In this document: positions 1 through 56,756 of the stretch, piece by piece
Position numbering within the stretch: position 1 is the stretch's first letter
How the letters are laid out: every line of letters starts with the position of its first letter
Source: Pseudomonas mandelii
GTDB lineage: Bacteria; Pseudomonadota; Gammaproteobacteria; Pseudomonadales; Pseudomonadaceae
Direction: 5' to 3'
DNA length: 56,756 bases
Assembly: GCF_002251635.1 (NCBI RefSeq)
Contig: NZ_NMOJ01000092.1
Location: 16,355 to 73,110, forward strand
Program-made: the position numbers and the translations under genes
Notes under the pieces: generated by a model
What the model was told of the DNA's origin: nothing
Databases searched by the model: none
The model's input: only the letters and a program-made list of their open reading frames with translations

Positions 1-23
1 ATGAAACAACGAGTTACAAGCAC

Positions 24-420
24 GGGGCCGTTTAGGATTCGACGCCGGTCGCGAAACTTTAGGTGCATGCCGAGTTGGTAACAGAACTCGTAAATCCACT
101 GTTGCAACTTCTTATAGTTGCCAATGACGAAAACTACGGCCAGGAATTCGCTCTCGCTGCGTAAGCAGCCTTAGCCCTGAGCTTCTGGTACCTTCGGGTC
201 CAGCAATCACCAGGGGATGTCTGTAAACCCAAAGTGATTGTCATATAGAACAGAATCGCCGTGCAGTACGTTGTGGACGAAGCGGCTAAAACTTACACAA
301 CTCGCCCAAAGCACCCTGCCCTTCGGGTCGCTGAGGGTTAACTTAATAGAAACGGCTACGCATGTAGTACCGACAGCGGAGTACTGGCGGACGGGGGTTC
401 AAATCCCCCCGGCTCCACCA
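24..420 (+). ncRNA. ssrA: tmRNA (transfer-messenger RNA)
   Basis: This is the complete tmRNA, which rescues ribosomes stalled on mRNAs lacking a stop codon by acting first as alanyl-tRNA and then as a short mRNA for a degradation tag. The 5' end GGGGCCG (24-30) pairs with CGGCTCC near the 3' end (410-416), forming the acceptor stem, followed by ACCA. The resume codon GCC at 120 opens the tag ANDENYGQEFALAA, ended by TAA at 162-164. The T-arm sequence GGGGGTTCAAATCCCCCC (393-410) is typical. Its last 90 bp are the integration target of the island, and the integrase-side copy keeps the gene whole. The promoter lies outside the window. Confidence 0.97.
331..420 (+). repeat. attL: 3' end of ssrA, 90-bp direct repeat
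   Basis: This 90-bp segment, starting CTGAGGGTTAACTTAATAG and ending GGCTCCACCA, is identical to 55547-55636. It covers the 3' part of tmRNA including the T-arm and acceptor stem, a classic target of tyrosine recombinases. The sequences diverge immediately outside both copies. The strand-exchange core must lie within the repeat. Confidence 0.95.
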
Positions 421-431
421 CTTCATCATCT

Positions 432-457
432 AAAGACGTCCACGGACGTCTTTTTTT
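432..457 (+). terminator. Rho-independent terminator behind ssrA (island-supplied)
   Basis: A perfect 9-bp stem, AAAGACGTC (432-440) with GACGTCTTT (445-453) and loop CACG, runs into seven T residues (451-457). It lies 11 bp past the tmRNA CCA end, inside the island. It replaces the original terminator, which is now separated at 55652-55674. Confidence 0.85.
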
Positions 458-533
458 GTGCCTGAAACCCAGTGAAATCAAGGCTTTAGGGTCTATTAGC
501 GTCCATGGACGTCCGACACAAGCCACGACACTG

Positions 534-603
534 GGTATTCCAGATGGTATTCCAAGCCCTTCAGTGGTAATTTTTGGAATACCAATTGATGTCATGGAAT
601 ACC
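534..603. repeat. Four copies of the nonamer GGTATTCCA (candidate integrase arm sites)
   Basis: Two direct copies of GGTATTCCA (534-542 and 546-554) are followed by two inverted copies, TGGAATACC (575-583 and 595-603), all between attL and the integrase gene. The last copy abuts the ATG at 606. Position and arrangement fit arm-type binding sites or an autoregulatory operator of the integrase. An 8/9 match, GGTATTCCT, lies at 55540-55548, overlapping the start of attR. Confidence 0.6.
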
Positions 604-605
604 TC

Positions 606-1862
606 ATGTGCGCCCAAGCCACCCGCCTCTCTGACCGCCAGCTCAAAGCGGTAAAGCCGAAAGACAAAGACTACGTCCTTAGCGATGGAGACGGCTTACA
701 GCTGCGCGTGAGGGTCAATGGCTCTACGCTCTGGAACTTCAACTACAGGCAGCCGATTACTAAAAACCGCATCAATATGGGATTGGGCACCTTTCCTGAG
801 GTAAGTCTGGCTCAAGCACGCAAGAGAACCGTGGAAGCGAGAGAGCTCGTCGCCCAGGGGCTGGACCCTAAAGAGAAACGCGACGCCGAGCGGCACGCGA
901 AAAAAGCAGCCACGGAACACACTTTCGAAAATATCTCGGCAGCGTGGTTCGAACTGAAAAAAGATTCGGTCACCCCGGCTTATGCCGAGGACATCTGGCG
1001 CTCACTCACGCTGCATGTCTATCCATCGCTTGGCACAACACCCATCTCGCAGGTCAATGCCCCGAGAGTTATCGAGCTTCTGCGCCCTTTAGAAACCAAA
1101 GGCAGCCTGGAAACAGTGAAACGACTGACCCAACGGCTCAACGAGATCATGACCTACGGCGTGAACTCTGGAATGATCTTTGCCAATCCGCTCAGTGGCA
1201 TCCGAGCGGTTTTCAAAAAGCCGAAAAAACAGAACATGGCCGCCCTTCGTCCTGAAGAGCTGCCGGAACTGATGGTCGCCATTGCCAATGCGAGCATAAA
1301 AAGAACAACTCGCTGCCTGATCGAATGGCAACTTCACACCATGACCCGACCTGCCGAAGCCGCTACGACTTCTTGGGCAGACATCGATCTCGACAAGAAA
1401 ACTTGGACGATTCCAGCGGAGCGTATGAAGAAGCGCCGCGCTCACGTCATACCCCTGACCGAACCCGCGCTTGCTCTGCTAGAGATGATCAAACCCTACA
1501 GCGGCCACAGAGAGTACGTGTTCCCAGCCGACAGGGACCCACGGACCCACTGCAACAGCCAGACAGCAAACATGGCACTGAAACGCATGGGCTTTGAAGG
1601 TCGATTGGTGAGCCACGGCATGCGCTCCATGGCCAGTACCATCCTAAACGAACAGGGATGGGACCCGGAGCTGATCGAGGTCGCACTTGCGCACGTGGAC
1701 AAAGACGAGGTACGCAGCGCCTACAACCGAGCGGATTACATTGAGAGAAGACGCCCAATGATGAGCTGGTGGAGCGAACACATTCAGCATGCGGCTACCG
1801 GTAGTTTGTCGGTCTCAGCCGTTCAAGGAACAAGGGGGCTGAAATTAGTATCGACGGGCTAA
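606..1862 (+). CDS. P4-type tyrosine recombinase (site-specific integrase)
   Basis: The protein catalyses integration and excision of the island at ssrA. Its N-terminus (LSDRQLKAVKPKDKDYVLSD) is the DUF4102 arm-binding domain typical of P4-like integrases. A core-binding SAM-like domain follows, then the catalytic domain with Arg in TMTRPAEA, Lys in ERMKKRRAHVIPL, the H-x-x-R pair in SHGMRS, His in ALAHVDKD and the Tyr nucleophile in RSAYNRADY. Length of about 418 aa is normal. The frame is open upstream to 456. I chose the ATG at 606, but the ATG at 594 is equally possible because neither has a clear ribosome site. It is transcribed away from ssrA, with candidate arm sites directly upstream. 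Confidence 0.93.
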   Translation: MCAQATRLSDRQLKAVKPKDKDYVLSDGDGLQLRVRVNGSTLWNFNYRQPITKNRINMGLGTFPEVSLAQARKRTVEARELVAQGLDPKEKRDAERHAKKAATEHTFENISAAWFELKKDSVTPAYAEDIWRSLTLHVYPSLGTTPISQVNAPRVIELLRPLETKGSLETVKRLTQRLNEIMTYGVNSGMIFANPLSGIRAVFKKPKKQNMAALRPEELPELMVAIANASIKRTTRCLIEWQLHTMTRPAEAATTSWADIDLDKKTWTIPAERMKKRRAHVIPLTEPALALLEMIKPYSGHREYVFPADRDPRTHCNSQTANMALKRMGFEGRLVSHGMRSMASTILNEQGWDPELIEVALAHVDKDEVRSAYNRADYIERRRPMMSWWSEHIQHAATGSLSVSAVQGTRGLKLVSTG

Positions 1863-2066
1863 TGACCAACTCAGGAGCGGCCTGTGGTCGGCGTAATGGC
1901 GCTGGCCATGATCAAATGAAGATTCGGCCAAGAGCGGCCATGATCACATATGCCTCCCCAACATCCGAACTAAGCCCATCCGCCCCCCAGCAGGTGATGG
2001 AGTGCCGAACGTGAGAAGCTGGACACGATCCATGCGCAATTGGCGGCCGCTTCTTGAGGTTGATGA
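1863..2066. other. Intergenic region with an 11-bp direct repeat
   Basis: This 204-bp gap separates the convergent integrase and the McrC-like gene. GGCCATGATCA occurs twice in direct orientation (1904-1914 and 1936-1946), 32 bp apart. No terminator with a T-tract and no ORF stand out. The function of the repeat is unknown. Confidence 0.35.
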
Positions 2067-4598
2067 CTAACTGAACTCCCTATCAAAATAAGAGCCACAG
2101 CTAGGACAGATCACATTGGTCACCTGATCGGCGACAGTGTTGTGGTACGTCCAAATCGTGCCGTTCTTGAACAGCGGAGCCGCGCAGTCGTAGCAATGGG
2201 TTCTGACACTCCACACCCCGCAGCGTTTGCAGTCAAGAAGCCATCTCGTCGCCCCGCTTTGAGTACTCTTTGCCTCGATCGCTACATGGCGTTCGCCGCA
2301 CCCAAGACAGAAGCTGCGGGATGTCCATGTTTTGTTGCCATAATCATCGTGTTCTTCCTGCGGCTCAGGAAATGAACTCTGGAATACCATCGCCAGCAGG
2401 CGTTTGAGGTGCTGGGTCGAGCGCGCCCCGGAAGACGACACTCCCGTCTGTATCCAGCCCTGACGATGGGATTGCGTCCTGCCGTAATCACAATGCGCCC
2501 CCCATTCGAGGGGTGACGCCGCGGGACGTGCGGTAAACTCGCAGGGCTGCAGGATGAAAACCCTTCCGCTTTCCACCGCCTTGTCATAGCCTTTCGCCAG
2601 GACCAGCTCGTCAAGCATACGGTTCAGCCCATCTTCCTTCCAGTTGCTCCTGAACTTGGCGTCCATCACTATGCCGCCGCGCCGCCCACTTTCGCGATCG
2701 AAACGCCTAGATTGTTCCTTGCCCGTATAGATAACCTCTAGAATAAAATCAGGTCGTCGCCCCGTGGACATTTCTGCCTGACAGTTGAGGGTGACTTTCA
2801 TTTCCAGGTCGTCGCGCGAAAACTCGAACCTGACGTTGCTTGCGCGCTCGAGCGAGGTCGCAACCAGCTTCTCTTCCCAGCCACGTTCGGGCTCGAACCG
2901 GAAGTCATGCATCAGCAGCATGAAGATCTTAAGCAGGCACCATTTTTCATAGATGTCACTGGTATGAAGGATCCCTATGCTGCTGATCTCTTCCAGTTTC
3001 GACAGATCTAGGCCGCCGCGATTGAAGAGTTCGCGAACCTTATTAAATGCCGACACACAGGCAGCATAATCCGGGTTGGAGACGAACCGCATTCCCAACG
3101 GGAAATTCGAACTGCGTGAAATTCCCAGGCAGTCAAAGCCTGCGTCAGTTTCCGTCAACTTTCGCGCCCACCGCCCTATTTCCTCAACTGACAAAGAAAT
3201 AACTCTCTTCTTTTCCAGAGATTTTTCCGCGCGTCGCTCGCCTATACCCACCTCGCGATTAAGCTCACGCAGCTCATTACGAGAAAGACGAACAAGCCAG
3301 TTGTTTTTTTCCAAGCCTCGTCTCTTTCCAGCCCTTTTCTCAAGCACGTCCGTTTGCGGCAAAACCTCTTGCACCGAGGTGAAGGTGATCTCGCGAAATT
3401 GTTGCCCTTTGGACGTATCCCTCACGCGGGAGTCCACGCTCCCTGTGAGCGTAAAGTTTTTGCAGAAGTGATGTGCTCCGAGAATTAGCTCGAACAAATC
3501 CTTAGGCAGCACAACCACTCTGTAGTCGACAGGGCTGGCTACATTGCTCGCCATGGCATCCTGTGGCGTGTAATAAAAAGCAAAGTGATCAAAATACCTT
3601 TTGCCCAAATGAATCGGAAATCGACCAACTAGATCCGCCTCATGTCCCGACCGGCTCTTGAAGTCCGCAAGCGCATCCAGCTTGCGCTTGATCTCTTCCG
3701 TCTGCTGATCGAACACCTCGGGCTCAACAGGACGCATCTCCATTTCACGATCGCGACGGGCGCGCTCACTCTCCTGTGAAGCTAGCCTGTCAAGAAAGCT
3801 AGACTGCAGCGAGGCTGCCGAAACATAGGCATCAGCCACTTTGAGGGAAACCGCCAATACATGTCGTAGATAGCGGTTCTCGGCGGTGTCCGCCGACTCA
3901 TTGAAGACCCGACCCGTGAGCTGGCGGGCTGTTGGATTACGCGCATACTCGCGAAAGGTCACCGTGTTTGGACGCAACTTCGCAAGAGGCTGCTGCGCCT
4001 GTCCCTCCCGGATGTTGACAGCTGGAGATGCCAGCACCCTGTGCGACGCAGTATGTAACTCTTTTAGCGCATCAGCGAACTCGGTCCCAGCTCCGGCACC
4101 TTTGCCCGTTGCTGTGGCTCCGGCGGAATCGTTCATGATCATCCAGAGAAGATCGCCCCGAAAGTCATCTATATACGCCTGGATGTCGGCGCGACCGAAG
4201 GTCGAAAGACGATTTTCAACCCGCAGCGTTAAGTCGCCTATCCGGATGTTGTAGACGCCTGCACTCCGTTGAAGCTCGCTCAGATGACGCTTGCCGGCAT
4301 GATCCCAACCATCATTTCGCAACCACCAGAATCCACCGCCCCGTGGATCTGCAACCTGCAACATAGGAGTTTCCTGCCCCAGCGCCGTCACGAAAACAGG
4401 CATCACTTCTTCAAACCCGGGCCCGACGCGAATACCGAGCCACGGTTGAAAATCGTTGAAGATCACGCTCTCAACAACAAACTCACCATCAGTGCGAGAC
4501 TCTATCTCCAGCGAAACCGGCGCAACCTCTATTGCCCGGGCGACGCCTTCCGACTGCCAGTCAATCGTCAGATAGCGGGCTTCGATTTCCGGAGGCAT
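2067..4598 (-). CDS. McrC-like DUF2357 nuclease with C-terminal zinc ribbons
   Basis: This is the probable nuclease subunit of a type IV (modification-dependent) restriction system working with the adjacent McrB-like ATPase. The long N-terminal half is DUF2357-like. A PD-(D/E)XK core follows at about residues 600-640: Asp in RRPDFILEV and the D-x-K in GGIVMDAKFRS. The C-terminal about 80 residues hold four Cys pairs (CLGC, CKRC, CYDC, CPSC), two likely zinc ribbons. At 843 aa it is much longer than E. coli McrC, as is usual for the DUF2357 branch. Its start ATG shares one base with the last base of the ATPase stop codon region (4598), so translation is probably coupled. Family placement is from motifs; the DNA modification recognised is unknown. 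Confidence 0.8.
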   Translation of the reverse strand: MPPEIEARYLTIDWQSEGVARAIEVAPVSLEIESRTDGEFVVESVIFNDFQPWLGIRVGPGFEEVMPVFVTALGQETPMLQVADPRGGGFWWLRNDGWDHAGKRHLSELQRSAGVYNIRIGDLTLRVENRLSTFGRADIQAYIDDFRGDLLWMIMNDSAGATATGKGAGAGTEFADALKELHTASHRVLASPAVNIREGQAQQPLAKLRPNTVTFREYARNPTARQLTGRVFNESADTAENRYLRHVLAVSLKVADAYVSAASLQSSFLDRLASQESERARRDREMEMRPVEPEVFDQQTEEIKRKLDALADFKSRSGHEADLVGRFPIHLGKRYFDHFAFYYTPQDAMASNVASPVDYRVVVLPKDLFELILGAHHFCKNFTLTGSVDSRVRDTSKGQQFREITFTSVQEVLPQTDVLEKRAGKRRGLEKNNWLVRLSRNELRELNREVGIGERRAEKSLEKKRVISLSVEEIGRWARKLTETDAGFDCLGISRSSNFPLGMRFVSNPDYAACVSAFNKVRELFNRGGLDLSKLEEISSIGILHTSDIYEKWCLLKIFMLLMHDFRFEPERGWEEKLVATSLERASNVRFEFSRDDLEMKVTLNCQAEMSTGRRPDFILEVIYTGKEQSRRFDRESGRRGGIVMDAKFRSNWKEDGLNRMLDELVLAKGYDKAVESGRVFILQPCEFTARPAASPLEWGAHCDYGRTQSHRQGWIQTGVSSSGARSTQHLKRLLAMVFQSSFPEPQEEHDDYGNKTWTSRSFCLGCGERHVAIEAKSTQSGATRWLLDCKRCGVWSVRTHCYDCAAPLFKNGTIWTYHNTVADQVTNVICPSCGSYFDREFS

Positions 4599-6745
4599 TA
4601 CCGAGTCCAGAAGTTGGCGATGCCGTTATTGCCTTCTGCGCGAGCGATCAACTCATCCAAAGACTCAACAGCAGACTCGGTCACCTGGCTCAGGTCAAGA
4701 CCAATTAAGGCTTGTGCCAGTGAATCCCTGAGGCCGATCAGCACATCCCGTCGCTTCTGCCCATTGTTCGAAACCTTCTCTAAATCGAGGATGATTTTGG
4801 GAAGAATCTTGTGTACCGCGACGTTATTCAAAGCAGCTAAATCTCCAATCTCGGCTTCCTCCCCCCTACGGATGTAGTTGAGCGATTGCCGGATTGCCCG
4901 CAGGCCGAACTCAATGCCCAGCGGATCGAGATAGTCCCGCGCCAGACCTACCAACAGCTTAACCTTCGGGTCGGTCTGATCGAAGGTCGGATACTCGGCG
5001 CGGAAACCGATATCAGCGGCCAGAATGTTCATCGGTAGATCCAAGTCTAGGTCGAATTTCTCCAGCTCGCCCTCAACCTCATCCCAGTCCATTAACACGG
5101 GATTGCGGAACCGCATGACGTGCGCACGGTCAAGAATTTTTGGTGAGAGATAGTGCGTGGTCTCGTCCACGTTGATCGCCCCGATGATCCAGACGTTAGG
5201 TGGAAACCGGAATCCGGCGGGAACGTCGATCAGTCCCGAGAGCGAACGCCTGATCTTCGAGTGGTGATTGAGTAAAGTGTCAGCGTCTTGGAAGCCCGCT
5301 AGCCTGCGAAGCTCGAGGTTGGCCTGATCATTCATTAGAATATCGCTGAACGAGGCGTCGCCCGGCAGGCCTGCACGCTTCCTGGCCTCTTCCTCAAGCG
5401 CTAAGAAAATTTTGTTATCGATTACGGCCTGACGCTCCTCCGCCGATGAGTACAGGTGGATCCAGGGAGCCTCGCCTCGAGTTTCAAGCAAACTCAGGAA
5501 GTCGGCAAAGTAGTACTCCACGCGGGCGAGGTTCATTTCGTCGAGACAGATGAAGTGCGGAATTTCTGGCTCGCGCGCGGCATCAAGCAGTGCCAGCAGA
5601 AATTGCGTCGGGTGGTAGCGCCGCTCAATTGGGTTGTAGTAACCCAGCAGGTCGTCCGAGCCGGTCCAGTTGGGTTTTACCGGCACAATTGTGCAGCGCC
5701 CCCCAACAGCGGAGGCGACAGACTTCACCAAGTTGGTCTTGCCGGATCCCGAATCCCCGGCGAGCACGATCAAGTCGTTGGTGCGTAACAGGGTGATGAA
5801 GTCGAGCAATTGCGCGCGGGTGTAGAGGATACCCTTACGCCAAAGAAACGCCTGGATGTACGAAGCCAGTCGTTGGAGGTTTCCGGCAAGCGCCTCTCGA
5901 AAGCGATGCCCTTCTCGGGTATCAGGCGCCCCTATAAGGGGAAAAACTTTCTCCAGATCAGCCCTGTCGATGAGATTGAGCGCGACCATGCGCTCACTCC
6001 TATCCTGGAGAAAAGCTTCCAGCTCTCGAAACCTAGTTTCCAATGTATTTTTCCTCTGCACGAACTCTGTGTCGAGAGCCGCGATACGATCCATTCGCTG
6101 ATCGACTTCCAGCCCGATTCGCCCATACTCATCGTCGAGCAATTTCTTATTCTGAGCAGCGACTTCGAGAGCTAATTGTGCAGCGAGCAATTTATCTCCA
6201 GCTTCAGAAGTCTCACGTTGCACCCGGTCCTCTATAGCCTCACGCACCTTTGTCACTACTAGCGGCATCGCTTCTGATTGGATGTTTTTGATACTCCACC
6301 AACTTTCAGGGATGTGGCTTAGTGGTTCTAGCGTTTCAGGATGAACCATGCAGCCAAACGGGTCGCCGCGTTTTTTTCGTTCATCCAAGGGTGACAGATC
6401 CAACTCCGCGGACGCGAAGCTCTCAATTCGCCCAAGTTTCTGGATTCTGCTGAGTTCGGAGGGCGGCACAAATACTGATTGGCGCACGCTGGCGTTTTTT
6501 AGTGGTGGGGGCAGCCTGATGCCTGTTTCGGCATGATGCAGATCTACGAGAAACCCGAAGGTTTTCCCTTCGGCCAGCTGTAACCGGCCAATGACTCTTA
6601 AGTGTAAGGGATCACGCTGGCCCCATACTTGAGCAAGATAGTACCGTAGGTCCTCCTCCGACCACCCGAGCGATGGTAACTCCTCGGCATAACCTTCCCC
6701 GCTCGCAGCGCTGACACCATCCTGTTGCATTGAATCGGTTGTCAC
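4598..6745 (-). CDS. McrB-like AAA+ ATPase (motor subunit)
   Basis: This is the NTP-driven motor of the type IV restriction pair. Residues about 165-255 are strongly coiled-coil. The AAA+ domain starts near 300, with Walker A AGDSGSGKT (329-337), Walker B plus the McrB-type signature ICLDEMNLARVEYYFADFL (about 399-417) and a sensor segment GAINVDETTHYLSPKILDRA. This DEMNLAR signature is characteristic of the McrB/DUF2357-partner clade. The N-terminal about 150 residues probably hold the substrate-sensing or partner-binding part and are not recognisable. It is the first gene of a two-gene minus-strand operon, divergent from the gene at 6952. Confidence 0.82.
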   Translation of the reverse strand: MTTDSMQQDGVSAASGEGYAEELPSLGWSEEDLRYYLAQVWGQRDPLHLRVIGRLQLAEGKTFGFLVDLHHAETGIRLPPPLKNASVRQSVFVPPSELSRIQKLGRIESFASAELDLSPLDERKKRGDPFGCMVHPETLEPLSHIPESWWSIKNIQSEAMPLVVTKVREAIEDRVQRETSEAGDKLLAAQLALEVAAQNKKLLDDEYGRIGLEVDQRMDRIAALDTEFVQRKNTLETRFRELEAFLQDRSERMVALNLIDRADLEKVFPLIGAPDTREGHRFREALAGNLQRLASYIQAFLWRKGILYTRAQLLDFITLLRTNDLIVLAGDSGSGKTNLVKSVASAVGGRCTIVPVKPNWTGSDDLLGYYNPIERRYHPTQFLLALLDAAREPEIPHFICLDEMNLARVEYYFADFLSLLETRGEAPWIHLYSSAEERQAVIDNKIFLALEEEARKRAGLPGDASFSDILMNDQANLELRRLAGFQDADTLLNHHSKIRRSLSGLIDVPAGFRFPPNVWIIGAINVDETTHYLSPKILDRAHVMRFRNPVLMDWDEVEGELEKFDLDLDLPMNILAADIGFRAEYPTFDQTDPKVKLLVGLARDYLDPLGIEFGLRAIRQSLNYIRRGEEAEIGDLAALNNVAVHKILPKIILDLEKVSNNGQKRRDVLIGLRDSLAQALIGLDLSQVTESAVESLDELIARAEGNNGIANFWTR

Positions 6746-6871
6746 ATGTTCACCTAAGACCCAAATAAATCTCTGGAAGGCTCCGATTTACCGCTTGACT
6801 CCTATTCATCACAGCTGCCTGCCTATTCTTTAACTTTCAGCTTCTTTCAAACCTATATCACCTCTGTGAAT

Positions 6872-6905
6872 GCCCTACCGGAATCAACTGCGGTAGGGGC
6901 TTTGG
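6872..6905 (+). promoter_or_regulatory. Hairpin in the leader of the 6952-10969 gene set
   Basis: GCCCTACCG (6872-6880) pairs with CGGTAGGGGC (6891-6900), with one bulged G, followed by TTT. It lies about 50 bp upstream of the first ORF of the plus-strand recombination module. It could be an attenuator or a weak terminator. Similar hairpins precede two later ORFs of this module. Confidence 0.45.
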
Positions 6906-6951
6906 CATGCCTGCTTTTCGCTCGGCAAGCTCATCACTTGAGGATTTTCCT

Positions 6952-7281
6952 ATGTATACCCCTTGCCCAAGTTGCAACTCTGGACGAGTCGTCACGAAAA
7001 ATTTTGGTAAGCAAACGGGTGGGTTGATTGGGGCCGTAGGCGGTGCGGCCAGTGGCGTCGCGGGGACTCTTTCGGGAGCGCAGACCGGTGCGGCGCTGGG
7101 CGTGATCGGTGGACCGATGGGCACCGCTATCGGCAGCATCGCCGGAGCGATTATCGGCAGTTTGTTCGGCGGGGTGGCCGGTGGCATTGCCGGGGCCACG
7201 CTCGGTCAGCACGTGGACGACAAGGTGCTGAACAACTACCAGTGTCTGGACTGCGGTTACAGCTTCAGCGTCAACCATTAA
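6952..7281 (+). CDS. Small zinc-finger / glycine-zipper protein
   Basis: This 109-aa protein begins MYTPCPSCNSGRVV and ends QCLDCGYSFSVNH, so a CPxC and a CxxC pair at the two ends probably bind one zinc. Between them lies a Gly/Ala-rich stretch of about 70 residues with GxxxG repeats (glycine zipper) that may insert into or pack on membrane. I chose the ATG at 6952 because GAGGA (6939-6943) lies just upstream; an ATG at 6907 in the same frame lacks a site. From memory, proteins of this build occur beside DUF932 genes in plasmids and integrative elements. Its function is unknown. Confidence 0.75.
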   Translation: MYTPCPSCNSGRVVTKNFGKQTGGLIGAVGGAASGVAGTLSGAQTGAALGVIGGPMGTAIGSIAGAIIGSLFGGVAGGIAGATLGQHVDDKVLNNYQCLDCGYSFSVNH

Positions 7282-7336
7282 TCCGTTCTCGCTGACGGCT
7301 TCGCTGTTTCTTCATCTATTGATAAGGATCTTTCTC

Positions 7337-8305
7337 GTGGCTCATCTCATCGAACAAATGGCTTACGTTGGCGCTACCCCTTGGCATGGCCTGGGCAGCC
7401 GCCTCACCGAAAAACAAACGCTAGAAGTCTGGCAGCGTGAAGCCGGTATGAACTGGCAGATCCAGGAAAGTCCGGTTCACTTCAAAGCGGGCACAGTTGG
7501 CGCGCTCGGGACGATTCATTCCTTCCCAGAACAAAAAGTGCTGTATCGCTCCGACACCAAGGCCGCGTTGTCGGTCGTGTCACAACGTTACCAAGTGGTG
7601 CAGCCACGTGAGGTCTTGGAGTTCTATCGCGACCTCACGGAAGTGTCCGGCTATGAGCTGGAAACTGCCGGAGTGCTGAAAGGCGGACGCAAGTTCTGGG
7701 CGCTGGCGCGCACCGGGCAATCGGCGGCGCTGAAGGGTAACGACGAGGTCAACGGCTACTTGCTGCTGGCCACGTCCTGCGACGGCACGCTGGCGACCAC
7801 CGCCACGCCAACCACTGTGCGTGTGGTGTGCAACAACACGCTGGCGATTGCCTTGGACGGCACGACCCGCGCAATTAAGGTGCCGCACAGCACACGTTTC
7901 GATCCACAGGTGGTCAAGAAGCAACTCGGTATCGCAGTCTCCCAGTGGGATGCCTTTATGTACCGAATGCGGGCGCTGTCCGAGCGCAAAGTGCAATGGC
8001 ATGAAGCGCTGGGTTACTTCATGAACGTGCTGTGTGAGACCAGCCCGAACAATCAGCTACCGGCTGTGCTTCCCAATGAGCGGGCGCTGCGCAAGGTCCA
8101 AGCGCTGTATGAAGGCCAAGGCCGAGGCTCGACGTTGGCGTCCGCACAAAGCACCGCCTGGGGCCTGCTCAACGCGGTCACTGAGTATGTCGATCACGAA
8201 CGTCGAGCACGCAGTAACGAGTACCGCATGGATTCGGCTTGGTTCGGCCAAGGTGCGCAGATCAAGCAACGGGCATTGGCGGCGGCTCTGCAACTTGCGG
8301 CCTAG
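7337..8305 (+). CDS. DUF932 domain-containing protein
   Basis: DUF932 proteins are found on plasmids, phages and integrative elements, usually near YqaJ and RadC genes; their role is unproven. The sequence shows the typical start with the ATPWHGLG motif near residue 15, the SQRYQVVQPREVLEFYRDL segment, and the conserved TTATPTTVRVVCNNTLAIAL block. I prefer the GTG at 7337, preceded by AAGGA (7325-7328 region), over the ATT-adjacent start at 7319. It begins 55 bp after the zinc-finger gene, in the same direction. Confidence 0.85.
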   Translation: MAHLIEQMAYVGATPWHGLGSRLTEKQTLEVWQREAGMNWQIQESPVHFKAGTVGALGTIHSFPEQKVLYRSDTKAALSVVSQRYQVVQPREVLEFYRDLTEVSGYELETAGVLKGGRKFWALARTGQSAALKGNDEVNGYLLLATSCDGTLATTATPTTVRVVCNNTLAIALDGTTRAIKVPHSTRFDPQVVKKQLGIAVSQWDAFMYRMRALSERKVQWHEALGYFMNVLCETSPNNQLPAVLPNERALRKVQALYEGQGRGSTLASAQSTAWGLLNAVTEYVDHERRARSNEYRMDSAWFGQGAQIKQRALAAALQLAA

Positions 8306-8328
8306 CCCTTCTCACTTACTCAACTATT

Positions 8329-8366
8329 AAAACGCCTGGTCAGCTTCTGCTGGCCGGGCGTTTTTT
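8329..8366 (+). terminator. Hairpin with T-tract between DUF932 and YqaJ genes
   Basis: AAAACGCCTGGTCAGC (8329-8344) pairs with GCTGGCCGGGCGTTTT (8349-8364), with two G-T pairs and loop TTCT, and runs into six T residues (8361-8366). It has the form of a rho-independent terminator but stands only 21 bp before the next start codon. It may therefore act as an attenuator within an operon. Confidence 0.75.
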
Positions 8367-8386
8367 ATGCCGCACAGGAAAACATC

Positions 8387-9391
8387 ATGGGCACTCAACC
8401 ACTCCCCATTACTAAGACCAAACCCCGTCCGGCCTTGCGCCTGGTGGGCACCAAACAACTGCCTCGCGCCGATTGGTTGGCGGTGCGCAAAGGAGGCATT
8501 GGCAGCTCGGATGCCGCCGCTGCCGTTGGCCTGAATCCGTATAAATCCCAATTGGAATTGTGGATGGAGAAAACCGGGCGTGATGAAACCCTGCGTAAGA
8601 TCGACCCGCATGACGATGAAAGCCCAGCCTACTGGGGCAACATTCTGGAGCCGATTGTGGCAACGCATTACACCCAACGCAGCGGTCATCGGGTACGGCG
8701 AATCAATGCCGTGTTGCAACACCCAGACCCGACACTGAGCTGGATGCTGGCCAACATCGACCGCGAAATCATCGGTGCGCCTGAGGTGCAGATCCTCGAA
8801 TGCAAAACCGCCGGCATCAACGGCGCCCGCCTCTGGAAGGAGGGCGTGCCGGAATATGTGCAGCTACAGGTCATGCACCAGCTCGCCGTCACCGGCAAGC
8901 AGGCAGCAGATGTGGCGGTACTGCTGGGCGGGCAACACCTGGAAATCCATCGGATTAAACGGGACGATTCGATGATTGCCCAACTGATCGAGCTGGAGCG
9001 GTTGTTTTGGGATTACGTCGTCGGCGACACCCCGCCACCGGCTGACGGTTCGGCATCCGCCGATCAGGCACTACGCTGCCTGTACCCGCAGGACGTCGGA
9101 CACACCCTGGACTTCAGCCAGGACGTCCGCCTCAGCACCACCTTTGCCGACTTGCAAAAGGTGCGCGACTCGATTGCTCAGCAGGAGACGCAGGAAGCTC
9201 AGCTCAAGCAAACGTTGCAACAGGCCATGGGTGATGCCAGTCAAGCTACCTTCGCAACCGGCAGCATCACGTGGAGGAAAGCCAAAGACAGCGTGGCACT
9301 GGATATCCCCCGCCTGCTGAAAGAAAAGCCCTACCTACAAGTGCGCTACTCGACCACAAAAACCGGCTGTCGGCGTTTTCTACTGGCCTGA
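8387..9391 (+). CDS. YqaJ-family (lambda exonuclease-like) recombination nuclease
   Basis: This is a probable 5'-3' double-strand exonuclease feeding single-strand annealing recombination of the element. The YqaJ fold signature is visible: GGIGSSDAAAAVGLNPYKS near residue 35-55, Glu in WGNILEPIV, Asp in LANIDREI and the E-x-K motif ILECKT, together the PD-(D/E)XK active site. The last about 100 residues form a coiled coil and a small C-terminal domain often seen in element-encoded versions. The start ATG follows ACAGGAAAA. No matching annealing protein (Bet/RecT/Erf) is evident nearby. Confidence 0.87.
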   Translation: MGTQPLPITKTKPRPALRLVGTKQLPRADWLAVRKGGIGSSDAAAAVGLNPYKSQLELWMEKTGRDETLRKIDPHDDESPAYWGNILEPIVATHYTQRSGHRVRRINAVLQHPDPTLSWMLANIDREIIGAPEVQILECKTAGINGARLWKEGVPEYVQLQVMHQLAVTGKQAADVAVLLGGQHLEIHRIKRDDSMIAQLIELERLFWDYVVGDTPPPADGSASADQALRCLYPQDVGHTLDFSQDVRLSTTFADLQKVRDSIAQQETQEAQLKQTLQQAMGDASQATFATGSITWRKAKDSVALDIPRLLKEKPYLQVRYSTTKTGCRRFLLA

Positions 9392-9433
9392 ACGCTCGTT
9401 CGCGCTTCCCTTATTCCCATGCCCTTTCTCTCC

Positions 9434-9475
9434 AACGCCACCCTGGCCGTTTACGCGATCTCGGTGGCGTTTTTA
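9434..9475 (+). terminator. Hairpin with T-tract before the 9498 gene
   Basis: AACGCCACC (9434-9442) pairs perfectly with GGTGGCGTT (9463-9471) across a 20-nt loop and runs into five T residues. It ends about 25 bp before the next start codon and resembles the hairpin at 8329-8366 in form and placement. Confidence 0.65.
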
Positions 9476-9497
9476 TTTCAGATACAGGAGAACTCCC

Positions 9498-10418
9498 ATG
9501 CTCAAAGGTTTAGCCATCACTCCGCCGATTTTGGGCCGAATATCCATTGGCAAGCTCGTCGAAAAGAACGGAAAGCGTCTACCGGAAAAGGACGATCAAT
9601 TCACCCTTACCTCCCAAGTACAGAGCCGTGACGGCTGGCTGCTGCACCCCCTCAATGAGGAGCTGCGTAATGGCCAGGACGGCAAACTGCGCAGCATTCC
9701 AATCCGGCTGCTGTTCAACGAGCCTGACCTGAACTTTCGGGCTGACTACAGCCTGTTCGACCGTACCACTGGCCGACCTTTATGCGTCGGCAACGGCCTG
9801 ACCTGCAAGCGTTTGACCGAGGACGGCATTCAGGCATTGCCCTGCCCTTCTCCGGATGGATGCTCACTGGCGCAAGGCGGAGCCTGCAAGCCTTACGGCC
9901 GGCTCAACGTGGTGATTGGCGATGACGATCCGCTGGGCAGTTTTGTCTTTCGCACCACAGGCTACAACAGCATCCGCACTCTGGCAGCGCGTCTGCATTA
10001 CCTGCAAGCCATCTCCGGTGATCGCCTCGCCTGTCTGCCGCTGGAGTTTCGTTTACGCGGTAAATCCACCCGGCAAAGCCATGGCACGCCGATCTTCTAC
10101 GTGGACATTACGGTACGCAATGGACTGACCCTAGAAGACGCCTTACTGGCAGCCAAGCAATTGGAGGAAACCCGGCAAGCCGCGGGCTTTGACCAGAGCG
10201 CCTTGGATCACGCGGCCCGGCAAGGCTTTAACAATGGGGCATTTGAAGACAGCGAGGAGGACACCGGCGCCATCGTCGAAGAGTTCTTCCCCGCCATTGA
10301 AGATCAGCCCAGCGATGTAGAGCCAAAAGCCCAACCGACAGCGCCTGCCAAACCCTCACTCGGTCAAAAGTTGGAGTCGCAAGCCACGCGGCACAACGGC
10401 AAGCCCAACGTCCAGTAA
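9498..10418 (+). CDS. 'Hydrolase or metal-binding protein' of mobile elements
   Basis: This 306-aa protein matches my recollection of a family annotated only as hydrolase or metal-binding protein, regularly placed between YqaJ and RadC genes. Some relatives resemble recombination directionality factors, but I cannot confirm that here. A cysteine cluster, with one Cys in NGLTCKRL and three in CPSPDGCSLAQGGACK, could bind zinc or an iron-sulfur cluster. The C-terminal 80 residues are acidic and Pro/Ala-rich, probably unstructured. The start ATG has a good GGAGAA site. Function is unknown. Confidence 0.65.
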   Translation: MLKGLAITPPILGRISIGKLVEKNGKRLPEKDDQFTLTSQVQSRDGWLLHPLNEELRNGQDGKLRSIPIRLLFNEPDLNFRADYSLFDRTTGRPLCVGNGLTCKRLTEDGIQALPCPSPDGCSLAQGGACKPYGRLNVVIGDDDPLGSFVFRTTGYNSIRTLAARLHYLQAISGDRLACLPLEFRLRGKSTRQSHGTPIFYVDITVRNGLTLEDALLAAKQLEETRQAAGFDQSALDHAARQGFNNGAFEDSEEDTGAIVEEFFPAIEDQPSDVEPKAQPTAPAKPSLGQKLESQATRHNGKPNVQ

Positions 10419-10471
10419 CAGGGTTTCTCAGATCCCTCCGTTTTCTCACGCATTCGTACAGGAAGACCCAC

Positions 10472-10969
10472 ATGAAATATCACAAGCTCAGAGCCGGTGA
10501 AGATACCGGTACCTATCTTATGGAAGCCCCGGTCACCGAAGCTGACATCCTGCGTATGGCTCAACAACTGGCAATGAGTCGTCTGTCTAAAGGCCGGGCA
10601 TTGACTGAGCCGAAGCAGGTCTTCAGCCACCTGCAAACACTGCTGCAGTACCATGAGCACGAAGTCTTTGCTCTTCTGCTGCTCGACACCAAGCACCGGA
10701 TTATCGGATTTCAGGAGCTGTTTCGCGGCACGCTGGACGGGGCCAGCGTTTACCCAAGGGAAGTGGTCAAGATCGCTCTAGAGCACAACGCAGCAGCCGT
10801 GATACTGGTGCATAACCATCCTTCTGGAGATCCCGAACCCAGCCAGGCCGATCGCACGCTGACCACCACCCTCAAGAACGCACTCAACATGATTGGCACC
10901 CAGACGCTGGATCATATCGTTGTAGGCCACGAAGGCTGCGTATCGTTGGCTGAACGAGGTTACCTATAA
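10472..10969 (+). CDS. radC: RadC-like JAB-domain protein
   Basis: This short RadC/DUF2466 protein consists mainly of the JAB/MPN metalloprotease-like fold. The metal-binding motif is complete: HNHPSGDPEPSQAD, with an upstream Glu in IGFQELFRGT. At 165 aa it lacks the N-terminal helix-hairpin-helix region of chromosomal RadC, as is usual for element-borne copies. Its role is unsettled despite the historic name. It closes the 6952-10969 gene set and is convergent with brxL. Confidence 0.88.
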   Translation: MKYHKLRAGEDTGTYLMEAPVTEADILRMAQQLAMSRLSKGRALTEPKQVFSHLQTLLQYHEHEVFALLLLDTKHRIIGFQELFRGTLDGASVYPREVVKIALEHNAAAVILVHNHPSGDPEPSQADRTLTTTLKNALNMIGTQTLDHIVVGHEGCVSLAERGYL

Positions 10970-10982
10970 CGCCTAGGCTCAC

Positions 10983-11021
10983 ACCGCCCGATAGACTGCC
11001 CTTGGCTGATGCTAGGGCGGT
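10983..11021. other. Stem-loop between convergent radC and brxL
   Basis: ACCGCCC (10983-10989) pairs with GGGCGGT (11015-11021) around a 25-nt loop. There is no adjacent T-tract on the radC side. It may help end transcription in the 233-bp gap between the convergent genes. Nothing else is evident in the gap. Confidence 0.35.
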
Positions 11022-11202
11022 CATCGGCAGGGTACTCCCCTCACTTATTTTTTGTCGTGATCCAGCGGTTGTAGTCAGCTCCTGCTGCAGCCGAAACTAT
11101 GACTTCCCCACGCCTAAGGGCATCCGCAGTCGGCCTTACTTTTTTTAGTCGTGCTGCGAACACAAATCAGAGTGCCTCTGCCTCTGCCTAATCGTCGTAA
11201 AC

Positions 11203-13305
11203 CTACGAACAAGCTGCCGGGCCAATTCGCACAAAGGTCACACTGAATTCTTTGCACTGCCGATGCTGCTGGAGCCGATTCGCAAAGCTGAAGGCATCAT
11301 TCAGCTCAAAGCGCTGAAAAACATCCAAACCACGACCAAGCACTATCTTCCAACCCGTGTCGGTTGTGATGTCTCGATCATGCTTGGTGCCGCTAGTGTC
11401 GTAGGCCCAACTGAACTGGATGCCAACACCCGTACAAGCATCAGCGATCTTCTGCAGGCTTTCGGTCTGACGATCACCATTGGAATCATCCTCAACGGTC
11501 ACCACATGAACCACCACCTCATCTTCCGGGCCTTGCAGCTTGCTAATGGTCTCCATCAGCTCCATCAAGTTGCGCAACTGGTGGAACATACGAAGATAGG
11601 GGTCTGTGATGATGATGCGCTTGGCACCTACCAGATAGGGACTGAACAACTTGTCAAAACTCAGTCCTCGCTGATTTTCGTGGAAGACCAAATGCTGCTC
11701 CTTCACCACTGGTTCCATCGGCGCAGGATTGCTTGGGCGTGAAGCTGGCCCTTGCATGGCTGGCGCTGCCTCGATAAGCGCCAAAGGGTCAGTACCGACT
11801 TGGGGTAAGTCTGCAGTAGAAACTTCAGTTGCTCCCCTTCGATGGTATTGATTAGGGTACTCATCCTCTTCCAGAGTGCGCACCAACCGCTCCTGAGCAT
11901 CCCCCCCCTTGTAGGCAAAACGAACTGCCGGATAGGTCGCGTCAATGCGTAGCAACTGATCCTTCACCCGCTTGCGCCCTTCAATTGCAGTGCGCAATAC
12001 GTCTTCCACTTCGGCGTCTGTCGCCTCGCCATGCGGGTACAGGATCTTCATCAAACCAGAAAAGGTTTTGTTGATGCCATCGCGGTCGCGCGTCGAAATA
12101 TCGTCGGATAGCGTGAACTGTCCCTTATAGCGATCTGAGTAGTCATGACTGCGAAGCGAGCGCAGGATCTCGGCCAGGTAGTCCACCACGAAGCCGTAAC
12201 CACTGGAGAACATCTCGCCACGGATGACATCCACTTCCCAACCGGGGATGTAGCTGTGAATGCGGTCGAGAAAGGCTGAATCGTGGAACTTTTCCGGCAG
12301 CGGGTCGAACAGGTCCGTGTGCTTAAGCATGTAGGGCACGGTGTGATCGGTATTACCCACAAACACCATGCTGGCCTCAGCTCCGAGGGTTTCCACACCC
12401 CGCGAGAACGACTTGTTGGCCATGTAGTTCTTCATGATGTCCACCAGCGCCTTATCCACTCGCTTTTGCTTACCGGCGAACTCATCGAAAGCCACTACAT
12501 CCCAGTAACCCACCAGACCGAGCTTACCTGTGCCGTTATGGACGAACAGCTTGGGAACTGTAACTTCGCCACCGGAGATAAGAATGCCGTGGGGTGAAAA
12601 CTCGGAATAAACGTGTGACTTGCCAGTGCCCTTCGGCCCCAGTTCTATCAAGTTGTAGTTGCGCTCGCAGAACGGAATAAGGCGGATAAGCTGAGCAAGC
12701 TTATTGCGCTTGCCAAACATCTGCGGATTGAACCCTACGCTCTGGATCAGCAGGTCAATCCACTCATCAGTGGTGAACTGCTTACGTGCCTCCAGATAGC
12801 CGTCGAAATCAAAGCGGGAAATCTGAATTGGCTTTAGCGAGGCCAGAATCCAAGGTGAGGAAGACTTGTCCTCGGTGTATTCATACTCTACATCTGCAAT
12901 GCACCAAACACCACCTACCAGCAGCTTCTGGTGGGCCTTGACGGTGTTGGAGTCGATCAGCACCTTCTTGATGCCCAGGTTGGCGAACTCAGCCTCGTAC
13001 ACGTCATCCTTGTCGTTTAATGAGACGCTAATACGGTCAATAACCTTGTGCCGCCCCTTCTCCTTGATGGTCGAGCGCACCAACCCTGCTTCGTTGCGGT
13101 GGACATAGTGCTTACGCAGGATCTCCTTGACGGTCTCGATCCCGGTCTGGATAGTCGCTTCGTCATTGGTCGCGCAGTACTGGCCCAGCAAGTACTCCAG
13201 CACATACGACGGCACAATGGCGTTGCCCTTCACCGCTTTGACCAGGTCTTTGCGCACCACTAGTCCGGCAAAGTGCTGGTTGATTTTGTCGTCGAGCTGA
13301 CTCAT
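11203..13305 (-). CDS. brxL: BREX Lon-like protein BrxL
   Basis: BrxL is the Lon-like AAA+ component of type 1 BREX, a defence system that methylates host DNA and blocks phage replication. The N-terminal DNA-binding region (about 1-170) and the AAA+ core with Walker A GPKGTGKS (223-230), a VAFDEFAGK Walker B and sensor GNTDHTVPY fit BrxL closely. The C-terminal part (about 535-695) resembles the MIT C-terminal, phospholipase D-like domain (LSFDKLFSPYLVGAKRI, ITDPYLR, HDRDITTDTGWKI, GRGLDVFQ) in place of an S16 protease domain. It is the last gene of the operon, 12 bp behind pglZ, and has a GGAG site. Confidence 0.93.
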   Translation of the reverse strand: MSQLDDKINQHFAGLVVRKDLVKAVKGNAIVPSYVLEYLLGQYCATNDEATIQTGIETVKEILRKHYVHRNEAGLVRSTIKEKGRHKVIDRISVSLNDKDDVYEAEFANLGIKKVLIDSNTVKAHQKLLVGGVWCIADVEYEYTEDKSSSPWILASLKPIQISRFDFDGYLEARKQFTTDEWIDLLIQSVGFNPQMFGKRNKLAQLIRLIPFCERNYNLIELGPKGTGKSHVYSEFSPHGILISGGEVTVPKLFVHNGTGKLGLVGYWDVVAFDEFAGKQKRVDKALVDIMKNYMANKSFSRGVETLGAEASMVFVGNTDHTVPYMLKHTDLFDPLPEKFHDSAFLDRIHSYIPGWEVDVIRGEMFSSGYGFVVDYLAEILRSLRSHDYSDRYKGQFTLSDDISTRDRDGINKTFSGLMKILYPHGEATDAEVEDVLRTAIEGRKRVKDQLLRIDATYPAVRFAYKGGDAQERLVRTLEEDEYPNQYHRRGATEVSTADLPQVGTDPLALIEAAPAMQGPASRPSNPAPMEPVVKEQHLVFHENQRGLSFDKLFSPYLVGAKRIIITDPYLRMFHQLRNLMELMETISKLQGPEDEVVVHVVTVEDDSNGDRQTESLQKIADACTGVGIQFSWAYDTSGTKHDRDITTDTGWKIVLGRGLDVFQRFELNDAFSFANRLQQHRQCKEFSVTFVRIGPAACS

Positions 13306-13317
13306 TGGAGCTCCTGC

Positions 13318-15825
13318 TTAAAAATCAAATTCGCTGCTGAACGAGCGGCGAATGGCGTAACGCGCGGCTTTGTACCGTGTGAAGTGTGAAGTGCCGTCCA
13401 CGGTCTCTTCAAGGAGCAGTTCCACCTGCTGATTATTCGCCTCATCGGCCTTGCGGCTGAGAATGAAGCGCACCGGCAGCTCCCGTTCACGCGGATTAGG
13501 AGAACTGAAGTCGAACAACAGCTCATGCTGATCGGATACTAGCTCACCGTCCAGCGTGAACAAACCTGCACGCAACCGGCGCGACTGCAGTTTCTCGGTC
13601 ACTGCCTCGGTTTGATAGAGCACCACGGCCAACTGCCCGGTGGTGATGGTCTTGCCACCGCCACCGATGAACTCCACCTCCACCCGACCCACATCGCTCT
13701 GGCGCTTCTTGTTAATGCGGATGACCGGGATCACAACCTCTTGCAGGGTGGCGCCGCCATGCACAAAGCGGCTGCCAGAGCCTTTCAGCCGCAGACGGTT
13801 GATCGATTTGGGAATCTGCACCATAAGCGTTCCCGTCAGGCCTAGCTGCACCGGGTTGAAAGTTTTAAAGCTGGCGCCTTCGCGCAAGCTACGACCCAGT
13901 ACAAAACGCCGGTCGCGGTATAGGACCTCATCGCCCTCCGGCTCACCGCTGAGGAAATCGCTCTCCTGCAGCGGATGATTCTGATAGATGAAGCCATGAT
14001 CGGCAGTGATCAGCAGATTACTGGCATTCGCGTTGGTCAGCTTCTTCACCAGACGGATCAGCTCACTGAGCGTTTCCTCGGCCGCCGAAAACACTCGCTC
14101 TTCGGTATCACGGGTGTCACCGGTCTTGTCGATCAGGTTGTGATAAACGTAAACCACCTCATTGTCGCGCAGCAAGGCACGAGAGTCGGCCTGGTTCATC
14201 GCCAGGAGATCCTTGGCTCGTACCACCTGGGATGCTGGCACCCTGGTCGCCAGAATCTTGCCCCGGTTGACCGAGCCTTGAGCGCTCTGACCATCGACTA
14301 TGGCATCGCCACTGTCGTTGTCGGCCAGTTGCAGGTTGTTGTTGGGTAGCAGCGCCGCCATGCCCAGCTGGGTATAACTCGGCAGCATCGACAGCATCGG
14401 CTCCAGCTCGGCCTCGAAGCGATCCTCCTGACGAATCAGACTTTGCAGTTCCTCGCCTACCTCATAGCGGAACGCATCGGAAATCAGCACGCACACCTTG
14501 GTTTTTCGCTCCACAAAAGGCTGCACGTAGCGGCTGAAGAAATTGCGCTGCAATACTACGGGCGCTGCCTCCCACTGCTGAGCTGCATCCACATGCTGCT
14601 GCCAGCGGTCGTTAAGACGGCTCAGGTAGTTGTTGCCGTACAGATTCTCAACCTGCATAGCCAACTCACCCAACAACGAAGCCTGGCCGGATTCGCGCAG
14701 GTGATAGACGAATTTGCGGTAACGCTGATCCAGCCTGAACCACTGGCTGGCGTACTTTTGCACGCCATCAGTCAGCGACTCCATTTGCAGCTGCGTGATG
14801 TCCAGTACCTGAATGAACTGCGCCGCATGCTCCAGCGCCAGATACACATCCTTGAAGCGCTCAAACCAGTGGCTCTGACGGCGCTGGCGTACCCACTGCT
14901 CCACCTCCTGAGCGGTCACTGTACGGGCCACCACGGCACGTACCAGCTCACTGAGGATCTTGCGGTCGATCAGCTCGAAATAATCCAGCTCCAGCAGGCT
15001 ACGCCAGTCCAGGGTTTGCAGCTTGTCGTCGATCTGCAGCACCGCCGCGCACTGCTCAGACAGTGCCTCGAAACTCTGCTCATGTGAACGACTGTCCTTC
15101 CAGCGTTTGAGGAACACCAGCGCCTCAGCGGACAGTCGCGCCTTATACGCCGGGTCGATCCCAAGCATGAAACAAGCCTTAAACAGCTCGATAACGAAAT
15201 CGTGCAACCCTGGTTGCTCGGAGCTATAGCCATAGGCGCGCTTCACCTGCTCCCACAGATAGACATTCAAGCAGCTGCTTTCGATTAACTTGATCCGCAC
15301 ATCTTTGCTAGCGGCCAGATCACCCAGCAGGTTTTCCAGAATCACATCCAGGCGCGGCTCGTTGCCGGCGCATACAGCAAGCATTTTGCGTTGCAGCAGG
15401 CTCTGCGAATCACCCGGTTCTAGTAACTTACCGAGTGCCTCGCGGCGCTTGGCTGATTCGAAAAACGCCACATGCGCTTCCAACAACGGATAGCAATCCG
15501 GTCCCAACTCCAGCTCAGCCAGCCACAAGGCAACCTGATCGGTACGGAAGCAATTGCCACTGGCGAGCTGCACATCCAACAGCCAATTGTGCAAATGCGG
15601 AGGCTCAGCACCTTCACGGTAGAGCAGAAACTTCTGTTCCGGTTGCTCACGCAGGAGGCGGTATTTCACGCCAAACTCATTGTTAGCCAGCTCGATTTTC
15701 TCAACATCCGGCAACTCCAGCGTCTCGAAATCAGCGCGAAACTCCAGGCGCGTGTCATACCAGAACACTATGCGCTGCTTGTCGAACAGGTTGCTCAGGG
15801 CCTGGCTGATTTTGGGGTTACTCAT
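13318..15825 (-). CDS. pglZ: BREX alkaline-phosphatase-superfamily protein PglZ (type A)
   Basis: PglZ is a core BREX protein with an alkaline-phosphatase-type domain, reported to act as a metal-dependent nuclease or phosphatase and required for methylation and defence. The N-terminal 430 residues are helical. The catalytic domain shows the metal-binding VCVLISDAFRYEVGEEL (Asp450) and LLITADHGFIYQNH (Asp609, His610) motifs. A C-terminal beta-rich domain follows. Length of 835 aa is normal for type A. Its ATG overlaps the stop of the DUF262 gene by 4 bp (15822-15825). Confidence 0.95.
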   Translation of the reverse strand: MSNPKISQALSNLFDKQRIVFWYDTRLEFRADFETLELPDVEKIELANNEFGVKYRLLREQPEQKFLLYREGAEPPHLHNWLLDVQLASGNCFRTDQVALWLAELELGPDCYPLLEAHVAFFESAKRREALGKLLEPGDSQSLLQRKMLAVCAGNEPRLDVILENLLGDLAASKDVRIKLIESSCLNVYLWEQVKRAYGYSSEQPGLHDFVIELFKACFMLGIDPAYKARLSAEALVFLKRWKDSRSHEQSFEALSEQCAAVLQIDDKLQTLDWRSLLELDYFELIDRKILSELVRAVVARTVTAQEVEQWVRQRRQSHWFERFKDVYLALEHAAQFIQVLDITQLQMESLTDGVQKYASQWFRLDQRYRKFVYHLRESGQASLLGELAMQVENLYGNNYLSRLNDRWQQHVDAAQQWEAAPVVLQRNFFSRYVQPFVERKTKVCVLISDAFRYEVGEELQSLIRQEDRFEAELEPMLSMLPSYTQLGMAALLPNNNLQLADNDSGDAIVDGQSAQGSVNRGKILATRVPASQVVRAKDLLAMNQADSRALLRDNEVVYVYHNLIDKTGDTRDTEERVFSAAEETLSELIRLVKKLTNANASNLLITADHGFIYQNHPLQESDFLSGEPEGDEVLYRDRRFVLGRSLREGASFKTFNPVQLGLTGTLMVQIPKSINRLRLKGSGSRFVHGGATLQEVVIPVIRINKKRQSDVGRVEVEFIGGGGKTITTGQLAVVLYQTEAVTEKLQSRRLRAGLFTLDGELVSDQHELLFDFSSPNPRERELPVRFILSRKADEANNQQVELLLEETVDGTSHFTRYKAARYAIRRSFSSEFDF

Positions 15826-17714
15826 GCCACGGCCTCGATCTCTTCATCTTCTTCCAGCACTTCCTCGATCATCGAAAGCGTTCCGCTAACCACGACATTG
15901 CGGCGCAGCCGTTGCATCAACGCTTCCCGACGTTTTTCACAGAACGTCTGGAAGTGAGCAAAATGCAGACTGTCGTCGTCACTCAGTAGCAGGTCGACCG
16001 GCTTGAATCCGGTGTCCTTCTCTGTCATCCAGTCGGCCAGTGACAGATCCTTCTTCGAGCGGTTCTGCGAAGCATTCAGCAGGTGCAGGTTGGCAATCGA
16101 GTTCCAGTTAATGGAGCTCTGATAGAACGCCATCAACCCGGGATCTTTTTGAAGGAAATCCTTTTTGGCGAGAGCAGCCTTTGCAAAGGCGCTGCTCGGA
16201 TGCAGATGATCGATGTCCAGTTGCAGGTTCTCATTGATCTCGGGGAATAGCAGGCTTAGGACCGAACGGCACCTTGAATCCTCATACTGGATATCAAGGA
16301 GCCCCCTCAGATAGGCCTCATCAAACCGAAGATCCTTGTTGGTTGCGGTGAAGGCCTCAATGATTTCATCCAAGGGGAACAGCCCCTTGTCCAAATGCCT
16401 AGCCAACAACCGCTGCATCTTGGTCAGAACACCATCAGCCTGCCCACCAAATATCCCTCGCAAAAGCACCATATGTAACCAGCGGGACAGCGCCAAGCGC
16501 TCTTCGCGTAGGTAGTTGATGTTGTTGATGGTGTGATACAGCGGCTTGTCACGGAAGGACTGCTTGTACATATAGAACGCCAGCGGGATGACCGCGTTCT
16601 TGGCTCTCAGCGACTGGTCGTTTAAGCCGAATTTGCGCAGCAGCTTGAAGGTTGCGACCACACAAGCCCTGATCTCCGACCACTGCTGCTGGATGATGCT
16701 CACCTGATCGGAGTCGAAGTTCTTGACCCGGAACCGCACATCAGCCCCCGTCAGCATCAGACAGGTCTTAAGCACCCAGTCACGGCCAATCGAGAACTGC
16801 ATCTCCGAGCTTTGCCGTACCTCGGTCACCAGTTCGTCTATATCTTTACGAGCATCCCCATCCCAGTTAGCGATGGCGATCGACATCAACAAGTCCGAAA
16901 ACGCCAGCGGCGTACCGCCACTGTTGGTGCGGATGAATACATCCAGTACGTGATCGATATCCTGACTTTCCTCGTTGTAGAAGTGGATCACCTCTTCATG
17001 CCTGACGAGGTAGTACAGGCGGGTCAACGCCTTACGCGCAAAGCTGTTGGAGGCCAGTCCATGCTTCTCAAGGTAGGGCAAGACCACCTCGAACGGAATC
17101 TCATCTACAGAGCGCACGTCAGGCAGGCTCAATACCTTACCCACTTCAAACCAGCGCGAGGAAGGGTCATCACTAAACGCCGCCACCTGTTTTTCGGTCA
17201 GAAATCGGAAATTGTAGTGGGCCATCGAGTCGTTGTCCTCTCCGTCCAGCCCCTTGGCAAGATCCAGATAGAGTCGACGTGGCGGCAGCACTTGGTCGTT
17301 ACGCGCATTGGGCCACCAGACACGGGGCTGCTTGTAGGCATAAGTGCCCTTCAAACCGATGTAGATGGAAGTCAGCCGCTGCTGTCCATCGATGACTGCC
17401 TTGAAGTCTTTGAAGTCGCCCTGAGTCGGAACGTAGTCATTGGACTCCTTGAATCGCTGACAGTAGTCGGTTAGGAAGCTGTAGAAGCGGTATTTGTTCT
17501 TGATCTCCGGGCTCGTCACATCCCACATCATGAATGTATTGATCGGATACTCGCGCATCAGGGAATCAAATAACACGCAGATCTGCTGGGGCGACCAGAC
17601 AAAATTGCGCTGGATCGCCGGGAGCAGAAACGTCCGGTCATCGATGTTGCGTATCGCCTGGCGAATCGTGATCGCCTTCTCGAAGCTTCCTGACATCTCA
17701 GTCTTCCTTGGCAT
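15822..17714 (-). CDS. DUF262/DUF1524 GmrSD-like protein (BrxU-type BREX member)
   Basis: This protein has the two-part build of GmrSD type IV restriction enzymes in one chain: an N-terminal DUF262 NTP-binding domain with LPAIQRNFVWSPQQI and the signature IDGQQRLTSIYI (about 105-118), and a C-terminal DUF1524 HNH-type nuclease with DIDHLHP and a downstream NLHLLNASQNRSKKD. GmrSD enzymes cleave DNA with modified cytosines. In BREX loci such as that of plasmid pEFER, a GmrSD enzyme called BrxU accompanies pglX and pglZ, and the position here matches as I recall it. It overlaps the PglX C-half by 17 bp and pglZ by 4 bp. Activity on modified phage DNA is inferred. Confidence 0.8.
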   Translation of the reverse strand: MPRKTEMSGSFEKAITIRQAIRNIDDRTFLLPAIQRNFVWSPQQICVLFDSLMREYPINTFMMWDVTSPEIKNKYRFYSFLTDYCQRFKESNDYVPTQGDFKDFKAVIDGQQRLTSIYIGLKGTYAYKQPRVWWPNARNDQVLPPRRLYLDLAKGLDGEDNDSMAHYNFRFLTEKQVAAFSDDPSSRWFEVGKVLSLPDVRSVDEIPFEVVLPYLEKHGLASNSFARKALTRLYYLVRHEEVIHFYNEESQDIDHVLDVFIRTNSGGTPLAFSDLLMSIAIANWDGDARKDIDELVTEVRQSSEMQFSIGRDWVLKTCLMLTGADVRFRVKNFDSDQVSIIQQQWSEIRACVVATFKLLRKFGLNDQSLRAKNAVIPLAFYMYKQSFRDKPLYHTINNINYLREERLALSRWLHMVLLRGIFGGQADGVLTKMQRLLARHLDKGLFPLDEIIEAFTATNKDLRFDEAYLRGLLDIQYEDSRCRSVLSLLFPEINENLQLDIDHLHPSSAFAKAALAKKDFLQKDPGLMAFYQSSINWNSIANLHLLNASQNRSKKDLSLADWMTEKDTGFKPVDLLLSDDDSLHFAHFQTFCEKRREALMQRLRRNVVVSGTLSMIEEVLEEDEEIEAVA

Positions 17715-19440
17715 CCAGTCCGATGATCTTCTTGAGCGCCGAGCCTAGCTTGAGGTAGTTCACCTTAACGCCATCATCGAGATCCAGCGCCACCTGCTCA
17801 GTAGCCAACGGATAGAGGGTGTCACGCTCGTAGTCGTCCAGCTCCAGCAGTTGCTTTTTGAGCGTTTCGATTTCCTTGAGGGCACGGGTCTTTTCGCCTT
17901 GGCTGGCGGAGGTGCTGATGCCGACTTGCTGGAGGTAATCCAGCCGTGCAGCTAGCTTCTTACGGAAGTCGCGCAAGTATCGCAGCACCACGCTCACCGT
18001 ATCCGGACGGTAGCGGTGCAGGTAGATCAGCGCACTGAAAGTGCCCTTGGGGCTGGAGAACAGCCAGTAGATGGGCCTCTTTTTGTAGCGCTTCACATGG
18101 TCGGCGTAAAAATCCTTGAGGAAGTACTTGCGCACGTCCTTGCCCAGCGACTGTTCAATAAAAGCCAGATTGGCCTCGTAGTGGATCTCGCCAAAGGTAA
18201 CGCGCAAAAAGGTGCGGAAGCGCTCAGTCACGTCGTCAGCAAACCACTCGCCATCTAGCAGCGGGATCACGTTGTCTTCGTCCGGCATAAAACGAGGTTC
18301 AGGGATCTGGTGCAGATACTCAGCCAGAGTGTCGCCTTGGTTGGCCAGAACAAGCCCAGGCTTGTCCAGGCTATAGCGGCCAAACATGCAGGCTACGGCG
18401 TAGCTGAGGAACTCAGTCATGGTGTCACTCTGCAACTGCGTCTCCAACTCGGCCTCGGTCTTGTCACCGCCATAGCGGTAGTGCGGGTTGCAGGTGAGGG
18501 TAATTTCCTTGAGCGGCACCTCGGGTTTCAGTTCGTCTTGCAGGCCGTAAGCATTGATGAAGATGCGGTTGTTTTCTTCTTCGAGGCGCTGCATTTCCAG
18601 CGTCATGTCGCTCCAATACGCGCGGAGCTGCAAATAGGTGGATTGCAGGCTGGGCTGACGAAACTCGGATTGCATTAACGGCAGAGAGGTGAAATCCCAA
18701 GAAACTTCAGAGGCGTCCCAGTCATATTGACTCAACGAGATTGCACTCTGCGTAACCTTGACAACGTCAGGAGAGACAGGAATAAATGGAATCCTGAGAA
18801 CATTCCCAACCTCAATATTCATCGTCGCACTAATAAGCCGAAGGAAGTAATCTGCAAGATTTGATGAGAGAAGGGCTTGAATTACGAACAAGTTAGCTTC
18901 TGCTGCTTTTTTAAAAGCACTGGATCCTGGCGTTACAAACATAAAGCCAGGCCCGCTAAACCTAACGCCAAGCTTCCCAGAGCTAAGAGCACTCCAGGTC
19001 ACAGATTCTTGAAATCCAAAATCCCCGTTATAGTTGTGCGACCTAACCCTGCCGGTCTCCATATCAACAAGGGATTTTACGGCCTCACCATCTTTAAACC
19101 AGTTAACTAAATTCTCATTATTTCCGTACCACTTTCGAAAATCCCCACCTTTATTGCAGGGAAACCACTTTCTTCCAGACTCAACGGACTCTTCATTGGT
19201 GGTCATTCCGAATCCAATTTCGCTTAACGAAACCTCCCACCAACCACGAACGAATGCACCATTATCACCCGTTGCCAAGGCAATTCGCGCGTGAACCAGA
19301 TCGCCTAAAGATGTCCCATTTTCAAACGCATCTATAACTGACTTTGGAGCCCAATATGCAATCGGACTCCCCGGGATTTTCTTGAAATCCGCCGCCGAGG
19401 CCCGAAAGAGGTACTTCTCCATATTTTTTTCCTGATTCAT
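17698..19440 (-). CDS. pglX: PglX C-terminal half (target-recognition part), separate ORF
   Basis: The 580-aa product begins with a few new residues (MNQEKNMEKYLF) and then continues as the C-terminal half of the BREX adenine methyltransferase, starting at the family's well conserved RASAADFKKIPGSPIAYW. It contains no SAM or NPPY motif; these are in the N-half at 21215-23014. It therefore supplies the DNA target recognition and C-terminal domains. Its ATG overlaps the stop of the 58-aa ORF as TAATG (19442-19438). A GGGGAAGAG ribosome site precedes it. The frame is intact throughout, suggesting a functional two-chain PglX rather than a decayed gene. Confidence 0.88.
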   Translation of the reverse strand: MNQEKNMEKYLFRASAADFKKIPGSPIAYWAPKSVIDAFENGTSLGDLVHARIALATGDNGAFVRGWWEVSLSEIGFGMTTNEESVESGRKWFPCNKGGDFRKWYGNNENLVNWFKDGEAVKSLVDMETGRVRSHNYNGDFGFQESVTWSALSSGKLGVRFSGPGFMFVTPGSSAFKKAAEANLFVIQALLSSNLADYFLRLISATMNIEVGNVLRIPFIPVSPDVVKVTQSAISLSQYDWDASEVSWDFTSLPLMQSEFRQPSLQSTYLQLRAYWSDMTLEMQRLEEENNRIFINAYGLQDELKPEVPLKEITLTCNPHYRYGGDKTEAELETQLQSDTMTEFLSYAVACMFGRYSLDKPGLVLANQGDTLAEYLHQIPEPRFMPDEDNVIPLLDGEWFADDVTERFRTFLRVTFGEIHYEANLAFIEQSLGKDVRKYFLKDFYADHVKRYKKRPIYWLFSSPKGTFSALIYLHRYRPDTVSVVLRYLRDFRKKLAARLDYLQQVGISTSASQGEKTRALKEIETLKKQLLELDDYERDTLYPLATEQVALDLDDGVKVNYLKLGSALKKIIGLDAKED

Positions 19441-19616
19441 TACTCTTCCCCTTTGGGCAAGGCTCTTCTTGCATGGGAGGACTCAAAGCCATCCGGCAAG
19501 GGCTTTAATGGGCTGACCGGCGAGCGGTGGCAGGACTGGAACTGACGCAGTGCCTGCATGTCAATTTCGCCGATGATGAGATATTCATTAATACTCCCGC
19601 TTAACATTCTCACCAT
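19440..19616 (-). CDS. 58-aa ORF between the ATPase-nuclease pair and PglX C-half
   Basis: The start ATG lies one base behind the stop of the nuclease-like gene (TGA-G-ATG) and is preceded by GGAGG; the stop overlaps the next ATG as TAATG. These tight junctions argue that it is translated. The product starts MVRMLSGSINEYLIIGEIDM and its C-terminal half is Pro/Ser/Arg-rich. I recognise no domain. It could be a linker peptide, a regulator of the pair, or a remnant created by the insertion into pglX. A longer version in the same frame (from 19718) would overlap the nuclease-like gene and is unlikely. Confidence 0.5.
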   Translation of the reverse strand: MVRMLSGSINEYLIIGEIDMQALRQFQSCHRSPVSPLKPLPDGFESSHARRALPKGEE

Positions 19617-19617
19617 C

Positions 19618-20157
19618 TCAAACAACCTCCTGCGGTGGTACAAGCAATCGAGTTGCCGGCCACTTCGGAAAGTTCTCATTCCATTTTTCCAGATTGACAA
19701 CTTGGCAGCTCGTGGCAAGAGTCTGAATCCATCGACGTGGAGCCCTACCTACCGGAAGCTCTTGTTTCAGAGATTTTTGCATTCTGCTATTCAGGGCATT
19801 ATCAAAAGTAATTAGACACACATAGTGAATGGGCTTGTCGACCTTCTGCTCTGCATGCCGATAAAGGTATGAGTCCCTAAATTTATACTTCAGGTAATTT
19901 TTCAACCACCTGAAACTGTCCTGCCTGCTATGCTTCTCATCATCCGATGCGGCATGGATAACGTCGTAAGCTGATGGATCATCATAATCTTTCATCTCAA
20001 TGTAAACGTATGCCGACTCGAACTCCGCCACGATATCAACCCCTTTCATAGGTGCACCATGAAAGGTCGGTTTAGTATTGTCTTTTTCATCAAAAACGAA
20101 CGCATCAATTGCATCAGAGAATCGAAATTCAAATCCATCAGCCTGAATAACCTTCAT
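19618..20157 (-). CDS. PD-(D/E)XK nuclease-like protein nested in pglX
   Basis: This 179-aa protein carries a plausible PD-(D/E)XK core: Asp41 in MKGVDIVAEF followed by E-x-K in YVYIEMKDY (Glu54, Lys56), with a beta strand HYVCLITFDNA further on. That arrangement is typical of small restriction-type nucleases. I cannot name the family. Its ATG overlaps the stop of the upstream ATPase as ATGA (20154-20157), so the two are probably made together as an ATPase-nuclease pair. It has no visible DNA-binding domain. The nuclease call is inference from three residues and spacing. Confidence 0.6.
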   Translation of the reverse strand: MKVIQADGFEFRFSDAIDAFVFDEKDNTKPTFHGAPMKGVDIVAEFESAYVYIEMKDYDDPSAYDVIHAASDDEKHSRQDSFRWLKNYLKYKFRDSYLYRHAEQKVDKPIHYVCLITFDNALNSRMQKSLKQELPVGRAPRRWIQTLATSCQVVNLEKWNENFPKWPATRLLVPPQEVV

Positions 20158-21218
20158 TTTCCAAGACCGCCCATATCGTTTTCGATCTCCTGATTGATGA
20201 GAAAACCAAACGCCTCATCGATTGGATTGGGTGATATGTCCAGAAAGTGCTCTGTCGAGGCAATCTTGATATCGGTCGTAACTGGATCGCGATATAGGCT
20301 GTGAAACCGCACATGGTCACCCTTGCCTTTGTCCATCAGTAGATCAAACCACTTGAGCAACACATAATCGTGGGTGGCCAAAATCACCTGCTGGCCGTTG
20401 CGGGACAGCTCCAGAAGGATCTTCACGAGAAGCTTCATCAGCTTAGGATTGAGATTCGTCTCAGGTTCATCCCAAAAAAGCGGACCGCTGACACCGGGTT
20501 GGATAGCACCAGTTTCTAACAGGCGGGAGAGCATGCCCGCCTTGCGAAAGCCTTCAGCCATAGCGTTAGCTGAGTATTCTGCGTTGTCGGTTTTGAAGGT
20601 AACTTTGCCTCCGCCGTAGAAAACAAAGCGGCCACCACAAATTGCCTCGATTTCAGCCATCGCCCATTTGGATTTTTCGTGCAGGGTTTCAGGCCGTACT
20701 TCAGGAAGATCCAGCAGCAGACAAATATCCTGATAGCTCTGATCGAAGGAGAGGCCGTACTTTTCATACAGGCTATTGAAACCCTTCATGAAGGAGAGAA
20801 CTTCCTTCGTCGGCATAAAAACCGCTTCTACCTGAGAGTGCTGGTAGTTGGTGCGCTCCTGAATGGCAAGTGAGCGGGAGTTGTTGAAGAAGGTTGCAGC
20901 TAGCCGCTGCTCTTGGGCGAACTGCGCGCTCAGGCAGGCCTGTTCGGTAGCACCCTGGTGGTGCATCTTGCCCAGTTTCTCGTCTAGAGGCATGAACAGC
21001 CGAAGCAGTTTGGTTGTGAGCATGGCAGCCAGCTCTTCGTCGCTGGCGTCAGGTTTGGCTTTGTGTAGCGATGCGCCGGAACACATGGCGTAGGAAGCTT
21101 TGAGCAACTGGGTTTTTCCAGTACCGTTTTCACCGATGATCACGTTGATCTTGGGCGAAAAATCAATGGCAAGGTCACTGAAGGCGGTAAAGTTTTTAAG
21201 CGCGAGTTGGGTGATCAT
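20154..21218 (-). CDS. ABC/SMC-type AAA family ATPase nested in pglX
   Basis: This 354-aa ATPase has Walker A IGENGTGKTQLLK (29-36), Walker B with catalytic Glu in GPLFWDEPETNLNPK (Asp250, Glu251) and the H-loop LATHDYVLL (His283), the pattern of RecF/OLD-type (AAA_15/AAA_21) ATPases. No TOPRIM or long coiled coil is present. Such ATPases pair with small nucleases in defence systems such as Septu and PARIS, but the partner here is neither HNH nor TOPRIM. Its ATG overlaps the stop of the PglX N-half as ATGA (21215-21218). It interrupts pglX in the middle of the BREX operon. Confidence 0.88.
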   Translation of the reverse strand: MITQLALKNFTAFSDLAIDFSPKINVIIGENGTGKTQLLKASYAMCSGASLHKAKPDASDEELAAMLTTKLLRLFMPLDEKLGKMHHQGATEQACLSAQFAQEQRLAATFFNNSRSLAIQERTNYQHSQVEAVFMPTKEVLSFMKGFNSLYEKYGLSFDQSYQDICLLLDLPEVRPETLHEKSKWAMAEIEAICGGRFVFYGGGKVTFKTDNAEYSANAMAEGFRKAGMLSRLLETGAIQPGVSGPLFWDEPETNLNPKLMKLLVKILLELSRNGQQVILATHDYVLLKWFDLLMDKGKGDHVRFHSLYRDPVTTDIKIASTEHFLDISPNPIDEAFGFLINQEIENDMGGLGK

Positions 21219-23014
21219 TGAATCGCCTCCTTGAGCATAGCGGACTTCTCCGCTTCGGAGCTGCCATCGACCAGCCGCAGATACGATCCCTTATATTTCG
21301 GCTTATGCTGGTTCTCCAGCACAAAGGCCGTGGTGGAGACTATCTCACCACCGATGCTGTCAAACGCCCGCGCTCCCAGATGGGCCATGGAGAGAATGGT
21401 GTTCTTCCCCAGAATGCGCACTCGCAGCGACTCGAATGAGGACAGGAACATCCAGCTTTGCATGGTGATCATGGCCACCGCACCTGTAGGCACAGCTAGA
21501 TCAAGATTGCGCTCGATAAACATGGCAAACAGATCGGATTTGCTGCTGGGGTAGCTTTCCTTTGCCCATGCACCCAACCGCGCATTCATGCCCTTGCTTC
21601 CCATATAGGGAGGATTGGCTACAACCACTTGGTATTTTTGGCTCAAATAATCTGCCTGCAACAGCACCTTCAACACTTTGACGTGGGTTCCGGCCAGGAA
21701 CAAGTTACCAGCCATGTCTTTCGCTTCCAGCACCGGCAACACGTTCTGCACGCTGGTGAGTTTGGGGCGAATCAGCGAACCAAAGTTGTCGGCTTCTTCA
21801 AATTGCTTGAGAGTTTCGCGCAGATCGAGGGTAAACAGATCGCGACCCACAGCCGTGATGTATTCATCCAGCTCATCGTGGCTGAACGTCACCTTTTCCA
21901 GGACGCGGATGTTTGGCTTGATGGCCTTGTTGAAAAAGCGGCGCTGTTTAGCGCGGGCTTTCATGGTCAGGGCAAAAGCGGCCAGCTCGCCTGCTCGCTC
22001 GTCCAGTTCGATGCCGTAGAGGTTGTGGGTGAGGATTTTCTCGGGGATTTCGTTCGGATCAGTACCCATCTCTTCGTAGATGGCGTACAGCAAATCAAAA
22101 GCGTAGGTGAGCATGTGGCCGGAACCACAGGCCGGGTCGCAGACCTTGATGTCTTCCGGGCGAGTAATCCTGAGGAAGTCGATTTCTTCAGCCGCTGGCT
22201 TGATGTAGTACTCCATCTGCCCGGCCAGAGGTGAGCCGGGATGGTTGAGAATCCACAGGCGGCCCAGAGAGTTTTCCACTAGGTAGCGCACAATCCAGTG
22301 CGGGGTGAATAGCTGGGTGGCGGCGGGGATATTCTCAGGGATGATCTTCTGGTTCTTTTTCAACCCTTCAAAGACAGAGTCCTTTTTCTCGGAGATGTAA
22401 AACTGGTATAGCCAACCAATCACCTCAACATCCGTGCAAGCGTCGGGCGTCATGGCTTCACGGGTGTAGGCTAGAATAGAATTGCCCGAGAGCAGGTCAT
22501 CAGGCATCAGGAGCTCGGTGTAATCTGCGATACGCTCGAAAAGGTAAGGCATAGCGCTGTGGAAGCTGTTGCACTCTGCCACCACCAGCAGGCGGTAGGC
22601 TTCCTGCTGCGGGTCGTGGCTAGGAGCGGTGCCACTGAGCAGGGCTTGGATCTGCCGGCTGATTTTTTCGGGCACGCGATCTTCATCGATATGGCCAGCC
22701 TTGGCTTCAGCCAGTATTTCCGGCTGGAACTGGCCTTCGTCAGCGGGCGATACTACACGGATGCGCGTGTAGGCATTCACGTCCATAAAACGCAAAGCAC
22801 AGAAGCGGTTGAACCATGTGTAGGCCACCTTGTCGATGAGTTGCTCGCGGCTGGATGTAGCAATTTGCTTTTCCAACTGGGCCACGGCCTGCGGATTCTC
22901 GCGGCGAGCGGCGCTGCTGGCATCAAGCACCAGGATGAGCTTGGCGCCGACTTGCTCCAGCAATAGACGACGGGCGTGCTGGGCGAACTTCTTGAGTTTG
23001 GTGGTTTCCATCAT
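21215..23014 (-). CDS. pglX: PglX N-terminal half (adenine methyltransferase part), separate ORF
   Basis: PglX methylates adenine in the BREX recognition sequence to mark self DNA. This 599-aa chain contains the SAM-binding motif I VCDPACGSGHMLTYAF (291-306) and catalytic motif IV VVVANPPYMG (463-472), preceded by the helical N-terminal domain. It stops after SAMLKEAIQ, precisely before the segment (RASAADFKKIPGSPIAYW) that opens the C-half at 19440. A normal PglX has about 1200 aa in one chain; here 599 plus 580 aa add up to that. The stop overlaps the ATPase start. It begins 68 bp after brxC with an AGAGAAG site. Confidence 0.9.
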   Translation of the reverse strand: MMETTKLKKFAQHARRLLLEQVGAKLILVLDASSAARRENPQAVAQLEKQIATSSREQLIDKVAYTWFNRFCALRFMDVNAYTRIRVVSPADEGQFQPEILAEAKAGHIDEDRVPEKISRQIQALLSGTAPSHDPQQEAYRLLVVAECNSFHSAMPYLFERIADYTELLMPDDLLSGNSILAYTREAMTPDACTDVEVIGWLYQFYISEKKDSVFEGLKKNQKIIPENIPAATQLFTPHWIVRYLVENSLGRLWILNHPGSPLAGQMEYYIKPAAEEIDFLRITRPEDIKVCDPACGSGHMLTYAFDLLYAIYEEMGTDPNEIPEKILTHNLYGIELDERAGELAAFALTMKARAKQRRFFNKAIKPNIRVLEKVTFSHDELDEYITAVGRDLFTLDLRETLKQFEEADNFGSLIRPKLTSVQNVLPVLEAKDMAGNLFLAGTHVKVLKVLLQADYLSQKYQVVVANPPYMGSKGMNARLGAWAKESYPSSKSDLFAMFIERNLDLAVPTGAVAMITMQSWMFLSSFESLRVRILGKNTILSMAHLGARAFDSIGGEIVSTTAFVLENQHKPKYKGSYLRLVDGSSEAEKSAMLKEAIQ

Positions 23015-23082
23015 TCTTCTCTTTATGGGCCTGCCTGATCATTTGTGTGGTCTCACGGAAATGATCGGAGCACTTGTCCGTT

Positions 23083-26000
23083 TCAAATCTGTACGCGGTT
23101 GCCTGCTTGGATTTCCTTCAGCCAGGCTTCGCGCTGCTGCCGTAGGTAATCATCGAGCTCAGACTCACTGGCCAGCCAAGGCTTGCTGTAACCCACCTTG
23201 ATAGAACGTGCGGGCACCAAGCGCGGTTCGGCCTCTTGGGGTGGTTCTGCGCTTGGTTGCGGCGGATAATCGTTGTCCTGATTTCCCGCTGGCGGCGGAG
23301 AAAAGGGTGGAATTGGATCTGGTACCGGTTGCGGACGAGCCAGTCGCTCCAATTTGAGCAGCAACTGTGCGTATTGATTGTCCTCGAAGGCACGCAACTG
23401 ATCACGGATCATGGCGATACGCTTCTGCCCTTGCATTGACTGCCGAGCTTCAACAAACGGCACAGCGAGCTGAGCCTGCTGCTCCGGCTTAAGACTGCCG
23501 TACTCGTTGCTCCCCTGCAAACGCAACTCCAACTCGGCAAGCCGGCCGACTGCGGCAGCCTTTTCGCCGGTTAGCTGGTTAGCAATGGCTTGCTGCAAGG
23601 ACTCCAGTTGCGGTTTAGCCTGCTGCAGGCGGTTGCCTTGCCAGGGTTTATTCTCGGTGAGTAATGCCTTGATGACTTCAACCTCTCCCGTCACGACATA
23701 GGCGAAATTGTCTTCCTGCTCCTGCACCAGTTGGCGAGCCTGATCGTAAATAGCTTTTTGCGGACTACCCATGAAGCGACGTAGCGGCTCAATGATCTGC
23801 TCTTTGGTGTCGAGCATGGCATCGGAGGCGCGAGACAAGTCGGTAAGGAACCAACTGGCGTTTTTGCCGGCAATCTCCTTGAGGGTAGCCATCACGCCAT
23901 CCAGCACATTGAGGAAACCATATAAGGCTTTTTGCCCATGCAGGTCTGCTAATTCAATCTCCAGTTCTTTGATGGCGTCGATGGTTTCACGCGCCAGAGC
24001 GCGGGCTTCGTTACAGCTGGCGGGACGGTCAAAAAAGTCGGCAAAGAACTCTTTGAGATGGCGGACCTGAGAGGCGCTGAACTCGATTTGCGGCTCCAAC
24101 ACTAAGGTGGTGTGAGCGTTGGTGTTGCGCAAGCTGCGCTCCAGGTTGTCGCCTTCCAGCGGATTGCTGTCTTGCCGCACCTCCACCTTGCCACGCGCAC
24201 AGAGCAGCGCAAGGTTGCAAAGAATGGCGGCATAATACCAGCCGTAGTTCTTGCGCTCGAATCGCTCCAATAGGGTTTTGACCGTAGTGCGCACACCGCT
24301 TCGAGCATTGTTCTGGATATAGGCTAGTAGCTCCTGCTCGGGCTCGGTCAGGCTAGTAGCGTCGTTGCCGAGTAGACCGTCCTGCGCCTGGCGAAGGTAT
24401 TTGCCAATGTCGTTCTCGTTGAACGGCACATCGCGCAGCATGCGCAGGTTCGGATAAGTAGTTTCGATCAACTGGTAGAAGCCTTTCAGAATACGGGTCT
24501 GACCGTCGCTGCTGGTGGCCTCCACATCCGCGGCGTTAATGATCAAGTGCGCTTTGCCAAGCAACTCCTTGGCTCGATCCTGTAATTCGGCTAGACGTTC
24601 GGTGTTCTGGAAGCCCTTGGCGTCGATGATGCGTTTAACCGCTTCCTGTTGAGTGCTGCTGTTCTGTCGTATGTATTTCTCAGTGCGTTTGTGCAGGGTG
24701 AGATCCTGCATGAACCGGGCATCAGCCGGCAGCACCACACGCAGCTCATCACGTCCCATGCTCTGCATGCGCTGCACGGTGAGGTTATCGAAGTTGTCAC
24801 TAAGCGGAGTGACAATGTGGATGGCCAACTCAAACTCGCGACTGAGCGAACGGTCGTCCATTTTGCGCGTATAGGCATAGTCCTGGGCGTTTTCATAGCG
24901 GACTTTGCGCTGTTTGATCACGCCATCAAACAGCAGGGTTTCCAGCTCCTTGATGACATCGGCAGTTTCGATCTCCGTGTTTTTGATCTCTTCTTCGATG
25001 TCCTTCTCTTCGTCGGTCAGGTACTCGTAGAACTCGCCATTGCGTTGGATGTAGGTTTGCTGCTCCAGCAAGTTGAGTGCCGCTTCCAGCTTCTTGCGTT
25101 GGGCTGGAATGTCTTCGCCAAAACGCTCCAGCATCAGCACATTGAGATTGCGTAGAGTGGCCTTGAACTCTTTGACGTACTTGACCAAGAACAATGCTTT
25201 GAGCACGCGCACCGCGTATGGGTCGCCAAGGTGCCGCTCGGCATTGTTGATAGCGCTTTGAATAGCGCTTTTCAGCGCGCCGCGAATGCCTTCGAACATT
25301 CGATCAAAGGTGGCCAGCTGGCCCACTGGCTCGTTGTCGATAGCCATAGCCACTTCTCGGAACACGCCGAGCATGGAGCGTTCGCCAACAGAGTTGGCCT
25401 TGCCCTCAAACCCGTTATGCATGGATATGCCACGAATGGCCGACTGGAACAGTGGGAACTGGTACGGCACGAAGGGGTAGCAGTAAGTGAAGTGCTCCAG
25501 ATCGCGGAAGTTTTGGTAGTGCTGGCCACCGTCGGCAAAGTCGAATAGGGTTTTGAAGTTGTTGAGCTGCTGGTCGTAGACAATTTTCAACAGCGCGGCG
25601 CCGATATCATTCTTGGTCAACAAACGCTTCTGGATCACCTCGGCTACGTCGGCACTAGTGAGCTTGAGACGGTTGGCAAAACGCGCTTGGACCCGAGAAA
25701 AGTCGTTGCTTTGCTGCTTGCTCATGTCCCCCATCACCGAGTCCATATCCTCCTGTGCGGTGACGATAATCCAAGCCCTACCCTGGCACTTGGTGGCCAG
25801 GCTTTCGGCCACGGTCTGCAGGTTGGTCATTAGCTTGGTGTTGTCGGCAATGTACTGGCCGACCTCATCGACAAAGAAATTCAGGCGGAAGTTGGACGGC
25901 TGTTTGTCCAGCCATTCCTTTACCTGATTGCCGAAGTCTTCAATGGAAACGCTGTGTTGAGTGCGGTATTTATCGAGGATGCCCTTGGCCAGCGCCAGGT

Positions 26001-26640
26001 CTTCGTCGGTGATTTGGGCGTAGGCCTTGGCGATGTTACCTGTCTCCAGCAGCGCCTGTTCGCGACCACGCTCCCAGGGTTTATTGGCTATGCTCTGGTA
26101 GGCTTCCTTGAACGGTTGGAACAGTTCGCGACTGTCCAGGTCGCGCTCAAACTGGGCAATGTAACCCTGCTTTCCGTAATAACCACACATCTCGTTGAAG
26201 ACTTTGACGAATACCGAGAGCAAGGCGTCGACCTGGGTCTTGCTGATGATGTCGGCCTTCTGGTCGATGTTGAACAGGATGCTTTTCGAGGGGATAACGA
26301 CAGCTTTTTTCAGCTGAGCGCGCAACAGCTCATCGTCGTCCTTGATCTTGGGTAGGAAGATGTCCAGTGCAGTACTGCCGTCGACCTGGCGATTTTCCAG
26401 CAGCAGGGCGAGCATTTTCAGCAGGTGCGACTTACCCGAGCCGAAGAAGCCGGAGACCCAGACGCCATTGGCATGGTGGTAGTCGGTATAGGCATCGAGG
26501 AAGTGCTCCAGACGCTTGGCGACTTCGTCAGTCAGGACGTATTCACTGAGCTCGTTGAACAAGCTAGCTTCGTCGTCGGCCTTAATGACGCCCTCAATCG
26601 GACGACTGACTGGGCTCTTGAAAATTCCGTTGAGTTTCAT
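23083..26640 (-). CDS. brxC: BREX P-loop ATPase BrxC
   Basis: BrxC is the large ATPase of type 1 BREX and is needed for both methylation and phage exclusion. The start LNGIFKSPVSRPIEGVIKA is highly typical. Walker A GFFGSGKS is at 64-71, and a NFFVDEVGQYI stretch fits Walker B. Length of 1185 aa is normal. The C-terminal 70 residues are Pro/Gln-rich before a short conserved tail. It follows brxB with an 11-bp gap and has an AAGGAAG site. Confidence 0.95.
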   Translation of the reverse strand: MKLNGIFKSPVSRPIEGVIKADDEASLFNELSEYVLTDEVAKRLEHFLDAYTDYHHANGVWVSGFFGSGKSHLLKMLALLLENRQVDGSTALDIFLPKIKDDDELLRAQLKKAVVIPSKSILFNIDQKADIISKTQVDALLSVFVKVFNEMCGYYGKQGYIAQFERDLDSRELFQPFKEAYQSIANKPWERGREQALLETGNIAKAYAQITDEDLALAKGILDKYRTQHSVSIEDFGNQVKEWLDKQPSNFRLNFFVDEVGQYIADNTKLMTNLQTVAESLATKCQGRAWIIVTAQEDMDSVMGDMSKQQSNDFSRVQARFANRLKLTSADVAEVIQKRLLTKNDIGAALLKIVYDQQLNNFKTLFDFADGGQHYQNFRDLEHFTYCYPFVPYQFPLFQSAIRGISMHNGFEGKANSVGERSMLGVFREVAMAIDNEPVGQLATFDRMFEGIRGALKSAIQSAINNAERHLGDPYAVRVLKALFLVKYVKEFKATLRNLNVLMLERFGEDIPAQRKKLEAALNLLEQQTYIQRNGEFYEYLTDEEKDIEEEIKNTEIETADVIKELETLLFDGVIKQRKVRYENAQDYAYTRKMDDRSLSREFELAIHIVTPLSDNFDNLTVQRMQSMGRDELRVVLPADARFMQDLTLHKRTEKYIRQNSSTQQEAVKRIIDAKGFQNTERLAELQDRAKELLGKAHLIINAADVEATSSDGQTRILKGFYQLIETTYPNLRMLRDVPFNENDIGKYLRQAQDGLLGNDATSLTEPEQELLAYIQNNARSGVRTTVKTLLERFERKNYGWYYAAILCNLALLCARGKVEVRQDSNPLEGDNLERSLRNTNAHTTLVLEPQIEFSASQVRHLKEFFADFFDRPASCNEARALARETIDAIKELEIELADLHGQKALYGFLNVLDGVMATLKEIAGKNASWFLTDLSRASDAMLDTKEQIIEPLRRFMGSPQKAIYDQARQLVQEQEDNFAYVVTGEVEVIKALLTENKPWQGNRLQQAKPQLESLQQAIANQLTGEKAAAVGRLAELELRLQGSNEYGSLKPEQQAQLAVPFVEARQSMQGQKRIAMIRDQLRAFEDNQYAQLLLKLERLARPQPVPDPIPPFSPPPAGNQDNDYPPQPSAEPPQEAEPRLVPARSIKVGYSKPWLASESELDDYLRQQREAWLKEIQAGNRVQI

Positions 26641-26651
26641 TGACTGCTTCC

Positions 26652-27308
26652 TTACACCTGAGACTCGAAAATATTGAATGCGCGGTAGTACTTGTCATCG
26701 TGCAGCAAGCCAAACAACTCCAGAGAAGCGCCCTGCTCCAGCGAATGCCGATACTCACCGGGGAAGAACATCACCGTGGGTTTGTCCTTGGCCGTGCTTT
26801 GCAGATTGTTGAGTACGTTGTGCGAGCGAATATAGGGGAACACTTCACCTATGCCGGAGAGGAAAAGCACGTCGTAATCCGTCTGTGCAATACGTTCGCC
26901 AATAGCCGGGACCAGGTGTTCCTTGATATCCAATACACCCTGCAAAAGCTCCAGCAGACCTTCTTTTTCCACATCGGGCTCAACCGCCCGGATCTGCTCC
27001 CACAAGCTGACACCTTCGTCACTGCCCTCACGAGCCTTTAGCAAGTCGATGGTCAGGTCGTACAGGCTGACTTCCAGTACCTTTACACCACGTCCCTGCA
27101 AACAATCGACACGCAGGCCGGCCAGCGTGTTGACCAGTTGCCGCTGCATGCGTTGTATCTCAAAGGCTTCAGCCGCCTTGAATTCGCAGATGTAGAACGG
27201 CAGATCATTATTCAGCCCTTTCATTTCCAGAAAGCGTTGACCACTCATGACGTTCAATAGGTGTTCAAAGCGGACTGCCAGCGGCTGCTGACTGATTTTC
27301 TGGCTCAT
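26652..27308 (-). CDS. brxB: BREX protein BrxB (DUF1788)
   Basis: This is the DUF1788 protein of BREX, about 200 aa, of unknown biochemical role but needed for defence. Typical segments are LNVMSGQRFLEMKGLNNDLP near the start, YDVLFLSGIGEVFPYIRSH and the MFFPGEYR motif near the end. I chose the ATG at 27308, which overlaps the brxA stop as ATGA and has AAAGGTGG in front; a GTG at 27317 is an alternative. Confidence 0.92.
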   Translation of the reverse strand: MSQKISQQPLAVRFEHLLNVMSGQRFLEMKGLNNDLPFYICEFKAAEAFEIQRMQRQLVNTLAGLRVDCLQGRGVKVLEVSLYDLTIDLLKAREGSDEGVSLWEQIRAVEPDVEKEGLLELLQGVLDIKEHLVPAIGERIAQTDYDVLFLSGIGEVFPYIRSHNVLNNLQSTAKDKPTVMFFPGEYRHSLEQGASLELFGLLHDDKYYRAFNIFESQV

Positions 27309-27916
27309 TGCAGCCACCTTTTAAGTTCATGGTCAGTTGCCGGGAAAATCAGCAATTGCTCGTTATCGTGGCGAGCCAGTAAATGGGCCAGCGCTGGAGT
27401 TATCAACACAGGCTGAATCTGGTGCTGTGCGCTGATCAAGTCGGCATCCCGCAACATGCGGAACAGGTTTTGCCGCAATTTGCTTTGCGTGGACGCAGCC
27501 AATTCATCCAGCTCGGCATGCCACAAAGCTTTGGCATTGCAGAAGGCATCGTAATCGCTTGTCGTGAGTTGGCGGCGCATAAGCAGGTAATGCTCGCGCA
27601 GAACTTCGCGAGCGAAGTCGTGGATGAAGGCATAGCGCCGGCAAGTTGCAGCCCACAGAAGGTAGCCTTGCTCACGCAGGCTGCCATCCACCAAAAACTC
27701 CAGCTCCTCTGGATCCAAAAGCTCCAGACGCGCGATCAACTCCTTACTGATACGTGTCGCAGCTGCTGCTGTACGAACTTGCAACAGATTCTCACCCCGC
27801 ACCTGCTCCCGAGTTTGCTTCCAATCACGCAGCGTTAGATAGCGCTCCACAACCAGCGGTGCTTCCCGCAAAAACAGGCCACCCGTGGTGAAAGAAAGAC
27901 GATAATGCTCAGCCAT
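27305..27916 (-). CDS. brxA: BREX protein BrxA (DUF1819)
   Basis: BrxA is a small helical DNA-binding protein of BREX (DUF1819/NusB-like fold). The 203-aa product starts MAEHYRLSFTTGGLFLREAP, a typical BrxA start, and ends within the usual length. The frame is open far upstream (to 28093), but that part overlaps the HTH gene and does not look like BrxA. The start at 27916 overlaps the HTH gene stop by 8 bp. Confidence 0.9.
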   Translation of the reverse strand: MAEHYRLSFTTGGLFLREAPLVVERYLTLRDWKQTREQVRGENLLQVRTAAAATRISKELIARLELLDPEELEFLVDGSLREQGYLLWAATCRRYAFIHDFAREVLREHYLLMRRQLTTSDYDAFCNAKALWHAELDELAASTQSKLRQNLFRMLRDADLISAQHQIQPVLITPALAHLLARHDNEQLLIFPATDHELKRWLQ

Positions 27917-28112
27917 CACTTCGCGCCTGCTGCGATTCGTCACTGGCTCCGCCAGCTTTGACCCAGGTATCCACCTCAACCTTCTGGAACTTCCACAACC
28001 GACCGACCTTGTGGGCTGGCATGCTGCGTTTGGCAATCCATGCATAAACGGTGTCCTTGCTGACGCCGAGGTGTTCGGCAATTTCATCAACACTGTGCCA
28101 ACGATCAGTCAT
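27909..28112 (-). CDS. Excisionase-like helix-turn-helix protein leading the BREX operon
   Basis: This 67-aa protein is almost entirely a MerR/excisionase-type winged helix: WHSVDEIAEHLGVSKDTVYA, then GRLWKFQKVEVDTWVKAGG. It overlaps brxA and is the first gene of the BREX transcription unit, so it probably regulates that operon, or possibly serves as a DNA-bending excision factor. The inverted repeat just upstream (28124-28162) is a natural candidate site. Its function has not been shown. Confidence 0.82.
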   Translation of the reverse strand: MTDRWHSVDEIAEHLGVSKDTVYAWIAKRSMPAHKVGRLWKFQKVEVDTWVKAGGASDESQQARSDG

Positions 28113-28123
28113 AGCTAAATCTG

Positions 28124-28162
28124 CCGATAAAAAAACGTGCTGATATTAGCCGTTTTTGTCGG
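28124..28162 (-). promoter_or_regulatory. Inverted repeat in the BREX operon promoter region
   Basis: CCGATAAAAAAACG (28124-28137) and CGTTTTTGTCGG (28151-28162) form an inverted repeat, with one mismatch and a length difference of two A residues, 12 bp upstream of the HTH start codon. Between the arms, reading on the minus strand, lies TAATATCA, a plausible -10 element. This looks like a promoter with a flanking operator. Assignment is by position only. Confidence 0.45.
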
Positions 28163-28319
28163 TTTTAATAAGGTTAAAGCTGCTTCTCAGGATTAATGCC
28201 TGACAAATGCCTGTGCCACTTCAAAATGGCTTCAAAGGGCAGCCTAGCGAGTTTGCTTTGGTAAGCCTACGCAGCGAATAGCTCAGTGGCGAAATGAAAA
28301 TGCGTCGCCATCAGTTCCC

Positions 28320-29372
28320 TCACCCGCCGGGATACATCTGCTCGATCATCTGATCGAACTCTCCGCCATACCCACAGTAATCACGCGGAACGCGTTCGAT
28401 ATCCTCGGCCATTTGCTCGATCACCTCACGCAATTCCAACTGTCCAAACCATCGAACTGGAATCGCCGCTGCGCCATACTGAGCACCCAACAGGTGCCCG
28501 GCTATCAGCCCGGTGCTGTCGCTATCGCCACCGTGATTCACTGCCGTGATCACGCCCTCCTCAAACGAGCTCGCCATCAGGGCGCACCAAAGACCAATCG
28601 CCAGCGACTCTTCAGCGACCCAACCGCCACCGAGCTCGTCGATGCGTTGCGGGGTGGGCTGGTAGCCTTCATAGTAGAAGAACAGTACACGTTCGATAAG
28701 GTTGCGGACTTCTTCCATACCGGGCTCTTGCCCGTATTTAGCCAGGCTTTCGGTGATTGCGTGTTCGAGGCTGTCTTGCCGGTCAACCATCCGCTGCAGG
28801 ATGTCAGCGAATAGCCCTGCCGCAAGATAACCGCTGGGGTGCCCGTGAGTCAGGCGCCCGGACTGGGCAGCGTAGTCGAAGGCGTTGGCAAAGAATGCAC
28901 AGGGCGCTACGCGCATCACGGCGCCACAGCCTTTACTGTTGTTTTCGGCGACAGCGCCTAGACGTGGACTGACTTTGAGTGCATTGAGGCAGGTAGTGCC
29001 AGGGGCACGCCGAGACCAAAGTTCTGGCTGCTCGATCAGCCACCCGTCCGTGCTGATCGGAATCGCAGTAGGGTAATCCTGGGTCATCAACCAGCGCAGC
29101 AACGCATGATGGATAATGCTGGGAACGTGGCAACTCCCTCGCGAACTGCCGCACACATAAGCCCGCAGCAAGCCTTCGGCCGTGAAGAGCATCATCTGCG
29201 TGTCGTCGGTGATGGCACCGGTGATACCGAAAGCTGGAGAAAAATCAACGATTCCCTGTGGACCGAATTTAGCTTCGATTGCGGGCCAATCGAGGAACTC
29301 TACCGCGGCGCCCAACGCGTCCCCGACCGCACCACCCAGAAGGCAGCCTTTGATCCTTTCAAGTCTGTTCAT
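28320..29372 (-). CDS. ADP-ribosylglycohydrolase family protein
   Basis: Enzymes of this family (DraG/ARH) remove ADP-ribose from proteins or nucleic acids using two Mg ions. The metal-binding motifs are intact: GAVGDALGAAVEF and ITDDTQM in the N-terminal part (about 14-61), and the GGDSDSTGLIAGHLLGA motif near the C-terminus. The start at 29372 has an excellent AGGAGAAGG site; an upstream ATG at 29387 does not. It is the second gene behind a small membrane protein (11 bp apart). Near defence genes it could reverse an ADP-ribosylating toxin or phage enzyme, but no ADP-ribosyltransferase is visible here. Confidence 0.9.
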   Translation of the reverse strand: MNRLERIKGCLLGGAVGDALGAAVEFLDWPAIEAKFGPQGIVDFSPAFGITGAITDDTQMMLFTAEGLLRAYVCGSSRGSCHVPSIIHHALLRWLMTQDYPTAIPISTDGWLIEQPELWSRRAPGTTCLNALKVSPRLGAVAENNSKGCGAVMRVAPCAFFANAFDYAAQSGRLTHGHPSGYLAAGLFADILQRMVDRQDSLEHAITESLAKYGQEPGMEEVRNLIERVLFFYYEGYQPTPQRIDELGGGWVAEESLAIGLWCALMASSFEEGVITAVNHGGDSDSTGLIAGHLLGAQYGAAAIPVRWFGQLELREVIEQMAEDIERVPRDYCGYGGEFDQMIEQMYPGG

Positions 29373-29383
29373 ATCCTTCTCCT

Positions 29384-29638
29384 TCACACAGCTGGTATCA
29401 ATTCTTGCAAAATCACGAGCTTTCTTTGCAACTGCTCGATGTGCGCTTTCTCAGCGCGCAGCGCCGAGCGCAGTTCCCGGTTCTCCATTTCCCAGATCCG
29501 TGCCCAACGCGCGCTCTTTTGATAGCCAAGAGCCATTTTCCAGAGTTCACGCAACCTCAGGTACTGCAGCAGAAGCACCAGCAGGATTGCCCCCATCATC
29601 AGCAAAGCACCTGTCGAAACCGCTTCCGACATACTCAT
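29384..29638 (-). CDS. Small membrane-anchored coiled-coil protein
   Basis: The 84-aa product has one N-terminal transmembrane helix (about residues 9-26, TGALLMMGAILLVLLLQYL) followed by a charged heptad-like region (about 45-80) that should form a coiled coil in the cytoplasm. The ATG at 29638 has AAGGAAG upstream; a longer frame to 29746 lacks one. It precedes the ADP-ribosylglycohydrolase gene closely and is divergent from the WYL regulator. I recognise no family. Confidence 0.7.
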   Translation of the reverse strand: MSMSEAVSTGALLMMGAILLVLLLQYLRLRELWKMALGYQKSARWARIWEMENRELRSALRAEKAHIEQLQRKLVILQELIPAV

Positions 29639-29704
29639 GTCCACTTCCTTCCGTGAGTTCGATAAATCTCGAAGACAGATACAAGATATGTAGTGTTTAA
29701 CGAC

Positions 29705-29723
29705 AGGTCTAGAATGTAGACTT
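29705..29723. promoter_or_regulatory. Inverted repeat in the divergent promoter region (candidate WYL operator)
   Basis: GTCTA (29707-29711) and TAGAC (29717-29721) are perfect arms around GAATG; one base further out, A-G/T-T gives a 6/7 match (AGGTCTA/TAGACTT). The repeat abuts TTATAC, a plausible -10 of the WYL gene. An autorepression site is a reasonable inference, as BrxR/CapW proteins bind short inverted repeats in their own promoters. Confidence 0.4.
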
Positions 29724-29757
29724 ATACAGGTAAAGTATTCACGCACATGGAGCGGTC

Positions 29758-30630
29758 ATGAAACGCAAACAAGACATCAAGCAGGTTCGTTGGGATCTGG
29801 CACTTCGTTATCGCTTGATCGAGACCGTCGCCTGGTGGGAAGGCCGGCTGACCACGGTGCACCTGATCCAGAGCTTCGGGATCAGTCGTCAGCAGGCGTC
29901 CAAGGACATAAACACTTACATCACCGAACATGCGCCTAAAAACCTTACATATGACAAGCAGCTAAAGGGCTACGTCCCCAGCAAACAGTTCAAGCCACTG
30001 TTCATCGACGACAGCGCCAGCGCTTATCTGCACCTGCTGAACCAGACCCATTCCCGTGCGCCGCATGTGGAAGGGTTGGCCTTGGCGTATGCCCACACCA
30101 TGGTGCTAGAGGTGCCGGACCGGACGATTCGACCTGAAGTATTGCGTCCATTGCTTAAGGCATGCCGCGACAGCGAGGTTATTGAAGTCGCATACGTTTC
30201 ACTCGCTAACCCGGCTCCAGAAACTCGCTTGATTGCACCACACACACTGATTTACACCGGTATGCGTTGGCATGTGCGGGCGTATTGCGAGAAGAATCGT
30301 GAATACCGGGATTTTGTGCTGAGTCGTCTGCGCGGCCAACCGGAGTTCGAACGCAAGACCGAGAACCTCATCGACGAGGATGAAGACTGGAACACCAAGG
30401 TAGCCGTGATCATCGAACCCGACTCAAGGCTCAAGCCAGAACAGAAGGCAATCATCGAAGCCGATTTCGGCATGGAGGATGGTGTGCTGGTCATTCCGAC
30501 ACGCCGCGCCTTGGTCAAGTATGTGTTGCAGCGTTTTCAAATCGATCCGAAAAAGCTCGACCCCAAAGCGGCGGCGCAGCAGATCGTGGTGAGGAATCTG
30601 GATGAGTTGAAGCCTTGGCTTTATGAGTGA
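29758..30630 (+). CDS. WYL-domain transcriptional regulator (BrxR/CapW-like)
   Basis: This 290-aa protein has an N-terminal winged helix (RYRLIETVAWWEGRLTTVHLIQSFGISRQQASKDINTY region), a central WYL domain (about 125-205, RLIAPHTLIYTGMRWHVRAYCE) and a C-terminal WCX-type domain. The N-terminal wording WWEGRLT...FGISRQQASKD resembles the BrxR/CapW group that represses defence operons until a nucleic-acid or nucleotide signal is sensed. It is divergent from the small membrane protein and ADP-ribosylglycohydrolase genes and 1.6 kb upstream of the BREX operon start, so it could regulate either. It is one of three WYL proteins in the island. Confidence 0.87.
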   Translation: MKRKQDIKQVRWDLALRYRLIETVAWWEGRLTTVHLIQSFGISRQQASKDINTYITEHAPKNLTYDKQLKGYVPSKQFKPLFIDDSASAYLHLLNQTHSRAPHVEGLALAYAHTMVLEVPDRTIRPEVLRPLLKACRDSEVIEVAYVSLANPAPETRLIAPHTLIYTGMRWHVRAYCEKNREYRDFVLSRLRGQPEFERKTENLIDEDEDWNTKVAVIIEPDSRLKPEQKAIIEADFGMEDGVLVIPTRRALVKYVLQRFQIDPKKLDPKAAAQQIVVRNLDELKPWLYE

Positions 30631-30644
30631 CTCAACCCGGCATT

Positions 30645-30675
30645 TTAATTCGTGACGCACTGCATCACGAATTAA
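30645..30675. terminator. Perfect 11-bp inverted repeat after the WYL gene
   Basis: TTAATTCGTGA (30645-30655) and TCACGAATTAA (30665-30675) are perfect arms around a 9-nt loop, 14 bp after the WYL stop codon. There is no long T-tract, so it is either a weak bidirectional terminator or a protein-binding palindrome. It lies between convergent genes (WYL and the GTPase operon end). Confidence 0.5.
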
Positions 30676-30785
30676 TTGAACCTCCGAGATGGAAGAATAA
30701 TAGGCATGACTCTGGGCTCTCTGGAAGCATTCGCCCCGTCCTATGTCCGGAGCGAATGTTGAGATGAGATGCGTTAATGACCAGA

Positions 30786-32414
30786 TCAGTCTTGCGGGCG
30801 CAGTTCAATCAGTGCCTGTTCGAACAGAATTCTATCGTTCTCTGCGGCCTTGTCTTGTTGCACCAGAGCCTGGCTTTGCGCGTCGATCCACTCATCCATA
30901 GGTTTGAACACCTGCTCAACCACCAGAGTTATTTGGAACTGGTAGGCCTGACGCAAATCGTGGACAAACGAACTGGCAGAGTCGTCGATGGCTTTGGTAC
31001 GACGAGCTTGCGCTGCCTTCTCCGCATTCTCTGTACGAATAGCCTGGTAGATGTCGTACAACGCCACGCCGACCTGTACCAAAGGCCCCGCCCAGCGACC
31101 CGCTGTACTGGCCCAGCGTCCCATGGTCTTGGGGCCAATACCTTTGAACAGTTTGGGCAGAAACTCTTTTCCTAGCTCCAGTGCCGCTTTCACTCCCTGT
31201 TCAGTCATGTCCTTGACATTACCCATGGGGACTTTCTTCAGGGCATCCTTGATGGCTGGCGACAGGATGCTTTCACCAGCATCCTGCGGCGCATCCAGAT
31301 CCGCATTCAGCATGGCGTCAGCGTGTCGGAGAGTGGACTCGGCCAATTTCTCACCGATTTCACCCAGGCTCTGCTGAGTCTTGGGCAGCTCGTACTCCAG
31401 CGTGCGCATCAGTTTGTCGCCCAGAGACTGGACAACGTCTGCCGCCCCCTCTTCCATCGCCTGGTTGGTGTCCCCCCTGACTTGTCCTTCTGCTACTGAA
31501 GTAATCAGACTGACAATTGCCTGCTTTGCGCTACGACAATCGCGATCCAGGTGATCGTTCAGGCATGCAGTCAGACGGCTGCGCTCGTTTTCAATCTGCA
31601 GTTTGGCTTTCGTCAGCGCTTCAGCCTGACGGTCATTGCCGGCCTGCACCAACCGCAAATTGGCTTGTTCGATCGCAACCACCAGGTCTTTGCGACAAGC
31701 CGCGAAGATTGTCCCGGTGTCGCTTTGCTCCAGGAAGTCGCCCAGCGCCTCCTCCAAGTCAAGAATGCCACTGGCGCCTATCAGCGGCGCCTTGTCCTCG
31801 AGTCGTCCTTTGAGGGCGCTTCTGGCATTGACCCATTGCACCGGGACCTTGTCCAGAATGTTTTCAATACCGCGCTCACTCGCCGCACGTTGCAGATGAA
31901 TGCGCAGGCGATCGGTGATGCCGACATAATCGCGATCGCCGACCGTAATGCCTGCCTTGTTGTTGACGATGAGCATTACCCGGCGCTCTGAGGCGACGAT
32001 ATCGACCAACCGCTCCCAGGTTTTCGCTTCGTCGGTGGCACCGCCTGCAGCGACCACGAACAACACAACTTCGCTATTGTGCAGTTGGTTCTCAGCCACC
32101 TCTTCATGCTCAATCGGTGCGTCGATGCCAGGTGTGTCGAGCAGCGTGTAATTGCCCCAGCGGTACTCAGTTACCGCGGCCGTTTCCGGTCGATCCGCCA
32201 TCTTGGCATCTGCCCGCCCCATCAAGGCATTGAGCAGGGTACTTTTGCCAGCGTTGTAGTTGCCGTAGACCATGATTCGAGGGTGTAACTGCTCAGCCTT
32301 GGTCTGCAACCGGGCTCCCAGCTCATTACGTTGTTGTTCGGACAGCCAACGGCCCAGCGGGGTGCTGACCCGTTCATAGGTGTGGATAACCCGTGCGAAG
32401 TCAGGCAATGCCAT
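30786..32414 (-). CDS. Dynamin-like GTPase (542 aa), cluster gene 4
   Basis: Bacterial dynamin-like GTPases remodel or clamp membranes and several act in stress or phage defence. The GTPase motifs are G1 GNYNAGKST (51-59), G3 LLDTPGID (91-98) and a G4-like NNKAG (151-155) lacking the usual Asp. A long helical C-terminal part includes a weakly hydrophobic stretch near WAGPLVQVGVALYDIYQAI that could touch membrane. It is the last gene of a minus-strand operon with two further GTPases, overlapping the previous one by 14 bp. The combination resembles LeoABC of E. coli in sizes, as I recall them; which Leo protein it matches is uncertain. Confidence 0.8.
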   Translation of the reverse strand: MALPDFARVIHTYERVSTPLGRWLSEQQRNELGARLQTKAEQLHPRIMVYGNYNAGKSTLLNALMGRADAKMADRPETAAVTEYRWGNYTLLDTPGIDAPIEHEEVAENQLHNSEVVLFVVAAGGATDEAKTWERLVDIVASERRVMLIVNNKAGITVGDRDYVGITDRLRIHLQRAASERGIENILDKVPVQWVNARSALKGRLEDKAPLIGASGILDLEEALGDFLEQSDTGTIFAACRKDLVVAIEQANLRLVQAGNDRQAEALTKAKLQIENERSRLTACLNDHLDRDCRSAKQAIVSLITSVAEGQVRGDTNQAMEEGAADVVQSLGDKLMRTLEYELPKTQQSLGEIGEKLAESTLRHADAMLNADLDAPQDAGESILSPAIKDALKKVPMGNVKDMTEQGVKAALELGKEFLPKLFKGIGPKTMGRWASTAGRWAGPLVQVGVALYDIYQAIRTENAEKAAQARRTKAIDDSASSFVHDLRQAYQFQITLVVEQVFKPMDEWIDAQSQALVQQDKAAENDRILFEQALIELRPQD

Positions 32415-34260
32415 GGGACAGCTCCTTTTCGATTTCCTGAATTTGAGTAAGCGTGTGCTGGCGCATCTCTTTTAATGCGCTGTGGAAGTTTTTCAACCAG
32501 TCGGCAATGTCGATAAAGCACAATTGGTCCAGTTGCTCATACAGGACATTCAGCCGGTTCTCGGCAAGCTCAAGCAACTGTTCGCGGGTCCCCAGTGAAA
32601 CTTCGTCGCGGTTGTCGCCCACAGCCACTTCGATTTCTTCAGTGGTATTGAAGTATTCGCCCGCTGCGCCCCCAGCCTTGTTTCCCGCCCAGGCTCCAAG
32701 TGCGCCACCGATCAGGCCACCGATGACCGTCCCCACACCTGGCATAATCAAAGTGCCTAGAGCTGCCCCACCTTCAGCGCCCCCCCAGGCACCGAATCCT
32801 GCCCCGCCGGCCCTGCCGAATGACTCATTGCGGCGGGAGTCGAATTTGATCTTTTCAACGCGCTCTGAAAACTGAGGGGCCTCTCGGGCGACAGGTCCAA
32901 CCGCCTGGTCGTGAATTTCAATGTTTTCGAATTTTTGGCCAATCGAATCACACAGTTCGCTGGCGTAATGCTGGAAAGCATGATCGAGCAATTTACGGCA
33001 GGCTTCAGAAAAAGCCTGGTCGTTCATCGCATATTGATCGGCATACTTTTCGATCTGACCCGGTAATTCTTTTCTGAGCTGGCTCAGAATATGATCGACG
33101 CTCAGCTTCAGGTCCTTACGCGCGGCGCTCAGCCCTGTTCTGATATCAACCAGCTCTTTTTCCAGCTGATCCGTCGATTCGGCCAGCTTGATGCAGAACG
33201 CCTGCAGATTCTTCAAGGGTGTCTGGCGCTTGAGGGCGAGCCCACTGGAACGGGCTATGTTGCCAATATCTGCGGCGAAGTCGGCCAGCCCACTGTCCTG
33301 CCAGCGTTGCGCCTGCTCCTGGGGGCCACCTTCCTCGGCATAACGCACCGAAATCGAGTGAATATTGATTTGATTCAGGAGCGATTGTGCTGATGGGTCA
33401 ATCTTGGCCAGCTCCGACCCGACGTAACCAATCTGGTCATCACGATCGGATCGCGCCTTCATTACCCGTTGGTTAACCAAGTTACCCAAGTCATCAACAT
33501 CCTCCTCAATCACATCGCTGCCAGTGATAAGCACCATGAGGTTTTTCTTTTTCTGGAGCAGCCCGACGACCTCATTCATATCGGAGTGCCGGCCAGGACT
33601 GCTGGAGTTGCTCAGGAATACGATCAGGTCGGCACACGCGACATAGTCGTCGGCCAACCGGCCGTTGACGCTGTTGACCGAGTGAACCCCCGGGGAATCG
33701 ACCCAGGTCATGCCCGGCAACCTGAAACCCTGGATAGAGCTGGTCGCTTCCACCACGTCGACGCCAAAGCATCGCTGCTTGCTCATCAACTCTGCGGACA
33801 TGGTTTCTGCAGTCCCGGTACTTTCGCGCCAGAAAAACTCGGGGCGAGGGGAAGCGCTGTCGATCAAGGCCGCGTCCGGAGCAGAGTTCCCGTAGGCGAG
33901 ATAATTCCCCAGGGAGGATTTTCCAGCTTTGACCTTGCCGTAGACAAAGATCAGTAGCGAGTCATCGAAGTCCTTGCGAAACGAAGTATTGCGCTCATAG
34001 TTTTCGACATTCCTGATCCAGGCATCAAGCTGACTGTCGAGCCCCTGCTGACAGCGCTCAGCCATATCCTGCAACGGGTGACGCTGCTCAAGCGGGCTTT
34101 CACGCCAAGGCGAAGTCTTGCGCGCGTCGTCAAGCTTCTTCAGCTGAGCCTTGAGGACATTTTCCCGGCGATCGATCTGGCGTTTGACCTGATCGAACTC
34201 ACCGGCAATCCCGGCGAAGACATTTAACAAATCATTTCTGTTGGCGTGGCGGTCTGTCAT
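32401..34260 (-). CDS. Dynamin-like GTPase with glycine zipper (619 aa), cluster gene 3
   Basis: The protein has an N-terminal coiled coil (about 20-90), a GTPase domain with G1 YGKVKAGKSS (107-116) and G3 WVDSPGVHS (186-194), and a long helical region. Near residues 495-545 there is a glycine-zipper segment (GAWGGAEGGAALGTLIMPG and GGLIGGALGAWAGNKAGG), a likely membrane-inserting paddle as in dynamin-family proteins. A C-terminal helical bundle closes it. No clear NKxD motif is present (LITGSD may serve). It is 6 bp behind the small membrane-protein gene, in the same operon. Confidence 0.82.
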   Translation of the reverse strand: MTDRHANRNDLLNVFAGIAGEFDQVKRQIDRRENVLKAQLKKLDDARKTSPWRESPLEQRHPLQDMAERCQQGLDSQLDAWIRNVENYERNTSFRKDFDDSLLIFVYGKVKAGKSSLGNYLAYGNSAPDAALIDSASPRPEFFWRESTGTAETMSAELMSKQRCFGVDVVEATSSIQGFRLPGMTWVDSPGVHSVNSVNGRLADDYVACADLIVFLSNSSSPGRHSDMNEVVGLLQKKKNLMVLITGSDVIEEDVDDLGNLVNQRVMKARSDRDDQIGYVGSELAKIDPSAQSLLNQINIHSISVRYAEEGGPQEQAQRWQDSGLADFAADIGNIARSSGLALKRQTPLKNLQAFCIKLAESTDQLEKELVDIRTGLSAARKDLKLSVDHILSQLRKELPGQIEKYADQYAMNDQAFSEACRKLLDHAFQHYASELCDSIGQKFENIEIHDQAVGPVAREAPQFSERVEKIKFDSRRNESFGRAGGAGFGAWGGAEGGAALGTLIMPGVGTVIGGLIGGALGAWAGNKAGGAAGEYFNTTEEIEVAVGDNRDEVSLGTREQLLELAENRLNVLYEQLDQLCFIDIADWLKNFHSALKEMRQHTLTQIQEIEKELSHGIA

Positions 34261-34266
34261 CGTGAC

Positions 34267-34719
34267 TTATCCCAGCAATTCTTCTTTCAGGCGCTGAAGG
34301 CCCGTGATTTCTTTCTGAAGCGCGTGCGCCTGGACAGCTTGCTTGACCCAGATCGGGCTGAAGGCTGCACCGGGGGCAATCGTATCCAGGTGCTTCAACA
34401 TAGCTTTTGGTTTGCTCGGCACCTTTTTGATTGCAAAGACACGAAGGCTGTCAAAGCTGACGTGCAGCGCGCCCTGGTAAGTTCGATCGAGCACAGCAGG
34501 GTGCGTCGCAAATAAATCTTTCAGTTGGCCATCAACGTCGGCAACCAGTTGAGCCTTACGCTTCTCGAGGTTTGCCTGTTTGCGACGAGCAATGGCCTTT
34601 GACTCGGCCTCACGGGCCTGAATGCGTACCCTGCGTTCGGCCGCTTCTTTTTCTTCATCGTCGGAGCTGGCGACGGCAGCAACCAAAGCGCCGATTACGG
34701 GTACCAATAACCACCACAT
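34267..34719 (-). CDS. Small membrane-anchored coiled-coil protein in GTPase cluster (150 aa)
   Basis: The product begins with one short transmembrane helix (MWWLLVPVIGALVAAVAS), followed by a very charged coiled-coil region (about 20-70) and a helical C-terminal part. It looks like a membrane anchor or adaptor for the neighbouring GTPases, which is inference. It lies 12 bp behind the 288-aa GTPase gene and 6 bp before the 619-aa one. I recognise no family. Confidence 0.75.
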   Translation of the reverse strand: MWWLLVPVIGALVAAVASSDDEEKEAAERRVRIQAREAESKAIARRKQANLEKRKAQLVADVDGQLKDLFATHPAVLDRTYQGALHVSFDSLRVFAIKKVPSKPKAMLKHLDTIAPGAAFSPIWVKQAVQAHALQKEITGLQRLKEELLG

Positions 34720-34731
34720 AGCAATGTCCTC

Positions 34732-35598
34732 TCAATCGGATTCAAGGGTTTCGCAGCGGCGGATGCGTTCTCGGGTCGTGCTGACCAACTGGTTCACACT
34801 CTGGCTAAGCACCAGAAACGCCTGTGATTGTTTGGCTTCGACGGCAGCCAGTGCGCGTTCCCGTTTGGCGATGGCCTTATCGACAATGGCCTCCAACTTA
34901 CTCAGACGCTGCTTATCTCGCGCACGGCGCACGGCATGCAACTCGCTTTCGGCGTGCTCGACAAGTGTCTTCAAATGGTGGTGCAGCACGTTGATGCCGC
35001 TATGCTCGATGAGGGCGGACTTTTGCTCCAAGACGCCTTTGCGGTAGGTAGTGAACGACGTCGGGATCAGCGTACGAGGTGCCTTGAACAACGCCGCGAG
35101 GATGGCGCTGATTGCGTCGAGGCGATCCTGCCTTTGCTGCGACGCACTTTCGGCATGGGTCAGAACCACCAGTAAGCTGTCTTCGATATCAGGACGCCGA
35201 TGTTTCAACTCCTTAAGGAAGTTGATTTCTACGGTTTCCAGAGTGCCCGTGCCCAGGTTGTGGGCGAACAGGATAATGTCGGCAGTCGCCAAGCCACGCC
35301 AGGCGTGCTGGTCATCCTCGTTATTGGCGTCAATACCCGGAGTGTCTACGTAAGTAATCCCTCCATGGGTTAAGGTTTGCACCGTCTTAGTCGAGCGCAC
35401 TGCTTTGGTTTCGAAGAATTCGTTTTCAAGATGGCCGGTCAATGCATTGAGCAGTGCGCTCTTGCCAGCGTTCATCAGACCACAGACCGCTATACGCAAA
35501 GTCCGGTCGACGGTCTTTCCCTCTTGACGCTCCTGATACAAACGCGCGAATTCAGCTGACTCGCGATTGAGCTGAATCAGCCAATTTTCAGCTGGCAT
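34732..35598 (-). CDS. Small dynamin/Era-type GTPase (288 aa), cluster gene 1
   Basis: The GTPase domain shows G1 CGLMNAGKSALLNAL (39-53; P-loop Lys46, Ser47), G3 YVDTPGID (83-90) and a G4-like THAES in place of NKxD. A helical tail of about 80 residues follows. It is the first gene of the four-gene operon that ends at 30786, with all gaps 12 bp or less. Cooperation with the two larger GTPases at the membrane is likely by analogy with multi-dynamin systems. Confidence 0.82.
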   Translation of the reverse strand: MPAENWLIQLNRESAEFARLYQERQEGKTVDRTLRIAVCGLMNAGKSALLNALTGHLENEFFETKAVRSTKTVQTLTHGGITYVDTPGIDANNEDDQHAWRGLATADIILFAHNLGTGTLETVEINFLKELKHRRPDIEDSLLVVLTHAESASQQRQDRLDAISAILAALFKAPRTLIPTSFTTYRKGVLEQKSALIEHSGINVLHHHLKTLVEHAESELHAVRRARDKQRLSKLEAIVDKAIAKRERALAAVEAKQSQAFLVLSQSVNQLVSTTRERIRRCETLESD

Positions 35599-35803
35599 GA
35601 AATGTCCTTATTGCAGTGTCGGAAGCGCTGGCGCATCCGGGATCAAACACAAGTTGCCCCCAAGTCATAACGTTCAGCGCGCACCCTAGCGCCTGAACAC
35701 CTGCAACCCGGATCATCCTTCAAGCGATATCACTTTGCCATGCCTTGGTAACCTGTCAATCAAACGCAGATCTACAAGCAGTAATAAGGCGATGGGATGG
35801 ACA

Positions 35804-35932
35804 CTAAACCGGCCCCTGCCCCTTTCGCAAAAACTCGTTTTCCGCCTCCATTGACTTGTAAGACCGATACACCTCGTACCCTTTCTTGGCGATAACGACG
35901 AGGCCAACTGCGGCGAGAAAGTTTTTCAGCAT
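35804..35932 (-). CDS. 42-aa small protein
   Basis: A short ORF starts at an ATG 8 bp behind a perfect AGGAG site (on the minus strand) and encodes MLKNFLAAVGLVVIAKKGYE followed by a charged tail ending in RKGQGPV. The N-terminus is hydrophobic and could be a short membrane helix; the rest is amphipathic. It sits between the DUF445 gene and the GTPase operon in the same direction. A competing frame at 35713-35907 has no ribosome site and atypical composition. No family is recognised. Confidence 0.55.
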   Translation of the reverse strand: MLKNFLAAVGLVVIAKKGYEVYRSYKSMEAENEFLRKGQGPV

Positions 35933-36175
35933 GATCCATACTCCTGTTTATTGGCTGGTTTGAGCATGACCATGCCTCGCGACAAATTGCGTCGCCCCGA
36001 GAAAATCCATTTTAAATCGCCGAACCCGCTGTGACGGACAGGCTGATAACTCCATTGAAGGTTCAGTCGTTGGTCGCCTCAGCCTTTTGTTTTGTCGGCC
36101 TTCGCCTGGAAATCTTTAAGCGGCAAGCTCACTGGGGATTTACACTCTCCTGAGGACCACGATTCAAAGTGCTTC

Positions 36176-37453
36176 TCACATCTGTAATGCAAACTCAGTC
36201 CCAAGATGAATGATCACCCCCACCAGCCCTCCCACCAATGTTCCGTTGATACGAATAAACTGAAGGTCTTTGCCCACGTGTGACTCCAGTTGCTCCACCA
36301 GTTCCTTCTCGTTCCAGGCTTCGATGCGTTCAGCGATGTAGCGGCCGATCTCTGAGCGATAGCGCTCAACCAATGGGCCCGCCATTGCCAGAATCTGGTC
36401 GTTTATCCAGCCCTGCATCAAAGCGTCTTCGCTCAATGCTTCACCAAGCTTGCGAGTACCCTCCTCCAAGCGCTGGCGCGTTGTGGAATCGCTTCGAGTA
36501 ATGTCTTCCTCGAACCAGTTCACTACATCGTCGACCATGTCAGTCAGGTAGCTGTGCAGTGCCGGGTGCTGAACGAGTTGAGCGCGCAGTTGTGCCGCAC
36601 GCAAACGAAAAGCTGGCTCCTCCTTGAGCTTATGCACCAAGGCTCCCAACTGCTGGTCGAAATGTTTGCGCAACGGGTGTTCAGTGTCGTGGTTGACCTC
36701 GCTGATCACGTCAGAGATTCGCTCGACCAACTTTGCCGATGACCAGTTGCCGGCAACGTTGTGCAGAGGCAGTTCCTTGCCGAAAACGTTGAACCGCAAG
36801 AACTCGAACTCCGTGGCCAGAACGTCGGCGATGCGTTTTTTTGTCGCTTCGCCTTGCAGTGAAATATCGACTTGATTTAATACGGCGTCGAGTACCTCCT
36901 GTGCCCTCCCATCATCGGTGAGCACCTCCAGCAACTGACCACTCATTTTTGCCAAATCAACCTCTTCCAGGCGCGCCAGAGCAGTGCTGCGTACAAACTG
37001 GCGCACACGCTCGTCACGCAGGGCGCCAATACCATGCCCAGCCAGCTTGACGGCTAAACCCGACAAGACTGCGGCGTTGTCTTCCTTCGACAGCCATTGC
37101 GCCAACCGCCTGGCAGTATCAAATTCGCTGACCTTCTGAAGTACCTGCTCACGTGAAAGAAAGTGAGTACAAATAAAGTCCCCCAGGTTGGCACCAATAC
37201 GCGCCTTGTTGCGCGGGATGATGGCCGTGTGAGGAATAGGCAATCCCAAGGGGCGTCGGAACAGGGCAGTAACGGCAAACCAGTCGGAGATAGCGCCAAC
37301 CATCGCAGCCTCGGAGAAGGCTTTCATATACCCCCCCAACACGGGATGGGAGTGGATCAACATCAAGGCTGCGACATAGAGCGCTGCCGCCAACAAGAAC
37401 AACCCAGACGCTATTGCCTTCATCCGCGCCAACGGCGAATCGAGTTTCAACAT
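36176..37453 (-). CDS. DUF445 membrane protein
   Basis: DUF445 (YjiN-like) proteins are membrane-anchored with a long helical soluble region; their role is unknown. The N-terminus has a transmembrane helix (about 13-33, IASGLFLLAAALYVAALMLI) and the family motif AMVGAISDWFAVTALFRRPLGLPIPHTAIIP, and a second hydrophobic helix lies at the C-terminus (GTLVGGLVGVIIHLG). The ATG at 37453 has AAGG upstream; the frame extends one codon to a TTG. It lies upstream of the GTPase operon in the same direction, about 240 bp from the 42-aa ORF. Membership of the same system is possible but unproven. Confidence 0.85.
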   Translation of the reverse strand: MLKLDSPLARMKAIASGLFLLAAALYVAALMLIHSHPVLGGYMKAFSEAAMVGAISDWFAVTALFRRPLGLPIPHTAIIPRNKARIGANLGDFICTHFLSREQVLQKVSEFDTARRLAQWLSKEDNAAVLSGLAVKLAGHGIGALRDERVRQFVRSTALARLEEVDLAKMSGQLLEVLTDDGRAQEVLDAVLNQVDISLQGEATKKRIADVLATEFEFLRFNVFGKELPLHNVAGNWSSAKLVERISDVISEVNHDTEHPLRKHFDQQLGALVHKLKEEPAFRLRAAQLRAQLVQHPALHSYLTDMVDDVVNWFEEDITRSDSTTRQRLEEGTRKLGEALSEDALMQGWINDQILAMAGPLVERYRSEIGRYIAERIEAWNEKELVEQLESHVGKDLQFIRINGTLVGGLVGVIIHLGTEFALQM

Positions 37454-37764
37454 CAAAAAACCTTAAATGTAAGTAAGCAATGGAGGTCTTCGTCACCCGC
37501 TTCCGCGACCATTGGCCTCAATTTTTTGTCTGGGGCCTAGATATGAGCCTGCGCTGGATGGACACACAATGCGTTATCCAAAACACATGCCCTATAACGT
37601 ATCAGTGAATAGATACAGAACTTTATTACGTGATAGCTTAACGCCATATCGCGTCATAATGTGTCGCAGGGGCTCATTTAATGCTCAATCCCGCCCCTCA
37701 TCCGCCGATAAAACCATGATCCTCAAGGTCCCGCGGATCCCCTCAGCCAAAGGAAGCACCTGGA
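37454..37764. promoter_or_regulatory. Divergent promoter region between DUF445 and HEPN genes
   Basis: This 311-bp region is AT-richer than its neighbours and separates divergent transcription units. GTATC (37599-37603) and GATAC (37612-37616) form a short inverted repeat with an 8-bp spacer. I could not assign a confident -35/-10 pair. A small plus-strand frame at 37512-37799 overlaps the HEPN start and is not supported. Confidence 0.35.
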
Positions 37765-38415
37765 ATGGATTACCAGTCACTCAAGACACGCCACCGTAAC
37801 GAACGCGACGCGCACCACCCCAACCTTGCGCTACGGGTTCACCGAGCCCTGAGCTGGCTCAATCGTGCGGAACAGGCAGAGGACGTTGACGGGCGCTTCA
37901 TCTTCCTCTGGATCGCTTTCAACGCTGCCTATGCCACCGATATTGATGAGCAGCATCGATTGTCCGAACAGGAGGCATTCAAGGCTTTCCTGCAAAAACT
38001 TTGTACGCTGGACACCGAGCATCTAATCGAAAAAATGGTTTGGTCAGAGTTCTCCGGGAGCATACGTGCACTGCTAGACAACCCTTACGTTTTTCAAAGC
38101 TTCTGGGACTTCCAGAACGGCAAGATCACTGAAGCCATGTGGGAGGAGCGCTTGCGCAACGGCAAACGTAGCGCACATGCAGCACTGGTCGGCCGCGATA
38201 CAGCAAAGGTGCTAGGAGTGATGTTTAACCGCATCTATACCCTTCGCAACCAAATGATTCATGGCGGAGCCACCTGGGACGGCAGCGTCAATCGCACACA
38301 ATTGCGTGATTGCTCCAACCTGCTGGCAAAGCTCGTGCCCCTGGTGATTCTGCTTATGCTCGACAACCCGAAAACACTTTGGGGCGATGCCTGTTATCCG
38401 GTGATCAAGTCATAA
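37765..38415 (+). CDS. HEPN-domain protein (putative RNase)
   Basis: The 216-aa all-helical protein has the RX4H signature of HEPN ribonucleases in RNQMIHG (Arg161, Asn162, His166) with Asn after Arg, the form found in active RNases. The N-terminal part (ALSWLNRAEQAEDVDGRFIF, WIAFNAAYATD) matches the Apea-like HEPN proteins known to me only as hypothetical. HEPN RNases often work as toxins or abortive-infection effectors. It leads an operon with a WYL regulator 30 bp downstream. An AAAGGAAG site precedes the ATG. RNase activity is inferred. Confidence 0.78.
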   Translation: MDYQSLKTRHRNERDAHHPNLALRVHRALSWLNRAEQAEDVDGRFIFLWIAFNAAYATDIDEQHRLSEQEAFKAFLQKLCTLDTEHLIEKMVWSEFSGSIRALLDNPYVFQSFWDFQNGKITEAMWEERLRNGKRSAHAALVGRDTAKVLGVMFNRIYTLRNQMIHGGATWDGSVNRTQLRDCSNLLAKLVPLVILLMLDNPKTLWGDACYPVIKS

Positions 38416-38445
38416 CTCGCCTCTCGCCTGCACAAGGAAAATCGC

Positions 38446-39537
38446 GTGCCGTCAGCCAAATCGCACTCCACTGTCAGCCGCCAGTGGGAACTGCTCAAAC
38501 ACCTACCCAAACGTGAATCAGGTATTACAGTCACCGAGTTGCTGGCACGACTGGAGTCTTCCGGCTTCAAGATTAGCCGGCGCACCGTTGAACGTGACTT
38601 GATTGATCTGTCGCTGGTTTTCCCGTTGCAGTGCAGCGAAAACATCACGCCACAAGCCTGGTACTGGACTCCTGGCGTAAATGTGGAATTGCAAGGCATA
38701 ACGCTGACCGAAGCCTTGAGCCTGACACTGGTTGCAGACGCGATCCGCCCGTTGTTGCCTTCTAGCATGCTCAGTGTGCTGGAGCCGCGCTTCGTGCATG
38801 CGCGGCAGAAGCTCAAGGGATTGGAGGACGATAACCCGGCTGCCCGTTGGCTGGAGAAGGTCGCCAGTGTGCGACCGGACCTAAACCTGCAGGCGCCGGA
38901 TATCGACCCACTATTGCTGGAAACATTGCAGAGGGCGCTGATTAATGAGCGTCAAGTGCAATGTCAGTATTACTCGGCACACACCGACAAACTCAGTGAA
39001 CTGACACTCAATCCATTAGCCATGGTGCAGCGTGGGTTGGTGACCTATTTGATCGCCACAGCACATCCGTATACCGATGTGCGCCAGTTTGCGGTGCATC
39101 GTTTTCGCAATGTCGATCAGCTCGATAAACCCGTAGAGGGATTACAGGCATTTGACTTGTGTGCGTACCTGGCCAGTGACGCCTTGCAGTTCGGCACCCC
39201 CGAAAAGATTCAGTTTCAAGCTTGGGTTAGTGAGCGTCAGACGCGGCTGATTCGTGAGACACCATTGAGTGCGGATATGACGCTGGAGCCGTTGGAGGAT
39301 GGCTTTCGAGTACGCTCGACACTGAGCAACACCTGGCAGTTGCACTGGTGGATTTTGTCCCTGGGCGACTCAATGGTGGTGGAGCAGCCGCCCGAGCTGC
39401 GGGCTCAGATTGGCAAAACACTGCATCGTGCGGCGGCAGCCTACCGGCCACTGGATTCAGTGGCGGATGCAATAGGTACCGTGGTTTCGCTACAAAACCT
39501 GGCAGGCGCGACACAAACCGTAGCACCCGGTTCGTAG
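38446..39537 (+). CDS. WYL-domain regulator in the HEPN-nuclease operon
   Basis: The protein has an N-terminal HTH (RQWELLKHLPKRESGITVTEL, SRRTVERDLIDL), a WYL domain (about 160-230; RQVQCQYYSAHTDK, LTLNPLAMVQRGLVTYLIATA, QFAVHRFRNV) and a WCX-like C-terminus (about 250-340). The GTG start has AAGGA in front. WYL domains sense nucleic acids or nucleotides. Here the gene is embedded between HEPN and the AddB-like gene, so it is probably a sensor or regulator of that operon. Its last about 30 residues look unstructured. Confidence 0.85.
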   Translation: MPSAKSHSTVSRQWELLKHLPKRESGITVTELLARLESSGFKISRRTVERDLIDLSLVFPLQCSENITPQAWYWTPGVNVELQGITLTEALSLTLVADAIRPLLPSSMLSVLEPRFVHARQKLKGLEDDNPAARWLEKVASVRPDLNLQAPDIDPLLLETLQRALINERQVQCQYYSAHTDKLSELTLNPLAMVQRGLVTYLIATAHPYTDVRQFAVHRFRNVDQLDKPVEGLQAFDLCAYLASDALQFGTPEKIQFQAWVSERQTRLIRETPLSADMTLEPLEDGFRVRSTLSNTWQLHWWILSLGDSMVVEQPPELRAQIGKTLHRAAAAYRPLDSVADAIGTVVSLQNLAGATQTVAPGS

Positions 39538-39636
39538 GGTAGCGCCACGTCGCTGATCAGCAGTCTATTTTTCCTTATTGCAACAACGTGCCAATCAAGG
39601 TGCGTTGAACCACCAGCGTTCACAAGGAGCGTCAAC

Positions 39637-42261
39637 GTGTCAGAAATGCTTATCACGTTCGGCATGCAACTCGATGGTCAGCGGGCAACCCGAGCCAGTA
39701 ATCGATTAGGGGCGTTGACCGTCGGGCCACAGGGACTGCTGGATATTCTGGAGACTCAACTGGGCCTAGTGGCACGTCAGCCTTGTGCGGCACAACGTAC
39801 AGCCACGTACCGCGATTGCCTGGCGCACTGCAATAACCCACTGCGCTTCTATCATGCCAGTTTTTCCGCCGATGAATTGGGGGTGGCTGCTGCATTGCTG
39901 GCCTGGCGGGATGATTTGTATTTGCACGGTTGGGATGGGCGTGTCGGTGCCGACGTCAGCCAACGTCTGAAAGACTTTGCCGAGATCGAGACTCAAGCTC
40001 GCGTGCAGGTCGCCCCTTCCATGGGACAGCGCTTGCAAAATGTTGCCAAGGCGCTGGGCTCTCGTCGCCCCCCGATCAAGACCGTGCTGTTGGCTGACGC
40101 TTTCGAGCTTTATCCACGGGCCTGGCAAATGGTGCTGAATCTCCTGCCTAACGAGCGCCTGGAGATACCGGAGGGTACGGCGCAAGGTTTTCTAGGGCAG
40201 TTGCAAATGCAACTGCGCCAGAGCATTGCCGGTGTAGATGTCACGCCCATTCAATGGCAAGAAGACGGCACAGTGCAAGTTGTTCAAGCGCAAACTCGAG
40301 CATTGGCCGCCAGCTGGCTGAGCCGCTCACTGGGCCAGGACACCCCCACCTTGCTGGTGACGGGTGGCGAAGGTGGTTGTCTTGATGGTCATCTGATCGG
40401 TGCCAGCCAAGCTCGCCATGGCCTCAATGGCAGCAGCAATCTGCGCCCTGCGCTGCAGGTATTACCATTGGCCATGGAGCTGCTTTGGGCACCTACCGAC
40501 TACCCGGCACTCCTGCAGTTTCTGACCCACTCGATATGCCCGATTCGTCTGTTTGCGCGTCGGCATTTGGCAACCAAAATAGCAAGCGCACCCGGCCTCG
40601 TCGGGAGCAAGTGGGAAGACGCACTGGCAGATATCGCAGCGCATTACGCTGCAGAGGCGCCCAACGTACTTGCCTCGATTGACGAGTGGCTCAATATGAC
40701 CACCTTTACCGCTGACGATGGTGTGCCGCCCAGTGAGGTGCTGGTACGTGTCGAACGGTTGCTGAACTTTTTTAAAGCACGCCTGGGGCACCAGGAGCCC
40801 GCGCATAGGCTCGCGGCTCAGGCCGGTTATGCCCAGTGTGAAGCAGCACAAGACTCCCTCAAGACCTTGCATCATCAAGGTGTGGAGCGGTTAAAACCGC
40901 GGCAGTTGCAGCAGGTGATCGAACAAGCCACCGCCAGCGGCGTGGATAATCCATTGCTGGCCGCACAAGTCGGCGCCCACTTGAGCGTCTCGCGTCCAGG
41001 CGCGGCCATTGAGGAAGCCGACACGGTGATCTGGTGGCACCTGAGCATGCCAGTGTTACCGCCCCTGTCGCCGTGGTCCAAGGCCGAGTGCATGCAATTG
41101 GCCGATGCCGGGGTGGCGCTACCGGACGGAGCCACACTGCTGACTCAAGCAGCCTGTGACTGGCTGCGACCAATCCTGGCAGCCAACTGCCGGCTGATAC
41201 TGGTACTAGCGCCACCACAGGAGGAAAGCCACCCGCTCTGGCAAATGATCGAAGCCGTTTCGCAGCAACCGAAGGTGCATATTCTTGAGGAGCTTCTGCA
41301 TACCCCCGGCCCGCTTTGCCAAGCCCAAGCATCGGCGCCACTGCCACTGCGCAAACGCTGGTGGCGCCTTCCATCCGACACCCCGTTCGAGCAGCCTGAG
41401 AAGGCTTCTTTCTCGAGCCTCAACCTGTTGCTGTTCAACCCTTATCAATGGTTGCTGCAATACGGAGCCAAGATTCAGGCGTCCAAAAGTCAGAGCCTGA
41501 GCGACGGCTTTTTGCTCAATGGTTCGTTGACCCATCGCCTGGCTGAACACTTTTTCACTCGGCCGGACGCGCTGAGCATGAGCACCACAGATTTCAACAG
41601 CTGGTTCTCGACCCATTTCCCCCGTGTGGTACGTGAAGAAGGGGCGGTGTTGTTGATGGAGGGACGCGGTGCCGACCTGGCAACACTGCGCCATCGTGCG
41701 CTGCGTGCTTTGAATCGACTGCGAACGCACTTTCTCAATGCTGGCATCACCGTCGTAACGTCTGAGCAGGCGCTGGCCGGTCGTTTCGAGGGTGGCGCAT
41801 TGGGCGGCTCTGCTGACCTGGTATTGACCACTGCGCTAGGACATCGAGCCATCGTCGACATGAAGTGGTCGGGGGGCAAGAAATACCCGGAGCAGCTCAA
41901 GGCAAACCGCCATCTGCAGTTGGCGATTTATGCCGAGTTGCTTCGTCAGGACAGCGGTTCATGGCCTTCCGTAGCCTATTTCATCCTTGAGTCCGCGCGC
42001 CTGCTAACCCCGGATGACCAAACCTTCAGAGATTCGGAGCAGGTGCCTGCCAATCCGCCAAGCTCAACGCCAAAACTGTGGCTCAGCTTTACCGAGGCCT
42101 GGAAGTGGCGGCAGGCGCAACAGGCAGAGGGGCTGTTTGAGGTTGCCCTGCAAAGTATTGAAGAGGATGAGGACTCGATCCCTCCCGATCAGGCGATGCC
42201 GATGGAATACCTTAATGAAGCCTACAACGACTACCTGGCCTTGGCCGGTTGGGAGCAATGA
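39637..42261 (+). CDS. AddB/RecB-like PD-(D/E)XK nuclease protein without helicase motif
   Basis: This 874-aa protein resembles the AddB subunit of helicase-nucleases in length and in its C-terminal RecB-type nuclease: Asp in GGSADLVLTTALGHRAIVDM, D-x-K in IVDMKWSGG (near residue 741) and the QxxxY motif HLQLAIYAELL. The N-terminus shows no Walker A P-loop, so the helicase fold would be inactive, as in RecC or AddB-like partners. The GTG start at 39637 follows AAGGAG. Its stop overlaps the ATG of the helicase gene as ATGA, indicating a complex of the two. No cysteine cluster of the AddB iron-sulfur type is obvious. Confidence 0.8.
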   Translation: MSEMLITFGMQLDGQRATRASNRLGALTVGPQGLLDILETQLGLVARQPCAAQRTATYRDCLAHCNNPLRFYHASFSADELGVAAALLAWRDDLYLHGWDGRVGADVSQRLKDFAEIETQARVQVAPSMGQRLQNVAKALGSRRPPIKTVLLADAFELYPRAWQMVLNLLPNERLEIPEGTAQGFLGQLQMQLRQSIAGVDVTPIQWQEDGTVQVVQAQTRALAASWLSRSLGQDTPTLLVTGGEGGCLDGHLIGASQARHGLNGSSNLRPALQVLPLAMELLWAPTDYPALLQFLTHSICPIRLFARRHLATKIASAPGLVGSKWEDALADIAAHYAAEAPNVLASIDEWLNMTTFTADDGVPPSEVLVRVERLLNFFKARLGHQEPAHRLAAQAGYAQCEAAQDSLKTLHHQGVERLKPRQLQQVIEQATASGVDNPLLAAQVGAHLSVSRPGAAIEEADTVIWWHLSMPVLPPLSPWSKAECMQLADAGVALPDGATLLTQAACDWLRPILAANCRLILVLAPPQEESHPLWQMIEAVSQQPKVHILEELLHTPGPLCQAQASAPLPLRKRWWRLPSDTPFEQPEKASFSSLNLLLFNPYQWLLQYGAKIQASKSQSLSDGFLLNGSLTHRLAEHFFTRPDALSMSTTDFNSWFSTHFPRVVREEGAVLLMEGRGADLATLRHRALRALNRLRTHFLNAGITVVTSEQALAGRFEGGALGGSADLVLTTALGHRAIVDMKWSGGKKYPEQLKANRHLQLAIYAELLRQDSGSWPSVAYFILESARLLTPDDQTFRDSEQVPANPPSSTPKLWLSFTEAWKWRQAQQAEGLFEVALQSIEEDEDSIPPDQAMPMEYLNEAYNDYLALAGWEQ

Positions 42262-45200
42262 CAATGCAGACCACCGCACACATCACTTTTATCAGTGCTG
42301 GCGCCGGCAGCGGCAAAACCCACCGGCTTACTGAAATACTGCACCAGGAGTTGCTCGATCAGCAGGTCCAGCCTTCGGGGGTGATCGCCACGACCTTTAC
42401 CCGAAAAGCAGCTGCCGAGCTGCGCGAGCGGGTCCGTAGTCACCTTCTAAAGCAGGGTCAAATCAACCTGGCCACCGCCATGGGCCAGGCCCGTATCGGT
42501 ACCGTCAACAGTATATGCGGGCAATTGCTTGAACGCTTTGCATTCGAAGCCGGCATGCCGCCCGAGCAACGTGTGCTGGAAGAAAACCAGGCAGCCCTGC
42601 TGCTGAACAAGGCGGTTGACCGGGTCCTTGATGGTGAGCGCCTGGATAATCTACTCGCTGTCGCCCGACGCCTGGGCCTTGAAGACACTTATCAACAGGG
42701 CGACTTTGCCAATACCAATTGGCGCGATGAGCTGCGCAAGCTTCTGAATCAGTTGCGTACCAATGACATTGATCTCGAACTGTCTCGTGGTTTTGCTACC
42801 CAAAATGCCGACGACATGCTGAAGCATTTCCCCAAACCGACCAAAACCGACTTGAGTGGAGAGTTGCTGCACAGCATTCCCGAGGTGCTGGCTCTGTTAC
42901 AGGCAGCTAACAGCGACAAAAAGAACACTGAAGGCTACATAGCGTTGCTCACCCGCTTCCAGTATGAACTGCAGCATGACAACGCCCGCTGGAGTGATTG
43001 GGCGAAACTGGCGAAGGAAGCCCCTGAGGCCAAGCTCAAACCATTGGTAACAACCCTCTCTGAAACCATTGGCCGCTATGCCGAACACCCGGATCTGCAT
43101 CGCGATATCCGCGCCTACCTCGAACAGGTTTTCGGCCTGGCCATTGATGTATTGAAAGTGTACGAACACAGCAAACGTGAGTTTGGCGTACTGGACTTTG
43201 CCGACCAGGAACACGCCTTGCTCAAGTTACTGGACAACCCAGCCGTTGCGCAGGTGCTCGAGGATGAGCTCGATTTAATCATGGTCGACGAATTCCAGGA
43301 CACCAGCCCGATGCAGCTGGCGATTTTTCTCAAGCTTTCACGCTTTGCCAAAAAGGTTTACTGGGTCGGGGATATCAAGCAGGCGATTTATGGTTTTCGG
43401 GGCAGCGACTGTGCGCTGATGCAAGCCATCCTCAAGGCATTGCCCGATATGGGTGGCAAAAAAGAGGTATTGCCTCACTCTTGGCGCTCACGTACCGAAC
43501 TGGTCGAACTGGCGAATGATGTATTCAACAAGGCCTTCGCCAATAGCCTGGAAACAAAGGACGTTGAGCTGATACCAACCCGTACGGATCAACTACCCGG
43601 CCCTGCCTTCGCCAATTGGGTACTGGACGGCAAAAATGCCGAATTGCAAGTCAACGCATTGGCCGAGGGGATTGGCCAACTGCTGGCTAGCCGTTATCAG
43701 GTATTCGATAAAACCTGCCAGGAAGCCCGAGCGGTGCGTTTGGGCGATATCACTGTGCTTTGCTACTCCCACAGTAACGTCGCGAAAGTAACAGCAGCCC
43801 TCGCTACTCTGGGCATCCCCTGTTCCACAGCACAACCAGGACTGCTGGCAACCGCAGAGGCAACTCTGGCACTGGCGTGTTTGCGCCGATTGAACGACCC
43901 GGCCGATACCCTGGCAACAGCACAGATCATCTCGTTAACCGAAACCGAAGGACCGGAAAGCTGGGTTGCCGAGCGCCTGCGCTACCTCAATGCCGGACAC
44001 CCCAAAGCGCAGTGGCGTGAACTGAGCCTCGGCGAGTATTCGCAACACCCACTTGTGGCGGCCGTTGCACAACTGCGCACAGATCTGCCAGTGCTAACAC
44101 CGGTAGAGGCATTACAACGGCTGATCGCCGAGTGCGATTTACCAACACGTGTCAGCGTCTGGTCAACCTCGACAGCGCTGGCGCAAAAGCGCTTGGCCAA
44201 CCTGGATGCATTGATCGATCTCGCGCAGCAATATGAGGATCTCTGCCGAAATGGATTAGGGGCGGCATCCATCTCCGGGCTGTTGTTGTGGCTGGACGAA
44301 ATCGCCAACGCCAAAAACGATGCACTGGCCACTCCTGCGCTGGATGCCGTTCAAGTGATGACTCATCACGCCAGTAAAGGTCTGGAATGGCCGGTCGTGA
44401 TTTTGATGGATCTGGCACGCGATATCAGCGACCGGTTATGGTCAGTCTCGGCTCAGTCCAATAGCGCATTCGATCCACATAAACCGTTGCATGACCGCTT
44501 TATCCGCTACTGGCCATGGCCGCTGGGCAAACAGAAAACGGTTCCGTTGAGCGAAACGTTCGAACAAACCGCCATAGGCCTGGCGTGCCGGGCTGAAGCC
44601 GTTGAAGAAGCAAAACGCCTGCTCTATGTGAGCATGACCCGCGCCCGAGACCTGCTGGTCATTGCCCGTTCGAGTAGAAAAATCACAGGAGAGTGGCTCG
44701 ACACTGTCCAGGCACCCTGGTTGATGACACCTCCCGGGCTGTCGACTTTGAAACTGCCGAATGGAAAAGAACTGCGCGCCGATTGCCAAACGCTCACTGC
44801 CAGTGATTCACCTGTGCCAGTGGCGGTAATTGAACAGAATCTGCACTGGTTTGCCCCGGTACAAGTGATCCAGTCTCGTTTGCCACTGGGCTTTCAACCG
44901 TCAAACGGTGGCGCTCGCGCCAGCACCGCAGGCCGCAATACATGCCGGATCGGCACTCGGATCGCATTCCAAGGCAGCCCGGAAATGAGTGCATTGGGAA
45001 CGGCCATTCATGCCAGTTTGTGCCTTTCATTCACCGACCCCAACTGCCCCCTCACCTTAGACGAAGTGCAGGACCTGTTGCAGAGCCACGCAGTGCACGA
45101 GCACGTAAATGCCAGTCAGGTCATCGCACAGCAATTGGCCTTGCACGCCTGGATCGAATCCCACTGGCCAGCGGCCAAAGCCATGGCTGAATACCCGGTG

Positions 45201-45449
45201 CAACAGTTGCTGCGCTCGGGTCAGGTACTCAATGGTCGGATCGATCTTCTGCTGGACACAAAAGATGGCTGGGTGCTCATTGACCACAAATCCAACCCGG
45301 CGCCCGAAGCCCAGTGGAGGCGATTGGCCGAGGAACATGCGGGTCAGCTTGATGCTTACGCCCAAGCGATTGAGGCGGCATCGGGGCGGCCTGTCATCGC
45401 CGCATGGCTCTTTCTGCCGGTGGCCGCGGGAGCGATTCAGGTTTTTTAG
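42258..45449 (+). CDS. AddA-like UvrD-family helicase-nuclease
   Basis: This is a superfamily 1A helicase of about 1060 aa fused to a nuclease. Motif I is ISAGAGSGKTHR near the start; then come ATTFTRKAAAELRERV (Ia), LIMVDEFQDTSPMQ (II), WVGDIKQAIYGFRGSD (III), SWRSRTELV (IV), MTHHASKGLEWPVVILMDLA (V) and LLYVSMTRARDLLVI (VI). The C-terminal nuclease shows LNGRIDLLL and the D-x-K in VLIDHKSNP (near residue 1007), then GQLDAYAQAI. Start candidates are ATG 42258 (overlapping the previous stop) and ATG 42264 (better spaced from GGGAG); the frame also holds a TTG at 42249. It forms an AddAB-like pair with the preceding gene. Confidence 0.88.
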   Translation: MTMQTTAHITFISAGAGSGKTHRLTEILHQELLDQQVQPSGVIATTFTRKAAAELRERVRSHLLKQGQINLATAMGQARIGTVNSICGQLLERFAFEAGMPPEQRVLEENQAALLLNKAVDRVLDGERLDNLLAVARRLGLEDTYQQGDFANTNWRDELRKLLNQLRTNDIDLELSRGFATQNADDMLKHFPKPTKTDLSGELLHSIPEVLALLQAANSDKKNTEGYIALLTRFQYELQHDNARWSDWAKLAKEAPEAKLKPLVTTLSETIGRYAEHPDLHRDIRAYLEQVFGLAIDVLKVYEHSKREFGVLDFADQEHALLKLLDNPAVAQVLEDELDLIMVDEFQDTSPMQLAIFLKLSRFAKKVYWVGDIKQAIYGFRGSDCALMQAILKALPDMGGKKEVLPHSWRSRTELVELANDVFNKAFANSLETKDVELIPTRTDQLPGPAFANWVLDGKNAELQVNALAEGIGQLLASRYQVFDKTCQEARAVRLGDITVLCYSHSNVAKVTAALATLGIPCSTAQPGLLATAEATLALACLRRLNDPADTLATAQIISLTETEGPESWVAERLRYLNAGHPKAQWRELSLGEYSQHPLVAAVAQLRTDLPVLTPVEALQRLIAECDLPTRVSVWSTSTALAQKRLANLDALIDLAQQYEDLCRNGLGAASISGLLLWLDEIANAKNDALATPALDAVQVMTHHASKGLEWPVVILMDLARDISDRLWSVSAQSNSAFDPHKPLHDRFIRYWPWPLGKQKTVPLSETFEQTAIGLACRAEAVEEAKRLLYVSMTRARDLLVIARSSRKITGEWLDTVQAPWLMTPPGLSTLKLPNGKELRADCQTLTASDSPVPVAVIEQNLHWFAPVQVIQSRLPLGFQPSNGGARASTAGRNTCRIGTRIAFQGSPEMSALGTAIHASLCLSFTDPNCPLTLDEVQDLLQSHAVHEHVNASQVIAQQLALHAWIESHWPAAKAMAEYPVQQLLRSGQVLNGRIDLLLDTKDGWVLIDHKSNPAPEAQWRRLAEEHAGQLDAYAQAIEAASGRPVIAAWLFLPVAAGAIQVF

Positions 45450-45535
45450 CCGCCGGCGTGATTCCACATTCGCGTAAACGACCAATCACGGCGGTCGGGT
45501 TGATCTCGGCCGCTGACATCACTAGGAAAAAAACC

Positions 45536-45841
45536 ATGACGCTGTATGAATCAATCCTGCTGGAAGTGCACAACGGTGCGCTGAGCGAACCCTTTGAAGT
45601 GCAGGAACTGACTAGCGAACGTCGTCGGGTCATGTGCTCTGTAGAGCAGAAGCTGGTTGAAAAATATCGGATCGGATTCGAGTTCTTTATGGAATCGACG
45701 ATCGGGACGACCATCGCCAACTACGCGCAGGACGAGCAGACGGGGGTCGGCGGCTACAATGTCGAACAGGGTGCCGAAGCAAAGTACCTGCGAGTCAAGC
45801 CTGGCGTATACAAAGTAAAAGAACTGAATGGTGCGCTATAG
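45536..45841 (+). CDS. Hypothetical protein (101 aa)
   Basis: The product starts MTLYESILLEVHNGALSEPF and ends KPGVYKVKELNGAL; it is soluble, slightly acidic and without a domain I recognise. The frame extends upstream to 45404, overlapping the helicase gene, but that part lacks normal composition. The ATG at 45536 has only a weak AGGAAA site. It follows the helicase gene by 86 bp in the same direction and may belong to the operon. Confidence 0.55.
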   Translation: MTLYESILLEVHNGALSEPFEVQELTSERRRVMCSVEQKLVEKYRIGFEFFMESTIGTTIANYAQDEQTGVGGYNVEQGAEAKYLRVKPGVYKVKELNGAL

Positions 45842-45868
45842 CTGCTAGGCAAAGTTTCAGGCTCAGGA

Positions 45869-46066
45869 CTAACCAAATAATCGCTTTACTTTTGCCACGG
45901 CCACTTCCAGGGCCGTGGCTTGTTCCATCTTTACATCCCGACTTTTACAACGCGGGCAAACCTCAGGACAGTCTTCGAATCGCAAGACATCACTGAGCGG
46001 GACAACCGTTTGGCTCCAACCACAATCTTTGCAACGCATGGTGAAAGGACGCACTGGCCTGACCAT
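45869..46066 (-). CDS. Small zinc-ribbon protein (65 aa)
   Basis: Two CxxC pairs, MRCKDCGWS and EVCPRCKSRD, form a classic zinc ribbon (about residues 10-45), followed by a helix. A strong GAGGAG site precedes the ATG. It is convergent with the 101-aa gene and, on the minus strand, is the last of four unrecognised genes. Similar small ribbons occur widely and often bind nucleic acid or a protein partner; the role here is unknown. Confidence 0.75.
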   Translation of the reverse strand: MVRPVRPFTMRCKDCGWSQTVVPLSDVLRFEDCPEVCPRCKSRDVKMEQATALEVAVAKVKRLFG

Positions 46067-46179
46067 AGAAACTCCTCAATCTGTGGGCACTTACTCCAGA
46101 CTACAGCAGGGAGCGACAAGATGAGTCGTTAGCCGAAATCAGATCCGAGCCTAGCGATGCCGTTCATTGACAGAATGTC

Positions 46180-47157
46180 TTAGAAACCTCGAGCAATATG
46201 GCTTCGCGTCCATAGATGCCGACAGTCCTTGCACTCGAAATCCTGCGTCACCTCATGGTCCGTCACGGTCACCTGCCGTGACTTGCGCTGCCCTGTCAAT
46301 CTGTCGATGACAAGACGCTCCACGGATCGGACTTGATAAACCGCCTCATGATAGCGAACCATCTTTATCGCTCTACGGTGACAACTGGGACACTCTTTGT
46401 TTTTCTGGTGTTCGATCCAAAGGATCTGAAGATGGGGAATTAGCCAGCTTGAGGCGCTGAGCACTCCAGCGATGATCAACTGGTCCGTCGACTTGACCGA
46501 GAACGTGATGATCTCGAACGCGCCAAGCACGCACAGCCCACCAAAAAAACTGCCCCAGAGTACAGCCCAGAGCAGTCGATATTTGCACAATTGCCGATAG
46601 CGCGACTCGCGGCTGGCATTCTGTTCAGCGAACGTTGTGTCTTCTGTCCGTACGGCTACGCCACTGACGGCTGACAAATACTCGTCACCATCGAAAGCGT
46701 TGTTATAGAACTGCTGAGCCTGCAACTGTAGTTGGGCACAAAACTCGTCCGGAAGAACCGTGTGCTCATTTTTCTCGTCAGATTGAAGCTTGAGCTTCAG
46801 TACTTTGGCATCACACAGACAGCGAAGAACCTTTTCAGATGGCTCGATGAAAAACATACCGACTTCGAAGAAACTCCCCCCTCGAAATTCGCTGCTTTTG
46901 CCTGTCAGGTACTTCAACTCGATCCGCCGACCATCGACCAACAAGGTCAATTGAGAGGGCAGCCAGCCGCCCGGGCGCGAGGTCTTTATCTCAACATCAA
47001 GAATCATGCGGTCTGAAGCAGGACGAATATTGCGGCGCCACGAGAAGGTGATTTCATTCTTTCCAGAACGATACCGGCAGTGACGCAGGTGCTGAATCGT
47101 GGTGAGACCATCGAACTCATCACGTTCGACGGACACAAAATCGGACTTGATGTCCAT
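46180..47157 (-). CDS. Membrane protein with C-terminal zinc ribbon (unrecognised)
   Basis: The 325-aa protein has a soluble N-terminal half rich in beta-type sequence (about 1-190), two transmembrane helices (LLWAVLWGSFFGGLCVLGAF and, after a short loop, LIIAGVLSASSWLIPHLQIL), and a cytoplasmic C-terminal part with a CPSC ... CKDC zinc ribbon. I chose the ATG at 47157, preceded by AAGGGG; the frame is open to 47184. No family is recognised. The membrane plus zinc-ribbon build next to other unknown genes suggests a sensor or effector, but that is a guess. Confidence 0.7.
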   Translation of the reverse strand: MDIKSDFVSVERDEFDGLTTIQHLRHCRYRSGKNEITFSWRRNIRPASDRMILDVEIKTSRPGGWLPSQLTLLVDGRRIELKYLTGKSSEFRGGSFFEVGMFFIEPSEKVLRCLCDAKVLKLKLQSDEKNEHTVLPDEFCAQLQLQAQQFYNNAFDGDEYLSAVSGVAVRTEDTTFAEQNASRESRYRQLCKYRLLWAVLWGSFFGGLCVLGAFEIITFSVKSTDQLIIAGVLSASSWLIPHLQILWIEHQKNKECPSCHRRAIKMVRYHEAVYQVRSVERLVIDRLTGQRKSRQVTVTDHEVTQDFECKDCRHLWTRSHIARGF

Positions 47158-47238
47158 CAAGACACCCCTTGCAGACTGATACACAGTTGAAGCTCGTTAA
47201 ACACCGCATCCGTATTGAATACTGGGCTGCTGGGTGTT

Positions 47239-47610
47239 TTACGGTCCTGTGTCCGGTTTCTTGGCGCGTGCCTCTGCCAGCATCTCGTCCAGTTGAGCCA
47301 GCAAATCATCTGCGCTGATCTCTACAAACTCCCCGCATGATGCGGCCAAGATCTTCTCGGCGAATTCAGCGCTGTACTCCGGGTGAGGGTAGTCCGGGTC
47401 AGTTTTATCGATTGCTGTGAAGCACCACTCGCCGCCCACTTCCTGGCCCATAAGGCTATCGGCCTCTTGCAGGCCAAATAGCGTGGATTGATACTTCGCA
47501 TCACAAAGATTTGGGTATGCCTGCATCACGGCCTTTCTCAAGTCACCAGCGCTGATTCCGTCAGCGGCGAGCTGCATAATCAAAGCCTGCAACGGATTCA
47601 TGTCACGCAT
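47239..47610 (-). CDS. Hypothetical acidic protein (123 aa)
   Basis: The product starts MRDMNPLQALIMQLAADGIS and is acidic, mostly helical, without recognised domain. Its N-terminal 45 residues (ISAGDLRKAVMQAYPNL) could form a small HTH-like helix bundle, which is speculative. The ATG at 47610 has GAGGTACAGG upstream; an ATG 9 bp later is also possible. It lies between the zinc-ribbon membrane gene and the 286-aa gene, all on the minus strand. Confidence 0.6.
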   Translation of the reverse strand: MRDMNPLQALIMQLAADGISAGDLRKAVMQAYPNLCDAKYQSTLFGLQEADSLMGQEVGGEWCFTAIDKTDPDYPHPEYSAEFAEKILAASCGEFVEISADDLLAQLDEMLAEARAKKPDTGP

Positions 47611-47697
47611 CCTGTACCTCACTCATTCAGAATGACCTCCCCGCCAAGCAAAGGGGAGGAAGTTGTCGACCAGGTTTTAAGCCGCAAAAGCTGGACG

Positions 47698-48558
47698 CTA
47701 ATCGCCCAAGTCGTAGCCAATCATGAAGAGTGCAGCCTCCAGTGCGCGCAGCGGGTCATTCGGAGAGGGAACCACATGGAAACGGCTGCCGGCGGCGTCT
47801 GGATGCGCCAGGACCGCACTCAATACCCAACTGGCGCGCATATTCCACATTGCGTGATGGTGACCTGAGCGCAAGCCCTTGAACTTAAGCCCGCCGGTAC
47901 CAGGGTCGCGGCGCTTGGGAGCGAGCGTATTTTCTCCTTCCTTGGCAGCTGCCCAAGGGAAGCACAGCGCTTCAGGTACCTTGGACAGCCCATGCGCTTG
48001 GCAATGCTTCACGACCAACCAGCCCAGACCTGCCGCAACACGGCTGTCGTAGATGATGAAGTCCTTACAAAGCAAGGAGTAGACTTTGGTCATCCCAGAA
48101 TTGAAGCGAAGGCTTTTCGAACGCAAGACAGGTGCCTGATCGTCGCCGGCAACTATCGCAGCTTGTACGCCTTGCAGCATTCGGCCAAGCCCCACATTAT
48201 TCACCTTCAGCCAGTCCGCATTGCGGGCCATAACGCCGCCCCAGCGCATGACGTCGACGGCTGCCTCAAGAGTGTGTGAGTCGCTCCCAGTAGCGCTTAC
48301 CAGATCCTGACGCAAGGCGGACAAAGCGATCCCGTTGCTGCTGGAACATACGCCTGGATTGAATCCCAAGCGGGCATTACCCGGGTGATTCCAACGGTAG
48401 TTTTCGAAGGCGTTATACAGGCTGCTGCATGTCCATTTCTCACCGCTACGACGATTGACGTACTGGTGCTTGAAACACGACTCAGAATTGAGCTCAGAGG
48501 CCAGCCAGCGGATGAATCCAGAAACGTGGGGAAGGGCTAGATAGGTTTGGCTGTTCAT
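47698..48558 (-). CDS. Unrecognised 286-aa protein divergent from WYL regulator
   Basis: The start at 48558 has a good GGAG site; the longer frame to 48666 overlaps the divergent WYL gene. I see no firm domain. One segment, LRFNSGMTKVYSLLCKDFII followed by YDSRVAAGLGWLV, faintly recalls the helix-hairpin-helix region of DNA-glycosylase-like proteins; I give it little weight. GLRSGHHHAMWNMRASWVLS is a distinctive motif that should help a search. It is the first gene of the minus-strand unknown cluster and shares a 100-bp promoter region with the WYL regulator. Confidence 0.7.
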   Translation of the reverse strand: MNSQTYLALPHVSGFIRWLASELNSESCFKHQYVNRRSGEKWTCSSLYNAFENYRWNHPGNARLGFNPGVCSSSNGIALSALRQDLVSATGSDSHTLEAAVDVMRWGGVMARNADWLKVNNVGLGRMLQGVQAAIVAGDDQAPVLRSKSLRFNSGMTKVYSLLCKDFIIYDSRVAAGLGWLVVKHCQAHGLSKVPEALCFPWAAAKEGENTLAPKRRDPGTGGLKFKGLRSGHHHAMWNMRASWVLSAVLAHPDAAGSRFHVVPSPNDPLRALEAALFMIGYDLGD

Positions 48559-48572
48559 GAAATGCTCCTGTG

Positions 48573-48608
48573 GGCTGGCGCTTGTAGTCGCAGGATTGCT
48601 TGCCAGCC
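48573..48608. promoter_or_regulatory. Inverted repeat in divergent promoter region (third WYL gene)
   Basis: GGCTGGC (48573-48579) and GCCAGCC (48602-48608) are perfect 7-bp arms with a 22-bp spacer, between the divergent 286-aa gene and the WYL regulator. A regulator-binding site is plausible by position only. Confidence 0.35.
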
Positions 48609-48658
48609 AGAACATAGTCCCAGCAGATAAACCCACTTTTTGTCCCTGAGCTTCTGCC

Positions 48659-49732
48659 ATGATCAATCATCACCGACGCCGCACCACTTTGCGCAAAATC
48701 CTCCAACGCTATGGCAAGTCTATGTCGACGGCGGATATCCACAGTGAACTATGTCGGTGGTTCGATGATTCCAGTCTCCATATAAAAACCACACTGCGTG
48801 ACCTCCAGGCTCTGACCGCAGCCGAGTTTGTAGCCAAAGGTGACGCTGGCTCGGATAAAAAATCAAAATACTGGAAATCCGGTCGTGGCAGCTTCGACTT
48901 GACGCTTTCCCCCACAGAGGCAATGACGTTGGCAGCTATTTTCGACCACGCAGAGCGCTTCGGCTTCAAGGCCCACACAGAACAACTTGTCGATTTACGC
49001 GAATACGCAACCACGGAAATGACGAAGCGCTCCACGCGAACACATGTGTGGACAAAGCGAATCACTACTGGGACCCGATTTACGCTGCTCAGGCCAGGTA
49101 AATATGATCCTGCACACCTAACCAGAATCCAACAGGCCATTCTGGACGATGCTTCGCTTGAGGTGACCTACCTGCCAAGAGACGCCAGCGGCGTCGAATG
49201 CATCTACTTACTCAAACCCTTGGCCCTCTCATATCAGGATTCAAACGTCTATCTGTCGGCATACGTGCTCGAGGAGCAATGGCCGGAGGGGCATACGCCT
49301 TCACCAAACACCCGCCGCGGCAAGTACAGCAGCAACGGTCCCAAGACGATGTGCGCCCTCATGCTGCATCGAATGGTAGAGGTCAAAGCGAGTTGGCTAA
49401 AAATAGCTGACCCGGAAAACTACGACGTCAATTCGCTTGAAGCCCAAAAGCACCTCATGACAATACACGGCGATGACCCCGTACAACTCAAACTACGTCT
49501 TGGCCCCAACCTGCAAAATCGGCTTACCGAGAACCCGTTGGCTGAAGACCAGGTCGTAGTGCAATACGCCGATGACAAGTGGGACTTGAGTTGCACTCTC
49601 CACGACACCCAAGGCCTACGCCTGTTCCTGCTCAGCAATGCTGGGGATATTGAAGTGCTCGAGCCCCCGTTAATCCGAGCGCACGTGCGCGATACTCTTC
49701 GTCGCGCAGCGAGTGTATACGCTGGCGATTAA
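48659..49732 (+). CDS. WYL-domain regulator divergent from unknown cluster
   Basis: The protein has an N-terminal HTH (RRTTLRKILQRYGKSMSTAD, then IKTTLRDLQALTAAEF), a WYL domain (about 160-250; DDASLEVTYLPRDASGVE, KPLALSYQDSNVYLSAYVLE, LHRMVEVKA) and a C-terminal WCX-like region ending RDTLRRAASVY. It is the third WYL protein of the island and only distantly similar to the other two by eye. Its divergent arrangement with the gene at 48558 suggests that it controls the 45869-48558 cluster. Confidence 0.82.
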   Translation: MINHHRRRTTLRKILQRYGKSMSTADIHSELCRWFDDSSLHIKTTLRDLQALTAAEFVAKGDAGSDKKSKYWKSGRGSFDLTLSPTEAMTLAAIFDHAERFGFKAHTEQLVDLREYATTEMTKRSTRTHVWTKRITTGTRFTLLRPGKYDPAHLTRIQQAILDDASLEVTYLPRDASGVECIYLLKPLALSYQDSNVYLSAYVLEEQWPEGHTPSPNTRRGKYSSNGPKTMCALMLHRMVEVKASWLKIADPENYDVNSLEAQKHLMTIHGDDPVQLKLRLGPNLQNRLTENPLAEDQVVVQYADDKWDLSCTLHDTQGLRLFLLSNAGDIEVLEPPLIRAHVRDTLRRAASVYAGD

Positions 49733-49815
49733 TTGCCTGGCCACAGATTTGATGTAATGTTGGCTGAGGGTTTCAACCACATCACCAATTAGGATGGTTC
49801 CCTAACTGAAATGGT

Positions 49816-49837
49816 GGTATCGCCCCCTAGCGATACC
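49816..49837 (+). terminator. Stem-loop after the third WYL gene
   Basis: GGTATCGC (49816-49823) pairs perfectly with GCGATACC (49830-49837) around CCCCTA, 83 bp past the WYL stop. There is only TT behind it, so termination efficiency is uncertain. Confidence 0.4.
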
Positions 49838-49887
49838 TTACGGTGAAGATTTTGATTATCCTTCACCACCACGTAGCTATTCCGTTC

Positions 49888-50115
49888 CTAGTCGACCAAT
49901 TGCTGCTCCATGGCCGTCAGGTCGAGCAGCATCTGCTGGAAATGCCCCCAGTCGAAGAAGTACTCCCCCGCGCCTTGGCTATAGGTGTGGCCCCCATAGG
50001 CGATCAGCCATTCGATCTGCTGCATACGGATGCGACGCTGCACTGCGTGTGCCGGTGAGTTCCATTTCGATGCTCCTTTGTCCGACGTCGATCCGAGGCC
50101 CGTCAGGTTGGTCAT
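49888..50115 (-). CDS. Small hypothetical protein (75 aa)
   Basis: From the ATG at 50115 the product ends GAGEYFFDWGHFQQMLLDL followed by TAMEQQLVD and contains RRIRMQQIEWLIAYGGHTYS, a composition that reads like a real small globular protein. The frame is open to 50196. No clear ribosome site is visible and I recognise no family. It lies between the WYL gene and the Gp2-like gene, on the minus strand. Confidence 0.45.
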   Translation of the reverse strand: MTNLTGLGSTSDKGASKWNSPAHAVQRRIRMQQIEWLIAYGGHTYSQGAGEYFFDWGHFQQMLLDLTAMEQQLVD

Positions 50116-50289
50116 CCGTGACCGGCTGGCTCCGCGCCTGACCACATCAAGTGGATATATCTTCAGGATATGTCGCCATTCTGGACACACTAACAACGCG
50201 CGCCTGCTTTCACTGACGCCGGGGCCGTGAGGAAAACAAACAACACTGGATCGAACGCCACCATGGTGATGATCAGCTAAACCATTAGC

Positions 50290-50958
50290 TTACCCCCGGC
50301 TGCATCCGAAGCCATGGGATCCATCGCCATAACGCTTTGTCGCAGCTTTGCAGAGGTAGCTCGCGCGTCGAAACAGTTCAGGCAACTGATCCACATTCCC
50401 TGGCCGGACATTCCGATCTACTCGGAATTCTGCGTTAGGCGGGATATGTACCAAGCCCCGCACTTGCTCAACCTCGCACTTCAGTGCACTGGCCCAAGCT
50501 TCTTGCATACGGCTGATCATGTTGGGCCTCTGTGGCTGCAATCGCCCTACTGTGTAGTAAGCGTCTCTGTTCAGCAGAATCAACAGGTGGTAATGCGGTC
50601 GCCCTCCACAGCCCACCTCCCTCGCCCATACGTAACGCACCCTGCAGTCATGGGCGTACTTGTTCTGCTCACGCGCCTTATCACGGTTATGCTCAATTTT
50701 CGCTTTGAACGACTCGATGAACCTACTGATCACACGATTTGACAAAGCGTCATCTGGAAACCCCATCAGACGCGAAAGACGTAAATCCACCCTGAATGCA
50801 ATCACCCTAGGATACTGATCAAGGGCAAGGTTAATGGTGCGATTCAGCGCTTCAAGGTACCCAAGTATAAAAGGTCCTTTTTCAACCATTATCGGCAGGC
50901 CTTGAAACGTAGCTGCTGAGTACAAACGAAGATTACGATTTTCGGAGAAACGAAGCAT
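50290..50958 (-). CDS. Inovirus Gp2-type / YagK-YfjJ-like replication protein
   Basis: The 222-aa protein resembles the inovirus Gp2/YagK-YfjJ family found in phage satellites and integrative elements, related to HUH-type replication initiators. Visible are VIAFRVDLRLSRLMGF, the R-Y-V-W-A-R-E segment, GRPHYHLLILLNRDAYYTVG with its HxH-like PHYH motif, and ASYLCKAATKRYGDGSHGFG at the end. It is the expected kind of gene for the non-integrase end of a P4-like satellite. An exact palindrome lies just upstream. Replication function is inferred from family. Confidence 0.82.
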   Translation of the reverse strand: MLRFSENRNLRLYSAATFQGLPIMVEKGPFILGYLEALNRTINLALDQYPRVIAFRVDLRLSRLMGFPDDALSNRVISRFIESFKAKIEHNRDKAREQNKYAHDCRVRYVWAREVGCGGRPHYHLLILLNRDAYYTVGRLQPQRPNMISRMQEAWASALKCEVEQVRGLVHIPPNAEFRVDRNVRPGNVDQLPELFRRASYLCKAATKRYGDGSHGFGCSRG

Positions 50959-50974
50959 GGTTACTGCCTACTTT

Positions 50975-50995
50975 ACTGAAGATCATATCTTCAGT
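50975..50995. promoter_or_regulatory. Perfect palindrome upstream of the Gp2-like gene
   Basis: ACTGAAGAT (50975-50983) and ATCTTCAGT (50987-50995) are perfect 9-bp arms around CAT, 16 bp before the start codon of the Gp2-like gene on the minus strand. It is well placed as an operator. TATCTTCAGGATAT near 50158-50171 partly repeats its half-site. Confidence 0.5.
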
Positions 50996-51336
50996 CAGCT
51001 CGGTAGTTATTTACACGCTCAACATAGCCCATTGAGCCAGACTTCAATGAGTCGCTCACACTAACAACACCAATGACGTCTACCTATGCCATACTGCCAT
51101 TTGCTAGGCATTGATCAGACAACCATCACAGATACCCTTTGAAGGGATATCTATGCCCTTAACCTAATTGCTCAACATGCATCTCTACATAAATGATAGA
51201 CTTGAGTTATTAGAAGATAACAATTCAAACACTAAAGCATATTACCCGCACCGAAAAACTCATCACTTGAAACACAAGGGGAAGTTAAACATTCCTGTTC
51301 AGGACCAAGGAAACCAACACAACCAAAAGGTCCGGC
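50996..51336. other. Intergenic region without supported gene
   Basis: The stretch between the gp2-like promoter and the alpA terminator contains a 75-codon plus-strand frame (51168-51395) that runs through the terminator hairpin, lacks a ribosome site and has a Lys/His-rich composition. I do not accept it as a gene. Nothing else is evident. Confidence 0.5.
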
Positions 51337-51379
51337 AAAAAAAACATCATGCCCGGAAATCAACCGGGCATGATGTTTT
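51337..51379 (-). terminator. Strong rho-independent terminator behind alpA
   Basis: AAAACATCATGCCCGG (51341-51356) and CCGGGCATGATGTTTT (51364-51379) form a perfect 16-bp stem with a 7-nt loop. On the minus strand the stem runs into eight T residues (complement of A 51337-51344), so it terminates transcription from alpA, which ends 65 bp upstream. On the plus strand only four T residues follow. Confidence 0.9.
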
Positions 51380-51443
51380 CATTGAAAGCAAATGAAATCT
51401 AAAAAGCAAGACCAGATATCGCAAGCATGCTAATCAACCCTAA

Positions 51444-51623
51444 CTAATTGCGTTCTGCTACCCTAGCCTGAATCCACGCAAAAACTTCAGACTCTACCCA
51501 CCCGACACTTCGACCGCCCAGCGGAATGGGCTTAGGGAATATCCCTTCTGCAATGTACTTATATACCGTCGACCGGGCCAGACCTGTTATCTCAACAACC
51601 ATTTTCATTCGTAGTATGCGCAT
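51444..51623 (-). CDS. AlpA-family transcriptional regulator / excision factor
   Basis: This 59-aa protein is a typical AlpA: MRILRMKMVVEITGLARSTV, YKYIAEGIFPKPIPLGGRSV and WVESEVFAWIQARVAERN. AlpA proteins bind DNA through a winged helix and activate integrase expression or excision of P4-like elements and cryptic prophages. The ATG at 51623 follows GAGGAG. Together with the P4-type integrase at the other end, it gives the island a P4-satellite-like mobility core. Confidence 0.92.
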   Translation of the reverse strand: MRILRMKMVVEITGLARSTVYKYIAEGIFPKPIPLGGRSVGWVESEVFAWIQARVAERN

Positions 51624-51701
51624 GACCAACTCCTCAAATCCGTACACAGGATCTGGGAAGCCCATAAAGTTTTACTGCCCACCACCAATCTGCCGAATGT
51701 C

Positions 51702-53084
51702 TTACCCTCGAAATCGATAGCGTGTAGGAGTATGAACCTTAGTAAGCAGACCAAAACGATAACGATCCTCTTCGGAGAGTTCCACCTCGTCAGAAAACCT
51801 CTCACACACAGGCTCGCCATCTATGTTCCTATTCATGACATAACACTCCCCCGCTCGAAACTCTTGATGGGGAACAATTAACAACGACCGACCAAAAGAG
51901 AACAGACCAAAATATCCACCGAGGTCAAAACTCGGCAGAATCTGCAGCCCAGCAATTTCGTACGGAAACCCCTTAGCACTTAATATCACACCTTGGACGC
52001 GACGAGCCATCAGAACAACAATTTCATAAATGAACTCAAAAAACAGCTCACCTTGCAGGTTGTCAATTTCCAGATCTTGCCCTAACCCCACCCCCTTACT
52101 GAAACCCTTCTTAATACGCATCAGCAATTCATCATCAGACCTAAACTCACCTACCTCAAAAGCTTTCCAATGCTTGGACAGCAGCATCGACGCGTATTCC
52201 TCCAATCTAACTTGGAGCACTCTTGGGGATTCGCCATTCTTGGCGAAAGAAGAAAACAATCTTGCCAAAGCATTAAATCGATCGCTATCCGGCAGCATTC
52301 CAAAAAATTTCTTATACCTCTCAAACCTAAGCCACTTACCTATTTTAGCCGACTCAATGAGAGCTCCGACCTCATTACACTCCCCGACACCCCCACTGGC
52401 GTTCGAAATGGCAGTCAGCACGATCGCTCCCGAACTGCCTTCTGGGAAAACATCATGATTAAAATTAATAAAATAAACCGACTTTGAAACACCCAATACA
52501 ACAGACATTGTAACCCCAGGAATCACCCCTCTCATTACCCTCAAAGCGATAAGCTTGTGAACCTGCGCCTTTATTCTCTCTCGGTTTAGGCCGGTTACCT
52601 TGGATAGCTTGGATACTCCGACTTCTCGTACAATCCCAAATTGATCGGCGTAAAGAAGCAGGATGGATAGTAGCAATCGATTACAGACACTAAGACTGCC
52701 CTTACGCTCTTCCGCAGCATGCAGCAAATGATCGATTCTCGATCGATTTATCACATTAGACGTTTCGTTCCAGTTTTCCAGCAATCGGGCTAGCTTACTC
52801 GAAGCTCGATACTCGCTCTTAGGGCGTCCCCGCCCGATGACGATAGGGGTACAGATCAAAAGATCTTCCGCCACCAATTCAGACAGAGCGCTAGATACCA
52901 CACGATCCGTGGCACCTGAAACCTTTGCTAACTTCTTAACCCCGATCGTGATCGACTCGCCCACCCCGTACAGCTGCACGAGCCTTACGAGGACAAACTT
53001 CGCTTCTGGGCTTATCCCAGTCAATCCAAGACCCAACAGAACGCAGTGCACCACTACCCTCCACCCCTCCAGAAAAGCAGCCAT
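51702..53084 (-). CDS. Unrecognised protein with two winged-helix domains (460 aa)
   Basis: Two similar winged-helix regions are visible: ISPEAKFVLVRLVQLYGVGE with IGVKKLAKVSGATDRVVSSA (about 25-75), and LLLSILLLYADQFGIVREVG with VSKLSKVTGLNRERIKAQVH (about 140-190). The rest is helical and unrecognised. A duplicated winged helix is known from plasmid Rep initiators and from some regulators, so it could be either. I chose ATG 53084; the frame is open to 53102. It is divergent from the 53212 gene, with tandem repeats in the gap. The gene is AT-rich compared with the left part of the island. Confidence 0.65.
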   Translation of the reverse strand: MAAFLEGWRVVVHCVLLGLGLTGISPEAKFVLVRLVQLYGVGESITIGVKKLAKVSGATDRVVSSALSELVAEDLLICTPIVIGRGRPKSEYRASSKLARLLENWNETSNVINRSRIDHLLHAAEERKGSLSVCNRLLLSILLLYADQFGIVREVGVSKLSKVTGLNRERIKAQVHKLIALRVMRGVIPGVTMSVVLGVSKSVYFINFNHDVFPEGSSGAIVLTAISNASGGVGECNEVGALIESAKIGKWLRFERYKKFFGMLPDSDRFNALARLFSSFAKNGESPRVLQVRLEEYASMLLSKHWKAFEVGEFRSDDELLMRIKKGFSKGVGLGQDLEIDNLQGELFFEFIYEIVVLMARRVQGVILSAKGFPYEIAGLQILPSFDLGGYFGLFSFGRSLLIVPHQEFRAGECYVMNRNIDGEPVCERFSDEVELSEEDRYRFGLLTKVHTPTRYRFRG

Positions 53085-53135
53085 TAAATCGCAGAAAAAC
53101 ACCCTATTTCAAGCACAATCCGAGAAGCGTATGCT

Positions 53136-53159
53136 ACTCCGTAACGTCACTCCGTAACG
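53136..53159. repeat. Tandem 11-mer ACTCCGTAACG at 13-bp period (iteron or operator)
   Basis: ACTCCGTAACG occurs at 53136-53146 and again at 53149-53159, two bases apart, on one helix face nearly every turn plus. It lies in the 109-bp gap between the divergent two-winged-helix gene and the 53212 gene. Binding by the two-winged-helix protein is a natural guess. Confidence 0.5.
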
Positions 53160-53211
53160 ATCAACATAAAAATAACTTTTACTGCAATAAACGCATTAGC
53201 GGGGGAATGCC

Positions 53212-54042
53212 TTGGAAAAGCCAAAAAAAAGACTTGAATGGATAGAAAGGAACAACCCAGACATGCAGCAATGGGCCATTCGATACTTGAATGGTAAGGG
53301 GGCAGACATCTCCAAACAAACCACCTACGACGAACTTGTAAGATGGTCTGAGAATTGGCCTGAGAATAGCGAAAAAAGAGAGCTTCTGAAGAACATGAAA
53401 GGTGCTTGGCGCCAGAAAAAACTCCGAGAAAGCAAAGACGGGCGACAAGCGAACAACTTCATAATTTCACTTCTAGCAAAGCGAAAGCTGAAAAGCTTGG
53501 CATCATCAAGAAAAGCCACTATTACTGAAACCCTGGAATGGTTAATCCAGAGCGGATTCGAACTAAAAGAGCAATACAAGACTCAAGCAAGGACTCCGAA
53601 TGAGGACAACCTTAAAAGCCTACGAAACGAGCGGAACGCAGCATCCATACTCGCTTCAAAACTAAGCGAAACCCTAACCGAAATTTGCAAACTAAAACTT
53701 CAGATTGAAACCCTGGCGCCTGACCATCAAACACTTCCAACCCCACCAAAAGAAAAAATCGAAGAACTTTTTAATATAATAAAAATAACATTACTAAGCA
53801 CAAACTCCATTTTTGAAGCCGAGGACATAAGAAAATATAGAAAACTAATAAAACCAAAAATCCAGAGCCAGGTACAGGACAAGGACAAGGACAAGGACAA
53901 GGACAAGGACAAGAGCGATGAAGAGATCATAGACATCATCTCCTCAATACCTGAATTAACAAAAAAACGCCAACAAGAATCCGCGACGACATCTCACCAG
54001 CCGCCCCACACCAAACCAGAAGATCATTCAGAAAAAATATAA
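53212..54042 (+). CDS. Hypothetical charged protein with DK repeat (276 aa)
   Basis: The start is a TTG preceded by GGGGGAA; no ATG fits the frame early. The protein is Lys/Glu-rich and helical, begins MEKPKKRLEWIERNNPDMQQ, holds a coiled-coil segment near 135-165, and carries six Asp-Lys repeats (about 223-234) from a (GACAAG)6 tract. The C-terminal 40 residues are low-complexity. Low GC and high Lys content set it apart from neighbours and suggest separate ancestry. I recognise no family; a KfrA- or TerB-like DNA-associated role cannot be judged. Confidence 0.65.
   Translation: MEKPKKRLEWIERNNPDMQQWAIRYLNGKGADISKQTTYDELVRWSENWPENSEKRELLKNMKGAWRQKKLRESKDGRQANNFIISLLAKRKLKSLASSRKATITETLEWLIQSGFELKEQYKTQARTPNEDNLKSLRNERNAASILASKLSETLTEICKLKLQIETLAPDHQTLPTPPKEKIEELFNIIKITLLSTNSIFEAEDIRKYRKLIKPKIQSQVQDKDKDKDKDKDKSDEEIIDIISSIPELTKKRQQESATTSHQPPHTKPEDHSEKI
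53878..53913 (+). repeat. (GACAAG)6 hexanucleotide tract inside the 53212 gene
   Basis: Six perfect copies of GACAAG encode an Asp-Lys repeat. Slippage would add or remove two residues without breaking the frame, so copy number may vary between strains without phase-switching the gene. Confidence 0.9.
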
Positions 54043-55546
54043 AATCCCCTTTCAGAGAAATACCGCAACCTCCATAGCAACCTGAATAACTTCGCGATCA
54101 TTATGAATCCAACTCCAGGAATGGCTATATAAAGCTGCAAGAGATAGAACTATAGATGCAGATGCAGATGCAGATGCATGACTACATACTAGAAGCGAAC
54201 CTGAAAAGCATTAAACAGCAACCGGACAACTAGCCGAGCTAACCATTTTTCACTCAAAACGAAGTAGTCCATGGCGCGATAGTTAAACGAAGTACTGCGG
54301 AAATTTAGATCATAGCAACCTTCAAAATACCAGGATCATGGCGAGATTTGGTATTTGATCTAAGGCACGAGAAAAAGTGAAAGGCTGGTCGTTCAGACAG
54401 GTGACATAGTGCTGATCGTGAGGATAAGAACAGTTCAACTCCCGCTCTCGAACTTCCGCCTGTAGTACACCGGTGAGAGTTTAGTTTTTCGGAAAAATAT
54501 CAAATCATGTTGGCCATTTTCAACAGTCTATCGTGCTAGCCAGCACCCCACTCCTGACAATAGGACTCGGAGAACTGGGATACACTAAGGCCAAGATTTA
54601 TTACGTCACCCAGCACCTCCAGACGCCACTCCTAAGGCTGACCATTGATTACAATTTGATACCCGTGAAGGGGCAGCATTTCTGCCTTAACCCTACTACC
54701 CTGAAATAGGTAGTCAAGTTCATCGGTGCGTCGATTTGCGCCAACTTCAGATGTTGCTGCAGGAAACTCCTTCAGTACGGGGCTACTTATGCGATCCACT
54801 TGCGGATGAGCTCCATGAACTCTAGGGCAATTTTATATTATTTACCATAAGCATCATGTACAACTGAGTTTCGATCATAATTTCCGAACCTGCTTTTCAT
54901 ACAGGCTGGTTAGGTCTAGTGGGGAACCCACCCTTGGTCGTTTGTACCGGCAGGAACAATTCCAGACAACGGTAAATGAGGACTAAATCCTTCTTGGACT
55001 CTGCAGGCTTGAAGAGTATTTTTGAGTATCGAAGTCACCAGCCCGGCAACTGCGTAAAGCTATTCGTAGGTGTGCTAAGTAAGATCGTACCTACCGCATG
55101 AGGAGCGTCCTTGAAAAACCAATGCTTCGCAATACTTCAAAGTTTCTAGATCATCTGTATCTGGCAGTTTGAGCGCTGTTTTCTAGAGCGTGAACGACTC
55201 ATAATTACTGTTAGATGAAGATCCACTTCGATATGTAATTCACAAGCCTAAGTGCCTCAGCACTATCAATAAAGGCATACTTAAAATCGCACTACTGCGC
55301 ACAGCGATTCTGAACAACTGATTCGCAGACACCGAGTACTGACCTGGGGAGCCGACCTCTGGACTGGAGGTGGCGCTGACAACCTTCCCCAAGGCTCAGG
55401 TTAAAATTTGTTCAACGGACCTCGCCGGTGTTCGAGCCCTGTGGAAAAGAAACAGCTGTTAGCTGAGAGGAGCTTGTCGGTGGGGCCGCGCCTCAGTCAC
55501 CTTTCACAGCCGCCCTAGGTTATCAATGTCCTTACGAGCGGTATTC
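54043..55546. other. 1.5-kb stretch without supported genes next to attR
   Basis: No frame of convincing length or composition is present on either strand. Visible structures are (GATGCA)4 at 54155-54178 and the inverted repeat AAATACCA (54325-54332) / TGGTATTT (54349-54356). GGTATTCCT at 55540-55548, an 8/9 match to the integrase-side nonamer, overlaps the left edge of attR. The region may hold recombination arm sites, an origin, or decayed remnants. Confidence 0.6.
54155..54178 (+). repeat. (GATGCA)4 tandem repeat
   Basis: Four perfect tandem copies of GATGCA lie in noncoding DNA about 110 bp past the 53212 gene. No function is evident. Confidence 0.85.
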
Positions 55547-55636
55547 CTGAGGGTTAACTTAATAGAAACGGCTACGCATGTAGTACCGACAGCGGAGTAC
55601 TGGCGGACGGGGGTTCAAATCCCCCCGGCTCCACCA
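55547..55636 (+). repeat. attR: duplicate of the ssrA 3' end
   Basis: This is the second copy of the 90-bp repeat, identical to 331-420. It lacks the 5' two thirds of tmRNA and so is a gene fragment. The chromosome resumes directly behind it with the native terminator. Confidence 0.95.
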
Positions 55637-55651
55637 AATACGAAGCAAGAC

Positions 55652-55677
55652 AAAACCCGCCAAGTGCGGGTTTTGTT
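55652..55677 (+). terminator. Original ssrA rho-independent terminator
   Basis: AAAACCCGC (55652-55660) pairs with GCGGGTTTT (55666-55674) around CAAGT, with T residues behind. It lies 15 bp past attR, the place of the native tmRNA terminator before the island inserted. Confidence 0.88.
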
Positions 55678-55751
55678 GCATCTGGGGGGTGGTGATTTGT
55701 GGTTAAACACAACCGGGCCTATGCTGGCGTCCTACCCGCAAGGATGCCGCT

Positions 55752-55955
55752 ATGAAATTCAAAGTACTGATTGCCGCGTTAACCCTTTCCCTGACGTCCG
55801 GTTGTGCGCACTACAACGACCGTACCACCGACACCAACAAGAACGGGCGGATTGCCTGTGATGCCGAGCCCAAGAATCAGGCTGGCTGCTATACGAAGCA
55901 GTCGAAGGGCTGGAATTGGGGTGGGTTGAAGTTTGGGGTTGGGGCTTCGAACTAG
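55752..55955 (+). CDS. Small putative lipoprotein (67 aa)
   Basis: The N-terminus MKFKVLIAALTLSLTSGCAH is a signal peptide with a lipobox (LTSG-C18), so the mature protein is probably lipid-anchored. The mature part (about 50 aa) contains DTNKNGRIACD, which reads like a lone EF-hand-type loop, and two more Cys. AAGGA precedes the ATG. It is the first chromosomal gene beyond the island. Family name unknown to me. Confidence 0.8.
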   Translation: MKFKVLIAALTLSLTSGCAHYNDRTTDTNKNGRIACDAEPKNQAGCYTKQSKGWNWGGLKFGVGASN

Positions 55956-56210
55956 GTGCTGGTCTTGTAGGAAACCGCCGGTATTGAAGGCGTTTTTTTA
56001 AACATTGAATCTCGACCTGATCCTACAGATGCTGTGATTTTCGGGGAGCTTTCCGACAGGTCGCGGCGGTTGTCGGGTAGGAAGCGGAGTGGATAGGCTT
56101 TGTCCGTCGCTGCACATCAGCGATCGGGTGTGGAAACCCGAAGATAAACAAACATGCCCCCATGGCATACTGTGGCGCTTTTTTTCGGCCGCAGGTTCAA
56201 GTTATGGCGG
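55956..56210. other. Chromosomal intergenic region
   Basis: No supported gene lies between the lipoprotein gene and the structured leader. Short frames here are shadows of noncoding sequence. A promoter for the DUF6124-type transcript is expected near 56150-56200 (TGGCATACTGTGG resembles an extended -10), but I cannot assign it firmly. Confidence 0.4.
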
Positions 56211-56315
56211 CTGTGCGTGGGAGACCTTCGGGTCTGCCGGGTTTTGTCCGTTTATCTCGGTTTTTCCACCCCGCGCACAGTTGCCACCTATTCGAGTGGA
56301 ATCGGAAGAGTGGCA
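56211..56315 (+). ncRNA. Structured leader upstream of the DUF6124-type gene (candidate RNA element)
   Basis: CTGTGCGTGGG (56211-56221) can pair with CCCGCGCACAG (56270-56280), 10 of 11 positions Watson-Crick and one G-U, enclosing a UUCG hairpin AGACC-TTCG-GGTCT (56222-56235). A second hairpin, TGCCAC (56282-56287) with GTGGCA (56310-56315), ends 28 bp before the start codon at 56344. From memory, very similar leaders precede DUF6124 (formerly DUF3077-like) genes across Pseudomonas genomes. Whether it acts as a riboregulator, or is part of a repeat family, is not known to me. Confidence 0.55.
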
Positions 56316-56343
56316 GCTCCAATGACTTAAAAGGACGATTGCC

Positions 56344-56720
56344 ATGATCAAAGAACCCCAAACCCGCCCGCCCCGGACGACGTTTCCCCCTACGATCCCC
56401 TCGATCCAAAAAAACTCAATGACGCCGCCGACCGTGCGCTCGATCACTACCTCAATCCCTCCGCCCTCAAATCCCCCATTTCCCGCAAGCCAAGCACGAT
56501 GTTTCTCGTTGCCCCGGATATCAAGGACGAAGACCTGCTCGCCCATACCTGTGAATCGTTGGCCCAGGCCAGTGTGATGGCGGGTGATTTTGCGGGGTAT
56601 CTGGAAGGTCCGCATCGACACACCGCGATGGCGATTCAGCAGATTGTGATGTTGGCGGAGCTGGCGGTGAATCGGATGCTGGACAACGTTGTCGTGCCAA
56701 AATCTGCGCCACGCAGTTGA
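56344..56720 (+). pseudogene. DUF6124-type protein gene with apparent frameshift
   Basis: An ATG at 56344 opens MIKEPQTRPP, typical of the family start. About 30 bp later the reading frame must shift to continue as DDVSPYDPLDPKKLNDAADR, RALDHYLNPS and KPSTMFLVAPDI, then EDLLAHTCESLAQASVMAGD and AIQQIVMLAELAVNRMLDNV, the family's characteristic end. One base appears to be missing in the C-rich stretch around 56356-56375. Either the gene is broken, or it is a sequencing error. The inner ATG at 56499 would give a 73-aa product containing the conserved helical part. Confidence 0.7.
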
Positions 56721-56756
56721 TTCATTGTGGGAGTGGGCTTGCCCGCGATGGCGGTG

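What the first reader, a model, noticed from the sequence alone, without database searches (positions are those of the whole stretch)
17698..23014. BREX methyltransferase PglX split in two by a nested ATPase-nuclease module
The PglX N-half (SAM motif and NPPY, 599 aa) ends just before the segment that opens the C-half (RASAADFKKIPGSPIAYW, 580 aa). Between them lie an RecF/OLD-type ATPase (354 aa), a PD-(D/E)XK-like protein (179 aa) and a 58-aa ORF. All five junctions are ATGA, TGA-G-ATG or TAATG, and no frame is broken, so the arrangement looks selected rather than decayed. Known: PglX is normally a single chain of about 1200 aa, and ATPase-nuclease pairs form stand-alone defence systems. Inference: a second defence module has entered the interdomain boundary, yielding a two-chain PglX and possibly linking methylation, target recognition and the new effector.
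Basis: partly seen in the sequence, partly recalled or inferred. Interest (0 to 1): 0.88.

Follow-up and report, generated by a model that had tools for sequence, protein, structure and literature searches.

The report
Split BREX methylase carrying nested defences
In a phage-defence gene cluster of a Pseudomonas-like bacterium, the gene for the DNA-marking enzyme is cleanly cut in two at its hinge, and the gap acts as a slot in which different extra defence genes come and go; related clusters in other bacteria show the same cut with other contents.

Summary
A type I BREX operon carries pglX as two open genes (599 and 580 aa) with an ABC/OLD-type ATPase, a PD-(D/E)XK-like protein and a 58-codon ORF between them. 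It is not a one-off: 15 other loci (three phyla, two of these known only from MAGs) are split at the same place, the published hinge between the methyltransferase and recognition jaws. Slot contents differ: HEC-02 (ATPase+nuclease) alone, with a UG5 RT-nitrilase, or with SIR2-HerA; the RT without HEC-02; Schlafen with PARIS-like genes; or only a remnant. In-slot HEC-02 copies are not one clade (p 3e-51). Same-genus loci with 85-95% identical flanks have intact, emptied and filled pglX; the block that does not match always includes the cargo and the TRD, so I infer that cargo rides on specificity swaps. That the two chains act as one enzyme, and that HEC-02 is a backup effector, is inferred, not shown.

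The parts
21215..23014 (-). pglX N-half: N-terminal domain and adenine methyltransferase (599 aa)
   Evidence: NF033452 positions 1-644, 760.7 bits; PADLOC half-length PglX model PDLC02525, 934 bits; two stretches align to solved PglX 8c45 residues 71-392 and 437-636
20154..21218 (-). HEC-02A: ABC/OLD-type ATPase (354 aa); K35, E251, H283 invariant
   Evidence: PADLOC PDLC04213 E 2.5e-116; Pfam AAA_15; invariant residues in 43 sequences; AF2 model pLDDT 90.7, best fold match Septu PtuAB chain 8eea_B E 6.8e-14
19618..20157 (-). HEC-02B: PD-(D/E)XK-like nuclease (179 aa); D41, E54, K56
   Evidence: PADLOC PDLC04229 E 1.7e-67; conservation in 68 sequences; AF2 pLDDT 94.5; modest fold matches, Z up to 7.1
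19440..19616 (-). 58-codon ORF: remnant of the C-terminal tail of a UG5 RT-nitrilase
   Evidence: 51-62% identity over 50-57 residues to the ends of six RT-nitrilases, E 4e-17 to 3e-21 in a set of 11 cargo proteins
17698..19440 (-). pglX C-half: target recognition domain, spacer, C-terminal domain (580 aa)
   Evidence: NF033452 positions 647-1209, 666.2 bits; PDLC02516, 708 bits; aligns to 8c45 residues 645-1214
18723..21663 (-). segment without a blastn match of 80 bp or more in same-genus loci L127/L128 that have an intact pglX: late methyltransferase, cargo and TRD
15822..17714 (-). BrxU-like GmrSD-family enzyme (PADLOC HEC-05), 630 aa
   Evidence: solved structure 7p9k, E 6.6e-99; GmrSD_N; HEC-05
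13318..15825 (-). pglZ
   Evidence: PF08665, PADLOC
11203..13305 (-). brxL
   Evidence: PF13337, PF20442, PADLOC
23083..26640 (-). brxC
   Evidence: PADLOC BrxC, 1784 bits
26652..27317 (-). brxB
   Evidence: PADLOC BrxB E 1.1e-59
27305..28093 (-). brxA (the listed GTG start is probably too early: the model match begins at residue 60)
   Evidence: PADLOC BrxA E 1.9e-80

Best explanation
The locus is a type I BREX system whose PglX is made as two chains. PglX-N is the methyltransferase 'upper jaw'; PglX-C is the target-recognition and C-terminal 'lower jaw'. The break lies in the flexible hinge that joins the jaws in solved PglX/BrxX. The gap is a cargo slot inside one tightly overlapping operon. 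Here it holds the HEC-02 ATPase-nuclease pair and the tail of an earlier RT-nitrilase cargo. Shown: the split, its recurrence, variety and turnover of cargo, open and selected PglX frames, and BREX loci with similar flanks that differ in a block holding the cargo and the TRD. Inferred: the two chains pair without a covalent link and methylate the BREX site, much like HsdM with HsdS. Inferred: HEC-02 is a backup effector, its ATPase sensing infection or an anti-restriction protein and then releasing the nuclease, as PARIS or Septu do. Inferred: cargo spreads by riding on recombination selected for new DNA specificity.
For: The halves together cover the PglX model. The split maps between residues 636 and 645 of the 1225-aa PglX 8c45, and PglX-C begins to align at residue 646 of E. 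coli BrxX, inside its hinge loops 638-675 (PMC11842806 passage). 16 split loci including the window share this place: N alignments end at window residue 578-599, C alignments begin at residue 1-8. Cargo: HEC-02 as only complete cargo 3, HEC-02+RT 4, HEC-02+SIR2-HerA 3, RT without HEC-02 inside 4, Schlafen+AriA/AriB-like 1, no complete gene 1. Scars: RT tail in the window and L054, SIR2 head in L125 and L012, HerA tail in L122. In-slot HEC-02A needs two changes on the tree and one clade is rejected, p 3.15e-51. pN/pS 0.10-0.23 for PglX-N, 0.37-0.38 for PglX-C, 0.14 and 0.11 for HEC-02A and B against L009. In one search the N-half overlaps the first cargo gene by 4 bp in 6 of 6 loci where it was computed; spacings into pglX-C are -4, -4, -4, +1, +1, -8 in the six computed. 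Block difference.
Against: No complex of the halves was predicted and no methylome exists. The Salmonella PglX C-terminal domain could not be expressed alone (PMC11341690 section 12), so the lower jaw may not fold by itself. The nuclease fold matches are modest (Foldseek best E 0.02; Z at most 7.1, a level the tool warns can be a common arrangement). The remnant ORF shows no clear selection against L054 (pN/pS 0.73, 95% 0.44-1.43); the lower values against L064 and L063 (0.41, 0.34) include the branch of the full-length RT. The intact L127 sits among split rows on both PglX trees, so re-fusion or recombination blurs the history. Block exchange rests on pairwise identity, not on a formal recombination test, and its left edge varies. 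SIR2-head scars rest on 19-27 residues. HEC-02B is rare in near relatives: 2 of 57 genomes, the window included.
Confidence: 0.65

Rival explanations
1. PglX is broken: the insert inactivated the methyltransferase, and the locus lives on as a host for HEC-02 and the BrxU-like gene.
For: No other PglX was found in the genome. One genus genome (G073) carries a transposase-like ORF inside the methyltransferase part, so pglX decay happens. The C-terminal domain of Salmonella PglX was not expressible alone.
Against: Both halves are open in the 16 split loci (in L033 the last codons run into unknown bases), selection is purifying, tight overlaps are kept with different cargo, and the break is at one place.
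Confidence: 0.12
2. Programmed excision: the cargo is removed in some cells to restore a one-chain PglX.
For: The halves join with almost no loss of model positions.
Against: No repeat has a copy at each edge; no recombinase gene lies in the window's slot; each half has its own start and stop and the C-half an extra N-terminal stretch.
Confidence: 0.03
3. The split is real and works, but the cargo is incidental: HEC-02 is an independent defence system that uses the operon's expression and has no working link with BREX.
For: In 9 of 80 loci no BREX gene was matched in the stretch held; two plasmid copies have no BREX gene annotated nearby. RT-nitrilase also stands apart from BREX. Cargo kinds are interchangeable. 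In Salmonella LT2 an ATPase/DUF4435 pair lies between pglX and pglZ; a passage I saw only in part begins 'Neither gene contributes' (PMC9009780).
Against: HEC-02 lies beside or inside pglX in 60 of 80 loci. A 2026 survey reads OLD-ABC/nuclease pairs as backup effectors of BREX (PMC12839542 section 35).
Confidence: 0.35
4. Assembly or sequencing artefact.
For: The window comes from a 251-contig draft.
Against: 15 other split loci in separate assemblies, two single-contig.
Confidence: 0.01

Closest known systems
Type I BREX with single-chain PglX/BrxX (8c45, 8q56, 9ewz)
   Same: brxA, brxB, brxC, pglX, pglZ, brxL; the same PglX parts in the same order
   Different: PglX is two chains cut at the jaw hinge with other genes between. 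[quoted passage not shown]
PADLOC HEC-02 candidate defence module
   Same: Both proteins match, E 2.5e-116 and 1.7e-67
   Different: Mostly found between brxC and an intact pglX (47 of 80 loci); here inside pglX
OLD-ABC ATPase + PD-(D/E)XK backup effectors of BREX (PMC12839542)
   Same: The same kind of pair within BREX loci
   Different: The word 'split' does not occur in its text; insertion into pglX is not mentioned in the passages and section 35 that I read
PARIS (AriA/AriB) and Septu (PtuA/PtuB)
   Same: ABC-type ATPase with a small nuclease; a Septu PtuAB chain is the best fold match of HEC-02A
   Different: The nuclease matches neither DUF4435/Toprim nor HNH models
HsdM/HsdS type I methyltransferases, and PrrC embedded in RM loci
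   Same: Separate methylation and recognition chains; an extra effector nested in the operon (PrrC within RM loci: PMC12629846 passage)
   Different: A likeness of organisation only; not a member
BrxU (7p9k; name recalled)
   Same: The gene at 15822-17714 lies between pglX and pglZ and matches 7p9k, E 6.6e-99
   Different: A separate accessory outside the pglX slot

Membership tests
Type I BREX | brxA, brxB, brxC, pglZ, brxL in one locus | tested here: met
Type I BREX | BREX-1 adenine methyltransferase PglX with methyltransferase and recognition parts | tested here: met
   NF033452 covered by two chains, 1-644 and 647-1209, each above the 500-bit cut-off
Type I BREX | site-specific adenine methylation and phage exclusion | not testable with these tools
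   needs methylome and plaque assays
HEC-02 | HEC-02A ATPase and HEC-02B partner adjacent | tested here: met
HEC-02 | antiphage activity | not testable with these tools
   a search for 'HEC-02' found only an unrelated paper
PD-(D/E)XK nucleases | D...ExK active-site residues | tested here: met
   E54 and K56 invariant, D41 in at least 90% of 68 sequences; the ExK lies on model strand 50-56
PD-(D/E)XK nucleases | fold | tested here: inconclusive
   many top matches are enzymes I know as PD-(D/E)XK, but Z is at most 7.1 and Foldseek E 0.02
PARIS | AriB-type DUF4435/Toprim partner | tested here: not met
   no Pfam family at E up to 1 in the 179-aa protein; only HEC-02 models in PADLOC at E up to 0.1
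Septu | PtuB HNH partner | tested here: not met
BrxU / GmrSD | homology to BrxU over its length | tested here: met
   residues 14-606 against 7p9k 5-577, E 6.6e-99

The most novel reading that the evidence does not exclude
The PglX hinge is a general nesting site for defence genes in BREX. Splitting PglX turns it into a two-subunit, HsdM/HsdS-like enzyme, and the genes between the subunits form one exchangeable cassette with the TRD. Recombination that gives a strain a new DNA specificity then also gives it a new second-line effector. The effector may guard the enzyme, firing when the two chains are kept from clamping DNA, for example by a DNA mimic.
Probability: 0.3. Interest if true: 0.82.

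Novelty: new variant of a known kind. Interest (0 to 1): 0.64.

Why it matters
Nature appears to have cut PglX at its hinge repeatedly. If the two chains work together, the methylation and recognition jaws can be studied and exchanged as separate subunits. The slot would also explain how extra defences gather inside BREX operons and why they could change together with DNA specificity. It gives annotators a rule: two half-length PglX genes need not be a pseudogene, and what lies between them is worth testing as defence genes.

Tried and rejected
Pseudogene: disfavoured for the hinge splits by open frames and selection. G073 looked split by frame length (699 aa) but has a transposase-like ORF inside the methyltransferase part; dropped from the split count. 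L057 was flagged 'broken', but its only stop is at codon index 1161 of the 1163-codon joined match; counted as intact.

58-aa ORF as a gene of its own: rejected, it matches RT-nitrilase tails; selection on it was not shown.

Flanking repeats for excision: none with a copy at each edge. Internal promoter: 1 match against 3.8 expected in shuffles; terminators 6 against 6.2.

E. coli genomes: no near match to the 7-kb segment. Plasmids: 8 of 72,556 records hold HEC-02A and 260 hold a PglX C-part; I did not sort those 260 into split and intact. Of the plasmid HEC-02 copies viewed, two sit between brxC and a one-gene pglX and one lies after pglX in a BREX-2 locus. PHROGs: no family for the nuclease or PglX-C. 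The solved-structure profile search with the nuclease alignment gave no credible hit. Rfam on L125, L126, L129: only C4 antisense RNA elements in L125. RT-nitrilase family: 4 of 340 class genomes; one is the slot copy in G1063, two have no PglX match in the stretch held, one lies on a 4.2-kb contig.

Alignments used part of what was at hand: 68 of the window plus 75 nuclease ORFs, and 43 ATPases. The PglX-N tree lacks L039, whose match was in two pieces.

Literature: nine searches listed no paper that I could recognise as reporting a split PglX slot. Seven papers were opened in part, most listed ones not. 'Split' occurs in PMC11341690, PMC11842806, PMC12205998 and PMC12707154 only in other senses and not in PMC12839542 or PMC9009780. 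The library is open-access only. A preprint on embedded defences (Payne et al. 2024) was seen only as a reference and could cover part of this. PADLOC already holds half-length PglX models (PDLC02525, PDLC02516), so split halves have probably been clustered before.

Papers, what I saw: PMC11341690 passages and section 12; PMC11842806, PMC12629846, PMC12988326, PMC12707154, PMC12205998, PMC9009780 passages; PMC12839542 outline, passages and section 35; all others listings only. (That is eight papers opened in all.)
Full report
What is there. The window holds a type I BREX operon on the minus strand: brxA, brxB, brxC, pglX, a BrxU-like gene, pglZ and brxL. pglX is two genes. PglX-N (23014-21215, 599 aa) covers positions 1-644 and PglX-C (19440-17698, 580 aa) positions 647-1209 of the 1210-position BREX-1 PglX model; each alone passes the 500-bit cut-off. 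Between them are a 354-aa ABC/OLD-type ATPase, a 179-aa protein and a 58-codon ORF. Junctions are ATGA, ATGA, TGA-G-ATG and TAATG, and an AAGGAGG lies in the last codons of PglX-N just before the ATPase start. In the whole genome the PglX model finds only these two halves.

Where the cut falls. PglX-N aligns to the 1225-aa PglX 8c45 (the length of Salmonella PglX in PMC11341690) up to residue 636, and PglX-C from residue 645. That paper puts the hinge at 654-659 (passage). The E. coli paper describes an upper jaw (N-terminal and methyltransferase domains) and a lower jaw (recognition and C-terminal domains) joined by flexible hinge loops 638-675 (PMC11842806 passage); on that protein PglX-C begins to align at 646. 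So the cut separates the two jaws.

What the insert is. The ATPase and the 179-aa protein match PADLOC's HEC-02A and HEC-02B (E 2.5e-116 and 1.7e-67). K35, E251 and H283 of the ATPase are invariant in 43 sequences. Its AF2 model (pLDDT 90.7) matches Septu PtuA and SMC/Rad50 heads. In 68 sequences of the small protein E54 and K56 are invariant and D41 nearly so. Its model (pLDDT 94.5) matches many enzymes I know as PD-(D/E)XK, but weakly (best Foldseek E 0.02, Z 7.1). The 58-codon ORF is the tail of a UG5 RT-nitrilase: 51-62% identical over 50-57 residues to the ends of six such proteins, E 4e-17 to 3e-21 within a set of 11 cargo proteins.

How common the arrangement is. By context (L057 re-read as intact): 47 have HEC-02 between brxC and an intact pglX, 3 have it there with pglX split further on by an RT-nitrilase, 8 have it inside a split pglX, 1 follows a partial pglX-N match, and 1 lies between tandem pglX copies. 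In 9 no BREX gene was matched, and in 11 the contig or the matches did not let me judge pglX. This sample is chosen by HEC-02 and cannot give the frequency of splits. In samples not chosen that way I judged by frame length, and looked closer at the short frames. Of 398 same-genus genomes 13 have the PglX C-part: 6 split at the hinge (window included), 6 with one long frame, 1 interrupted elsewhere by a transposase-like ORF. Three of the six are the same genomes as loci of the first set, recognised by identical ATPases. Of 369 class genomes 6 matched: the window, 3 with one long frame, 2 fragmentary or partial. Of 398 phylum genomes 13 matched: the window, 7 with one long frame, 2 split, 3 partial. 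Of 60 genomes of the family of G1063, 5 matched: G1063 split and 4 with frames of 1172-1342 aa. HEC-02B itself is rare near the window: 2 of 57 relatives including the window, the other weak.

Cargo and turnover. The 16 distinct split loci carry: HEC-02 as the only complete cargo in 3 (window, L054, L122); HEC-02 with RT-nitrilase in 4 (L062, L063, L064, L068); HEC-02 with SIR2 and HerA in 3 (L053, L059, L060); RT-nitrilase without HEC-02 inside in 4 (L012, L033, L039, L130); a Schlafen gene with AriA/AriB-like genes in 1 (L129); no complete gene in 1 (L125). L012 is a Kiritimatiellota MAG and L033 a Melainabacteria MAG; the others are Pseudomonadota. Scars show turnover: RT tail in the window and L054, SIR2 head in L125 and L012 (27 and 19 residues, E 7e-6 and 6e-5 in the small set), and in L122 a 113-bp DNA match to L060 that runs from the HerA end into the start of pglX-C (80%, E 5e-24). 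RT-nitrilase also exists away from BREX. Cargo changes but tight gene overlaps stay. I infer that tails persist because they carry the translation start region of pglX-C.

History. On the HEC-02A tree (81 rows, quick search) the in-slot position needs two changes: a supported clade of nine from Pseudomonas and beta-proteobacteria, and the window, which sits among copies of other phyla placed upstream of pglX; one clade is rejected, p 3.15e-51. The simplest reading is two arrivals. On the PglX trees the split label needs 5 changes (N part, 76 rows, 15 split; 4 forced by well-supported branches) and 8 (C part, 74 rows, 16 split; 6 forced), gains and losses not separated, with long-branch warnings for the N tree. 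Window against L127/L128, same genus with intact pglX: DNA 92% identical from 30700 to 21663, no match of 80 bp or more until 18723, 83% to 17706, then 95% from 15826 to 10505; the BrxU-like gene is absent there. Against L127 the identity drops after about codon 420 of PglX-N and recovers after codon 240 of PglX-C, just past the TRD. L054 (93-94% flanks) and L125 (85-92%) share the right-hand edge (18728, 18703); the left edge varies, and in L125 PglX-N stays alike to its end. So similar BREX backbones in one genus exist with intact, emptied and filled pglX, and the block that differs always includes the cargo and the TRD.

Selection. pN/pS is 0.10-0.23 for PglX-N (four pairs), 0.37-0.38 for PglX-C (three pairs, TRD included), 0.14-0.16 and 0.11-0.19 for HEC-02A and B against L009 and L013, and 0.42 and 0.61 against the more distant L054, where synonymous sites are saturated. 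The remnant ORF gives 0.73 (0.44-1.43) against L054, so no selection is shown; against the full-length RT tails of L064 and L063 it gives 0.41 and 0.34, which includes the RT's own branch.

How it probably works. PglX-N and PglX-C are made from one tightly overlapping operon and pair as methylation and recognition subunits, as HsdM and HsdS do. This is inferred. The Salmonella N-terminal part could be purified alone, whereas the C-terminal part could not be expressed (PMC11341690 section 12); that fits a need for co-production but is also a caution. HEC-02 probably acts as a second line, its ATPase gating the nuclease. A 2026 survey proposes this backup role for OLD-ABC/nuclease pairs in BREX (PMC12839542 section 35). 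The trigger is unknown.

Novelty. Embedded defences, HEC-02 and OLD-ABC/nuclease pairs in BREX are in print or in databases. Nine searches and the passages opened gave no description of PglX split at the hinge as a cargo slot; [quoted passage not shown] The library is open-access only, most listed papers were not opened, and a preprint on embedding was not held. I rate it a new variant of a known kind.

Noticed in passing
L130 (G1063), L033, L039, L012: A UG5 RT-nitrilase sits as cargo between the PglX halves in four loci without HEC-02 inside; the RT also stands apart from BREX on a Sinorhizobium plasmid and in other genomes.
   Followed up: partly
L129:7337-10680: A split pglX with a Schlafen gene and AriA/AriB-like (PARIS-like) genes in the slot.
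   Followed up: partly
L126: A transposase-like ORF lies antisense inside the methyltransferase part of pglX in a same-genus genome, unlike the hinge splits (named by eye, not searched).
   Followed up: partly
L071: Two pglX copies in tandem with HEC-02 between them (Pacificibacter maritimus).
   Followed up: no
window 11203-13305: BrxL has a PF16565 phospholipase D-like C-terminal domain.
   Followed up: no
window 28320-34260: Beyond brxA lie a 542-aa ORF weakly like LeoA-type dynamin GTPases (below its cut-off), a 619-aa ORF that looks GTPase-like and a 355-aa ORF that looks like an ADP-ribosylglycohydrolase (the last two by eye, not tested).
   Followed up: no
L022: SIR2 and HerA genes occur in a BREX locus whose pglX is intact, so this cargo too has places outside the slot.
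   Followed up: no
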